Assembly (NCBI GenBank): GCA_029817715.1
Contig: JARUPY010000290.1
Location: 1,736,001-1,800,000, forward strand
Source of the DNA: Melastoma dodecandrum
Taxonomy: Eukaryota > Streptophyta > Magnoliopsida > Myrtales > Melastomataceae
Reading direction: 5' to 3'
DNA length: 64,000 nucleotides
Shown: one piece after another, positions 1 through 64,000 of the stretch
Numbering within the stretch: the stretch's first letter is position 1
Layout: each line of letters begins with the position of its first letter
Translations under genes and position numbers: made by a program
The notes under the pieces: generated by a model
Database searches by the model: none
What the model saw: only the letters and a program-made list of their open reading frames with translations
Told to the model about the DNA's origin: nothing

Positions 1-589
1 AGGGTAGTCTACGAAGATCATAAAAGATCTTGACTCCGAGATTTTCGAAAAAGTGCTTATGAGGCCACGTTCCCATTATTTGAAATGACATTCTGATGGA
101 GAAAAATCTGAAAAATGTAGGGCTAAGGCCAAAAGTGCATGATTGTCTAAATAGCTCTCAGTTTTCGGTTCCCATCGCTCAGCTTTCCAGTCCCATGTTC
201 CCTGCATCCAAATGATCTTTTCATCAAACCTTCGTCCACATCCTCATCCATCACGCCACCGGAGATCAGATTCTACCGTTACCGGTCCACAAGTTCACAG
301 CATCAGCAGCAAGTCTACGACGTCTTCACTATCCACTTTTCCGATTGTAAGACATCGTTTGTTATCATTTGTTAATACAACCATCTGTATTTCTTTTACT
401 AACGACCACATCCGAACCCCTGTGAGTGTTCATGCCAAATATTTCTAACGTGCTCCGTTTCTGACGTGAACAACCTCCAACAGTTCGATAAAATAATGGC
501 GACGAGTCCCATTTTCGAAAGGCATAGCACGAACGTGCGGTACGAGGGAACACATTTTTTAAGGGAAAGTCTGGTTTCAAGTAGCTATC

Positions 590-910
590 GTCGGGTTTTC
601 TCCCTGTCTACGACTAGTAAAGTGTATTGAACACATATTTTGAGGGGACACAGTTAAGTATATGTCACAGATCTCCCTAACAGTAAACAAATAAGTTTGT
701 TTGCGTCATCATTGACATAACCATCTCTATTATAGTTCTATTCAGTCTCTCGGCAACGTCATTTTATTGACGTGTCATAAGAATAGTTAATTGTCTCGTA
801 ATTCCCTTCTCTTTACGATACTTTTCGAATTGTTCAGATAAATATCCGCATCCTCGATTAGTTTTAAGAGTCTTTGCTCTCATAACTGATCGATTCTCAA
901 CTTCATTTAC
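590..910 (-). pseudogene. Degenerate Ty1/copia integrase fragment
   Basis: Reading the minus strand from about 905 to 720 gives a nearly continuous copia integrase core: a KTLKTNRGCGYLSEQF stretch (normally RTDRGGEY), then KEKGITRQLTI, then a NDVAERLNRTIIEMV block. These correspond to the region around the second catalytic Asp and the Glu region of the copia DDE integrase. The block is interrupted by a TAA where the family has an amino acid after RQ, and by further stops and frame changes down to about 590 (a MMTQTNLF segment). No LTR, gag or reverse transcriptase could be tied to it, so this is an old truncated insertion. Positions 1-590 hold nothing I can recognise. Confidence 0.72.
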
Positions 911-1024
911 AAACCTCTTGAAGGAATTAATGCCTCAGACTTGTGCATGATTTGGATTTGTGGCATTCAACACATCCCCTCAAATCCAAAGACTACTCGA
1001 GCCAAGTGTTCACCAACTGGTCCA

Positions 1025-1905
1025 TTTCACGAATCTCAATAGGTGAGTCACTTTGGCAATCAAGCACCAACACTTCTCCTCAAACCCAAAACAACTTTCT
1101 AATAATTTCGAATATAAATTCACAAAGCATTCACCAACCATAAGATAACCGATTTCGTGAATTAGGCGAGAGTCGCTTTTAGGGATCTCAATAAGAGAGT
1201 CACTTTGGCAACGACGCACCCGTATTACTATGTGAAATTTCCTAACCCGAGATGCTTATTAAACATTCCCACTCAACTCGACAATTGAGTTGAATATTAA
1301 AGGACTTTACGAAAAATTATGTACACTCACAATCACTAAATACATATCGCACAAGCAGATTTCACGAATCTCAACGTGCAACTCACTTTGGCAACCAAAT
1401 GTCTATATCATCTTGTGAAATCTCCCAACCCCGGGATGCTCATAAAATCTTAAGCGATAACTCATAAGCAAAATGACATAATTAAGAAGGTCATGAACAC
1501 ATAATTAGTATTTGTGCCAACACATAAGCTCATATAAGACTTTCATATTATTTTTTAAAACGGAACCAAAAAAGACCGTAAATTTAAAATAACCTATAAA
1601 ATAGTGAGCAAATAGTCTAGTGACCATAAATTAAAGATTAATATAAATGACCTCCTCATAAGCACTCGAAATGTATCAAATACAAGATATCAAACAAATT
1701 TGGACAGAAAGGTCTCTACACCGGCAAACTCAAGTCTCCATACCCACAACAAGCTCAATAAAATCTTGCATGTTACTCTAAGTGAGCCACTTTGGTGGCC
1801 AAGCATTCAAAGCACAATTATGAGACTTTTCACTCACTAAGAACACGTGCGATTGTGAGAAAACTTCACTTCTGACTCTGGTTGAGCCACTTTGGCGGCC
1901 AAATA
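1025..1905. repeat. Irregularly spaced copies of a CACTTTGGC-type motif
   Basis: A short block of the form GAGTCACTTTGGCAACCAA, often preceded by TTCACGAATCTCAA, recurs near 1025-1063, 1174-1212, 1367-1400, 1775-1800 and 1876-1904. Spacing is irregular, so this is not a simple tandem array. It may be the decayed end of the copia remnant next to it or an LTR subrepeat. The stretch 1905-2880 is AT-rich with no recognisable gene. Confidence 0.4.
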
Positions 1906-2890
1906 ACTACAAAACAAATATAAAGTAACTGGCCAGATGCATGTGCCTGTGAAGTTAAACTGTCACTGCAAATGAGCCATGGAAACCATCCTGTCGAAAA
2001 TTGGTCGTGGTGGCATTATTTTGAGGTAGGAAACTGATAAACACATGGTAGCAACCTTCTCATACACCTTCATTAGAACATAACACATCCAAAGGTAAAG
2101 GCGTCCACCACTAGGATATGTGCCTAAAACCTGAGTGATCCTAATGGAACATTTGATATTGAGAGCTTGTTGATATCACCGATAGTCACATCTTTAAGTT
2201 TGGCTAACACTATCATATTATTTGTCCAATTTACCAGCACAAGAATGGTCAATGCAAGGAAGGTAACTGGCAAAAATACCTTGAGTCCCATTAAATAAAT
2301 CCTTAGATAGACATTAGAAGTCAATACCTTACATCCAATATCTTTTCGAAAGTATACTCTATCATTGAAAGGTTGAAGCCTCGATACAACAAATGTTATG
2401 AAGAATATTAGAGCGTTAAAGATATTGAGGCCGCCGAAAGCCTAATATTTTTGGAGTTGCCATCTATTCTGTTTACGAAAAATCTCTCCTAGTCGATCCT
2501 AGAACAAAAATTCTACGGATTTGGAGCGAAGCTCACAGTTCACAGCAAACGAATGTTATTATGCCCTGGTAAACAAAAGACCAAAAGGAAAGGGTCAAAC
2601 TTTATTAACATTTTTCAATCAGAATGGGGGATGCTTTCTAGGAAGACACTTTGGAATTACTTGAGGAACTGAATCGAGAAATAACTATGTCTAATTCGCT
2701 CCATGTAATCATATAATTTTCACATTAAAAATACACAATGGCCATATCCTCACAATTTTACCCTTATTGCTTTAACTCCCCACTTCAATAATTAAAATCC
2801 ACAACTCAAAAATTCTGATCAAACAACCCAAATCCCACAAAATATCAAGGAACACATAAAGACAAAATAGTCACTTGTTTTTGTTGAGGT

Positions 2891-2981
2891 CTAGTCGACT
2901 GATTTTTGTAGGCACAATTGACGAGCTTTTGTATGCCCGGTCGACCTACTTTTAGCCAATCGACAAGCTTTTGTAGGCACT
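2891..2981. repeat. Left part of a 23-bp tandem array
   Basis: About four imperfect copies of a roughly 23-bp unit, approximately TCGACGAGCTTTTGTAGGCA plus 2-3 bases. The array continues at 9965 on the other side of the copia element, so the element inserted into a pre-existing minisatellite. Unit length varies between 19 and 24 bp. Confidence 0.65.
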
Positions 2982-3066
2982 GTTAGGATTTTGTGACCCG
3001 AAGTCAGTTATATTGCGATTTGGATAATATTAAATTTGCTCATGAATATACGGAAGGGGAGAGAAT

Positions 3067-3292
3067 ATATCTCTTAGGGAAGATATATTGGATGATATTA
3101 AATTATGTCCCACACAGTGATTTCAAGGCGCTAAGGCGCCACCAAGGCGAGAAGGCCTCTCATTGCCCCGACGCTAGGCATATCTCTTGGGGGAGATATA
3201 TTGGATGATATTAAATTATATCTCATACAGTGATTTCAAGGCGCTAAGGCGCCACCAAGGCGAGAAGGCCTCTCATTGCCCTGACGCTAGGC
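3067..3292. repeat. 113-bp tandem duplication spanning the LTR-hAT junction
   Basis: Positions 3067-3179 and 3180-3292 are two copies of a segment made of about 48 bp of LTR followed by the first 65 bp of the hAT end. The 8-bp site before the hAT end is ATCTCATA in copy 2 (matching the far side of the hAT) but GTCCCACA in copy 1. Copy 2 is therefore the authentic junction and copy 1 is a diverged duplicate. Confidence 0.88.
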
Positions 3293-3315
3293 GCTAGTCG
3301 AGGCGCTAGGCTTTA
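3228..3315. repeat. hAT left terminal and subterminal repeat
   Basis: Starts CAGTGATTTCAAGGCGCTA and is followed by palindromic GGCGCC and CTAGGCG subrepeats, the kind of motif that hAT transposases bind. It pairs with 7702-7799. Confidence 0.85.
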
Positions 3316-3555
3316 ATACGCCAATGTATATACCATAGAACAATCTTTTATAATTGCATTCCAAATGTAAATGTCTTCTTAAATCAAAAAGAAAATTTCA
3401 TGGTTTAAAAACACACAATTCGCATCATCATCCATAATTCACATCAAAAAGCATCATCATCTACAATCCACATCAGTTCCAAATCCATGTCATCCGCATC
3501 TGCATATCAAGACCGAGTTCACTACAATCATCATCATCCAAGTCAACATCCTTTT

Positions 3556-4855
3556 CTAGCAAATTATCATTTCCAAGTTGTGGTTCATTGTCATCTTGGA
3601 CATCAACCTCGACTTCATCTCGAAGTATCTTTCGTGAGCTACTTGAAGTAGCTTGTCGCCTAGTTGAAGCAACTCCTTATTCTCCGTATAAGTTCTCATG
3701 GTGCTCAAAACACTATCACGATTATAAATAAATCCGACAAGGAAGATGGCATTTTGGACAGTTTTCTTCACATTCGGGAGCTTGCCGATATCTTCAAGCA
3801 TCAAGTCGATGCAATGAGCCTGTCGTCTCTTCGCCATCAATAATTTTCCAAGTTAGAGACAAATTGTTAAGAAGTTGCTCATTAGTGTCAGGAATGAATA
3901 AATGAGCATCAAAACCTTTTTTAAAGAAAATAAAATCTTACCGGCCAACACATAGTTTCTTCCATTATCTGTGACGACTTGCATGACATTTTGCTCTCAA
4001 ATTTCCTCCATAAAGCCATCTAGCAGTTCAAATAACTTTTCGCCTGTTTTAGAATAATCGGAAGCATCAACCGACTTGATAAACATCGTCCCCTTCACAC
4101 CACTCACAATGAAGTTAATCAGACAATGCTGCTTTCTATCAGTCCAACCATCTGACATTATAGAACACCCATATCGAGACCAACTATCAACATGATCTTT
4201 CATCATCTCCTTCGTAAAGGCAACCTTTCTTCAGGAGAGGTACTCACATCTCATAATAACTTGGGGGCATCAAATTAGGACCGTATATGGCAACCCCATC
4301 CAACATCTCCTCGAAGCTCTTTAATTTGACGGCACTCAAAGAAATACCAGCCTGATAAAACCATCAGGCAATGAGTTGAATGGTCCTCGAACGAGCTTCT
4401 TTATCAATGGCATCAGCTACACTCGTCTGCTTTGCCTTTCCCTTTTCCATTAAGAAGACATCCATAGGACCCTTACCATTCAATCATTTTCGAACTCTAC
4501 CTTCAAATACCGGATCACGTTCTCGCGCAACATCACCGCCAATAAACACATCAGGAAAACTCATGAAAACTGAATCATTTGAAGAAATACCAAAGCTTGC
4601 TGTTTTGGAGCTTTTTGATGTTGTCAACTGAGTAAGAAGCTCCTCTTTCACATCTTCGGGGCATTTGCGACATGCCTTTGCATTTTTAAACTTCCCGGCT
4701 TGATGTTGCTTAGCTCGGTGTATTCCCCCTTTCGATTTGTAACCACAAAACTTACATGTCACGGTATTGGGATCTTTCGGATCTTCAAGAAAATTGTACT
4801 TTCAGCCAATATCACGATCACGTTTGGGACCCCTATTATCACAATCTTCAGTCAT
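3556..4855 (-). pseudogene. hAT transposase remnant (BED finger, DUF659)
   Basis: A start ATG lies at 4855-4853. Reading down the minus strand: a BED-type zinc finger (TCKFCGYKSKGGIHRAKQH, with a Cys pair and His residues), a DUF659 segment (YGCSIMSDGWTDRK at about 4170, SVDASDYSKTGEK), and the start of the catalytic region (AHCIDLMLEDIGKLPNVKK at about 3810). These belong to the plant hAT transposase family. There are several breaks: a TGA where a Trp is expected just upstream of the finger, stops after the finger, and frame changes between blocks. The C-terminal dimerisation domain is absent. It cannot encode a working transposase. It sits on the minus strand of the hAT element, which suits a 5' end near 7799. 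Confidence 0.85.
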
Positions 4856-4968
4856 TTTGTATGATCAAACATAATCAGCAATCTTCCTGGTGAAATCAGA
4901 TCAACATCGACAATTGCGAAACTAGAAATCAGCAAAATTTTAAGATTCGACTAAATCATATCAATAAG

Positions 4969-6999
4969 TGTCGACCCCAGTCCCCTTCCCTAGTCTCCCC
5001 CAACTGAAAGGACCTATGGATTCCTAAAATAAAATTAATCGACCATTTCATTATTATTTGGAAGGAATTACCCAATTCGGTTATAATGGAGTTATAAAAA
5101 TTTATACAACGGAAGCTTTCTATCGAACATGTGAATAAACACGCATAGATTACTTCTATGACCTGCCAAAAACACGCAATAACGTTAGTTAAATGACTAA
5201 GTATGGCAACTCAAGCATGCAGAACCAAACGCCCATAACATCCCTTGACATATTTCAAAATCGAGACATCGTCTCAAAATTCCTACATACACCGTTGCGT
5301 TTCCAATTCCACAATGATCTCAACTAAGTTGTTTCTAACGGCATCCGGGAACGTTGTATGTCCAGCCTATGCACGCCCCATAAGAGCCTCAAGTTCATGT
5401 ACTTTCAGCCACACAACATCCCACTACCACGGATTAATCCATCCGGGTGCGTTAAACCATGGAACTTCCCTCTGTGGCTAAGCTTTTCGCCCAACTTTTC
5501 CAGCCAACTTGGCTGTCCAATACACCATTCTGAGGGCGGATTCATCTTGTCCAAACCCTCCTCATATCCGCCTCACAAGGCAGCCACGATACGTGGTTCG
5601 TTCGATCACTTTCATTTATCCGTGCATTCTGCACTTAATAAATCCTCCTCTCACCGAGGAGTATCAACTCCGGACCATCTATGAACAACCATAACAAGTC
5701 CCCTTTTCAGCCCATGTTCATTCAATAACATTATCCAATATTCATAAGTTCGCATCCACGAATGTTCGTGCTTGTTCGCAACCATCTCATTCGGAGTTTT
5801 AATCGTTCCTTTTCTCATTATCGATGGACCAGCCCGTCTATCCTCATTTGCCCTATTCCCAGCCTCAATTATATGCCAAGGTTTATACTCCGAATGAGCA
5901 GCCACATACCCGTACGAACACACGCGAAAACATTCATTTTTCAGCCCATCATACACGTACTAACTGGGACATTCATTTCCCGACCAGCCCACAATCACCA
6001 TGAGCATACTTCCATAAGTTAACATAACCCCAACCACATGCAAATAGATGAGTTCCCGCATGGCCAACCCCCACACGATTGCCATCCGACGCAAACACTC
6101 AACCACGAATCACCGGCCAGCCCACACGAGGTGCGAATCCGCTCATCCGTCGCATAATCGAGGGCCCGGGGTGCCATCTCCTATCATCCCAAGGGTCTGG
6201 CCAGCCCCTTTCCCTCACTCAACAACACATTCACAGCAAGCAAAACTCAAGGCGAATGAGTTTTATGGCCGTTTCGGAAGAAAAAAACGAAGGGAGTTGA
6301 GTACCGTACCTTTCTTCTTCTCTGGAGCAAAACCGCTCCAATTCTTTCCTTCTCCAAGCAACCTCTCCATGAAGGGGTCTCCTCACGCTCTTCTTTGACG
6401 CAATCCCTTATGTTTCGCTGCTTGAATTGTTCGCCGAACAAGCCCACCGGACCAGCCCCTTCTTCCTTCCTTTCTTCTTCTTCTTCTTTCTTCCTTTTTC
6501 TTTCTTCTTCTTCTTCTTCTTCTTCTTCCTCCCCCTTTTTCCCATTTTTCCTGCCTCACTAAGCTTCTTATTAGTGTCTCATAATGATGACAAGTGGGCC
6601 CCACCATCCATGGCTTGTGGAAGAAGCCTTGGGCTTGATTAACACTAATTAATCACTTTTAATTAGCACTAATAATCCAGCTTTATTAACGTAATTAATC
6701 CAACTCCTTAATCACTATTTTGTCATATTTGACCAGCTTAGTCGTGGTTCGAAAATTGTAGGATTTGTGGCCAAATTTCAACCATTAATCCGCACGAAAG
6801 TGGGCTGTCCGCGAGCGATGTCGACGAGTATTTGGGCAACTCTTTCGCGCACATCGACCACCCTTTCTCCGCTTCATATTATTCATTTTTTATCCACATT
6901 TGGGGCTGAACAATCATTGAATTTCTTGCCATAATCGATTTGATTCTAAACCATAACGTTAAGTACGTTTTAACCGCAACAACCCCAAGCTTATCGTCA
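4969..6999. mobile_element. Possible solo LTR inside the hAT (boundaries uncertain)
   Basis: A TG start at 4969 (TGTCGACCCCAGTCCCC) and a CA end at 6999 are flanked by TAAG on both sides (4965-4968 and 7000-7003). The interior differs from the hAT coding remnant, contains no coding domain I recognise and reads like a gypsy LTR. Four bases is short for a target duplication and other right ends are possible (an AATAAG copy occurs near 7669-7674). The many ORFs in 5245-6600 are low-complexity readings of this segment. Confidence 0.33.
6461..6535. repeat. TTC/CTT microsatellite
   Basis: A pyrimidine-rich tract of TTC/CTT triplets on the plus strand. On the minus strand it reads as a poly Arg/Lys/Glu ORF, which is an artefact of the repeat. 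Confidence 0.85.
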
Positions 7000-7701
7000 T
7001 AAGAACGAAAATATCAATCCGTCATTTACAAGGATACTTTCAAACATTACTCCCTCACTTATGAGGCTATCCATGTTGCTCATGGAAGTGTCCTTGGGCA
7101 TTGGACATCATTCTTAAGTATTGTTCGCATCATTCTATTTTTACGTATTCAAACCGTTCATTCATTTTTCCAGACTCAATCTTACCATCTCACGAATTTT
7201 CCGTTTTCATTACACATTCATACCATGGGGACAACACCATTTACATTCACAAACTAAAAAGAAAATATGAGTTATTACACAACCCTCAGCCCCCTCCTCT
7301 CCCCCAGTTCTCACTTCTCAGACGCCTCTCACTTAGTCCCCCACCCCCTAGCCCCTAGTCCCCTCCCCTCCTCTCCCCCTCCCCCCAGTTCTCAGACGCC
7401 CCTTCGCAATCCCCTCAGCCCCCTCCCCCAGTTCTCAGACTGAAAAGAACACGACTTTTCTACCCTCCCCTCCCCTCCCCTCCCTAACACAGCTCTCAGA
7501 CGAAAAACAACACAAAACCCATATAACAGGATGGAGTTAGGAAGGTGACTAACTTTCTTAATCGCCTCTTCCGCCGCCGGTGATCAAAGAGGGAGAGAGT
7601 CAGGTTCGGTGGGCTACGATTAGGGTTCGGCGGGAGAGGAACGGCGTTTCTTTTTGTCTTCGGGGCTTCAAATAAGGGGCAGAAGTGGGATGGGGGGAGG
7701 A

Positions 7702-7799
7702 GCGCCTTTTAAGCGCCTTGGCGCCTTGGACAAGGCGAGCGCAGGCCTCACCTCGCCCAAGCGCCTAGGCACACCTAGGCAAGCGCCTTGAAATCACTG
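7702..7799. repeat. hAT right terminal and subterminal repeat
   Basis: Ends GCGCCTTGAAATCACTG, the inverted copy of the 3228 end, preceded by CCTAGGC and GCGCCTTGG subrepeats. It is followed directly by the ATCTCATA duplication. Confidence 0.85.
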
Positions 7800-8120
7800 A
7801 TCTCATAATATATTTACCTGCCAGATTTCCGATATATGTGGAGCATCTATTCTATAAATATGTGTCTGCATAAGAAGCGAATGAAGATACAAGAGAGGGC
7901 AAATCCTTAGAGCACAGAAGAGGGATACACGAGTGGTTAGCGAGGATCTCAACCTAAGTTTGTACTCCATTGTTATAGTGAAATCTTCTTCTCCGCCCTT
8001 GGACGTAGGTCGATTGATCAAACCACGTAAATTCTTGGTCTCCTTATTTTCCTTTAACTTCTGATCAAGAACCGGATCCGGTTCGACTCGCTCCCGAGGG
8101 CTTCCGCGTGTGCCAACAAT

Positions 8121-8130
8121 TGGTATCAGA
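8121..8130 (+). promoter_or_regulatory. Primer binding site (tRNA-Met type)
   Basis: TGGTATCAGA two bases after the 5' LTR end matches the initiator tRNA-Met 3' end complement (family form TGGTATCAGAGC). Confidence 0.8.
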
Positions 8131-8154
8131 TCTCGGTTGTGTGTAACGAGATCC

Positions 8155-9415
8155 ATGGCTGGTGGCATGTTCGAGATCGAGAAGTTGGATGGGAGCATGA
8201 ATTTCGGCTTGTGGCAAGTCAAGATGAGGGCACTATTGGTAGAGGGTGGATTGGAAAAGGCACTTACAGATCAGTCGAAGAGCACTTCGAAGTTGAATTC
8301 TGACCAGTGAGAGGACATAGATGCTAGAGCGTTATCGGTGATTTAGCTATGTCGGTCCAACGAGGTTCTGACGAACGTACTCAAGGAGACGACAACGACC
8401 GAGCTTTAGAGTAAGCTGGAAAGTCTATACATGATGAGGATTCTGAGCAACAAACTTCTTTTCAGGAAAAAGTTCTTCATGCTCAGAATGACGGAAGGTA
8501 TGTCCGTTAAATCCTACCTGGAATATTGGTTGTCTGGTGTTATGTTCACTGCCAGCTTCCTTTCAGGGAAACGTTCTTGTATGGGAGAAGTGTTCTCACC
8601 GTTGACGATGTACGGTCTGCCCTTTTATCAAAAGATTAGAGTTGATGGGTGAAACAGGGCAACCGATGGTGGAGGCATTAACAATAAGCATGACCAGATC
8701 CAAGGGTAGCGACTAGGTAAGATGCTTCCATTGTGGTAAGCAAGGACACATAAAGAAAAACTGCAAGAAGCCAACAGAAAATGATGGAGGATTGCAAGAG
8801 TCAGCGACGGTTGCGGTGTATACCGGCGACAGTGATGCCAGAGACGGAGATGTACTCATGGCTAACGAGGTGCAGATTGTTGAAACCGAATCGGAGAGAT
8901 CATCGAACGAGGATTAGATTCTCGACTCGGGGAGTACTTTCTACATGAGTCCTCATAGGGCGATGTTCACCGCATACTGTTCCACTGCAGGTGGAGTGGT
9001 ACGCTTGGGAAATGGTCACAAGTGTAAGGTTGCAGGTGTGTGAATGTTTCGACTCAGAATGAAGGATGGAGTTGTGAGAGAGTTGGCAGGTGTCCAACGT
9101 GTACCTGACATCACGAGAAATATTATTCTTGAGTGTTTTAGATGTCAAAGGGTACGAATTTTCTGCTTCAGGTGAACCCCTCAATGTTTGCTGAGGAAGG
9201 CGGTTATGGATGACTGAGAGTCGATTAAAGAGCTTGTATGTTATGAGAGGTGTCGTTGTTATTACCACTATTGGGTCTTCTAGAAGGTGTCATGAACCTT
9301 TCAAGCGGAGTAATCAGTCATCGGAGAAACGGGGTAATAGGTCGCGAGCGCGGATAAGCAAGAAGATGTGGGTAATCAAGTCCGTCGTGGATGGGCCTGG
9401 ATGTTCCGTTGATTA
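8155..9415 (+). pseudogene. Copia gag and protease remnant
   Basis: The gag start is the ATG at 8155, giving MAGGMFEIEKLDGSMNF, then a typical gag N-terminus (WQVKMRALL). The frame breaks at 8308 and several times after. A CCHC zinc knuckle, CFHCGKQGHIKKNC, is visible at about 8723-8764. The protease motif follows at about 8917 as ILDSGSTFYMSP, where the catalytic DSG is intact but the family's Cys/Ala is replaced and an in-frame TAG precedes it. Downstream fragments (KSLYVMRGVVV, about 9230) match the segment before the integrase, which is then deleted. Not functional; any mobility would depend on proteins supplied elsewhere. Confidence 0.8.
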
Positions 9416-9524
9416 GGCTCGCAGGGCCTAGAGAAGAAGAAGGGAGATATTCACAGTTAGTCTCAGGGAAAGACCGGTACATGGAGTGACAATTCCTTAG
9501 TGGACTTCGGCCTAAGATGGAGTT

Positions 9525-9964
9525 TGTTAGGATTTTATGACCTGATGTCGGTTATATTACGATTTGAAAAATATTATATTCGCTAGTGAAATATATAGAA
9601 GGGGAGAGAATATATCTCTTGGAGATATATTGGATGATATTCGATTATATCTCATAATATATTTACCTGTCAGATTTTCGATATATTTGGGGCATCTATT
9701 CTATAAATAGGTGCCAGCATACAAGCGAATGAAGAGACAATAGAGAGCAAATCCTTAAAGCATATAAGAGGGATACACGAGTGTTTAGAGGGGGTCTCAA
9801 CCTAATTTTATACTCTATTGTTATAGTGAAATCTTCGTCTCCACCCGTAGACGTAGTTCGATTGACCGAACCACATAAATTTTGTCTTCTTATTTTTCGT
9901 TAACTTCCGATCAAGAACCGGATCCAGTTCAACTCACTTCCGAGGGCTTCTGCGCGCATCAATA
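9525..9964 (+). repeat. 3' LTR of the first copia element
   Basis: An intact 440-bp LTR, TGTTAGG to AATA, colinear with the split 5' LTR. The purine tract AAGATGGAG lies just before it. Confidence 0.9.
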
Positions 9965-10183
9965 GGCGCAATAGACGGGCTTCTGTAGGCACGATCGATG
10001 GACTTTTTTAGACACGGTTGATTGACTTTTGTCCGATCAACGAGCTTCTGTAAGAACCGTCGACCGATTTATTATACACCATGAACCGACTTCTGTAGAC
10101 ACCGTCCACAAGCTTTTGTGTACCCACTCGACTGTTTCTACGAATATAATTGACCGGCTTCTGTAAATTGCTCGATTGTGTCC
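9965..10183. repeat. Right part of the 23-bp tandem array
   Basis: About nine imperfect units, each close to TCGACNGGCTTCTGTAGGCA plus 2-3 bases, continuing the array interrupted at 2981. From 10183 to about 11800 I see no gene; a few poly-T/TTTC tracts occur (for example 10727-10750). Confidence 0.65.
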
Positions 10184-11838
10184 TAATCGAAAGAACAACA
10201 CATGCGTAAACATCTTCGAGGAAAGGACAACGACCCATAAAAATCACGAAAAAGGTATATGGAGAGACGGATGCCAAAAGCGACTCCTATTAATCGCCCT
10301 CCATTGTCTAACGTAACATGCCATAAGCTGTCTGGATGTGGATGGCTGCTCCTGTCCGATGCAAGCGGTTCCGGAGGCTTCATTTTCCGAATAAAACTGC
10401 AAAAGAAAGAACAATGACAGTGACTTCATGCCATAGGTAAACGAAAGACGGTAATGCCCTACGCGACAGGAAATGTACTCAATACTTTTCTAATTGACAC
10501 GACCCTTCTCCGACTCTCGCCGATCTGAGCATTTCCGGGCAGCGGGAACGGGATGCCTATGCGGACCCACCCTTTTGTCGTTTTGCATTCATAGCACATC
10601 TTGCATGGGCAATTGCCGGCACTTTTCGGTCGGGAACTAAAGAGGAAATATCTCGGGCTGACAAGAAAAACAGAACAATTTGACAGCCAATTTCACAATT
10701 CGCTTCTCCGGTCAAAGCCGCACTTTTTTTTCCTTTTGTTTTTGTTTTTTATTCCATTCTGTTTAGTTTTTAGTGCTTTATAGAGACATTATCATGACAA
10801 ATACCATTTAACTCCCCCTCTCTCTATAAAAGCTTTCTTTCCTGTGAACAATCTATCATTTTTCACCTTTGATCTTTATGGCTTTTCTAAGTTAGACTTT
10901 GACCTTCAAAGAAAGAAAAGTAGGAAATTTTTATTTCTTTGATTTAGACAAATTAGGGCAAATGATGACAAAAGAGGTTTTGGAATTTTTATTACAATTT
11001 GATTGATTCTGTCGGATCCACTCCAAAATGCCATTGGTAAAGGGGCCTGCTCATTTCAAAAGCAGAGGTTACATCGAGAAAAATCTTCCCTCCCTTCCCT
11101 AGGAAATTTTCAGGACAATGGGAGGGAATCCAAGTTATTATCCTCCTTGGTGTGTTGTATGTCTGCATCACAACATATTATTAATACTACTACTATTATC
11201 TCATTCACTTAAAATATTTGTCTCCATACAATCATGGGCATAGCTGGACAGTCGCCATCATATCATATACTTTTGTTTCCGGACATATATAATTTACCCA
11301 TGAAGTAGAACTTCTTCTTTGCTTTTTGCATGTGGGGTTTCATGTTTCTAGAATCCCCCGGGGTGTGTACAAAATTAACAACAAAAATCAACCCCCAATG
11401 CTCAAAAGAAAAACCCTAATCGGTTTGACTTTTCATAGGCCCGACCAAACCCAATGATGTCGGGTGCAATTAGTCAAATAACTGATTTCGCATGCTATGT
11501 GCTAATGCTACGTAGGGCAGTAGTATTTATGATCCGTAGTATGTTATTTCAGGAGAGGTTAAGTGTGAATATTTTTTTTTGGCATGGATTTAGTCCTGTA
11601 TGGGATCAGCAAGTTAATTTTAGGATCGCACATTCTTTAATCAATCAACTTGAATTAAAAGAGGAAGGACCCAAAATTAGGAAAAAGGCAGGGATGATGA
11701 TGATGATGATAAATCAAAGATTTAAAATGGTGGGTTTGTTTTTGAGGAGAATGCTTTTTGGGTGGTTTTGGTTTAAAAAGTCAATGGGCTTTCTTTCTTT
11801 ACTTTCTCCCCTCCCCCAGTTCGACAAACAGAGGGCGC

Positions 11839-12586
11839 AGAGAGAGAGAGAGAGAGACTTACCCAGTTCATAGAGAAACAGAGAGTCACACGCAGGGGGT
11901 GGGAGGAATAAGTTTTCTTTCTTTCTCTTTTTAATTTGTTCGCTGCAGTGTCGGAGAGTCGTGAACTGGGGATGTAGACAAATTGGGGTCTTGTAATGGG
12001 TCTGAGGTAAAGATCGGATTTTTATTTCTTTATTTTGTTTGGGGTTTGGGGAGAAGAAGAGAGATATGGACTCGTGAACAGCTGACTTGTTATCGTTCTT
12101 CACGACCGTGGGTGTGATTTCCCTCTTTATTATTCGTTGGGTAAGCTGAAAGTTACCTTCTTTACTCTTCTTTTTCTTGTTTGGTGTTTCTGGGTTCATG
12201 ATTCTCCCCGGGGGGAGGGCGGGATGTTGCTGGTCAGTGGGGTGTGCGAGTTTCCGTTAAGTTTATTCGTTTTGAGGTGGATCTGATTTCGGGGTTGATT
12301 GTTTTGGGTTGTTGTCTGTCAGTTCTTGTTGTTCTTGCCTATTGCACTGCCCCGAATTGGACTTTTTTGGCTGTTGAGGTTCTGTTCATTCTTGGTTTGG
12401 GGATTCGAGGGGATGTTGGGACAGTTAGCTGTTTTGTGTCTGAATCCGGTCATGATGAGTTTGGGTGAAAGATCATCTGTCTGAGATTGGCTGACTTAGG
12501 GTTCTTTTCCGGAACTCAATTCTCAGGAGGGAAGCGGTTAGATGGGATGAGATCGGTGAGCCGGGGGCAAATCTGAAACGGGATTC
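11839..12586 (+). promoter_or_regulatory. Likely 5' UTR of the MOCOS-like gene, with a candidate intron
   Basis: A GA microsatellite (11839-11857), common in plant leaders, lies in a region without a long ORF. A plausible leader intron runs from 12007 (donor GAG|GTAAAG) to 12526 (acceptor TTCTCAG|GAG), leaving a short second leader exon before the ATG at 12587. This is splice-site reading only, without transcript support. Confidence 0.38.
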
Positions 12587-15362
12587 ATGCATTGGTCAAC
12601 ATGGAAGCCTCTAGCTCACTGCGCAGCTCTGTTCTTCGAGAAGCGGAGCAAGAGCAGAGATGGGCCTAGCAACTCGTCGCCCTTCGAGAGCAAGGGTATT
12701 TTCTCGAGTATAAGGGAGAAAAGGCTCCAGGAGGCTATTCAGGAGGCGTCCGAAGATGGGTTGCTCTACAAGTCCCTCGAGATCGAGTATAAATCCGGCT
12801 CTGCGGATGATAATTCTGTGGAGCGGTCAAGAACCCTGGCACGCCTTGAATGCCAAGGGTTGTTTCTTCGAGCCACTGCTCAGGCTGCCGAGTGTGTGTA
12901 TGAGTCCGTGGACGCGATTCCTGACATTGAGGAGGCCATCTCCAAGTTCCTTGGCATGTATCCGACCTTCCAATCATCTCAGAAGATTGATCAGTTAAGG
13001 GTGAATGAGTATGCCCACCTGTATCCTAAGGTGTGCCTCGATTTCGTTGGGTTCGGGCTTTTCTCGTATCTTCAGAGCGTTCATTACTGGGAATCCTCTA
13101 CGTTTAGCTTGTCTGAAATTACTGCAAATCTGAGCAATCATGCCCTTTATGGTGGGGCGGAGAAGGGTACCGTGGAGCACGATATAAAGACCAGGATAAT
13201 GGACTACCTAAATATCCCTGAGAATGAGTATGGCCTTGTTTTCACGGTGAGTAGGGGGTCAGCTTTTAAGCTGTTGGCAGAGTCCTACCCGTTCCAGACG
13301 AATAAAAGGCTGTTGACCATGTTCGACCATGAGAGCCAGTCCGTCAATTGGATGGCTCAGAGTGCCAGAGAGAAAGGAGCAAAAGTGTACCACGCATGGT
13401 TTAAGTGGCCGACACTTCAGCCCTGCTCCACTGAGTTGAGAAAGCAAATATTGAGCGGGAAGAGGAAGAAGAAGGGCTCGGCAGCAGGCTTGTTCGTGTT
13501 CCCTGTCCAGTCTCGAGTTTCTGGCACCAAATATTCATATCAGTGGATGGCATTGGCGCATCAGAATAATTGGCACGTCTTGCTTGACGCCGGATCTCTC
13601 GGTCCTAAGGACATGGATTCCCTCGGGCTTTCCTTGTTCAGACCAGATTTCATTATCACGTCGTTTTTGCCGAGTGTTTGGGTACGACCCGAGCGGTTTT
13701 GGCTGTCTGTTGATAAAGAAATCCGTGATGGGATATCTACAGAATCAGTCCGGCTCTACTGGCTCAGGGATGGTGAAGTTAACGCCAGAATTCCCTTTGT
13801 ATGTCGGTGATTCGGTGGATGGATTGGACGAATTCGCAGAAGTCGAGAACGAAGACAATGTAAACGACGATGCTCCTGCTGAGCCTTCTGTTGGGCAACA
13901 ATTACCTGCCTTTTCTGGACTTTACACTTCTGCGCAGGTTAAGGATGTCTTTGATACCGAAATGAATCATGAGACTAGCTCCGACAAAGATGGAGCAAGC
14001 ACGTACATTGAAGAGAGCGGGAGTTTATCTGTAGGAGATATGATGAAGAGTCCACTTTTCAGTGAAAACGGGTCCTCAGACTACTCATATTGGATTGATT
14101 TGGGCCAGAGTCCTTTGCCATATGATGGGAATGGCCAGTTAAATCGAGAGACAATGGCATCTCCATTGCCGCCGTCCTGGTTTGGTGGACGGAAGAACAA
14201 GCAGCAGTTTCCGAAGCAATCGTTGAAAATATATGGCAGTCCTGTCGATGCTGAAAAAGAGGCGCGCTTGGATCATGATGATTACGGGGTAATATCATTT
14301 GACGCTGCGGTTCAGTCGGCTTCCCAGGACCTCAATCACCAGAAAGAGGGACAAAGAGGAAAAGAGCACCGGGGAAGCAACAATGTTTCGGATGGCAGAG
14401 TATTGTCTGATCACAGATATATTGGGGAGATCGAGGAAGAGCCTGAGATCGTTGACGAGTCTCATAATGCTTCACGGTTAAAATCCACATCCCTGGCTGA
14501 CAATTGTGGTGCAGAGAATGGAAAATTAACTGACCTTGGCCCTCAGTTGAAGGAGAGTGCTATAAGAAGAGAAACCGAAGGCGAATTTAGATTGTTACGA
14601 AGTCGGCGAGGTAAGGGATATACCGGGGGCAGATTATTCCATGACGACGAAAAAGATTTGACCTTGAGTGGAGGAAGAGTTTCCTTTTCAGTGGAAGATA
14701 ATCATAAGGAGCACCTTGAGCCTGAAATGTCTATTGCCACAGCCGACGATGAAGAATTGGCCAGTGACGGTGAATATGAGGATGCGCAAGACTACAGGGC
14801 GGAGCCGGAGATTGTGTGCCGCCATCTCGATCACGTCAACGAGTTGGGACTCAATAAAACCTCCACCCGGTTGCGTTTCTTGGTAAATTGGCTGGTGACC
14901 TCGTTGTTGCAGTTGAGGTTACCTGGTTCGGATGGAAATAACGGAGTGCCTCTAGTCCATATATATGGACCCAAAGTGAAGTACGAAAGGGGTGCCGCCG
15001 TTGCATTCAATGTAAGAGACGGTAGCAAGGCTCTTATTAATCCGGAAATCATCCAAAAACTCGCTGAGAAGGAAGGGATATCCCTCGGAGTTGGTTTCTT
15101 GAGTCGCATAAAAATTGTTGATGGCTCAAGACAGCACTACGGCACGTACATGGAAGACGCAAGCTTCTGCAAGCCAATGGAGAATGGTCGAAACAGCGGG
15201 AAGCACGGGTTTGTTAGGGTCGAGGTCCTCACAGCTTCCCTCGGCTTCCTAACAAACTTTGACGACGTCTACAAGTTGTGGGCATTCGTGGCGAAATTCC
15301 TGAACCCCACGTTCGCACGGCAAGGCGACCTCCCGCCTGTAGAAGAAAATCCAGAGACGTGA
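12587..15362 (+). CDS. Molybdenum cofactor sulfurase-like PLP-fold protein, one frameshift
   Basis: A single-exon gene starting at ATG 12587 (MHWSTWKPLAHCAAL). It matches the plant family of about 870-920 residues annotated as Mo-cofactor sulfurase-like or PLP-dependent transferase-like (Arabidopsis AT5G66950 and relatives). Conserved blocks include LSNHALYGGAEKGTVEHDIK (residues about 185-205), NEYGLVFTVSRGSAFKLLAE, LLTMFDHESQSVNWM and LLDAGSLGPKDMDSLGLSL. The frame breaks at a run of five T (13664-13668). Four T would restore the family sequence, with the frame continuing through VFGYDPSGFGCLLIKKS to the stop at 15362, about 924 residues in all. The acidic middle is poorly conserved; the C-terminal block (about 14800-15360) is conserved again. 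At the position of the PLP lysine in true MOCOS enzymes this family has Arg (CGA, 13671-13673), so it may not be a classic sulfurase. The frameshift is either an assembly error or a recent null mutation. Confidence 0.88.
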
Positions 15363-17217
15363 AACCCGGCAAGTAGTAAGAAAGAAACGATATTCTCCAA
15401 CTAGGACTTCTCGAGGGCCAAATGGCGTGCCGGAAATCGAAACGATCCCAGTCAGTATTTGTGAAGTGGATCACTTTGCCTATCCCCACGACACCCCGAG
15501 AAGGCGAGATGCATTTCGTTGATTCGTAAGTTTGTTTAGTTTCCCCTTTATCCGGTCGCCTTTCGTCCCACTTGTAGAGATCGGCTTCCCCGGTAGGAAG
15601 GTGAATCCGAGGGGCAAATGCCTCCACCTCGATGAATATCTTTCTTATTTGATCTTCCAAGGTATTTACAGTTGTTGACTGGTGTAAAAATTCAAGGCTC
15701 AGCTTACCTTAATTGTCTTCTTGTTAAATTATTTCAAGGAATGCTTATAATCAGAGGTCTGTTCTGTCTAAAAATAATGTGTCTGAATGCCTCATCTTAT
15801 TGCATGGAACCGTGAAGTGATTGAACAACCCGTTCACTGTAAGAGACAAATTTTAGATCTGGTAATTGAAAGGCAATGGTCATCATAACTAGGGCCATTC
15901 CCCACTAAATTGGTTGTCTCCCCCAATCAGATAAACAGAAGCTTTTCATTCTGATGTTTATCTGGAAAGAACATCGCAATCCCATCTAATCTTTTCTGTC
16001 TGAAAAAGAAAGGATTGGTGGGGTGCATGCATTGCAAGTCGTCTTCCTTTCAGAGGGAGGTGGTGGTGGAGGTGGGCTACCTGTGATTATAATGACACAA
16101 AGCAGCCTCTGCTTTTTACCAATCATCTTTGCGTCTGCCTTGTAAAACAGTGGCATGATAAATCATGATCCCACTACGTCAAAAGAAGTTATATAGGTGA
16201 GTGAGTGGGTTAGTGGGTTGGAAGAGGGGAAGAAAGAGGTGTGAGGATTTGACAGCTTGGGAGGAAGAAGGCATGCGTGTGTTTGGTGGGTGGAGGATGA
16301 TCGCGATGCGTTGACGTTTTTGGGGAAAAAGAAATAAACTCTGATGATAAAAGTTGTCTTTCTCACTAAAACTAATCCCAGACCAGACTGTTGTGGTTGT
16401 TGGCACCAGGTTGTGCTTTTGTAGGTAATAAAACCAACCACCACGATCGGGTGGTATAGACTGTAGAGCGTTAGGGAGAGTACCGTAGACTGGGTCATCG
16501 TGATTTGGCTGCTGTCGTATGGATGGTCGGACTAACGGAACGACTTGAAAATGTGGCTGTAAATCGCGTGTCGTCCTTAGGCCCCTGTCACAGCACTTGC
16601 AGATGGATGGAATCAGAGAACAGGTACAACCACGGACGACTTGCTGCAGAATTAGCAGACGGCAAAGTAAAGAACAGGGCCCCACTCCACAAGATTAACT
16701 AAGCTTAACTCTATGTTTGGAGATTAATTATATACCATCCCAGCATTTGACCGAATAAACGAGATCCATCACAAAGATCCTATTTCTTCAATTAACTACT
16801 GTCCACTGATCTGCCAGGCTTAGTAAAGAACTAAAGATGGTGCGGCGCTATACGCCCAGGAACATAATCCACGGATGGGAGAGTTTCTTGTAGAATTCCC
16901 GCCAGGAACCAGCCACCTTAAGCAGAAACGTAGCCTCCAGTGCCGAGTTAACCATAATGTGAGAACGATGGCCATAATTTGGACCAGATGAAATCTGGAA
17001 AACAAATTCTGGGAGAGGCATGTAGACCAGGTTAACCTCTTCGGCCCCTGCCATATTTAGTGGCACTGAAATGAGAAGAACAGGACACCAAATGGCATCA
17101 GAATCATACGAGGAAAAAGAAAGAACAAAGGAATTTGTCATGAAATGGTGTAACTTTACGTTTTTAAAACAATTTGTTAAATACGTTTCGAATTTCGTAA
17201 ATTACGGCGATTAAACG

Positions 17218-17283
17218 TGCTAAGAGTTGAACTCTTAACCTCCCCTTGTAAGAAAGACTTTAACCAATTAAGTTAGAAGATTT
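17218..17283 (-). repeat. tRNA-like segment, possible SINE head
   Basis: On the minus strand, AACTTAATTGGTTAAAGTC resembles a Pol III A box and GGTTAAGAGTTCAACTC a weak B box about 30 bp downstream. This is the layout of degenerate plant tRNA-derived repeats. A cloverleaf with intact stems was not evident, so it is not called as a tRNA. Confidence 0.35.
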
Positions 17284-17382
17284 TTTTGTCTACATTTTCC
17301 AAAGGCGGTAAAACATGCCCCCGATCAGACACCGAGTCCGTGTAAGTGTTTAGGTCGAATAATTACACGTGTCGGAGATTGG

Positions 17383-17438
17383 AAGACGCGTTTTGAAAAC
17401 ACATTTCTACGTGAAGACGAGTTTTCAAAACGCGTCTT
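17383..17438. repeat. Perfect 18-bp inverted repeat (hairpin) upstream of psbO
   Basis: AAGACGCGTTTTGAAAAC at 17383-17400 is perfectly complementary to GTTTTCAAAACGCGTCTT at 17421-17438, with a 20-base loop. Weaker relatives follow at about 17472-17490 and 17514-17531. It lies about 510 bp upstream of the psbO start. Confidence 0.8.
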
Positions 17439-17766
17439 TACGTGAATTGCATCAACTTCATAAGGGCGGATTTTGAAGACACGTCCCTTGTAGTTTTCCT
17501 TGAAGGCGGGGACAGGTTTTGAAAACCCGTCATTTTTTATAATTTTGAAAAATGCATCCCTTTTACGATAAATTCGTATTTATAAAATACAAATTATATT
17601 TCATAATTTCTTTTAAACTGACCGTATTTCCTGCCTAGATATAATGTGAGTACACTTCCATGTTATCTGTGCTTTCGGATTGGGACAGTAGAGGACAGGG
17701 GAAACCAATTTCTGTCGTGAAGCAAAGCCCGGCCCAAAAAAAACAAGCCCACCCAGGTGGGACGGT

Positions 17767-17850
17767 GCCACGTGGCGAATCGAGAAGGCGAAGGACAATT
17801 CCCCAAGAATCAGCCAATCAGACAACACGCCTTATCCAAATAATCTTATC
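17767..17850 (+). promoter_or_regulatory. Light-responsive promoter elements of psbO
   Basis: A palindromic G-box core, GCCACGTGGC, at 17767-17776 is followed by two I-box cores (CTTATC, the complement of GATAAG) at 17831-17836 and 17845-17850. The G-box plus I-box combination is typical of light-regulated photosynthesis gene promoters. They lie 96-179 bp upstream of the ATG. Confidence 0.65.
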
Positions 17851-17945
17851 CCACCTCGTCCACCTGATAAACCACAACCCCCTGCTCATTTCCTTTCCTC
17901 GTATACCAATCCTTAGTTCCCGTCCGATTCCCCAGAGATACGATA

Positions 17946-19176
17946 ATGGCGGCTTCACTGCAGGCAGCTGCCGCCCTCATGCTGCCCGCCCAGTTCAGGA
18001 CTAGCCTCCAGTTGAGATCCTCTCCGAATGTTGCCAAGGCGTTCGGACTCGACCCCGCCTCCTCCTCCTCCTCCTCCTCCTCTAGGGTCTCCTGTTCCCT
18101 CCAGGCCGATCTCAAGGAATTGGCCCGCAAGTGCGTCGACGCCACCAAGCTTGCCGGGTTTGCTCTTGCGACCTCTGCACTTGTCGTCTCGGTAATTCTA
18201 AAGAAAACGTGTTGATGTTAGTTACTTTAGGATTTTGATCAGTAGTTATTTAAGGGATCGGATAAAATGTTGCACGGCATGTAAGGATGATCCTTTTGTG
18301 ATGTTAGTGGCGACATAAACATAGAGAATGAATGGCGGTGATGATGGTGCGATGCGGAGCCGGTGAAACTTGGATTGTGGGGACTTGAATTGCGGGTTAT
18401 TGTTTGTCGCGTGCATGCAGGGAGCGAGTGCGGAAGGTGTGCCGAAGAGGCTGACCTACGACGAGATCCAGAGCAAGACCTACATGGAAGTGAAGGGAAC
18501 TGGCACGGCCAATCAGTGCCCAACCATAGATGGTGGGGTGGACTCCTTTGCCTTCAAGCCCGGCAAGTACGGTGCCAAGAAGTTCTGCCTTGAACCGACC
18601 TCCTTCACAGTGAAGGCCGAGGGTGTCAGCAAGAATGCTCCCCCGGAGTTCCAGAACACCAAGCTCATGACCCGGTTGACTTACACCCTGGACGAGATCG
18701 AGGGACCCTTCGAGGTCTCCTCTGACGGAACCGTCAAGTTTGAGGAGAAGGACGGGATCGATTATGCGGCCGTCACCGTCCAGCTTCCCGGCGGTGAGCG
18801 TGTGCCCTTCCTCTTCACAATCAAGCAGCTGGTTGCCTCCGGGAAGCCCGAGAGCTTCAGCGGGGAGTTCCTCGTCCCGTCGTACCGCGGTTCCTCTTTC
18901 TTGGACCCCAAGGGACGTGGAGGATCGACTGGATACGACAATGCGGTTGCTCTCCCTGCAGGAGGCAGAGGAGACGAGGAGGATCTGACCAAGGAGAACA
19001 TCAAGAATGTGGCTTCATCAACCGGGAAGATCACCTTCAGTGTGACAAAGAGCAAGCCCGAGACTGGTGAAGTCATCGGCGTGTTCGAGAGCCTTCAGCC
19101 TTCAGATACCGATCTGGGCGCCAAGACGCCCAAGGAAGTCAAGATCCAGGGTATCTGGTATGCACAGCTTGAATAG
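17946..19176 (+). CDS. psbO: PsbO, oxygen-evolving enhancer protein 1 (33 kDa), two exons
   Basis: Exon 1 is 17946-18191 (82 codons) and exon 2 is 18421-19176 (251 codons plus stop); the intron (18192-18420) is GT-AG and phase 0. The 333-residue product matches the family's usual length. The N-terminus is a bipartite transit peptide: a Ala/Ser-rich stroma-targeting part containing a run of eight Ser, then a hydrophobic lumen signal ([12 protein letters not shown]) ending in GASA before the mature start [13 protein letters not shown]. The mature part is 247 residues. The conserved cysteine pair (NQCPTI and KKFCLEP), known to form a disulfide, is present. PsbO sits on the lumen side of photosystem II, stabilising the manganese cluster and water oxidation. 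The frame is intact with no odd residues, and the coding sequence is GC-rich compared with its surroundings, as is common for nuclear photosynthesis genes. Confidence 0.97.
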
Positions 19177-21320
19177 TAGAGGGCGTCTATATATTTTTTT
19201 TAATCGTGTCATGTGTACCGGAGCTCGAATATCGACACCGCCGATACTTGATCGAGATTTTCCGCGATGAAACTTTCTAGCCGGTGAACTTTAAGGACCG
19301 AGTTATCTCGCTGTTGTGTATATCAACTCAACTGTTAATCTTGAAATTATTGGTTTGCTGCCTGAGGTTCGTTTTATGTAATTCTTAAAAAAAACATGAA
19401 TTTACTTGTCCGAAGAATATTAATGTGGAATCTTCGGGCCACGTCGCGTTATGGGCCTGTTGAGCCGAAATTTGGGACAAGTCCTTGGGACATTCGATGG
19501 AGCCTAAACTGATTAAAGGCCCAAAATGCATAATATGGAGTAGGGTGAAAACGAGCAAGTCGACACCCAACACTCCTCGACTCGATAACAAAAATACAGA
19601 GCACGAATTTGATCTCGAGCTCAATTGAGCTGAAAAATTTTAAGTTTGAGATTGACTCTAAAGAGATTGATCTCGGCTCGAAATCTTTGAATATAGATCG
19701 GAAATAAACTTGACTCAAATACATACCATGCTTAAACTCGGCTCGACAGTTTCGAAAATAGATATAACTTGATCTCAAAAGAGTGTCTCCAACTGCGATG
19801 TTAGTGTTGGATTTTATTTTTATTCTTTAAATGTTAATATTTATTATATAATATATACCACTCGCGAGCCGCCAGATAACCACCGAGCCATAAGTTTTAA
19901 GGCTCAAATTCGGTCAAAATCGAATTCGATCCAAACTTTCACGGAATGGGCTCGCTAGCTACTTGATTCATTTTCATTCGTAACATCTAGGCAAATCTTT
20001 TTGTGACATTGTAAGAACTAGAATTGAACAAAGCGAAAGGTCGACTAACCTAAAAACTAAAACTAAACCTTTCTTCCATTTATCATGTCTGTACTGTACT
20101 AGTATAGATCGAAAGAGCACGTGATGGGTCGATCAGACGAAGGCATCCTCTCGAGTACTTAATCATTAGCGATCCCTAGATCCAAGATTACCGCCACCAC
20201 CACCCCGACAAGACGAATAATCACTGTCGGGCTCGTGATTAATTAATGTCAAAGGGGTGCTGCGTTGGTTGGGATGCAATGGAGGAAGGTGGCTGGAAGG
20301 CGACGCTAAACTAAAGATAAAATCATCATGAGATCGGGACAAGGACAACGAAGCAGACAGGAAATTTAACTCTTGGATTGTGCTCTTCGACATGTTTTAT
20401 TTTCACTCGGGCAGAGCCATGCCCAACATGGGAGGCATCGGCCAACAGCTGCATCCCTCCTCTTCTGTCGCTAGGATAAGATTAACAAAGAACACATCGA
20501 AGAAGAGAACCCGAGAAAAGTAGAGCATGGGAGAAGTCGGGAATCATTGCGGGGTCTAATCCAAAAGCAAAGCACAGGAGAGGGCATTTTGCATGGCGGA
20601 GGAGGGGGAGGACAGGGACATGCAGTGGATGGGATGGGTGCCACATCACCTGTCTGGTTGTTGGGTCGACAGCTTCTCCAAGAAGCAAGCAAAATAAAAG
20701 ATCCAAACTCCCACGCCTCCGTCTGTCTCCTCTTCTCTCGCCACGTCTGACCAACCCCCCCCATCCCCTGATGATGAATAAATTGTTAATTCTCAATTCT
20801 ATACGGGACTCTGCCTGGACCAGTTCCCCCACCATGTACCTGTCCACAAACTCACAGTGGGATGAGGTAGATATATTGAACAACCAAAGTGTACATGCAC
20901 ACGCATCGCATCAATAAAAGGAACTCAAAGAGGTCGATAATCCTTCTTACATACACGCATGTCCTTGAAACAAGGATTTACTCATTACGGACCAAAAAGT
21001 ACATTGACTCCAATACGGTTCAAAACTCAAAAGATACCCAAAATAAAAAATGGTTTTGTTAACGGTGACTGAAACACAAAGGTTAAGAAATATAAATAGT
21101 AAAAAAAATTAATTAAAATATTTGATGCATATTAAATATATATTCTGGAATTAAATTCCAACCTGTAGCGCATGGCCCTGCCAGCCTGTCCCTCACCCAT
21201 CAAGTGCTAGTCGCCAATCTCACATATCCCCAAAACAATTATATTATTTTAGTATGGATGGTCATACTTTGGTGGTGGCCATGCCATGTCAACACCACGA
21301 ATACGTCCAAATCCCATGCC
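19177..21320. other. Intergenic region, no convincing gene
   Basis: After the psbO 3' UTR, 19540-19990 is rich in CTCGAGCTC/GGCTCGA words, a common degenerate plant repeat style. ORFs at 20166-20393 and 20471-20883 (minus) and 20547-20750 (plus) match nothing recognisable. Confidence 0.45.
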
Positions 21321-21323
21321 TTA

Positions 21324-21334
21324 CTATATATACC
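21324..21334 (+). promoter_or_regulatory. TATA box of the DUF4228 gene
   Basis: CTATATATACC about 90 bp upstream of the ATG at 21420, a normal plant spacing for TATA plus a short leader. Confidence 0.6.
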
Positions 21335-21419
21335 CCCATCCCCCCACCCCTTCCTACATTTTCCGACAACCTTAAAACACTCCGAATTTCCACGTCATTC
21401 CTCCCCCTCCTCCCACCCG

Positions 21420-21893
21420 ATGGGCATTTGCTCTTCCTGCGACGCGGCCGACGTCGCCACCGTCAAGCTCATCCTCCTCGACGGCCGTCTCCAGGAGTTC
21501 CCCTACCCCGTCAAGGCCTCCCACGTGCTCGCTGGCGACAATTCCTTCTTCATATGCGACTCCGACGACATGGAGTTCGACGACGTCGTCTCCGCCGTCG
21601 AGGAGCTCCACCTTGGGGGCCTGTACTTCGCATTGCCGGTCAGCAAGATGAATAGGAACCTCCAGGCGGAGGAGATGGCCGCGCTCGCAGTCAAGGCGAG
21701 CTCCGCGCTCATGAAGAGGTGCGGCGGGGATAGGCGGTGCCGGTGCCGCAAGAAGGTGGTGGATTTCCCTGCCGTCGTTAGGGATGGGGATGGGGCGGAC
21801 GTAGTGCGGAGGATGACGGTGGGGAGCGTCGGAGGGAAGGGGCGGGGGAGGAGGAGGAGGTTCGCCGCGACCTTGGGTTCCATCCCGGAATAG
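21420..21893 (+). CDS. DUF4228 (PADRE) domain protein
   Basis: A single-exon 157-residue protein beginning MGICSSCDAADVATVKLILL. I chose the ATG at 21420 over an upstream in-frame start (21204) because MGICSSC is the family's N-terminus. Gly2 and the following Cys residues fit N-myristoylation and palmitoylation at a membrane. The DUF4228 core follows: KLILLDGRLQEFPYPVKASH, then FICDSDDMEFDD and LGGLYFALPVSKM (about residues 60-80), and EEMAALAVKASSALM. The C-terminus is basic with Arg/Gly runs and ends GSIPE. The family is plant-specific, and several members respond to pathogens or abiotic stress; the biochemical role is unknown. The frame is intact. The GC content is very high compared with the flanks. 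Confidence 0.9.
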   Translation: MGICSSCDAADVATVKLILLDGRLQEFPYPVKASHVLAGDNSFFICDSDDMEFDDVVSAVEELHLGGLYFALPVSKMNRNLQAEEMAALAVKASSALMKRCGGDRRCRCRKKVVDFPAVVRDGDGADVVRRMTVGSVGGKGRGRRRRFAATLGSIPE

Positions 21894-22506
21894 CTTGGGG
21901 GCGGTGAAGGGTAGTTTAGGGATTTCACCATTTTTGGGGTTGTAGATTTAGAACATGGGGATTTTTGTAAATTTCTTGCCCTTTCATCCTCACAGAAGGG
22001 AAGGAAATAGAAAAAAATAATAATAGATTCCTTCTTAATTTTGACCGTTCTTCCTGGGGCATATGCTGGTTTATTAGATAAAGATGTGTGGGCAAGACAA
22101 CACACTCTTTTGGTAACATTGGAGTTCAAATTTTAGAGTGGTTTTGATTTTGCCAATGTGACAAATCTCTTGCCAACTTGTGTGTGTGTGGCTGTGGTTT
22201 GGTTTATTTTGGTGATGAGACGATATGGGGGATCTTGTTTAGTTCGTTTAGTTTCCATTCTCATGAAAATTTGAAGCAAATGAGGGTCTTTCACCAAATT
22301 AATCCAAAGGAGAACAAGGTATGGTAGCGCGAGCACGTATCGTCAGTTAGTTCGCGCCGAAGTTCAGATCATGTATCACCGATGATAATAATGTCCAACT
22401 GCAAATCAAATAGAAGGCGCATCATTTGCCTACCGGCTGATTTCTGCACCACATGTTGTGGTGACATTATTATGTTGATACCACAAATCTTCCTAACAAG
22501 CCTAGA

Positions 22507-22779
22507 TTAGTTTGTTTGATCTCTAGGACGTATCAGAAGAATGGAGCCCGGCGCGGCACCCCCCTTCCTTGGCTGTCGATGAATCACCGGTAGGATCATC
22601 TTGTGGCCGCATTCAGCATGTTGGTTCTTGAATTTCGGGCAGATGGCGACGCCCATATGATTTATGCAGTATGGGTTGCGGACGTCAGAGTGGTGGGAGC
22701 CACAATGCCTGTAGAACCGGACGAGCTTCACCAGGCTACCACATATCCAGAAGATGGAGAGTCTAGCTATCTGTAACAA
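22507..22779 (-). other. Cys/His-containing ORF of unknown status
   Basis: A 90-codon minus-strand ORF with several Cys and His residues (CGSHHSDV, YCINHMGVAICPKF, ECGHKM) that could suggest a small metal-binding fragment. I do not recognise the family, and no upstream exon or promoter was identified. It lies just downstream of the RMA-like locus and could be a remnant or chance ORF. Confidence 0.15.
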
Positions 22780-23608
22780 TTTGAGTTCGAATTGATAAGG
22801 ACTTCAACGAATTGAGTTCGAGGAATACAAGAGGAGCACGCCAAGGAATATGTAACATTCATATATTAAGATAAATCATAACTGACGACATTGTATCGCA
22901 AAATGAGCAGCACAAGATTAGTCAATCACACAGCTGGAGAATTGTCGAGTACCTCACTGAATCAAGCAGCTCAAATCACCGGCATATCAGTGGCAGTACT
23001 ACAAAGACACAAATCATCAACAAAAGATTCTTCAAGATGCTATCCGCTTCCTGACCTCCTGTAACCGGTTGCTGGAATCCACGAGGATGCCCGCCGTCAT
23101 TGGAGATATTGAATCCAGGGGGGTAACTGGGAGTAGTCCCATAGGCTGTTGCGTCCTGGAAGCCATGAAGTTGCACGTTGAATAAAGCAGGCATAAGGCC
23201 ACCAAAAGCAGAGGAAACAGCAAAGTTCCCCATCCCAGCATATGCAACTGGCACGAACCCCCCAGTGATCCAAACCCAAAACTCGGGAACTGATTCACCC
23301 CTTGAGGGGGTACTCCCACTGTCTCAGGTCTCTGCCCAGCAGGACGACGTGGGACATCAATCCCTGGATAGGACTTCGATCGAGGGTCCATCCGTGTCTT
23401 CCCCCTACCGTAAAGGGGCACCAACTTCTCCTCCTGGATAAGAGCCTTGCAGACAGGGCACTCATGGCAATTAGAGTGGTGACACAACCATCTATAGAGG
23501 CACGGCCAACAGTAGAGATGGCCACACAGCGTCACGACCGGATCTTGTGCCAGCTCAAAGCATATGTTGCACTCGAAATCCCCCATCTCATTACCGCTCG
23601 TTCCCGAG

Positions 23609-24062
23609 TGAAGGAATACAAGAAATCGAGAGACGAGCAAAAGGAAGAACAGACGAGTAAGGTGGGAGAGCTGAAGAATAAGAAGAAGAAGAAGAGAGGA
23701 GAAGAAAAGGAAGAGAAGGATTCTTTCTATTTCATTAATTATTCACTCTGTCGATTACACTGTATATATAATACTTTGTTTGTAACCAAAATCAGAATCC
23801 CGAGGTCGAGGTTTGTTATAGCAGCAGCAGCAATCCCAATTCCTTTCTGTTTGTTTTACTGCAGATGAAGAACAGAAAACCCCAGCAACAACCTTCTCAA
23901 CAGTCTTTGTCTTATTATACCGATGGGCTGGGCTTGCCGTGGGCCGGAGGCTCCTCATCCTCATTTATTCCGACACTTCCCGTCAAACTGAGCTTCTCTT
24001 TAAGTCTGTTTTCTTTGTTCCCCAGTCTTACCTTCTCATCCTTAATATCAGACTGAGCAACA
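23609..24062 (-). repeat. 3' LTR of the second copia element
   Basis: A 454-bp LTR containing an AAG/GAAG-rich stretch (23675-23725) and a TATATATAATA box-like sequence near 23763. It directly abuts the duplication and the RMA coding sequence. Confidence 0.92.
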
Positions 24063-27000
24063 CTTCCCGACAAACAAGACGGCTCCTTCAAGCTCTCATC
24101 TTCTATGTTACTATCATCCAAATGCTCCTCGTCAAAATCCCAGCAAGAATCAACGTCCAACCAAGGAGATGCAACACCATCCTCACTACTTAGTTGATTC
24201 TGCAGCTGAGACCCTTGTGGAGGCTGTATAGCAGCTGGAGTTGAGCTAGTGAACGACTGACTACTGCAAACTGTCAATTTGCTCCTCAAGGACGTGAAGC
24301 GGTGAATCGGAAGAAGCTTCGTAAGGGGATCAGCAAGCTGAAATTCAGATGAAACATGTTGAACCAGTAAGGTCCCTCCAAGTATTTGCTCCCTAACAAA
24401 GTGGTAGTCGATTTCCATATGTTTCGTTCTCGCATGAAACACAGGATTGGCAGCCAGATGTATTGTACTCAAATTATCACAATAGATGACTGAGGGCTTT
24501 TCAAATTTCACCTGCAGTTCATGCAACAACTTCTGAAGCCATAGAACTTCTGCTGCCCCATTAGCGAGAGCACGATATTCAGCTTCAGTGCTCGACCGAG
24601 AAACGACCCTTTGCTTTTGGGAGGACCATGACACCAAACACGAACCAACAAACGCACAATATGCCCCCGTACTCTTTCTGTCATCCGGACAGCTGGCCCA
24701 GTCAGCATCCGTGAAACAAGTCACATTAAAATCCTCACTCGCTGTCATAGTAAGTCCAAACTTGCTTGTGCCCTTTAGATACCTCAGGATACGCTTAACA
24801 GCCTGTAGATGCGTGGTCGTAGGGTGCTGCAAGTATTGACAAGCCTTGTTTACTGCAAAACAAATATCCGATCTAGAGTTTGTGCAATATTGCAGAGCAC
24901 CAACTAGGCTCCTGTACTATGCCGGATCTTCCAAAAGCTCTCCATCAAATTTGGAGAGAACACCAGCAGAGGACATTGGAGATGGAACCGGCTTACAATC
25001 AACCATTCCTGCCCTGTGAAGAAGTTCGTTGATATATTTTTCTTGGGTCAAGTGTAGGCTCGTACCTTGCCGAACTACTTGAAAACCCAGAAAATAACTC
25101 AATTCACCCAGGTCTTTTAGGGCGAACTTATTATTAAGCTGAGGTAGTAGACTGTGAATCTCACAGGTGTCTGAACCAGTAACTATAATGTCGTCAACGT
25201 AAACAAGTATGATGACAATACCTGAAGGCGAATGTCTATAAAACAATGATGCATCTGACTCTGCATTAGAATAGCCCCCACATGAGAAGACAGCTGCTCA
25301 ACTTAATGTACCAAGCATGGGGACTCTGCTTCAGACCATATAACACCTTCTTCAGCCTGCAAACGTGATGAGGATATTTGGCATCAACACACCCAGGTGG
25401 CTGTTGCATGAAAACAGTTTCCTGCAGCTCCCCATTAAAAAAAGCATTGTGAACATCCAGTTGCGTAAGCTTCCAGCCACTCGAGACTACTAGGGACAGA
25501 ACCACTTTTATTGTTTGATGTTTAACAACGGGACTAAATGTCTCTTTATAGTCCAATCCAGCAGTCTGGTGAAATCCTTTGGCAACTAACCGGGCCTTGC
25601 GACTCTCTAGCTCACCATCAGACTTTAATTTGACTTTAAACACCCATTTTCAGCCTATTACCTTTTCCTCGCCTGTGAAGGGAACGAGCTCCCAGGTTCC
25701 ATTTCTGTTGAGTGCTGCAAGTTCAGCCTCCATAGCCTTTTTCCAGACAGGTACCGAGAGTGCCTCAGCCAAATTCATAGGTTCGGTGGGTATAGGTTGG
25801 GGTTTCAGAGAAGACACGGAGGGTACAGAGGAAGAAAGAGTAGGTGAGACAGTGGTTAAGTAAGTTTTAGGTTTAAACACCCCTGCCTTGGACCTGGTGA
25901 CCATCGGATAGATGTTAGACTGACCTGTTGCAGTAATATCTGAGGGATGTTCCGTCAAGCTTGGAACAGAAGTAGGAACAGGGTGAATATGCTCTGTAGA
26001 GGGTGGTATGCTAGGAGATGAGATATCTGAAGTAAGTGGAACCTGTGGAAGAGGTGGAAAAGCTATGGACGGAGTACTGGGCAGTGGGACAGGCAAAATT
26101 GGATTCAGAACAAAAGAGGAAGTATGACTGGGAGTAGAGGAGGAGGTGTCATCTCTGAAGGGGAAGACTGTTTCAACAAAATGGACATCACGAGAGATAT
26201 AGATTTTACTGAGTTCTCTATCAAAACAAATAAAACCTTTATGGAAGGAGCTCTTCCCCAAGAACACACAGGGTTTTGATCTGGGTTGTAGCTTATGAGT
26301 ATTATAGGGACGAAGTAGTGGAAAGCATTTGCACCCAAAGACACAAAGCATAGAGTAGTCAGGAGCTTTATTAAATAATAACTTAGTTGGGGATTTAAAA
26401 GCTAAGACTCTGGAGGGAAGAAGATTGATCAATGCTACCGCTGTTGTGAACGCGTATGGCCAGAATGCCAAGGGAACTGCAAAGTGTTGTAACAGAGAGA
26501 GACCCACCTCGACGACATGTCTGTTTTTTCTTTCAATCCTTCCATTTTGCTGTGCTGTATATGGACAAGAGACTTGATGAATGATTCCTTGTTGTGAAAG
26601 AAACTTATGCAGTGAACGGTACTCTCCACCCCAATCTGATCTAACTGTCTTAATGGAGACCTGAAACTGAGTTTTTATCAATTGATGAAATTGCTGAAAA
26701 GCAGCATATACTTGAGATTTAGAGTGAAGGAGATAGACCCATGTGAATCGTGTGAAATCATCAATGAACAAGACAAAGTATTTATCACCTGTGACTGATG
26801 ATATCGGGGAGGGACCCCAGACATCCGTGTGGACTAAATCAAAAGGAGATTGGGATCGAGAGTCAGAATTAGGAAAAGGCTTTCTGTGAAGTTTACTCGT
26901 GACACAAGTTTGACAAGAGTCTAACATAGGAGGTGAGTCTTTCAGATTACAACCAGATATAGCTCGACAGAGAATGTCATTATTAGGATGTCCGAGACGA

Positions 27001-28655
27001 AGATGCCAGGTAAGATGGTCAGAAGCCGTCGCCTTTGTAAGAGAGACTATTGGAGTTGATGGAGATAGAACAGAGCGAGGACTAAGATGATGTAGTGGAG
27101 TTGGAAGCTGGTACAGGCCGCGGTGTGCTGGACCCTGTGCCACGATCCTGTTTGTCATCTTGTCCTTAACATAGAAAACATCCGAATGAAATTCAAGGAA
27201 GACATTGTTATCATAACACAATTTGGAGACACTAACAAGACGCTGAGAGAGACTGGGAGTATGTAGCACATTCTTGAGCTGAAGAGATGAGGAATTAGAA
27301 ATAGAAGGCAGAGAAAGGCTACCGACATGAGCAATATGAAGCTGATTGCCGTTTCCAATCATGACAGAAGACTTACCCTAGTAAGAAGATGCTGCAGATA
27401 GGTCAGATAAAAGGGGTGTGACATGGTGAGTAGCTCCCGAGTCCACGAGCCAAGCAGAGGCGTTAAAAGAGGAGGGGTGAGTATCATCAGGTGGTTGATA
27501 GGAATTTACTGGATAAGTATAGGTCTCAGGTATATAGGAAGGGGATTGTATGGATGTATAGTGTGTCTGAGGAGTGGGAGAAGAGGAGGGAGAAGGTGAC
27601 ATACGGTGGAAACAATTCTGGGCTGTATGGCCAATTTTGTAGCAGATTTGGCATCTGGGCTTGGGTCTGAAATAGGCCGTGTCTCCCCAACGTGGAGTGA
27701 AGGACGAGGCATGTGGTCTGAGAGGGGGTATGCCAAGAACACCAGGTTGATAGGAGGAAGAGAACTGAGGATGCTGAGGAGAGGAAAGGTCTGGTTTAAA
27801 ATGTGGAAATGGGGTTTGTGGTCGAGAAACAGAGGAGGGAAAAAAGCCAGAGGTTGGTCTAGGAAAGCGTGGGCAAAATGTGTGAGATTTTGGCTGAGAG
27901 GTACCTGCACCAGGAGAAGCAGCAGAGTACTGTACCTGCGGCAGAATGGGATCAGGAACCTGACGCCTTTCCAAACACAGATCGAAGTTGAGTAACAGCT
28001 GGTGAACTTCCTCAATGGTAGGGTGATCAGTCCGACTATACACTGCGGTAACCACCGGATCGTACTCCGCAGGGAGTCCTTCAAGAAGGTACCATAAATG
28101 ATCACGATACCTCACTGGCTCCCCAATTGCACTCAGCTGGTCAGCATACATCTTGACAGAGTTGAGATAATTCTGCATCGTTCGTCCCTCCTTACGGACC
28201 TGCTGCATCTGCATACGCAGGTTTATGATGCGAGTAGTCGAATTTGACTCAAAGTGCTGCCGTAGACTTTCCCAAACTTCGTGAGATGAGGTGCAACACA
28301 CAACTTGACTGAGTGGTTCTTGGGTGAGAGTAGAGAACAAGAAACTCATCACTGATTTATCCGTTCGTTGCCATAGTTTGAACTCAGGGTTTACCTCTGC
28401 CATCAACTCGTCCAGAAACTTGCTAGGAGGTTGTGAGGTACCATACACAAACTCTTCGTATTCCCCTGCGATAATGGCTGCCAACACCTGCCCTTTCCAG
28501 AGGGTGTAGTTCCCGTCGTCGAGTTTGAGTGTTGAGGAGAAAATGCTTGCTGGAATTTGGATTGGTGAAGGGATGGACAGAGATGCTGAAGTTGGTACTC
28601 TAGAGGCTGAATTTCCAGTCAAGCCAGCGGACCCAGGAGAGAAATTTCCAGCCAT
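23915..28655 (-). pseudogene. Copia gag-pol polyprotein with three stops and one frameshift
   Basis: The gag start is the ATG at 28655 (MAGNFSPGSAG). In order: gag (LKLDDGNYTLWKGQVL, about 28530), a CCHC knuckle (CQICYKIGHTAQNC, about 27640), protease (LVDSGATHHVTPL, about 27440), GAG-pre-integrase (HLRLGHP), integrase (DLVHTDVWGP, DFTRFTWVY, SDWGGEY, CPYTAQQNGRIERKNRH), reverse transcriptase ([26 protein letters not shown]) and RNase H (TDADWASCPDDRKSTGAY, STEAEYRAL). Lesions: TAG at 27380-27378 inside the protease, TGA at 25652-25650 before reverse transcriptase, a frame change in a run of five C (25275-25279), and TAG at 24919-24917. Both TAGs fit CAG to TAG changes. The last frame continues past the normal RNase H end into the 3' LTR, to 23915. 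Otherwise well preserved, but not autonomous as read. Confidence 0.92.
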
Positions 28656-28698
28656 CACAAGCAATAGTTCGCAGGATCAGCTTAGTCGCAAGACACTC

Positions 28699-28710
28699 GC
28701 TCTGATACCA
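28699..28710 (-). promoter_or_regulatory. Primer binding site (tRNA-Met type)
   Basis: On the minus strand TGGTATCAGAGC directly follows the 5' LTR end, a full 12-base match to the initiator tRNA-Met site. Confidence 0.9.
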
Positions 28711-28777
28711 TGAAGGAATTCAAGAAATTAAGAGATGAGCAACAGGAAGAACAGACCAGTGAGGTGGGTGAGCTGAA

Positions 28778-28809
<32 letters not shown>

Positions 28810-29166
28810 AAGGAAGGAGAAGGATTCTTTCTATTTCATTAATTATTCACTCTGTCGATTACACTGTATATATAATACTTTGTTTGTAACAATAATCAGA
28901 ATCTCGGGGTCGAGGTTTGTTATAGCAGCAGCAGCAGCAATCCCAACTCCTTTCTGTTTGTTTGCTGCAGATGAAATAGAAAACCCCAGCAACAACCTTC
29001 TCAACAGTCTTTGTCTTATTCTACCGATGGGCTGGGCTTGCCGTGGGCCGGAGGCTCCTCATCCTCATTTATTCCGACACTTCCCGTCAAACTGAGCTTC
29101 TCTTTAAGTCTGTTTTCTTTGTTCCCCAGTCTTACCTTTTCATCCTTAATATCAGACTGAGCAACA
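28711..29166 (-). repeat. 5' LTR of the second copia element
   Basis: A 456-bp LTR, TG to CA, carrying the element's own promoter region (TATATATAATA near 28867). It is flanked by CCGAG on the outer side. Confidence 0.92.
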
Positions 29167-29230
29167 CCGAGGAAGAGGAACTCGCGGCGGCGGCTGCATC
29201 ACCCGTCAATTCCCCCAGTCCGCTCACCAT

Positions 29231-31600
29231 AATCAACACCTAATACCAACCATAAGGGAAGATCAAACCAAGCCTCCGAAATTTCAGAATCTCCCCTTCT
29301 CGTTGACCGGGGATGAGAGCCGATGGGAAGGTTAAAGAGAGAGAGGACACAAAATCCATAATGCATAACCGAAATTAATCAAACAATGTCAACAAGACTA
29401 ATTTCCTAACAATACAAACATTGGGATAACGAAAAATCGGCGGACGAAGTAGACACATACGCATCGAACACTTCATGAATGCCTTCAAACCGGAAAAGAC
29501 CTTAGCCTCGCAGCAGCAGCCGTCCTTCGGCCGGATGCAAAATAGATTTTGGGACACCGGAAAGTAAGAAAAGGAAACTTTTGTGCTCGTCGCCGACGGG
29601 GACTTCGAGGGGGTGTAGCAGCGAGGAAACCGAAGCCGATCGAAAAGAAGCTTCACGTTGATTGTGGCGGTTCCCCCCCACTGTCCCCCGAGGTTGAACT
29701 TTCTTGTTCGTGTAAGAAGTCAACGGATCTGACGGTCCAGATTTCACCGCCGTCCGTGGACCTGGAGTTCTTAGTCATTTGGGCTTGGGCCCATTACATG
29801 TTTAATGGGCCTCATTCTGCACGAGCTTTCTGAGCCGACAGCCTCATTTTGGGCCCAAGTAAGCTACTGCCATGGCCCCTTTCACATTAACGTAGATTCG
29901 TTGGCATAGCGAATTCCAGGCCGAAATAAAAAAGGCATCAACCCCGGATTGAGCCCGGGTTTTGATCAAATATGCACAGAACGTGGGATGAATACGTGCG
30001 GAGCAAGGAAATCGAGGCCAAAGCCATTAACGCTACTTTGAGTTACTACCAGACAAGAATGGGGTGGACAAACTTCTCGCGAAAGAACAGTGAAATAAGT
30101 AAGAAGTAGAAACAGATAAGCTCGAGAAGACTATTGGAATTTCGTCAAACTGGTCAAATCGAGAGTAGCTGAACGAATGATTAGGAGTGAGAAGAACCAC
30201 CAAGCGAGTGTGAGGAGATGGCCGGAACCAAGTCGAGAGGAACAAGGAACAGACGAGGACAAGGAAAAACAGCCATACTCAGGTGATTCAGGAGAATATA
30301 TAGTAAAAGCTGCGGGTGAAAGGTCTAAAGACCCACATTAAGAGTTTTGAACATTTCCCTCACATTTTCTCTTCTTTCCTTCTTGTAAAGCACTGTATTC
30401 CGATTCATGGCAATTCAAATGTTTGTCGGTGTTTGTTTTTTGAGCTTAGTGTATTTTCGTTCATTCTCTTTGTTTAACGTTCATTAGTAAAATTTTGGCG
30501 ACTACGGATCATAATTCCAAAATCGAACTCATGTTGTTCACGGCCAGATATTTACGACGCGGTTGTGAAAAGAATCTTTCATGTTCTTTTGATTTTGGGT
30601 TTATCAACCCCCGCCTGTTGAACCTGGGGCGACGCAGTGCGACTAGAAGTGGAGTTTGGGTTCGAGATTAGAACATATCTACTGCTTCCAAATTGAGTAA
30701 AAGTTGTGTCGAGTGGAGGGGTCGGTGTGATGGGACTAGGTATCGTTCCCTCTTTAAGAGTCGATGGAATAGAGGGATTTTATTCTTCGTTAAGCAAGTT
30801 TGGAAATGATCGATGTAGTCCGGTCCAAGAAGCATTCGATCGAATTCTTGGGGGAGGACTTTTGGTAATAATCTGTGGCTGTAACAGAGAGATCATATGG
30901 AAGGATAGAAGATATATGGAGGGATTGGATTTGATGTGTTTTCGCAACAATAATGTGCCGAATATGTGCTGTCCAAATTGAATGATGGATACGCCCCCCT
31001 TCAATAATTTGTGCGGCATGTTCTCCAACCCCACCTTTTTTCTTGTTCTCAGAACAATGGATAGGCATAGATGATGATGATGAGTAGGAGGAGAAGGAGG
31101 AGGAGTTTTTCATGAGAACAACTTGGAAGAATTTATGCATTATCTACCATACTTGTGTAGGATATCGACCAGGTCCGATCGCTCCGTCGATCTCTTCAAG
31201 AGCCAATGTCCGAGAAACATTATTAACATACATCGCTCCACCACACTCGTTATCGTTTCCCTGACGTTTACAACAAGACTTTATCGAGTTTCGGGTGTCA
31301 CAGTCCGTCTGAATAGAATAAACCCAAAGAGTCCTTGCTCGGAGGGGGACACTTCGAGTTTCATCACGAAACGGTATAGCATTGTCGAAATCTAAATACA
31401 AGGACTACTCGCGAATGTGGGGAAACACGAGATACAACGTATTGCCAAATGCATAACATCCGTGGGTAAGATGTGCATACGAGTTTTCAATGGATGGATC
31501 ATTACGTGGATGGAAGAAGGTTCTTGCGTCTGCCAACAAATTATGGTAAACCGTCGTTATCTTTGCTTAATGGCCCTGATAATGATTTTACTCGGTTTTA
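29231..31600. other. Upstream region of the RMA-like gene and spacer
   Basis: 29231-29350 should contain the 5' UTR of the minus-strand RMA-like gene. Beyond it I find no recognisable protein; ORFs at 30706-30981 (plus), 30790-31140 (minus) and 31144-31401 (minus) have no family features. The composition is mixed and may include old repeats. Confidence 0.4.
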
Positions 31601-31729
31601 AAATTCATCAAATATGTAGTAAAATCGGGAGCAATTTCTATTTATAAAGAACTCGTTGTCCCCACCCATCTCTTAGAAAAGAAAAATTTATGTGTGTCTG
31701 GTTGCCGTAAAATCGGGAGCAATATATGT

Positions 31730-32355
31730 GTGTCTGGTTGCCGTATAAACGAAAAGAAGAGAGAGGGAGAAGACAAAGGACGAACATCCTTAAGCGGAAG
31801 CACGGATGCCATCGACGATGCCTTCGGAGGGAAGTAGGAGCGCATGATCATAAAGAGGGCTTGAACGCTGGAATGTTTGAAGATAATAATCACAATATGT
31901 CCATCTGTAGAGATGTGTCTTTACACAACGCCTAAGAACGACTATTTATACTAAGCTAGACTTACGTATGTACGGTAATGAAATATTACACATTGTTCGC
32001 TCCAGAAGTGACCGCGGACAAGACAGATCCAAACACGTCGGAAATATCTGGCACTACGGGCAACTGGTACCCGGAGGATTCGTTGAAATGTGTGGTCACC
32101 GTATGAAATGAAAGAAGAGAGGGGGGAAGATAGCGGATGGGCAGCCTTAAGCGGAAGCACTTACGGATGCCATCGACGATGCCTTCGAGAGTGAGCAAAA
32201 ACGCAAAAGCACAAAGAGAGCTTGAACGCTGGAATGCTTGAAAAGATAAAATATGACAACATATGTCCGTTTGTAGAGAGGTGTCTTTGTACAATGCCTA
32301 AGAATAAGTATTTATACTAAGCTAGACCTATGTATATACGGTAAAGAAATATTGC
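31730..32355. repeat. Tandem duplication, about 360-bp period
   Basis: The segment from about 31745 to 31996 recurs at about 32110-32355. Shared words include CCTTAAGCGGAAGCAC, GGATGCCATCGACGATGCC, CTTGAACGCTGGAATG and TATTTATACTAAGCTAGAC. Both copies end in a TATA-like TTTATACTAAG followed by ATATTNCACAT. They look like diverged LTR or promoter segments of an unidentified repeat. Confidence 0.6.
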
Positions 32356-33118
32356 ACATATATTACGCTTCTTTTGTTGCCGGTCTCCATGGAAAATTTC
32401 CTTTCCATATGAGTTATCTTGGTAACAATCTCCTTCCGAATCCTGAGATCTTCTAAAGTCTTCCTTAACAGCTAAGTTGATCGGTCGTGTCGCCCATTGG
32501 CCTTCGCCGTAGAGTTTCTTCGCTCGTTCAACCTGACTGTCGCTTGTCGCTTGCGCCGTCCCTTGTCGTGCGTCGCCTGGTAATCCCGTCGCTTGGTGAT
32601 CCCTTCGCCCAGCAAGCCTTCGCCTGGTGTATATCCGTGGTCACCTCATTCCTGGATTTTCCTTCATTGGGCCTGTATTTTGGACCGTCGATCTTCAGAT
32701 TGGGCTGAGATCTGTGGCCCAGAATTTCTGTTGTTAAACACACATATATTACGCTTCCTTTGCTACCGGTCTCCATGGAATATCTTCTTTCCATATGAAC
32801 AACCTTGGTAACAATCTCTTTCCAAATCCTGAGATCGTCTGGAATCTTCCTTAACAGCTCATTGATTGGTCGTATTGCCCATTGGCCTTCGCCGTTGAGT
32901 TTCCTCGCTCGTCTAGTTGACTGTCGCTTCACTGACCCTGTCGCCCTTTGGCCTGATAACCCCGTCGCTTGGTGACCGTTTCGCCCAGCAAGCCTTCGTT
33001 TGGTGTGTTTCCGTGGTCACCTCTTTACTGGATTTCCGTTCCCTATGCCCGTGTTCTGGACCATTGATCCACAGATGAAGCCGAGATCTGTGGCCCAGAA
33101 TTTCTGTTGCTAAACAAA
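32356..33118. repeat. Tandem duplication, 387-bp period
   Basis: Two copies, about 32356-32742 and 32743-33118, share TATATTACGCTTC, CGGTCTCCATGGAA, TTGGTAACAATCTC, CCTTCGCCGTNGAGTTTC and TGTGGCCCAGAATTTCTGTT. The 134-codon minus-strand ORF at 32528-32932 spans both copies and is an artefact. This pair directly follows the 360-bp duplication. Confidence 0.7.
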
Positions 33119-33220
33119 TGGGCAAATTATTTTGCCGACGAATGTCAACGGGAACCCATCTCGTTGATCTTTTGGTTCAATCTCGTTTCCTGGAGGATTG
33201 TTCCTTAATAATGTCCTCCC

Positions 33221-33400
33221 AAAATATTTTACGAAAAAAGTCGGTCAAAATAACGTTTTCTTGATTAATATAAAAAAATTAGTATTAGAAACAAAAACAT
33301 CGAGTTCAAACTCTGTAAAGAGAACTCGGTGTAATACCGAGTTATTGTCACTAGTAAAAAAAATATTGTTTTGACCGATTTATTCCGTAAAATATTTCGC
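33221..33400. mobile_element. MITE-like inverted repeat
   Basis: AAATATTTTACG at 33222-33233 pairs with CGTAAAATATTT at 33386-33397. The arms extend as diverged copies through GTCGGTCAAAATAA and TTGTTTTGACCGAT, so the whole 180 bp can fold back. A clear target duplication was not found. 33400-35300 otherwise holds no recognisable gene; homopolymer runs occur at 34713-34724 (G) and 35163-35178 (C). Confidence 0.5.
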
Positions 33401-35323
33401 TAAGGAATTTCGGTGGAGACAAGTTCGACATCTATTTGGTGTCCTCTGATAGTATCATGTACTTCACTATACGATCCGCCGGTATATTATATCATGCTCT
33501 CCCCTATAAATATAGTCACACCCTTTCTTGCTCTTAACCTACGAAATGAAACGGGAGCACATTAAAGGAAAAAACATAGGTGACAGAAGCGAAAACATGC
33601 TTCCCTAATAATTCCATCCTTATCAAAATAAAAAGAAAAGAAAATGAAAAATCCTCCGGAATGAATAAATATCGAAAGCAGAGACCAAATCCAAAACCCA
33701 ACATGAACACCAGTCCATAACCCGTCCAGATCCGATCTCCATACCCACCCACCCAACACGACATCAATCTCGTGAATCCCCCAATTATTTTTCCGACAAT
33801 TCAATTATGGCTTTTTGGTCCTCCTCGTTGTCTTAAAAGCTTCCCGAAAACTCAATGTTCTCAAATATTATGATGATAAACAAGAAGTTAAAAGAGAAAG
33901 GAACCGGGGGACAGGCAGTGTGGTTATAATAAATCTTCTCCAAATATGATTATAATGGCGGATCATACGAGAGATAAAACTATCACGACATATTTATTAC
34001 ATACATGCATCCGCCTGGTTATGTTGAGTGAAGGAACGCATGGTCATCCAGCCAAACGCAACTTCAATATACAGGGAAATGCGATCGAATAAGAAGGACG
34101 ACGACAAGGGCAGGGGGAGACTGGTTTTAGTAATTTCTTTCATACTCTCCCCACGTTATACTTGTCGAGGGGCCGCCATCGCATGTCGCGCGACCAATGA
34201 TCGTTACCATCGCATCATCGATGTGAACACGTATCGAGCTTTTCCGAGAAAACTTTAAAATACATGGTAGTAACGCGCGTAAGCAAATTGTTTTCCTCCT
34301 AGGGATGGATGCTAAGGATCAACAACACCAAGAAAAGAAGGAAAAGAAAAGAAAAAAGCATCATCATTCGGAGTTATTACCGGCGGGAATTAATCAATAG
34401 ATGTGGTCGAGTTACGACTTTCTTGAGGTAAACATTCGATGACGATAGAAAACCCCAACGTATACAACATAAATCGTATGGAAAAGCTTTTGAAGTTCTC
34501 CAACAAAACTCGATGGACGGCTTTTATATTTTAAGGAGAGGAGGGAGTGAGGGTGGGACATATATATTAGGTTGACCGAGGTTGTAAGTAAGCTCTCCCC
34601 CTAGGCATTGCCTGCCCCAGTTACTCGAATAAAAATAACATCAAGACAACACCCACCGATCGAGTGAACATTAATTTTCTTAAGACGGACACAGAGAACA
34701 ACACGAGGGTGAGGGGGGGGGGGGATATCTCTAGAAATCGATCAGAATCATATCCATGAAGAAAGTCTTTATGTGTCAACACGTCCATGTGTCTTACGAA
34801 ATCTTTAACGGCACGCACTACAAAAGGGATGGCTGTGCGTGAATAACGAGGTTTGGCTTCATGGGACGGCACGGGTGCATGTATCCCGCCATACAAGTGT
34901 GAGGTTAATAGTGAAGCCACACACGTTACGCTTGCTTGTTTCACCCAAACCCTTCAGTACTGGATTGGGATCGATATCTTCTGAAGAGATAGTTTTGTAT
35001 GTCGTGAATGGATTTGAAAGGTCCATGTTATATATTTAGGGCGTTGGCCACTCTTTACTGTTGTTGTTATTGTTATATATTAGGTGGGAGTGGTTTGGTT
35101 TGTTCCTAGTCGTTATTATCATTATCTTCTATACGCGGCGAACATATCTCGACAAAGCCAATCCCCCCCCCCCCCCCCATACGGGAGGAATATGCCAAGA
35201 ACAAATGCTATGTCCCCCCTCTTGCGTTCTCTTACACTCACGATTTGATTTTGCTAGTCTTTAATTAATTCGATAGTTGAAAAGCTTAAAAAGCAAAGGG
35301 CTGTTCTTTATTATTATTATTAG

Positions 35324-36497
35324 GCCAAATTATCCAATTTATCCTTAACTATACAAGTTTTTTCCGATTTATCATATCGTTTACATAATATCACCACATA
35401 TCCTGAACTTCCTCCGTTAATCATTTTGTATCCTCCGTTACTCGGTCAATTAACGGCGTATGACGTGGCGCATACGTGGCGCTGACATGTCCTTAACACC
35501 ATCAGTCGCCAAGCCGTCAGAAGTGTAAATGTCCGAATAGCCCTAAAATAAACTCAATTATTTCAATTAGGTCCGAAAAATCACAAAATTTCCCAAATCC
35601 GCAACCCTAATTTCCCAAATCAGCCCCCATCAATTCTAAACCTCCAAATCTTTTTCTTGGTCCCCATCTCCGACTTCCTCTTCTCCCCATTTCCTCCTCA
35701 TCCGTTCTCCTCAGTGTCCGATCCCCATCCTCCTGATCTTCCCTGACCCCGACCTGTGCCTTTCCCTCGACCCCCAACCCCCGACCTCTAATTCGTCCTC
35801 CTCTTCCCCCACCTCGGGGACTGATGACAAATTTCATCAGTCGGACTGATGAGGAAGAGGAGGTCGGGAGGGGGGGGAAGAACATGAGATCGGAGACTGA
35901 TGAAAGATTGGATATCGGGTGGGGGAAGAGGAGGACGTCGGACGTGGGGGAAAAGGAGGACGTCGGACATGGGGAAAAAGGAGGACGTCGGGGTTGGGGT
36001 AAGAGGTCGGGGGACGGGGAGGAGGAAGGAGGAGGTTGGGGGTCGAGGGTCGGGGTGGGGAAAAAGGAGGAGGTCGGGGGTTGGGGGTCGGAGGGAAGGC
36101 GCAAATCAGAGGTCGGGAAAGAAGAGGAGGACAGGGATCGGGTATGAGAAAACGAAGGAGGATGAGATGGGGAGAAGAGGAAGTTGGAGATGGGGGCAGA
36201 TTTGAGAAATTAGGGTTGTGAATTTGGGAAATTTTGAGATTTTTTGGACTTAATTGAAACGATTCAGTTTATTTTAGGGTCATTCTGACATTTACACTTT
36301 TGACGGCTTGGCGAGTGACGGTGTTAAGGACATGTCAGCGCCACGTCTGCGCCACATTATACGCCGTTAGTTGGCCGAGTAAAGGAGGATACAAAATGAT
36401 TAACGGAGAAAGTTCAGGATATGTGGTGATATTATGTAAACGATAGGATAAATCGGAAAAAACTTGTATAGTTCAGGATAAATCGGATAATTTAGCC
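35324..36497. mobile_element. Mutator-like foldback element (non-autonomous)
   Basis: The left end GGCCAAATTATCC (35324) and right end GGATAATTTAGCC (36497) are inverted copies. The similarity continues inward for about 320 bp at roughly 90 percent by eye (shared blocks include TTTACATAATATCACCACAT, GTGGCGCTGACATGTCCTTA and CCCTAAAATAAACT) and, with gaps, to nearly 490 bp per arm. Almost the whole 1174-bp element is a foldback. Both ends abut TTATTATTA (35315-35323 and 36498-36506), fitting the 9-bp Mutator duplication; the flanks are TTA repeats, so this is suggestive only. The GC-rich centre (about 35820-36000, GGAGGACGTCGG repeats) gives only low-complexity ORFs. No transposase is present. 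Confidence 0.8.
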
Positions 36498-36765
36498 TTA
36501 TTATTATTAGTATTCATGGTTGAATGATTCCCAAAATGACAGGGAAATCCATTCCATCGTCGGTTTTTAGAATAATTTGTTTTATTATTTAAAAAAAAAC
36601 TGAAAAGAGGTCGTTCGGAAATCGTGAGGAATAATTAATTATAATAACTGAAATAAAGAAAAAGAAGAGGAAGAAGATGTCGGGGAGGAGGAGAGTAAGT
36701 TTTGGTTTGTATGTCGGAAGTGAGTGTTTATCATTTACTTCCTTCCTCCTCCGGTCTCGGACAGC

Positions 36766-36773
36766 TATATAAG
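36766..36773 (+). promoter_or_regulatory. TATA box of the MCU gene
   Basis: TATATAAG lies 107 bp upstream of the MCU start codon, a typical plant spacing. Confidence 0.65.
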
Positions 36774-36872
36774 ATAACCGTCCCAACTCCTTCCCAACCA
36801 TTGTCATTTTTCCGGCTTCATCTATAAGTCTAACCTCCGGTTCTCTACCCCGCATCCCCTCGACCCCCGCAA

Positions 36873-38535
36873 ATGTCGCTGAAAAGATCCCTCGCCCAGC
36901 GCCTCCTCGCCACGTCCAGGCCTGCCTCCCGGCAGAGGCACTACACCCTCAACCGGCCCAACCTGGGACCCAATCGCTTTGCCATGGACCCTGACCCGGG
37001 AGACAGGAATGCCCGCCCCTTCATCCAGAGGAGGGCGGCCACATTCCCCCCGGAGCAGAGGCCCGCGATGCAGGACAAAGTCCTGAGGCGGCTCGGTCTC
37101 CCCGGGACTGGGAGGAACTTCCCGTTGTGGTCGCCTCCCCCAAGTCCCACGGCGGACGACGCGCGGAAGCTGGTCCAGGTGGCGCAGATGGAGATGGCGA
37201 AGGCGAGGCTGAGGGAGAGGCCGGAGGCCTGGATGGAGTACGAGGAATTCGTCCGGGTGTGCGGGTCCGGGTTTCCCGATCCGGGGACGGGAGTGGGGGT
37301 CGCGCAGATGCTCGACGAGTCAGGTCACGTGGTCGTCCTCGGAGATCACGTGCTCCTTAGGCCGGAACTGGTAAATACTCTCCGTTCATTCCCCAAACAT
37401 CCCTTTATTATTACAAATCGCTGCTTTCATTACAAGTTCCTCGGGATTATGTCTGGCCGTAGGAGGGACAAGTTCATGCTCCAGTAGTTGTTCGAGTTAG
37501 ACTTAATTGTCATACATGGGATTTCCAATTCGTGGGACTGATGCCTTTCTTTTTCATTTTTCCCATGATATCTTGTTTGCTCGTGTTTGAACAGGACAAG
37601 ATCTATCAAAGAGCCCCGAATTGCTCCCGAAGAAAACCAACTTCGTTTCATTAAATTTCTTCCCAAAAGGGATACACAAAAATTTCCAATCTACATTTCC
37701 ATGGATCAGTTTTTGGTCGCAAGTAAAATGAATTTGGACATACAACAATCCAGAATTGGATGTATGTAGACGAAAACTGAGGAGTTTTAAGGTTTGTTAT
37801 AATGTCATGAGCTGGGTGTGTAGTTAGAAGCCGTGTCGTGTTTGTGTCCCTCAGAGATCGGTCGTCTGGCTTGTCTTAAGAAATGAACAAACGTGAGGGT
37901 CTCCATGTACCCCCGGGACCATGTTTTCCTATAACCATTAGTTCAAGTGGGTCATGTTAGCTTGTCGTGTTTTGTTCGTATTGTGTTATCGAGGTCCAGA
38001 GTAGTTGGGTTCTTTTGTTTACTGGGGGATTGTAACTCTACAGGTGAGGAAGGCGATCGAGGGTCTGATGCCGTTCACAGGCGGGGTCAGCCCGAGTGGC
38101 TCTACAATTAAGGAGTTGGAGGCGATGGAGAAGGAGAGGATGATGATAGATGCGATGGCGGTGGCTCGGGTGAAGAGGGAGCTGTGGTGCGGTCTTGGCT
38201 TACTGGTGGCTCAGGCAGCAGCTTTCATGCGTCTCACTTTCTGGGAGCTAACTTGGGACGTGATGGAGCCCATCTGCTTCTACCTGTCGTCGATCTACTT
38301 CATGGCGGGCTATGCCTTCTTCCTCCGGACGTTAAGGGAGCCATCCTTCGAGGGGTTCTTCCAGAGTCGGGTTGCCACGAAGCGGAAGCAGCTCATGGAT
38401 GCCCGGGGGTTCAACTTCAGGAGGTACGAGGAGCTGCTCCGTGCGTGCGGCCCTGGCTACTCGGCTGCGTCTCCGAGCGTGCCGTCCGCGATCTACGGCA
38501 CGGAGGGTGTTAAGCTCGATTCTTTTTGTAAGTAG
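36873..38535 (+). CDS. MCU: Mitochondrial calcium uniporter (MCU), two exons
   Basis: Exon 1 is 36873-37370 (166 codons) and exon 2 is 38044-38535 (163 codons plus stop). The phase 0 intron runs GTAAAT to CTCTACAG. The product is 329 residues, near plant MCU length. The N-terminus is Arg/Ser/Leu-rich without acidic residues for about 35 positions, as in a mitochondrial presequence. Exon 1 ends in a HVVVLGDHVLLRPEL block; exon 2 carries a coiled-coil-like stretch (IKELEAMEKERMMIDAMA), a first membrane segment (LWCGLGLLVAQAAAFM), the selectivity-filter motif TWDVMEPICFY (WDxxEP, codons at 38254-38271) and a second membrane segment (SSIYFMAGYAFFL). Asp and Glu of the motif line the pore that admits Ca2+ to the matrix of mitochondria. 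The frame is intact. Confidence 0.95.
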
Positions 38536-38829
38536 GAGAGGGATAGGGAAGGGGATGGAGGGAAATTTACCATAAACCCAATTTGGCTTAAGCTCCTAAT
38601 TGGCGAGTTATGTCAATCAATTGAGATATCAAGCTTTACAAGTTGCATAATTTAGAGATGATGTATTGAAGACGACCTTATTATCCCTTCTCCAAGAATG
38701 GAGGAAACACCCATACAAATAGCAGGAGCAATGTGTTAATTAATCAAATGCAGGACTAAACTAAACCTACTTTCCCTTTACATCATGTGTTAAGTTAAAC
38801 TACATCAAAGACGGTGCCCGACGACGTCT

Positions 38830-39963
38830 CTATGGGTTAGAGCTCTTGACGATCCTCTGCAACACGACCATCCTCGCCCTCCGGATCTCCTGGCTGCACT
38901 GGTCGGCGTATTCACCAAGCCCGTCGACGCTTTCCACGAATACCATCAGCTTCTTCTTGATCTCGCCCATGAAGAACTTCAGTGCTTCTTCGTCGTCACC
39001 CATGGCAAAGTCGACCTTCCTCGTTGCCGATTCGATTTCAATCTCCAACCTACTGACGAGCGTGCGGATGCTGTCCATGTCTTTTAGGGTCACGTAAGTT
39101 CCCATCTGCATTGAGGCGACCAATTCTCTCTGACCTTTCAGTGCCTCCTGGTAATTCTTCCAGAGGGAGTCGCACCATTTGCCGACCGACCTGATTGGGG
39201 CAGGCAGCTCGTGTGCCAGTGCTGTCACTACTTGTGGTAATGCGATGGCAGCGGCAACAACTGAGACAATCAGGACGGACACGAACGCGGCAACGAAAAT
39301 GACATTCGTGACCCTCCTCCAAGCCTTGACATTTTTGAGTTTCCTGTCGAGTTTCCCACATCGAACCTTCAGCCTCTCAAGCATCACCGTCTGCTGTTTA
39401 TACACGGACTGGAATATGGTAAAAAACTCCTCAGTGAAAGGGTCCCCTGCAGCCTTAAAATTCCGCAATTCTCCCAATGTCTTGATGTACTTTGTCCCCT
39501 GAGTCCTCCCCAATTCTTCCTCCTCAAACTGCCGGATCGCGAATTGTAAGATCAATTGACTATCACTGGCGCGTTTCAGGCACTTCTCCAGAGCAGTGCA
39601 GAAATCCAGCGTCTGGAGGCTGTTATCAAAGTAATCCTCCACGAGCGCAAACAGATCCTGGTTGTTCCATATGTCCTTCTTGCATTCGAGGATGACTTTC
39701 ACAACTTCCTGGTTCATATCGAGCAAGCTAGTTGTGACTTCTCGAAGGGAATCCAAGGACAAGGTCTGCCCCTCGACTCCAATAGCGAGGGTGTTGATGA
39801 CCTGGCTTGTACGCTGATGGAGGTTCTGGTCGAAGGCCTGCAACTCTGGGTCGCCCTTACATGCTTCCTCATATGAATTAAGATTGGAGATGTACTCCGC
39901 ATTGTCATTCAATGGAAGTGGAGGCATCTCGTTGACCTTCTGGCTAGACTCCCCTCCCACCAT
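38830..39963 (-). CDS. UPF0496 (DUF677) family protein
   Basis: An intact ORF of 377 residues from the ATG at 39963 (MVGGESSQKVNEM) to the stop at 38830. A further in-frame ATG at 39996 exists, but GTTTTTGCAG on the minus strand just downstream of it looks like a splice acceptor, so a leader intron and the 39963 start are more likely. Features: a repeated-helix N-terminal half (YEEACKGDPELQAFD, LLDMNQEVVKVILECKKDIW), the CTALEKCLKRA block, a basic stretch then a hydrophobic hairpin (VIFVAAFVSVLIVSVVAAAIA, residues about 220-240) and LPAPIRSVGKWCDSLWKNY, all hallmarks of plant UPF0496/BYPASS-related proteins. The C-terminus is a long amphipathic helix. The biochemical role of the family is unknown; the hairpin suggests membrane association. 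Confidence 0.92.
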   Translation of the reverse strand: MVGGESSQKVNEMPPLPLNDNAEYISNLNSYEEACKGDPELQAFDQNLHQRTSQVINTLAIGVEGQTLSLDSLREVTTSLLDMNQEVVKVILECKKDIWNNQDLFALVEDYFDNSLQTLDFCTALEKCLKRASDSQLILQFAIRQFEEEELGRTQGTKYIKTLGELRNFKAAGDPFTEEFFTIFQSVYKQQTVMLERLKVRCGKLDRKLKNVKAWRRVTNVIFVAAFVSVLIVSVVAAAIALPQVVTALAHELPAPIRSVGKWCDSLWKNYQEALKGQRELVASMQMGTYVTLKDMDSIRTLVSRLEIEIESATRKVDFAMGDDEEALKFFMGEIKKKLMVFVESVDGLGEYADQCSQEIRRARMVVLQRIVKSSNP

Positions 39964-42111
39964 CTTTTGATAGCTGCAAAAACTTTCAGACAACATACCA
40001 TGAATTCAGCTACTTAAAGAAATTTAGCTCCTACATTTCTAAACTTCCGAAAACCATGCATAATGCTTCGATGCTAGCCATCGCAGTGGTAAACTGCAAG
40101 ACCAGGAATCCCCTGTTACTGTGGTGGGACTCTAAACAACACGCTTTCATCCAACGAACAAAATTGGGACAAATGCCATTGGCATTCTGGAAAAAATTGT
40201 TCTCTGCAAGATATACAAAACTTTGGGGATTCCGAAATCCTACAACCTCAAACAAGAGCGACTACGGAGGAACGGAATATCCACCGCATCCGCTTCCCCA
40301 CCTAGAAACCCTCGGCAACTATATACCCAGGGAAAGTAATGTACAACGTTGGACATTCGAGAAAGAATCTCGTTCCAACATCGAGCCAACAAACCATCAC
40401 AAGTAACTGGGTAACCCTTGCCCAGAATCTATATACCCAGGAGGCAAGGATCCAATCTTTACGATGATAAAACAAATAGAGATTCAAAAGCAAAGCGAAG
40501 GGAGGGATAAAGCTCTGACCTTGAACACCGTATTCAGTTGAAATTCGATCCCGAAATGGAACCAAGCGAGAGCGGTTAGAGAAAGCAGCACTTGCCCAGA
40601 AAAACCCACAAGAGATTTTGGCGATGGAGAAAGATAAGACTCGACTAAATCTGAGAAATGGGGGGGATATTAGTTACGAGGAAGACAAGAGGAGGACGGG
40701 GTCCCGGCCTCGGAAAGTGAATTGGTATGGTGGAGGGTAGAATGGAAAAAGGGTTTTCGAAGCACACAAGTTAAAAAGGAGGGAAGAGATGGGTTTGGTT
40801 TGTACGCGTGGGAAATGGTAATCGGGTGGAGTCGGGGAATTAGGTTCTCAGCGAATTTCGGAGAAATAAGAGCACATTTGCGACGGAGGGTGGGTGTCCT
40901 TAATGACCGAGTCATTGACTAAGAAAGTTGTGTTGACTAAGTTAACAAGTGGACCTAGTCAATGGACTTGGAATGAGATTCTGTCTCGGATGTCCAAAGT
41001 TGGTGGGAAAGGGAAAACGATGGAGCCGAGAGAGACATTTGGGGCAGCAAGGCTTCCCCAACAAGCCATGGTGGGATTTTGATTTAATATGGTGATGAGA
41101 AGGGGATATAAAGGAAAAAGAAAATAAAACCCCGCCGTTCACCTTGGCGCCCCGGAGAAGACTTTGAGGGAAAAAAGAAAGGAAAAAGGAGGGAGGAGGA
41201 GGGCAAGGAAGAACGATCGAGCGGGAAATCCGTGCGAAAGGTCCCGGGCGAGGAAGGAAAGCGGAGGGGATAGTGGATGTCGCAAGGCGAGGCGCGTTCC
41301 TCCGCCCTCCTCTTTTCTTGTGTTTATCGGTCATATGTCTTGTAGCCAAGTGATTTTATGACGTTGTGAACGTGCGTGATATGTTGTGGTAGTGATGATG
41401 AGTGTGCATGGGTGTTCGGGTGCATGCAGATAAATGAACGTGGATTTCACGGAAGGACGCTTAATCTAAGGTGATTGAGACGAGTTACACTTAGTCAGTG
41501 TGAATGAGTGTGAGAACATATGAGGTGATGGTGTGTTGCAAGTGGACTTGGATGCGTGAGGGTTAATGATGTGATTGAGCAAACTTAAAAGCATGTGAGC
41601 AAATGAGGGGACCGGTTGATGAGATTCCCGCCCTCGAGTGCATGTAAATGAGGGGATCGATTGATGAGATTCCCGAATCCCGAATGTGTGTAAACAAGGG
41701 GATTAGATGAGTCATTCCTATTATCCGTGAATAAGGGGAGAAACGATCGATTGGGTTACTTAATGCAAGAATGGGTAACGATACATAGTTACATACTAAT
41801 GTCATTGTGTGTGCTCTTGTTGACAATTTTTGTAGGGAACGAGCAAGCCTTGTATTTGTGGGTTTTATTTTATGTCATCATTTTGGTTATAAAGACCTAT
41901 TCATTGTAAATGAAATTGTAAATGTGCTCCTATACATACATACATACATATACATACATACATACATAAAAGGTTGACCTATTCGGGATTGTATGGTAAA
42001 CTCTTGTTCGTGTCCCAGCAACTTGTACAGTTTGCGTACACCACAACAAAATTATAATCATAATCCCAATCGCAATCGAACATCATTAGTAACAGATGTT
42101 GCGTACATGAT
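39964..42111. other. Upstream of UPF0496 gene; intergenic
   Basis: 39975-40700 probably holds the leader intron and promoter of the UPF0496 gene on the minus strand. 41590-41720 contains two to three imperfect copies of a roughly 50-bp unit with GGTTGATGAGATTCCCG. A CATA/TACA microsatellite lies at 41931-41969. No other gene is recognisable. Confidence 0.45.
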
Positions 42112-42210
42112 CTACTTCTGTCTGTAAGCAATGTAACTCGCCAGTGCCACCAATGGAGCCACCCTTTCCCTGATCGAAACCCGACATGTGATCTTGGGCG
42201 TTCTGGTTCA

Positions 42211-42408
<198 letters not shown>

Positions 42409-42759
42409 TTACCCTCTCAAGATCGTCCACTGAACTACAGAACTCTCTAGCAGTGCAACGGAGTTGTACATGTGGTTGAATTCAAGCTTCTTGAACCCGA
42501 CATCCGTCAGGCCTTCAGAGCATATGTTGACCACCTGCCCGGCTACCAGCCCTCGTTGGATCAAAGATATGGTATGAATAATCTCTACGGCACAAGCAGA
42601 AGGCATGGAACAGGATTACGTTCCTCCCACCAACTCACGACGGCAATACAGAGGACCGACCTAACCTTCTTCCCGCCGGCGAGCAAGTAGTACCTCATCG
42701 CCCCGTGGCGACCTCGGCAATACAGCCGAGTCCAGCGCAGCATGACCAAATTGGCCTTC

Positions 42760-43563
42760 TGTTCACGTAGAAAACGGACCACGTCGGAAATATTTGACAA
42801 TTGGACTCACAGGGAAATATATGTGGTCGCCAGAAAGATGAATTTCAATGATAAATAATATGACTGTACAAATTCAGAGTTTTGAAAGATAAATTAGAAT
42901 CTTACAGCAATAAAAATGAGCGAAAAGAGAGGTGAAACGGTTGACGTAGGCGTCGTAGACTCGCTGCTGACGTCGTAGACTTGCTACAGTGCGCTGCGCC
43001 GTAGACTCGTGTGACGGTGGAAGTGCTGGCGGAAGGTTGTTGCCCCGGTTACGGTTGCTCGCCGGGACGGTGGAAGTGCTGGCGGAGGATGATCACCAAA
43101 GCTACGGTTGCTTACTCTGATGTTGAAGGTAATGACCAGATAACCCAGGTCGGGGTATCTACTACAATCTAAGGGTGACAAGCAATGCAAATCTGTGTTT
43201 GGCTGATTGATCGTGATTTTCCTAAGGGGGATCTGTTTCTTTTATACTGAATTTTACTTGTCCTACACGCTTCACACGTCCTCACAACGATCCTCCAGAT
43301 CGTGGCTCGATCTTAACTTCTCTCCAAGAATCTCGGAGTTTGTTTTAAAATATCCCTCTGATTTTCTGAATTGTGTGTTGGGATCGTGTGTGTGGGATCG
43401 TGTGAGCGTGTGTTCAGGCCGTAGACTTAGCTCAGGCCCAAGACATCCCGTAGTGCCAACATGTTGACGTAAGCTGTAGACTTAGCTCAGGCCTGCATCC
43501 CACGTCGGGCTTTTCTGGGCTCGTAGACTTAGCACAGACCCAAGATATTCCGTAGTGTCAACA
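42760..43563 (-). repeat. 3' LTR of the gypsy element
   Basis: 804 bp with 1.4 copies of a 53-bp GACGGTGGAAGTGCTGGCGG unit (from 43013) and six GTAGAC motifs, three of them in GTAGACTTAGC(T/A)CAG repeats near 43420-43540. Confidence 0.93.
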
Positions 43564-43566
43564 TAA

Positions 43567-43580
43567 GTCCCCCCTTTTTG
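43567..43580 (-). promoter_or_regulatory. Polypurine tract of the gypsy element
   Basis: On the minus strand AAAAAGGGGGGACTT ends three bases before the 3' LTR TGTTGACAC. Confidence 0.75.
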
Positions 43581-43748
43581 CTGAGGTGACTTCTGTCGCC
43601 TGAGCACAGTTGTCTGCTTCCTGGTTTAAAAGGAAAACGTTTCGTTTCCCTCCTTTCACTTGCGACGTACGTATTAGCCTTATTTTCCTCGTAATCTTGC
43701 TCTTCCCGAAACCCTAGCCTTCTTCTTAGGAAAAACTTCTCTTCGATC

Positions 43749-44705
43749 ATGTCGAACCTTGCTTCTTTCCAGTGGCACCAGCAACGCGCTGGCCCTTCCG
43801 GCGTTGTCCAGACTTCAGACGGCAAAGGCCTAACCCTGGGTCCCATTCTTGACTCCGCGCTCTTCCCAGACCCTGTTCCTCACGAGTTTCTGATCACGGA
43901 GTACCAAATCCCTATCTGCCTGGAGGGTCTCATCGACCCACTTGGCTGAGAGAAGAAGAGTGGCTTCCTGTGCTTCCCTTCTGTGGAGAAAACCCTAGTA
44001 CGGGAGTGGTTCTCCCGTTGGCAAGAAAGACTAGAAAGCAAGCTGAAGGTTTGCGGGATTTGGACCTTCCTGAAGCTGGTCGCAAAGCACTGTGACCCAC
44101 AGGTATGTGCCAGTCTCCTCCCCTTCTGGAATAGTTCAGTCAACTGCTTTTACTTTTCAGAAGGCCCAATGACTATCACATTGGAGGATGTTTATTTCTT
44201 GACGGAGAGTTATGTAGCTGGGACTCCCGTTCGCCTTTACCCCTTGGACAGCGATCATAATCCGTCAGGGATGCTCCAGATTCTGGATACAGCGACAAGG
44301 CATCTCCAATTACTCAAAGGCCGCCCTCATTCTGCTTGGGGAAAGGCTGAAGAAGTGGAATTCTTCAGTGTGTGGCTGAGCAAGTATGTATTCTGCTTTC
44401 CTGGCAAGAGGGTGCCAAAGTTGGTTTACGGAATTGCCAACTTTCTGAGTAATGCTTCCAGCAAGGTAGCTTGGGTGCCCTTCTTATTGGGTCTTATCTG
44501 CCAGAGCTTGCATAGGAATAGTTCCTGCACGAGCCCCTTCCCCAAGTATCCGGCTGGTGGCCTTCTTTGGCTCGTGCATCTGTGAGCTTGCACATGGATG
44601 CCAGGACTTACAGGGTACCAGATGCCCTCTGGTGCTATCAAGGTCGGCTGCTATGGGACACATATGCTAGAGGCTTGCTGCTACAACAAGAGCCAGTGGT
44701 TGCAT
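43749..44705 (+). pseudogene. Antisense ORF, plant mobile domain (PMD) protein, 5' part
   Basis: Runs opposite to gag-pol, from the ATG at 43749 (MSNLASFQWHQQRAG). The frame is open but for a TGA at 43947 and continues through EKTLVREWFSRWQERLES, KVCGIWTFLKLVAKHC and CFYFSEGPMTITLEDVYFLT, the hallmark of the plant mobile (aminotransferase-like) domain. Another break near 44583 shifts to a frame reading SLHMDARTYRVPDALW. The coding is cut at 44705 by the 2.6-kb insertion and resumes at 47303. PMD proteins occur both as host genes (MAIN/MAIL1, silencing and meristem maintenance) and inside transposons; antisense extra ORFs are known from Tat-type elements. Here it is degenerate. A separate host gene capture cannot be excluded, but its position between pol and 3' LTR fits an element-encoded gene. 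Confidence 0.72.
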
Positions 44706-47297
44706 TGTCATAACCAATTTTCTAAAACTAATCACTAAAAATAATAAGATTACCAAATAAAATAAAATTTCTCAAAATCGGTATTTACAAAGAAATAAAA
44801 TCAAATCAATTAAAGTGGAAAACGTGATATTATATTGCAAGAAATAAAAAGAGCAAAAGACCCTACAAAAGGGAGAGGCTTTGAAAGAAAAAAGAGAAGA
44901 GAAAGAAAAAAAAACAAAGGCTTCGTCGTCAAAGACGCTCGACGACTCCGTCTGCTACTTATGTTACTCGACAATTTGTAACGGCGGCGTCCACGGCATC
45001 CATCAGCCGCGAACGCTAAATATAAAACAATGGCAAGCCGAAGCGGATTGGCGAGGGACTCAGCATTACCCGACCTGTCATGATCGAAGGGGGCTCGTTC
45101 TGATTCATTCCCCACGAGCAACGGTCATCTCAATGGAGCACGAAGATTTTCCTGCCGCTGCACGGAGCAAAATCCCATTTGCCCACAACTCGACTCCATC
45201 AGCAAGCGGGCGCCTACTCGATCTTGGCTCCAACCAATAGATGCCGTCCCGGCTCAGCCGACACTCCCAATTACTGGCGCATTCCCCAGCAAAGAGTCAG
45301 CTGCTCCTTCGAACAGCAGCAAAGCCCGTACCGGCTAGGAGACAGTTCCCTTCGTCATCATCGGCCAACAACAATCACCCCCAATCCAACTCCAGAGGCA
45401 GATCAATGACCATCGCCACCAAAGTCAAGGAATCCCGCAGATTCGTCGACCCGTCCAAGTCAGGGCCTTCCCCGAGCCAGGCGACTACACCGAGGCCCCT
45501 AAGGCGTACCCTCCCTCCGGTCTTGGTTTCCTTGAACCCACGACAAAGGTCCGAATCCAGCTGACCCACACCCCAGGCTCGGAGATCCTGGCTTCGTGAC
45601 CGCATCCCCAGTCATGTTGCTTACACCTCCCTCGGCGACTTCTCCTCCGCTCTCTCCGATGCCCAGAAGACCCTCGGCCTCAAGGATTACTCCGCCGCCT
45701 TCGCCTGGGACCACAGCGCCTTCGCCGATCCCGTCCTCGTTACCGCCGCGGCTGCCAAAGATGACTCAAAAGCCGACGCCGATCTTCCTCCGCAGGGAAC
45801 GCCTCCGACTCCGACGTCGGCCCCATCACCACCGATGGAAGGATCGGCCCTCAATACCACTCCCAACGCCGCCTCCTATCCTGGCCCCATCACCTTCAGC
45901 ATGTGGCCGCCCTCGCAGCGTACGCTGGACGCCGTCATAGCGTGCCTGGTAGAGACGCTTTCCACGCCCTCCGTGCTCTCGAAGCGTTACGGCACCCTTC
46001 CCCAGGATTAGGCCTTCAATGCCGCCGGGGAAGCGTCCACAGCTGCCTCCCATCGTGGCGCTTCCCGCCGACGAGAATCCTCGCAGCCATCTCCCATCTT
46101 GTAACACGCCCTTTCCCCTTTCTGTGCGATGAACGGTTTTCAATTTTTAATTTTTATTTATTTATTATTATTCATTATTTGTTTAATTGCATTTAGCGTT
46201 GTTGCGTGCCTTGCGTGCGAAGATTTTTGCAATTGAAAAAAAAAATCTCTTTTTGTTGCTTTTGGGGACGCATTCCATTATGGTTATGTTTTATTATTAT
46301 TATTATTATTATTTTAGATTTTAACTTAATAACCTGTTCATGGTGTGGCTTGTCTTTTAAAAAAGAAATCATTTTAATTATTTCCTCCACACTTTCAAAA
46401 TTTATTTTCTTAAAAAATATTTTCAACCTCTTTTTAGTTTGTTTCTTCTCAATTGACTTATAACATACGATTGTTTTAATCATTACCGGTCGGTAATTAT
46501 AGTTGCATGCATGGAGTTTATTGCAAGTTCTCTTTCACCAAAATAACTCCTACAATGTTATAATTAATCCCATTTTAATCCATTTTCGAACAGTTTACTT
46601 TGTTTATCCGATATTTACGCAGACATCTCGGGGGCGTGCCTTGCGGACAACCAAGGCACGCACCTCACTCAACGTATTCAAGATTACGAAGTATTCGAGG
46701 GGTTATTTGGATTCTCGAAGATCAAGACCATTTAAAGACGGCTTCGCACTCACCAACGTTACGGCATCAGCGGCTCGCCAGGTTCACCGTAAACCTATTC
46801 TAAAAATGGTACCGTGAGGTATAAACGCTAACGGGAGCGTGCTATGAAAAGCAAGCAATGATACAAATACCCGATTCTCCATTGAATTTATTTTTTGGCT
46901 TAGAAACTGTTAAGGGTATTAATAAATCTATAATTGTTTGCATTTTTGCCTCAAAATCAACTTTCAAGAAATATTTTCTAAAAATGATTGACGTAGACAT
47001 TATAAGCATTAATGAGCTCGAGATCATTCTTTTTATATATCAATTAACGTTTTTTTCTAAAACCGAGCTCAAATAAATCGGACATCGGAAACAAACGATT
47101 AAAGCCTCCCTTTTCTTTGTGATGCATGCGATTTAGTAATCCCTAATTCCCGAACCATAACGAATCTCTACAGTTTTTCTAACTTGAACTTAAAATAAGT
47201 TAGTGGCGACTCCTTTACATTTTCAAAATTCGAAGCCTTATCGTCAAGAGAGGATATCCATTTTAAATTGAACCGAAAACGGGATCCACCCGCGACA
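44706..47297. mobile_element. Solo-LTR-like insertion (2592 bp) in the PMD ORF
   Basis: Begins TGTCATAACCAATTTTC and ends CCACCCGCGACA (TG to CA), flanked by perfect TGCAT duplications (44701-44705 and 47298-47302). Removing it with one TGCAT restores the PMD coding line across the junction (VVACFNDRTYEAY). No second copy of its ends, no primer site and no gag-pol were seen inside, so it behaves as a solo LTR or a non-coding element of a gypsy type. The outer parts are AT-rich (44706-44900 and 46130-47297), while 44920-46120 is GC-rich and contains gene-derived sequence. Near its right end TTAGTGGCGACTCC resembles the tail of many plant gypsy LTRs. Confidence 0.83.
45595..46104 (+). pseudogene. 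Captured WPP-domain (MAF1-like) gene fragment
   Basis: An open frame through 45601-46008 carries SYPGPITFSMWPPSQRT (WPP at 45904-45912), then LVETLSTPSVLSKRYGTLPQD, which is the WPP domain of MFP1 attachment factor / WPP proteins of the plant nuclear envelope. In the family the next residues are an EA..ARxIEEE helix; here a stop (TAG, 46009-46011) is followed directly by AFNAAGEAST, so a short internal deletion removed that helix. The frame ends at 46104. The part upstream (YTSLGDFSSALSDAQKTLGL, from 45620) is clearly coding-like but I do not recognise it; it could be a second captured gene. Codon use and GC content contrast with the AT-rich element around it. Confidence 0.68.
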
Positions 47298-47302
47298 TGC
47301 AT

Positions 47303-49330
47303 GCTTCAATGACAGGACATATGAGGCATATCGCCGATACTGGACGTGGGGAACGCCGTAATTGGGCTCCGTTCCCTACCGGCCACCCTGTTCTCAAGCG
47401 CCGAAGAAAGGTTGTACCATGCATACATTGGGACTCTGTCTGACCAGTAGGGACCTGGTGTGCGCCACAGAGTCAGGCTTCGGTTTTGAAGTCTACAATC
47501 CCCAGCCCTGCGCAAGGCAACTGGGCTTCGTCCAAGGCTCTGCAATCCCTTTTTCCGATACTTTCAATGTCCCAATCCATATCAGGAATAGCTGCGTTTT
47601 ATCAAGGGATTCTTTCCAAGCCTCCTTGGTCCTCTTATCGAAGAAGACAGAGCTTCAGCGTATGGAGTTTCCCCTTGAGAGCACTCCAGCTTATGCTACT
47701 GAAGCTTTCTCCATTCAGTGGGCGCTCACCTTTAGAGCCCTTCGCGAAAGGATGACTTTCTTTGAGACTTCTGCTGAGCCAGACCTTTACCTGTCTACTG
47801 ACATGATGCTGAAGTCTGGTCAGAAGCTTATCATTGGTAAAAGTGGCTATATATGTTCTAAAAGAGTCTTATGTCCCTGTATTGGAGTATTTCCTCTTAA
47901 CCTTTATAGTTATGATTACAGATTCTGGAGATTCTTCCCCTGAGAGGAGCTCTCCTCCCCAGGCCAGTTGCTCGGCTCGGCGACAACAACTTTCTGCCAT
48001 CAAAGGCAAAAAGCCTAAAGTCGAGGGGCAGCCTTCGGGGAAGCTTAGGAAGCGCAAGCGCGGGATCGTATCCTCGTCATCTTCTGACTCGGAGAATACT
48101 CCGATATCCAAATTGCTGAGGCAAACTCAGCTGGTCTCCTGAGGGTCTGGTTCTACTTCCTCCGGGACCCCAAGGTTGTTGTTGACTCAATCTACGAGTC
48201 CCCCCTAAAAGTATGTAATACTCTTTCTATTCCTTTTTTGAAAACCAAGAACGCTTACTGATTCTTATGATGTTTTGGCTTTCTTTTTTAAACAAGAGAT
48301 GATGGCTCTGGTGCCTGTAGCTTCTCCTGCGCCGGAGACTTCGATAGAGCCTGAGAAAGAGGTCAGTCTCTTCCTATTAACGTTTTCGTCCCCTGTTTCT
48401 GTTTCTAATGTTTAGCATGTTTTCTTAATCCACAGGGTGTCTCTCCTCCTAGCCCTCAAATCCCGACACTCGGGGAGGAGGATGTTGTCATCATTGATGC
48501 AGAGGTTGCAACGCCGGAAGAAACAGGCGCTCCTGAAGTCAACCCATATGTTGCTGCAGCGCCAATGACAACCCCGTATGCGGCAGAAATTGCGGTTCCA
48601 GAAAAGGTTGGTACCTTGGGAGTCGACCCTGATGACGCTGCGCAACCCACTGTGGCAGAAGCTATTCCTCTCTCCTCACCATCACCAAATGTGCCTACTG
48701 GAGAGGGTACCTCAGGCTGCCTCAGCGCTTATGACCAACTGGTGCGAAATGTGGATCGTATCGGGGATCTTCTTCTTCTCGACAAGTTTTCTGAAGTTCA
48801 ATTTAAGGAACTTCAGGGTCTGGTCGATGAAGTAGAACGCTCCCCGGTGGCCAACATCCAGATGCAGGCCGCTTGTGAGGACTTCCGGGCGCAATTTTGG
48901 ACCGAATGGACAGCCTACCAAGCAGACTTTCAAGCGTTTGACGACACTACGTCCAGGATTGCCCAAGGACTCCAATCTCAGGAGGAGGAAGCAGCTGACA
49001 TCAAGCTACTTGAGGGTCAACGGAGTGAATTATCTTCCTAGCTTTCACAAGTGCAGATAAGAATTAAAAAACTCTTGGGCTATGAGGCCGATTTCAAAGA
49101 TCGGATCAGCACGATTGGCTCCCTGCTCGATAATCGCCCTACTCAAGCCTCTGCTCAGCAACACCAAGATGAACTAAAGTCCTGGTATCGCCAGTAGAAC
49201 GAGCTGACTATGAAGCGGACCCGTGCCAAGGCTCTTACTTTCTTGTTTGTGGAGGCTGTTAGCTCATTGCCACAGTCCGGCACTAGGACACTGCACCTAC
49301 GAGACTTTGCTCGTAGAAGAGTTTGATGTT
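47303..49330 (+). pseudogene. Antisense PMD ORF, 3' part, with probable introns
   Basis: Continues the PMD protein after the insertion: CFNDRTYEAYRRYWTWGTP, a stop, then an open frame 47362-47943 including YNPQPCARQLGFVQGSAIPF, typical of the PMD C-terminal part. Next come a Ser/Lys/Arg-rich block (47930-48142, GKLRKRKRGIVSSSSSDSE), a likely intron from about 48361 (GAG|GTCAGT) to 48435 (CCACAG|GGT), a Pro/Ala-rich acidic stretch (48436-48700), and a helical coiled-coil-like region (48715-49320, YDQLVRNVDRIGDLLLLDKF). Stops at 49039 and 49197 break the last part. The layout is of a multi-exon gene with nuclear-type basic and coiled-coil C-terminus, now decayed. Confidence 0.6.
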
Positions 49331-49454
49331 AAAAGGAGTTACCCCTCCTAGGCGACCTGCATTTTTGTTTTCTTGCAATCCTTTTGTTTTCACTTGTTCG
49401 CTGTAGACGATACTCTGTGCGCAAGTTCACAGGTCTACAGCTGTGTAGACGCCC

Positions 49455-50501
49455 TTAAGACTCCTTTCTTTGCACGATTTCTTTCGTGATGGCCGGGAAA
49501 CGCTTCTCCAAAGTTCTTTTGTGAGATTCCCATATGGTCTTCTTATACCGTTTTAGGAATTTTCCGTTAATTTTTAAAGGTTGCTTAACACCTTCGAGGG
49601 TCGACAACCTATAACTATTCGTTAAATAAGCCTCGACTACTCGATACGGTCCTTCCCAATTTGGAGACCACTTTCTCAAAATTTGGTCTTTTGCCTTTAA
49701 AGGTAAAACCATTTTCCAAACCAAATAGCCAACGTGAAAGTGTTTATGAATTACTTTCTTGTTGTAGTGCCGGGCTATCCTCTGTTTATGCGCTTCTAGC
49801 TTGTCTACTACCTCTAACCTCTTCTTTTCTAGTTCTTCCAAGGCTATATGCATGGCCTCATCTTGTAGGCAAGGCTGGGCGACACGAAGCGACTTATACT
49901 TCATTTATATGGGCAAGATTGCATCATGGCCGTAGACTAGCGCGAATGGGGTTTCTCCGGTACTGTCGCGTTTAGTGACCCTTAAGGCCCATAATGTGTC
50001 TTGTAATATATCATGCCATTTTCTCGGGTTACATCCAATCATTCTTTGGATATTATTTTTAATCAATTTGTTGGACGCCTCGGCTTACCCATTTCCTTGG
50101 GGATAATATGGAGTAGAGTTCGAAATTGAGAAACCGAACTCTTCAGCGAATCCTCTTGCCTTAGCATTGTGGAAGGCCATCCCATTGTCTACCACAATAT
50201 TCTGAGGGATACCAACTCGGTAAATGATATTGGTCCTCAAGAAATCAATTACTTCACTGTGATCAATTTTCCTGTAGACTTGTGCTTCCACCCACTTAGT
50301 GAAGTAATCGGTTGCTACTAGTGTGAACGCGCCTCCCCGACTAGAATGGGGATGAATTTCTCCTATTATGTCCGGGGCCCAAGTCCTGAAAGGCCAAGGT
50401 TTGATTATGGGGGTGAGATCTGCTGCCGAAGCACGGGTCGACGGGCCATGTCGCTGACAATCTTGGCATCCCTTAGCCATTTCAATGCAATTTTTCATCA
50501 T
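49455..50501 (-). pseudogene. Gypsy integrase
   Basis: Minus strand: MAKGCQDCQRHGPSTRA (end of the HHCC finger), then FRTWAPDIIGEIHPHSS (first catalytic Asp), LVATDYFTKWVEA, IPQNIVVDNGMAFHN (second Asp) and SNSTPYYPQGNG, where a stop at 50085 interrupts before the catalytic Glu. The C-terminal part resumes at 49904 (AMHIALEELEKKRLEVVDKL) and includes KVIHKHFHVGYLVWKMVLPL and KWSPNWEGPYRVVEAY (the GPY/F module) to 49455. DDE integrase of Ty3/gypsy type; it is broken and so inactive. Confidence 0.88.
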
Positions 50502-50607
50502 TGATGGCCAATAAAATCCATGTCTATGGATAGTCTAACACATTTTGACCCCTGACTGGTGTGAGCCACAAAGACCTTCATGAGTTTCTAGCATTATTGG
50601 AGTAGAT

Positions 50608-51360
50608 TCATCTAAGTCTACGCACCTCAAAAGAACTCCGTTTGCGTCCTTCTTGTAGAGGGACGTCATCTAAAAGGATGTATGTCAATGCTTGGACTCT
50701 AATCCGTTGTATAACCTTTTGACTCGGATCCGACAAGAAATCTACGATTGGTTTCCTCCAATCTTCCTCTCGGTTCATGATGTCTACAGCCATGACGTCA
50801 CTTCTTGGCTGTAAATGAGAGTCCATTTCCGTTAATTCTCCTGGCTTGGTTTTTATCCTATAACCCGAGGTTGATTGTGCCAAGCTGTTGGCCACTCTAT
50901 TCTCGTCACGATTTACGAAATGGAAGGCTATGCTTTCGAATTGTGTGACTAGCCCTTGAACAGTTTCAAGGTATGGTCGCAACTTCTCTTGACATGAACA
51001 TTCTCCGTTTACTTGGTTGATAACCAGCTGGGAATCTCCTCTAATTCGCGCTCATTTCGCCCCCAGCAATAGAAGCTCTTTTAACACTGTTATTAACGCT
51101 TCGTACTCAGTGGCATTATTTGTCAACGACGTTCATAGACGAAAAGCCAGCCTAATGTTTTTACCCATAGGGGACATTATATGGATTCCTATCCCAGTTC
51201 CATTTTTTGTAGATGAGCCATCGAACCATGCCTGCCATATTTCTTCGATCCTTTCTTCTTGGTCTATTGACTGGGCGGGATCATGATCGGCTAGGAAATT
51301 GGCTAGCGCTTGCCCTTTAACTGATTGCTGCGACTTATACCTTAAATCGTACGGGGACAA
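50608..51360 (-). pseudogene. Second (archaeal-type) RNase H domain of Tat lineage
   Basis: Minus strand: QAWFDGSSTKNGTGIGIHIM (RVT_3 start with its catalytic Asp), then NNATEYEALITVLKELLLLG, RGDSQLVINQVNGECSCQ and HFVNRDENRVANSLAQ. This is the extra RNase H found after the normal one in Tat elements such as Ogre and Retand. Frame breaks occur near 51130 and 51050. The linker to integrase (SDVMAVDIMNREEDWRKPI) is also present. Confidence 0.82.
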
Positions 51361-51381
51361 AGTCAGACTCCATTTGCTGAT

Positions 51382-52744
51382 TCATCCGACTAGTAAACGG
51401 CTTTCGAAGAAGTATTTGATTATAGGTGACTTAGAAACCACGTAGACTTCTTGGTTCCCGATGTAGTGCCTGAGCTTCTTTATGGCGTAAAATATCGATA
51501 AGCATAGTTTTTCTTTAGATGTATACCTGACTTCAACTGGGGTTAATTGTCTTGATAAATAGTAGACATCTCTTTCATGCCCGTTTTCATCTACTTGTGC
51601 CATCATTGCACCTATAGTCGTTCCGGTAGCCGCTACGTAGAGGATAAAAGGTTTCCCTTGTTGAGGAGGCATTAAGACCGGTGGGTGCGTCAAACATTCT
51701 TTCAAAGCATTAAACGCTTCTTCGTGTTCTTCGGTCCACCTGTAATCGTTTTTTCCTCTCAGGAGGCTAGCGAAAACATCTGTTTTTCCCGCAACATTTC
51801 GAATGAACCTACGCAAGTAATTAACCTTTCCCAAGAAAGCTTGTTGCTCCTTTTTGCTCCTTGGGGCCGGTAGGCTCTGAATGGCTTTTACTTTGTTTTG
51901 ATCGACTTCAATACCACGTTGATGCACTAAGAAACCCAAAAAATGCCCTACCTTAACTCCAAAGGCGCACTTTAGAGGATTCAGCTTCAATTGATGTTTC
52001 TTCATCTTCATGAAGGCGTTTCTTAGATGTTCGATATGTAGTTCTTCCTTCGTCGACTTGACTACTATGTCGTCGATATAGACTTCTACCGTTTTTCCTA
52101 GACAAGCGTCGAATATAGCGTTCATCGCTCTCTGGTATGTAGCACCAGCATTTTTCAACCGAAAGGCATCACCACCCATTCAAAAATGCCTAAAGGGCAC
52201 CTGAATGCTGTTTTGTGAATATCTTCTTCTGCGATGAAAATTTGATTATAACCCGAGAAACCATCCATGAAAGACATGACTTGGTGGCCCGCGGTTTATC
52301 TATAAGGTCATCTGCGACGGGCATAGGGTATTCATCTTTGGGAGTAGCGCGATTTAGATCTCTAAAATCTATGCAGACCCTAATTTTTCCATTTTTCTTT
52401 AAGACCGGTACTATATTAGAGATCCACTCCGTATAACGTGACGTTCTTATATACCCTGCTCGAAAAAGTTTTTTGACTTCCTCGAAAACTAGATGCGTTA
52501 CTTCTCTAGACATATGTCTTGGAGTTTGTTGAACTGGTTTGAAATCCTTCTTGATGGATAGAGTATGTTCTACCAGTTTACGATCTAGCCCTGGCATTTC
52601 AGTGTAGTCCTTGGCGAAGCAGTCTCTAAATTCTTTGAGTACGTCCTTGATTGATTCAAAGAATTCTTTATTCGCAGACGAGCTGATAAAAAGGTTCCTA
52701 GGAGAAGACTCACTACCTACGTTGATACTGACCAAGGGGGTCAC
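51382..52744 (-). pseudogene. Gypsy reverse transcriptase and RNase H
   Basis: Minus strand: LDRKLVEHTLSIKKDFKPVQ, EVKKLFRAGYIRTSRYTEWI, RVCIDFRDLNRATPKDEYPM, then a frame break at about 52190-52300 in the FSGYNQI region, FRLKNAGATYQRAMNAIFDA, VYIDDIVVKSTK (the YIDD active site, about 52075), NPLKCAFGVKVGHFLGF, and the Ty3 RNase H (PFILYVAATGTTIGAMMAQV, VEVRYTSKEKLCLSIFYAI). These are all standard gypsy blocks. The domain order with protease upstream fits a fused pol. Only one or two lesions are seen here, fewer than in gag. Confidence 0.9.
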
Positions 52745-52932
52745 ATGGGGTCAACAAAGACTCCCGATGCTCGCTACCACCTAAACTGGTAGACACGGGC
52801 TTATTACATGCATCAGGCGCTCTAAGGCCCGCTGAGTTTATTGATAAAAATGACGTAGACTGATCCTGAGGACGTCCTTCCCTGTAGACTCGGAGCCGCT
52901 GGAGGACATCAGCGACTGCCGCATTTTCCTTT

Positions 52933-54564
52933 TCACTCTGGTCCATAAGTCCCTTCTTTGAAGAGTCTGTCGGGGTTCTGCTGGCTTTCCAAGGCTCCTT
53001 CTCCTATGTGGCCATTCGTGCTCCCCTCAGCAGGGTTCTCCCCTGAATTGACTTCTTGCAGGACTTCTTCTATGTCCTTATCAGTGAACTCATCTCCCCA
53101 TCCTGTTGGAACAATCGGGCTGGACTCTGGCTTGGGGTGCGATGTCCCGTAGTCTACAATATAATCGAATTTCCCGGAGGGCTGACCAAGGGGACCGACC
53201 GTAGGATCACCCAACTCATACCGCTGATGCAGGGTCAGATCCTTGATAGTCTTGCTTGTTTCTGCATGCAAAACAACTTTGTCACAACAGGAATACGCAT
53301 CGGCTTTCACAATCTCAATTTCAGAGTCAAGCCACAATATTAGCTCCCTATGTAGTGTAGACGGGATGGCGGCGCGCCCTAGTAAGGCATTGAACGTGGG
53401 GGTTATGTCTATTAGGAAAAAGGCAGTTTCTTTCTCCTGTCGCACTACTCCCAAATGTACGGAGAAGACTCCCAGGCATTCGGACTTCCTGCCATTAAAA
53501 CCACTCACCGCGATATCGGTTTTAACCAAATCATGAAGTTTATATCCAAGCATTCTAAACTTGGATAGATGCAGTACGTTTATAGTGGCTCCGTTGTCTA
53601 CTAAGACCCGACTCATTAAAGTACCATCGAAAATAGCAGTAATATACAAGGAGTGCATATGCTGCTTCATGCTATCTGAAGGCTTTCTTAGCGAATGAAG
53701 TGAGAAACCAGGCAGGTAAGGCGAAAGCCGGGAGAGAGGTGGCTTACCTCTTGGAGCTTCCTCGTCTTTTGCTTTGGCAAAGTCTACAGGCAGAGTAATG
53801 ATATTGCAACTGACAATCACTTGTTTTCCGCCATTAACGTCACTCGGGAGTTCACTCCGAAGGGGGGTGTAATCAAAGCTTGAGCCTGGCTCCTCCGAGT
53901 GATCCGTAGACTCGATGCGCTCAGCCCCCCTATTTGGTTCCTTTATGCGCGTCTTGGTAGGCGAGACTGCCTCCGACGGGGCGGGCCTAGGTCTCTTTAT
54001 GACGTGGTTTAAACGTCTATCCCTCCTTTTCCGAGCCTGTAGTGGCAAACTCGCTCTGCCAACGGCTCTCTGCCAAAATTTTGAAGGGTTAACCGCCCTG
54101 ACCATCCTTGATTTCTTAGAATCAAGTAGGGTTCGACATACCTCCACGAAGTCTTTAGCGACTGGTTCGTATCCCAGGACCGTGCGCGTTGCATCCTGTT
54201 GCATTTTTGAATGGTGCAAGAGGTCATGATTACCTGTGGTCACAGGGTGAGCAGGCTGGACTATGATCTCTCCATTTGCTGATAAGTCTACCAGCTTAAG
54301 GAAGTAGTCTACGCAGCATGCCGTACAGAGCTGTGTGATTAGGATCCTGTTTCGCCCTATTAACTTGCACTTCCGGCACAGTACTTTCTCATCCAGAAAT
54401 TGGGCTATTGCCGGTCCCATCCGGATTGCCTGAGCATCTACTTTGTGCATTCCATACCTCAGTTTAGGGCCTCTTCTCTGCGCCTCGTTGAGTTGCTCCG
54501 CTTTATCAGGTGTGTTTGCTTCTAAAGCCTTCGGATGTGTTTCGTTAGTGCGACCATTGTCCAC
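52933..54564 (-). pseudogene. Gag-pol linker with aspartic protease
   Basis: A 543-codon open frame. Its first half contains VLCRKCKLIGRN and TACCVDYFLKLVD; the protease motif is MSRVLVDNGATINVLHLSKF (residues about 335-355, with Asn-Gly in the D(S/T/N)GA motif), followed by FLIDITPTFNALLGRAAI and HRELILWLDSEIEIV. The sequence is typical of long Tat-type protease regions. The first start is not ATG and it is probably continuous with gag upstream. Confidence 0.82.
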
Positions 54565-54699
54565 TTGCTTCGTCCTCTGCTGGATTGACGGGTCATCAAA
54601 ATCTAAATGTCGCCTGGGGTGCTCTACAACACGGGTTTGGTGTTCGGGTGCTCTGCCCGGACCGTGAGGACCACCTCTTCCTCCTCGGATTGTCGGTCT

Positions 54700-56765
54700 G
54701 CGCTCTAGACTTGGAGGGCTCTTGAGTTTCCTCTGTAAATTGTTCGGGGGTAGTCATGCCCCTGGAGAGCTTATTCCCATCGCAACCTCTTCCAGAGGGG
54801 TCAGGTCATACCAGGTGTCACCCTGGTTGTTTTGCAGGTATTTCCTAAAAGTGTTGCACCTATCGGTGGTATGCGTATCGTCCATGTGCCAGCAGCAGAG
54901 GTTTCCAGCGATTGCCTTAGCTGGGCAGGTGATCACCCCCTTGTCTGCCAGTCTACGAAACAGGGCATTTGCTACCACGGTTTCTCCAGCTACCTTCGTA
55001 CCCTGTAGAGAGAAACTGGTATCAGCTTCTATAAGATTTATGTCTACATCAGAAATGTCGAACATATGTATAGCGACTTCATCATCAAAAGGCCTGTCGT
55101 CGACCATAGTGACCTCGTCGACTTCCGGGAAGCATAATTCTTTTGCCTTTATAAGGTCTTGAATTATATTCCTGAATGACAGACAGTCCCTGGTCGTATG
55201 CCTAAACGACCCATACCACTTACAATAATTCCTAGATTTTTCCTTATCTGTCTGAGGGGTTCTATGTCCCGACTTTAGTTTAATTCGTTTTCGCTGGTAG
55301 AGCCAGTCAAAAAGGCTCGCAAACCGTCGCCTCTCCTTTTATAAATTCAGCCATGTCTACCTCAACAGTCTCTAGCTGATAAGTGCGCGTAGACTGGGCC
55401 TCTTCCATTAGCAACTGGTGATATTCAGTCGCTCTCCTGGCGAGATCGTAAAGATCAGCGAACCTTTCTCCCTGCAGTTTCTTTTTGAAGGGGATCGACA
55501 AAGCGTTTAATGCCACCATCAGTTGATCCCTTTCTGAAATTGCTGGTCTACATCGGAGTCGCGCTTTTCGTAGGCGCATCAGAAACTGCCCTGGATGTTC
55601 CCCGGCGGCTTGCTTCAAGCACATAACCTCGAAAATTGACAATGGTGTATCTAGGCGAGCGAATGCTTTCATAAAGCTAGACTGCATTTCCGCTCATGAT
55701 GCCATCGATCCTGGGGGTAGACTAGCATACCATGTAAATGCATCGCCCGTGAGGGAGTTAGGGAACAGCTTTAATTTCCAAAAGTAGTTAGTCGCAGCCT
55801 CCCCAATTTGATGAGTGAACCAAGCTATATGCTCCAGAGGGGTCATTTCATCCTCCCCAGAGAAACGGGTGAAATCCGGTACTCTGTATCCTTTAGGCAG
55901 GGGAAAATCCCTATCAATGAACGCCGGGTAAGGGCTCCTGTAAAAACAGGGGTCGTCCCGTCTAACAGCTCCGAGTACCATCTGTTCCAAGACCTGAGCT
56001 ATTGTCTCCCTCAAATTCGGAGGGGTTGGAAAACCAATTGACTCGCGTGCAGGGTCCTGACCCCACCTTTCGGTGGCGCAAGGTGCTCTTTCACTAGGCC
56101 TCAACGGCTGTGTGTCTACAGAAGGTTTAGTGTAAAAACTTTCCGCCCGAGAAAATCCTCCTACATTTGGGGATTCCCCTGGTGAGTTTTCATCCACGGG
56201 GGCCTTCCCAGGACGACGGGTAGGAAACGAAGGCGCACATCTATTTGTTTAACCCTAGGCCTCATCGTACTCATCTACCGGGTTTACCGCATAGACCACG
56301 TTCTGTATCCATGTCGCGGGCAACCGCGAAGACGTCGGTCTAGAAGGGGACATCCTATCCCTGTTGCTGACCTCTGAAACAAACTGTTTTTCGCGGTCCC
56401 AAGGATCATCCACTTGGAATGACACATTCTTTCTTTCTGCTCGTCGTGCATCTCCCATGTAAGAATGATCTCGGTCTCGGTCTCCTATTTAAGGCGCTGA
56501 TTTGCTCTAGGATCTGAGCCACGTTACTTTCTAGTCTAGAAATACGTCTATCGACCAAGTTTCTCATATCATTGTACTCTTTGTGAAATTCGAGCCTGGA
56601 TATGAATTCGGAGGGTGTATGTGTCCCGAGATCAGTTTGACTGGCATTCGCCTGACTGCTTAGAGTCACATCGTCCGCATTTGCGTCTCCTTCTGCGGGA
56701 ACACTGTCTTCACCTAATGGAGGTGGGGGGTCGCGGCTAACTCCGCTTCTGGTATTTTTTGCCAT
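54700..56765 (-). pseudogene. Gypsy gag, broken
   Basis: The gag start is the ATG at 56765 (MAKNTRSGVSRDPPPPLGE), just inside the 5' LTR. Following blocks in several frames: FPLPKGYRVPDFTRFSGEDE and HIAWFTHQIGEAATNYFWKL (retrotransposon gag domain, 55930-55760), SLTGDAFTWYASLPPGS, SSFMKAF... with EVMCLKQAAGEHPGQFLMRL (55650-55560), RFADLYDLARRATEYHQLL, then KWYGSFRHTTRDCLSFRNII (about 55190, zinc-knuckle-like) and a second Cys/His stretch (LCCWHMDDTHTTDRC, about 54880). Stops or frame changes near 56400, 56225, 55690, 55305 and 54750 prevent a full product. Confidence 0.82.
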
Positions 56766-56799
56766 CAGCAAACGTGAAATATTTTCTTTGCTCCCACTG

Positions 56800-57656
56800 T
56801 GGTCGCGTAGAAAACGGAACACGTCGGAAATATTTAGCAATTGGACTCACAGGGAAATGTATGTGGTCGCCAGAAAGATGAATTTCAATGATAAATAATA
56901 TGACTGTACAAATTCAGAGTTTTGAAAGATAAATTAGAATCTTACAGCCATAAAAATGAACGAAAAGAGGGGTGATACAGTTGACGTAGGCGTCGTAGAC
57001 TCGCTGCTGACGTCGTAGACTTGCTACAGTGCGCTACGCCGTAGACTCGTGTGACGGTGGAAGTGCTGGCGGAAGGTTGTTGCTCCGGTTATGGTTGCTC
57101 GCCGGGACGGTGGAAGTGCTGGCGGAGATTTGTTACCCCGGTTACGATTGCTCGCCGGGACGGTGGAAGTGCTGGCGGAGGATGATCACCAAAGCTACGG
57201 TTGCTCAATCTGGTGTTGAAGGTAGTGACCAGATAACCCAGGCCGCGGTATCTACTAAAATCTAAGGGTGACGAGCAATGCAAATCTGTGTTTAGCTGAT
57301 TGATCGTGATTTTCCTAAGAGGGATCTGTTTCTTTTATATTGAATTTTACTTGTCTTACACGCTTCACACGCCCTCACAACGATCCTCCAGATCGTGGCT
57401 CGATCTTAACTTATCTCCAAGAATCTCGGAGTTTGTTTTAAAATATCCCTCTGATTTTCTGAATTGTGTGTTGGGAGCGTGTGTGTGGGATCGTGTGAGC
57501 GTGTGTTCAGGCCGTAGACTTAGCTCAGGCCCAAGACATCCCGTAGTGCCAACATGTTGACGTAAGCTGTAGACTTAGCTCAGGCCTGCATCCCACGTCG
57601 GGCTTTTCTGGGCTCGTAGACTTAGCACAGGCCCAAGATATTCCGTAGTGTCAACA
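56800..57656 (-). repeat. 5' LTR of the gypsy element
   Basis: 857 bp with 2.4 copies of the 53-bp unit (57053, 57106, 57159) and six GTAGAC motifs. Otherwise near-identical to 42760-43563, pointing to a recent insertion despite the broken reading frames. Confidence 0.93.
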
Positions 57657-57930
57657 CCTTCACCACCATGTAATCCCTCGAAATCAAAACCCGGTTTCAA
57701 CATTCCTTCCTCACTTTCTGTCAGTGTCTCTTCCCTAGTGAGGGCAGAGGAAACGAGGAAGGACATCAATCGGGCCCCCACTCGTTTCGAGGAGGGAACG
57801 AGCAGGGTGGCGTAACACGGAGGGGATTGGGGAGTGAATCGGGATGAGTTCGAGAGACAGTTGGGTTATTCTCTCCTATGTGAGAGAGGCTCATGCCCGT
57901 GTTTTTTCATACGGATAAAGCCCGAAGCCC

Positions 57931-58134
57931 TCAATATTCTCAAGACCTTTGGTCTTCACAACCTTTGATATTCTCACCAACCTTAGATATTCTCGAGACC
58001 TTTGTCTTCCCGACCTTTGGTATTCTCATGACCTTTGGTCTTCTCGACCTTTGGTATTCTACTAACCTTTGGTCTTCTCAAGACCTTTGGTATTCTACTA
58101 ACCTTCGATCTTCATGAGACCTTTCGTCTTCTCC
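57931..58134. repeat. Minisatellite with unit CCTTTGGTNTTCTC-
   Basis: About nine to ten imperfect units of 20-24 bp, alternating CCTTTGGTATTCTACTAA and CCTTTGGTCTTCTCAAGA forms. It lies just upstream of the GGPPS pseudogene start. Confidence 0.8.
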
Positions 58135-58219
58135 TATTGTGCGTATTAATAAAGCACATGACATTGTAAAGAAAGACAATGATCATTCGACAAAAAAGTA
58201 GCAAGGTGAGGGGGAGATA

Positions 58220-58471
58220 ACCAGAAGGAGAAGTGATTCCGGATTTTCGCCTTTGCTTAGTTCAGCCAGCGAGACGTTCATAGCCGGAAAGAGAAGTGAT
58301 CCCGGATTTTCGCCGTGGCTTATTTCAGCCCGTTCGACGTTCAAAGCCGGAAGGAGAAGTGATTCCGGAGTTCCGCCGTGGCTTATTTCAGCCCGCATGA
58401 AATTCATAGCCGAAAGGAGAAGGAGATTCCGGGATTTCCGCCGTAGCTTTGTTCAGCCTGCACAATGTTTA
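58220..58471. repeat. Four-copy 63-bp tandem repeat
   Basis: Units start at 58220, 58283, 58346 and 58409, each exactly 63 bp, with the core GGAGAAGTGATTCCGGATTT and GCCGTGGCTTATTTCAGCCC. Being a multiple of three, both strands stay open across the array (a 21-residue repeat such as RSDPGFSPWLISARSTFKAG on the plus strand). No gene features flank it. 58472-60100 shows no recognisable gene. Confidence 0.9.
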
Positions 58472-60119
58472 CTAAAATGGGAGTTGTCGTCGACGGCACC
58501 ACTGAAACTTCATGAAATTTTGAGGGAGATTCCTGACTCATAGTTCTTTATGTTGAACGGTGGAGATTGCCATTGAAGTTTCGTATCCGGCGTTACTGCC
58601 CAGTTTCTGATTCGACCATATTCTGGAGTTGTCAATTTCAGTTTCTTCTATTTGAATTGTTAGGCGTATGATTACCAAAATGAGTTCTTCATGTTACGCT
58701 GAGTAGAGAAGAGGTTTATGTGCTGACTACTATTGCTTGAGAAGAACACTTATGTACCCACTTCATTGGTGTTGTAGTGGAAGTTTTGGTAGTGCATCGG
58801 GCCGTGGTTTTATTCCTCATATTGATGAGGTTTCCATGTTAAATTTTGATGTTGTCCTTGCAGTTGATTGCTTGTTTTCGCTGTGAGCATTTTGTTCTAG
58901 CCTTTAGGAAGTCATTTGACTAATTTCGATGTGTGTTAGTTCGTGTCACATCCCATCAGAGACTTCGATGGTATTCGCAAGCGGCCATGATCTCAAGCTG
59001 ACGAGTCTTATACCTCCCAATCAGACAAATGACGACCCCTCCCTGAAGGTAAGGGATAAATGTAGGAACGGAATGGATTTGAGGAGTGATACGGGAAATG
59101 TGTCGGTGGGGATGTCGGAGAGAATATGCCTTGCAAAAGTGGAAAAAAATATTTTTTGAAATAGGGTGATATGTTTTAAAATTTCTAAAATAGTATTTTT
59201 AATCGAGTGTTAGTAATCTCAAATTCACCTTAAAATTTTGAGAAATTTGGTGTTAACACCGAATTTTCTCCGAAGGGGCCGAATTCTTGGTGTTTCAAAC
59301 ACCGAAATCTTCACTTTTTTAGTTAAACTAAGTATTAAAAATATCAAATTCTTTACCAATCGAATATAATGTTTTAACACCAAATTAAGGGCATGAATTT
59401 TGAAAATTATCGTGCTATTTTATGAAATATTTTACCGTCGAATATTATTTTAGATCATAACCCTGTCGAAGGTGCAAATGTTTGGATTAAAATGAGGAGG
59501 GAGAAAAAATCATGAAAATAATTTCTAAACAATAGGAAAATGCGACTTTCTATTAAGAAAAAGGTATTCTTTTTTTCTTTACATTTATATCTTTAATTAC
59601 TCCGTCTATTTTTAATATGACTCGTATTAGATGGATTCCGTATAATTGCCTGACGTGGATTAAACGAAGTTCAACGTGGCTTGCTCTTTTAGATGTCAAC
59701 CTGGAAATTAAATTCATCTTCGGACATGGATGAATTAATAGGCAGTTAGAGAAGTGTTATTCCCGAAATGCCCTGATCATATGACATGCCCTAATGGAAG
59801 CCGAGACCATCCGGGGAAGACGGAAGAGTGACAAATCGAAAGTCCCGAGAGCCATAATTGAAGGTAGGTGACAATCTCTTTGTAATTGAAAATAGTGAAT
59901 GTGAATGCAACGAAATATTCGTGAACTCTGTTGTTTCGAGCTCGAGCGTGGGAATGAGAGTTTACAATCAACGACGGGAGAGTTGCATTGTACAAATCAT
60001 TTGTAATTGCATCTAATTGATGTTAATAATGGTTTTCTTAATGAAGATTTGTAAGAAGAAGTCCATATGTCAATTCCTCAGGATTGGAGTTGCTTACTAC
60101 CTACCGCAAAACTGAATAC

Positions 60120-61107
60120 AAAGGGTTTGGTTTGCAAGTTAGAGAATTCTTTATACAGCTTGAAAAAAACCATACGACAATGCAATTTGTAAGCTCATTG
60201 CTTGCATTTTACAAGTTGGTTTTATGAAGTCTTTTAAGTGTGATCATTTTCTTTTCAAAAGACATGATTCTAAAGCTTTTGTGGTTGTTCTAGTTTACGT
60301 CGAGAACATAGCCGTAGCTAATGATGATCAATATGTTATCCCGTACTTTTATTTAGTTCAGGAACATTCATTTTAAACTCAAGGATCCAGGTACATTGAC
60401 TTTATGGGATATGAATAAGCCCGATGTAGTGAATAAATGTTATATCTCAGTGCAAGTATGCTCTTGACTTGTTGCAAAGACACTGGTTTTTTTTTTAGGT
60501 GTTAAACCAAGTTTCATTCTCATATTTTCCAAACAATAAGCTAATTTATGTTGGAAGCCCATCCTTCCTCTTATTTGTGGTTGGTACTCGTCCTAATATT
60601 AGATGTCTTTTTTATGTCCTTACGCGAGCAAACCAGGTAAGGCTCACATGGATGGAGGTTGATTATAAGGTACTTGGCTATATCAAAGGCTCCCCTCCTG
60701 GTCCGGGCTGGCTACCCGGACAGTAGGCGTTCTCTTACTAGATATTGTGTATGCCTTGAAAAGTCTTTTAATAAAGAGCTGACTACTATTTCTACAAATT
60801 CAACTGAATTCAAGTATCGTGGACGGCTATGGCATTAACCAACCTATTGTGAGCTGGATTGGTTTAAAAAGTTTTGGCAAGATTTTCATAAGGATCGGAT
60901 TCATCATCCCACCTGCTCGGTTATTTTATGATAACCAATCAATCTTAAACATAGCAAAAAAAAAATCCCATTATAAGCACGTGAACATTGATTATGATTT
61001 AATTAGAGATAAGGTGCAAGATTGTTCTTTTTGTATTGGATATGCACACACCAGTTATCAAGTGGCTGATTTTGACAAATGTTAAAAACATTCACATTCA
61101 TCTTGAA

Positions 61108-61110
<3 letters not shown>
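60120..61110 (+). pseudogene. Degenerate copia reverse transcriptase/RNase H remnant
   Basis: Plus-strand pieces in several frames match copia pol: GLVCKLENSLYSLKKTIRQ (family VCKLxKSLYGLKQA.RQW), FVVVLVYVENIAVANDD (family VLVYVDDI, with the catalytic second Asp changed to Asn), GTRPNIRCLFYVL, and RLFYDNQSILNIAKKKSHY with HVNIDYDLIRDKVQD (RNase H end). Stops and indels are frequent. It ends near 61085, with a poly-G tract where the polypurine tract should be. Confidence 0.75.

Positions 61111-61141
<31 letters not shown>
61111..61141. repeat. Poly(G) run of 31 at the polypurine-tract position
   Basis: TCTTGAAGGA is followed by 31 G. In copia elements a TTGA(A/G)GGGGG tract sits here, directly before the 3' LTR, and GTTTAAAGATG follows as a possible LTR start with its T lost. 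The run seems to be a slippage expansion of that tract. A 3' LTR would then occupy about 61142-61600, but I could not fix its end. Confidence 0.6.
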
Positions 61142-61143
<2 letters not shown>

Positions 61144-61599
61144 TAAAGATGATGGAATGGCATAAGATTGAAATTTTTGAAGTTGTTTAGCTGGTTAAGT
61201 TATTACATGACAATTTTATTATTAACCCTTGGTTAATTGTTCTACAAATAAGTTGTAAAACTGATTATTTAGAAACAGTGAAAAGGGTTTAAAAAAACAT
61301 GCTATGTTTTCCTCCTCTCTCGTCCCCGATTCGGTCGGTTCTTTCCATTTCCTTCGATTTCCTGGATCTATGTCGGTAAACATAGCAGAAGCAGAAGGTG
61401 GTTGATTAGTAATATGGGCCAAATTGTAAACCAATGTAGAACGGGCTGTGGTTAAATCCTGTAACATGGGATCATGATGTTTTTCTGTAATGGGATCAAA
61501 GCCTTGTAATAAAAGGCTTGCACAAAATGTCGTGTGCGGTTGAACAATAACAAAATTTTATTTTTCTCTACTCGATTGTTTCTCTTAGATCGTCACTCC

Positions 61600-63200
61600 C
61601 CATCATCTTCACGGCACCTCCGGTCTTCTTCAACAAGGAAAATGCAAAAGGAACTCGAGGGTGACGTCAACCGGTGGTAGGACATGAGAGAGGGGTGAGT
61701 TTGGGGGGCGATTGAATTCACCACCAGCCATGAGCTCAAGCAAGCAAACCTCATGTCACCATGCCAGCGAATCTCGTCCCTTTTGGTCGGGAAGGGGAGA
61801 GTAAAGGTAGGAACTTTGAGGCAAGGGAGTGGATTTGGGTAGTGAAATGGGAAATGCGTCCGACCGTCGATCGAATGACTGTGGAGGACAAATGTTTCTG
61901 TTCGAATGAGGAGGAATGGCGGGAACGCCATCTATGGAAAGATGAAAGCAATGATAGGAGTTGTTGCGGATCTGTTTGGGATTCAGGACATAGTATTTTC
62001 TTTCTTTCTCCTCTTGTGTGATTTTCATCCCAGCAGGAAACACTGGTTTCCTTCCTCTCTTCTCATCATGTGTCTAGTAGATACGGAAGAGGAGAAGAGG
62101 GTCCATCTGGGGGATTATGCCCCAGAGCCGAGCGCCGTGACGGGAAGAATTCCTCCAGTTCTTTCTGATGGTGCAGGACGATGAGCTTGTGCTACGATGT
62201 ATGTCCAAGAGTGACTCAGTGCAACAGGAGCGGATGGGCGATATTAGCCTGACCTGACCCCGAAGCACATGTAGTTGCTTGGAAACGTCACGGTCCTTTT
62301 GGATAACCGAAGCTGCATGCACATATAGATACAGGAAGTCGAGATAGTTCATGACACGACCCTAAAGCTTCGGCTCAAATTATTATTATAGTTTTGCTTG
62401 ATAAAGGTATGGTCTATTTTAACATAAAACCAAATGAGGGGAAGAAGAGTTGTGGTCCTGTTGAGTTCACCTGGGGAGACGACACCTGTCCGGGCCATGT
62501 TAAATTGAAGTTATATGGCCGACATGTCATTTTCAATTCTCCAACAGCCTCCTCTTTTCTAAGGGTGGGAAAAAGGATTCGAGGGTCAAGCAGGAGATAA
62601 TGACAACACAGGCGGCTATGACATTTTTTTAACATATAATTAACATAATCACCAATTAACTTGGAGCTTTTCTTTCTAGAAAGTCGAGTGACCTCCCCTA
62701 GGTTAGCTAAAAAGAGACGAAGAGGGTTTGTATAAGACGCGAATGGCATGGCAATGTCAATCTGCGTTTACCTTCTCTCTTTCTTTGCCCCCATTTTGTT
62801 TAAGTGCAGAGGAAGGGAAACAAAACTTAAAATGACAAGTGACAGAAGAAGAAGGCGGAATATGAACACTCCCATTTTCCTGTCCACACACAGACACTTT
62901 GTGAGAGTTTGGCCCCCCCACAACTGACCTTTGTCATAATCTAAGCTGCATTGTCGTCTGCATCGTCACTTCCGGGGACCAACTACTGCTACTACCAGAA
63001 TGAACGTGATAAATATACAATACTTATTGAAACTATGTCTACAACTCAAAGTTTGCGAATTCCCATACGAAGGAATGCGCAACCCCTGACGTAATCTCAA
63101 GCCTCCCCTCAATTATATAGAAAGAAGAGAGGGAGAGAAGGGTGACGTGAGAAAGAACCCCAAAATAAAGGGTTTCGGTTTACTAATCAAGCTTTCTCGA
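61600..63200. other. Spacer, no convincing gene
   Basis: ORFs at 61593-62184 (both strands), 62074-62352 and 62414-62749 have no recognisable domain. It probably includes distal promoter sequence of the HD-Zip gene at its right end. Confidence 0.4.
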
Positions 63201-63233
63201 GCCACTCATTACCCGATTTGTTTGTGTAACCCT

Positions 63234-63281
63234 TTTTTATATATATATTTCCCCCCCCCCCCCCCCCCCCCCCCCCCCGCC
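63234..63281 (+). promoter_or_regulatory. TATA-like sequence followed by poly(C) of 28
   Basis: TTTTTTATATATATATTT (63234-63250) is followed at once by 28 C (63251-63278). It lies about 175-220 bp upstream of the HD-Zip ATG, so it may be part of its core promoter. The C run could form an i-motif or, on the other strand, a G-quadruplex. Confidence 0.5.
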
Positions 63282-63453
63282 CAAAAATCCAAGGGCAATT
63301 GCGCCATTTAACACGCAATCATATGGTTCCTCCTCCCTTCTTCTTCATTGAGTCTATTTAATATTGGACAAGCCACACTCGACCCTGTTTGTATCTTCTT
63401 CCTTCGGCTTGCTCTTCATACTCCCACCACTTCATCTCCCAAGGTAATCTCCA

Positions 63454-64000
63454 ATGACCATGATCCGTAATGCGACAGACGGAAGCCTCGCCCTCATCTC
63501 CCGGCTATACCCTGGCCTCTACAACCAGCCCCCTCCTCAGCACCCTAGAGGTCCATCTATGATTTACCTCATTCCGTGCCTTAACCGCCTTGGGGTGTTT
63601 TTGTTCTCATTTGTTCTGACTTGGGATTTTGGTTTCTTAAGAGACGAAGCCGAGGAGGCGGAGGAAGAGGAAGGCGGGAAACCATGGTGGGATCACGGGG
63701 ATGAAAAAGAGGAAGCTAAGCCCAGAGCAGGTGAACCTCTTGGAACAGAGGTTCGGAGATGAGCACAAGCTTGAGTCCGAGAGGAAGGGCCGGCTTGCTG
63801 CTGAGCTGGGGCTCGATCCGAGGCAGGTAGCCGTGTGGTTCCAGAACCGGAGGGCGAGGTACAAGAGCAAGAAGCTGGAGGAGGAGTACTCGAGGCTCAA
63901 GTCCGCTCATGAGAGCGTTGTAGCCGAGAAGTCCCGGCTCGAGAACGAGGTTAGGAAAATAGAATGTCTGAAAATATTTTATGATATGGAAAACATTACG
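63454..64000 (+). CDS. HD-Zip class I transcription factor (partial, runs off the window)
   Basis: Exon 1 is 63454-63550 ([20 protein letters not shown]), the intron 63551-63641 (GT-AG), exon 2 63642-63949 and the next donor GAG|GTTAGG at 63950. Joining the exons gives [15 protein letters not shown], a basic lead into the homeodomain: [20 protein letters not shown] (helix 1), [20 protein letters not shown] (recognition helix with the invariant WFQNRR) and at once the leucine zipper [20 protein letters not shown]. The N-terminal [12 protein letters not shown] block and early intron fit the ATHB-21/40/53 subgroup, whose members act in ABA, drought and bud-dormancy responses. The factor binds pseudopalindromic CAATNATTG sites as a dimer. 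The C-terminal part and last exon lie beyond 64000. Confidence 0.92.

Follow-up and report, generated by a model that had tools for sequence, protein, structure and literature searches.

Plant mobile domains (PMDs) are found in transposons and in host silencing genes of flowering plants, and accounts of them call their molecular role unresolved. In Ty3/gypsy elements, Gypsy-encoded PMD-A clades have been defined (Ikeda 2017 PMC5418596) and 57 % of Ogre elements were found to carry a PMD (Neumann 2019 PMC6317226), though a motif array is not mentioned in the relevant parts of either paper, and anti-silencing is raised, as speculation only, for PMDs captured by MULEs. Related Retand elements carry antisense TRP28 ORFs between pol and the 3' LTR that are predicted to bind DNA, and about half of them contain repeat arrays (Vicient 2025 PMC11963269).

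Two further systems, as reported, connect proteins with short DNA motifs. In Arabidopsis, VANC proteins act with motif arrays in the VANDAL (Mutator-like) transposons that encode them (Hosaka 2017 PMC5735166; Sasaki 2023 PMC10398659). Host PMD proteins of the MAIN/MAIL1/PP7L system are genetically linked to a short promoter motif, DOWN, which is CATGCAGTTT in the Arabidopsis MORC1 promoter (Nicolau 2020 PMC7156037; PMC9899485, 2023); direct binding is left open in those accounts, and the motif described there forms no array over a transposon.

The window, by which we mean the whole 64-kb stretch of Melastoma dodecandrum DNA that was analysed, contains a 14.9-kb LTR retrotransposon on the minus strand with the following parts.

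42760..43563, minus strand, 3' LTR (from comparison of the LTR pair)
43983..44585, plus strand, antisense PMD ORF (PF10536, 4.9e-14)
44682..47309, no strand assigned, block within the PMD gene that is absent from the relative C274, which aligns on both sides (bounds approximate)
47362..47943, plus strand, antisense PMD gene, piece 2
48565..49041, plus strand, antisense PMD gene, piece 3
49381..56799, minus strand, gag-pol region holding the dispersed array
50085..50501, minus strand, integrase core (PF00665)
50608..50982, ORF between RNase H and integrase
51382..52179, minus strand, ORF with the reverse transcriptase (RT) end (PF00078) and RNase H (PF17917/PF17919)
52933..54564, minus strand, 543-aa ORF upstream of RT, conserved in the relatives C49 and C274
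56800..57656, minus strand, 5' LTR (from comparison of the LTR pair)

The LTRs differ at 29 of 804 aligned bases. The order RT, RNase H, integrase along the minus strand between two LTRs, identified with Pfam, places the element in Ty3/gypsy, the extra antisense ORF on the plus strand between pol and the 3' LTR is a feature of the Tat (Ogre/Retand) group, and the PMD (PF10536) is one of the Ogre branch, an assignment made by domain content rather than RT phylogeny. The PMD reading frame, taken from stop to stop, opens past the stop at 43947-43949. Pieces 2 and 3 have matches in C274 and in each of the five relatives covered on the PMD side but no counterpart in C49 or its copy C95, and the block between ORF and piece 2 is probably a later nested insertion. 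A Pfam scan of the 543-aa ORF gave no match.

The initial annotation reported about 28 copies of the hexamer GTAGAC/GTCTAC in 49381-56800 and six in each LTR, in both orientations, and these counts and places proved correct (13 GTAGAC and 15 GTCTAC in gag-pol). The sites, read on the plus strand, are:

49403, 49445, 49932, 50274, 51442, 51562, 52789, 52855, 52884, 53357, 53906, 55389, 55717, gag-pol, GTAGAC
49433, 49803, 50187, 50616, 50782, 53152, 53596, 53782, 54286, 54307, 54951, 55042, 55355, 55546, 56114, gag-pol, GTCTAC
42955, 42975, 43001, 43421, 43476, 43523, 3' LTR, GTAGAC, as (C/T)GTAGACT
56995, 57015, 57041, 57514, 57569, 57616, 5' LTR, GTAGAC

In 49381-56800 a dinucleotide model predicts 2.54 copies (P 6e-20, first among all hexamers) and a trinucleotide model 3.65 (P 5e-16), and a chance origin was rejected. 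The word is sharp, its most frequent one-mismatch variant being ATAGAC (8 copies vs 3.2 expected), and its extended form is about GYYGTAGACTTG. Regular spacing was rejected for gag-pol, where sites are randomly placed (coefficient of variation 1.03), as was satellite repetition, since the sequences flanking the sites differ; the LTR clusters look tandem. The motif is scarce in the nested block (one site in ~2.5 kb, at 46993) and, as first noted, rare elsewhere in the window, with 14 copies in 1-42759 (11.8 expected) and one in 57657-64000 (1.5 expected). This element has few sites on its PMD side, 2 in 3.3 kb, compared with 11 in 3.2 kb there in C274, a full-length relative.

How this compares with the systems above can be set out briefly. 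As in VANDAL elements, a short motif is concentrated in a family that encodes its reader (here a candidate) and its positions evolve fast, but the VANDAL motif is YAGTATTAY, its tag is reported for non-coding DNA, and the carriers are Mutator-like DNA transposons, whereas here an exact, dispersed word, with 19 of 28 gag-pol sites inside ORFs, lies in an element with LTRs, RT, a gypsy-order integrase and a PMD gene. The likeness to MAIN/MAIL1 is that PMD proteins are tied to a short DNA motif, the differences being that those are host genes and that the motif is another one. Identity with either motif was rejected: CATGCAGTTT has 0 copies in the element, TGCAGTT has 1 (1.9 expected), and VANC motif cores are not enriched. 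Retand shares the antisense ORF in the interval between pol and 3' LTR, its predicted DNA binding and repeat arrays, but its domain is PF04195 and its arrays are tandem ones lying in that interval, where we find a PMD and a dispersed hexamer. The TRP28 (PF04195) profile gave no match in the host genome, and none in the control genomes either.

Because so many sites are coding, an analytic codon-preserving null was applied to nine gag-pol ORFs (5520 bases) of the window element. It predicts 4.21 sites where 19 are seen (P 1e-7, first among 1849 hexamers), and each of the five stop-free frames of the motif exceeds its expectation, bearing out the earlier view that protein constraint is no explanation; the controls do not reach the observed count, as they would if codon choice sufficed. 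Protein repetition was rejected as the source. Val-Asp, which ten of these 19 sites spell out, is the most over-represented of 204 dipeptides tested (17 vs 6.4 expected), and Val-Tyr is not in excess (4 vs 3.5); the Val-Asp surplus looks as if the DNA word had bent the protein sequence.

It had been proposed that related copies would share the enrichment. We picked 19 relatives by hand, blind to the motif, across the spread of RT identity (75-96 % aa) from 144 listed RT hits, and all 19 lie above expectation, with 120 pooled sites vs 15.4 expected, although these are not independent events since the relatives share ancestry. In single 2.4-kb stretches GTAGAC is the top hexamer in nine and lower in ten; one relative (L176) has 3 sites (P 0.04). 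Also rich are C274 (53 sites vs 5.3 expected in 14 kb, P 4e-34), the internal region of C49 (16 vs 2.5) and C601 (22 vs 2.5 in 7 kb), though partly by ascertainment, as all three were chosen from a motif-pattern listing. The antisense PMD side of six relatives holds 26 sites vs 5.2 expected. Farther afield, no relative was confirmed among 7 matched stretches in IMG/VR contigs or 33 in GTDB genomes, and none of 56 protein database candidates for the PMD ORF was a homologue; at least 120 stretches in viral contigs matching an LTR DNA pattern were taken as chance.

The negative controls comprised one copia-type element (2 sites vs 2.2 expected), five loci with a different kind of PMD and the flanking sequence. 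Examined DNA outside the elements contains 38 sites vs 46.4 expected, a sum over 14 of 18 tabulated stretches that leaves out the copia row (which lies inside another) and L124, L126 and L128 (fetched for holding the motif) and includes C118, although it was fetched for a motif cluster. The tabulation omits L140 (a long-LTR element), the solo LTR of C49, the flanks of C95, and 792 bases left of C274, which carry five sites.

Site positions were expected to move while density was kept, and they do. In an alignment of 21 sequences (58-98 % nt identity, C274 and the window among them), 22 aligned site positions imply 37 gains, a count favoured by setting ambiguous nodes to absent, and 19 losses, and the excess persists. 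By gains GTAGAC is fifth of 2063 hexamers, the four ahead consisting solely of A and G. Sites of the window are kept in C274 at 13 of 26 (16 % for all hexamers) and in C49 at 10 of 17 (12 %). Where the dipeptide is conserved, exact codons are retained in 7 of 11 cases in C274 (24 of 97 comparable dipeptides; 3.7 expected from per-codon identity) and in 5 of 5 in C49 (9 of 47; 2.7 expected), which suggests that the coding genome adjusts codons, perhaps amino acids, to retain a DNA tag. Conservation between C49 and C274 is weaker, with 8 of 15 (P 0.01) and 8 of 13 (P 0.004) sites retained vs 23 %, and GTAGAC does not rank first among hexamers there; between close copies, 14 of 19 sites are kept vs 63 %, and decay looks neutral.

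Judged from sequence, the array is under selection across the clade and would be read chiefly in double-stranded DNA; that it is selected and clade-wide follows from the excess in all 19 relatives, turnover with the excess kept, conservation beyond the amino acids and the lack of excess in the DNA examined outside the elements. We consider it an even call whether GTAGAC sites are self-recognition sites for a DNA-binding protein, most likely the element's PMD, that keep element chromatin expressible. GTAGAC would be a putative binding site that selection has spread from end to end of the element, allowing a sequence-specific DNA-binding protein to recognise it along its length; the reader would most likely be the PMD protein made from the antisense gene. 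Seated on many LTR and gene-body sites, it would hold host silencing off its own family, and protection would extend to non-autonomous members without a PMD gene. Action like VANC/VANDAL anti-silencing would, by analogy, best explain the array, although binding, the PMD as binder, and anti-silencing or transcriptional support are all inferred. If so, an exact word continually re-created by evolution lets a protein, perhaps the element's own, recognise the element by a tag. A motif that is exact, under selection and shared across the clade, in elements that bear a PMD, is a concrete candidate for a PMD target.

That the element PMD protein reads the motif is plausible. An antisense PMD gene adjoins at least 76 of the best 100 of 144 RT hits (counted from at least 150 PMD matches, those listed), and 10 of the 14 sampled relatives within that best 100 have one among the matches listed; C274 and each of the five relatives covered on that side also have the antisense PMD. 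This co-occurrence does not separate the PMD from gag, integrase or other element proteins. In C49, where the array is present, neither integrase nor PMD gave a match, and any reader there would need to work in trans. Compared with solved structures, the PMD gave one weak match only (E 0.06).

The strongest alternative, though an unlikely one, is that the sites form a dispersed enhancer for a transcription or chromatin factor of the host and that the PMD is unrelated to the motif. LTR sites are clustered and co-oriented where promoters lie (47 of 48 in the same orientation across seven LTRs), and a PMD gene is so widespread in the clade that finding one near the array says little; but an enhancer does not need randomly spaced sites over several kb of gag-pol, and sites for a host factor should turn up in other DNA too, yet the DNA examined outside the elements has no excess. 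It is improbable that the sites bind element integrase or Gag while the element is cDNA, whether to tag it as self or to guard against self-insertion: their dispersal over the element in both orientations, with no excess in surrounding examined DNA, fits, but we know of no precedent for such binding by Ty3/gypsy integrases.

More doubtful again is a role in element RNA or cDNA, in packaging, reverse transcription or export. The uniform LTR orientation and a bias of 18:4 in the gag-pol of C601 leave some chance of an orientation-dependent role, but gag-pol in pol sense shows no significant bias in the window (15:13), C274 (14:8) or C49 (9:7), and the excess extends to the antisense PMD side of relatives. 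Of the 'DNA or RNA motif array' first suggested, the non-chance array stands and an RNA motif has become less likely. That codon usage, protein motifs or mutation bias produced the array incidentally is scarcely credible, since, despite the Val-Asp surplus, the codon null is exceeded in all five possible frames, the LTRs carry the motif too, the examined outside DNA has no excess and conservation exceeds amino-acid need.

Returning to the PMD as reader, a broader version is tentative at best: PMD proteins may be readers of widespread plant-transposon tags, each PMD-bearing lineage having its own motif array and MAIN/MAIL1 being the domesticated form. GTAGAC would then serve Tat elements, and GAAGTCGGCCTT and AGGGGCGGGTTTT the Mutator-like PMD genes, and through self-recognition an element could protect its family from silencing. 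Modules of PMD protein and DNA motif are reportedly described in a preprint as opposing Polycomb.

Alongside other PMD genes, in Mutator-like elements of the same genome, other words (GAAGTCGGCCTT, AGGGGCGGGTTTT) are packed, and these arrays may equally be transposase-binding subterminal repeats. At one further locus (L159) a palindromic block that contains a TAGTACA array is 4.3 kb away from a PMD, and the array is probably another element.

In the LTR retrotransposon of the window, the hexamer GTAGAC/GTCTAC occurs at 28 sites in gag-pol (49381–56800) against 2.5 expected (P=6e-20, rank 1 among all hexamers); a trinucleotide model raises the expectation to 3.65 (P=5e-16). Six further sites, in a single orientation, lie in each LTR. 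These are the counts reported in the initial annotation. One-mismatch variants in gag-pol are near background (maximum 8 vs 3.2 expected), and the spacing of the sites is random (coefficient of variation 1.03). The features of the window are as follows.

42760–57656, minus strand: LTR retrotransposon (LTR pair and Pfam matches)
42760–43563 and 56800–57656, minus strand: its LTRs (29 differences in 804 aligned bases)
Within the element: RT, RNase H and integrase in gypsy order (Pfam matches)
Beside the 3′ LTR, strand opposite to pol: ORF with plant mobile domain (PMD, PF10536; Pfam match)
23609–29167: copia-type element (LTR pair 93.7 % identical; Pfam GAG-pre-integrase and integrase)
18370–19176: photosystem II manganese-stabilising protein gene (PF01716), in keeping with a plant host

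The motif had been described as rare elsewhere in the window, and this holds: the copia-type element shows no excess (2 sites vs 2.2 expected), and in sliding 7.4 kb windows the best hexamers outside the element are repeat-like or low-complexity words. Across the 14 of 18 tabulated stretches that were summed, which lie outside the window element and its relatives, there was likewise no excess (38 sites vs 46.4 expected).

Protein constraint, already discounted in the initial annotation, does not account for the motif in the window element. When the expectation was averaged over synonymous codons in nine gag-pol ORFs (1840 codons), 19 GTAGAC were observed vs 4.21 expected (P=1e-7, rank 1 of 1849 hexamers), and this null is conservative because the ORFs’ own usage on which it draws includes the sites. 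All five stop-free frames exceed expectation. Among 204 dipeptides compared in gag-pol, Val-Asp is the most over-represented (17 vs 6.4) and Val-Tyr is not over-represented (4 vs 3.5). The other nine gag-pol sites lie in the approximately 1.9 kb outside the nine ORFs, which may be partly decayed coding sequence.

No confirmed relative of the window element was found in public viral, prokaryote or protein collections, and relatives were sought in the host genome (373 Mb, 607 contigs). Two loci were located by motif pattern. C274 is full-length, with LTRs, gag-pol and an antisense PMD, and has 53 sites in 14 kb vs 5.3 expected (P=4e-34); C49 retains LTRs and gag to RT, had no integrase or PMD match, and has 16 internal sites vs 2.5 expected, and its LTRs carry 7 and 8 more. 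C601, approximately 93 % identical to C274, has 22 sites in 7 kb vs 2.5 expected. As these loci were found via the motif, further relatives were drawn by RT similarity only, namely 19 of the 144 RT matches listed (75–96 % amino acid identity, 2.4 kb apiece). The initial annotation had proposed counting the motif in related copies from the same genome; all 19 exceed expectation (3–10 sites vs about 0.8 each), the weakest, L176, with 3 sites (P=0.04). GTAGAC is the top hexamer in nine and ranks lower in ten; pooled, there are 120 sites vs 15.4 expected, which are not 120 independent events because the copies have common ancestry.

Aligning these 19 with the window element and C274 (58–98 % pairwise nucleotide identity) placed sites at 22 positions, with 37 inferred gains, a count favoured by setting ambiguous nodes to absent, and 19 losses. 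Positions shift while the excess persists, the behaviour that the initial annotation had proposed to look for. Among 2063 hexamers, GTAGAC is third by count and fifth by gains, and those outranking it consist of A and G only. Retention exceeds that of hexamers generally from the window to C274 (13/26 vs 16 %, P=5e-5) and to C49 (10/17 vs 12 %, P=7e-6), GTAGAC ranking first in both among hexamers with at least 10 copies; between C49 and C274 it is weaker (8/15 vs 23 %, P=0.01) and GTAGAC is not first. Where the dipeptide is conserved, exact codons were kept at 7/11 (window–C274) and 5/5 (window–C49) motif sites, compared with 24/97 and 9/47 for comparable dipeptides; per-codon identity would predict 3.7 and 2.7. 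C601 is a close copy of C274, and between these two the sites are lost like any hexamer (14/19 retained vs 63 %), as expected of copies that drift neutrally after insertion; we infer that selection on the sites operated while the elements were active.

Both orientations had been reported, which is true of gag-pol but hardly of the LTRs. Relative to pol, the ratios are 15:13 (window), 14:8 (C274) and 9:7 (C49), none significant, but C601 is skewed 18:4 (P rounded to 0.00); across seven LTRs, 47/48 sites are co-oriented. The mixture of orientations in gag-pol is consistent with a site in double-stranded DNA; co-orientation in the LTRs may stem from a tandem origin of the sites or from a promoter role that depends on direction. 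Flank preference in C274 gives an extended motif near GYYGTAGACTTG.

Window 1–1351 and C603:1728829–1736000 belong to an element with 3.3 kb LTRs, 94 % identical, each with four to five GTCTAC vs 1.0 expected; it may be a non-autonomous relative, judging from an 89-base stretch similar (76 %) to the C274 LTR. Just outside the window element, 58221–58422 holds a 76-base match in three tandem copies with 63-base spacing. C49:1–30000 and C95:520001–560000 share one 30 kb region (96 % identity, identical insertions), and these contigs are probably two haplotypes retained in the assembly.

Among the best 100 of the 144 RT matches listed, a PMD match lies within 12 kb downstream of RT in at least 78, is antisense in at least 76 and is upstream in at least one; the median distance among matches listed is 4.2 kb. 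All five relatives fetched on the PMD side, which span the three main branches of the 21-sequence tree, have a PMD (54–92 % amino acid identity in the first piece of the gene); C49 and its counterpart C95 had no PMD match. The PMD side shows a milder excess, 28 sites vs 6.1 expected over eight stretches, to which the window element’s own PMD side contributes just 2.

The array is almost certainly a real, selected feature of the clade, and many sites along the element, coding sequence included, fit whole-element recognition rather than promoter function. The chances are roughly even that the element’s own PMD protein reads the array; this protein, the best candidate reader, would recognise the whole element via dispersed DNA sites. 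PMD protein–DNA motif modules reportedly counter Polycomb silencing, according to a preprint. What reading the array achieves is a more tentative matter, and protection from silencing would be the best candidate by analogy with VANC, as outlined in parts of Hosaka 2017 (PMC5735166) and Sasaki 2023 (PMC10398659). In excerpts, Ikeda 2017 (PMC5418596) speculates on an anti-silencing role for PMD captured by MULEs, and Nicolau 2020 (PMC7156037) ties MAIN/MAIL1 to a promoter motif. No comparable array in an LTR retrotransposon was evident from the titles or abstract starts listed by searches of open-licence PMC articles.

A PF10536 profile search of the genome gave 139 matches, none of them the window’s own ORF, from 117 scored of 2691 candidates. 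Five fetched loci with PMD of another kind (L155–L159) have no GTAGAC excess (0–4 sites per 10 kb). In four, a different word is packed approximately 0.2–1.3 kb 3′ of PMD, GAAGTCGGCCTT in L156, L157 and L158 and AGGGGCGGGTTTT in L155, with AGGCCGAC present in 12 copies in L156 vs 0.14 expected. The arrays, in both orientations, are:

L156:3501–3926
L157:3492–3819
L158:6362–6520
L155:7056–7372

Such arrays would be expected if PMD proteins read motifs specific to each lineage, but transposase-binding subterminal repeats explain the packed words equally well. A Mutator-type transposase adjoins PMD in L155 and L156, the two loci scanned. In L159, a palindromic block (2796–3465), 4.3 kb from the PMD gene, holds 34 of the 36 TAGTACA copies of the locus (1.1 expected) and is probably a separate MITE-like element.
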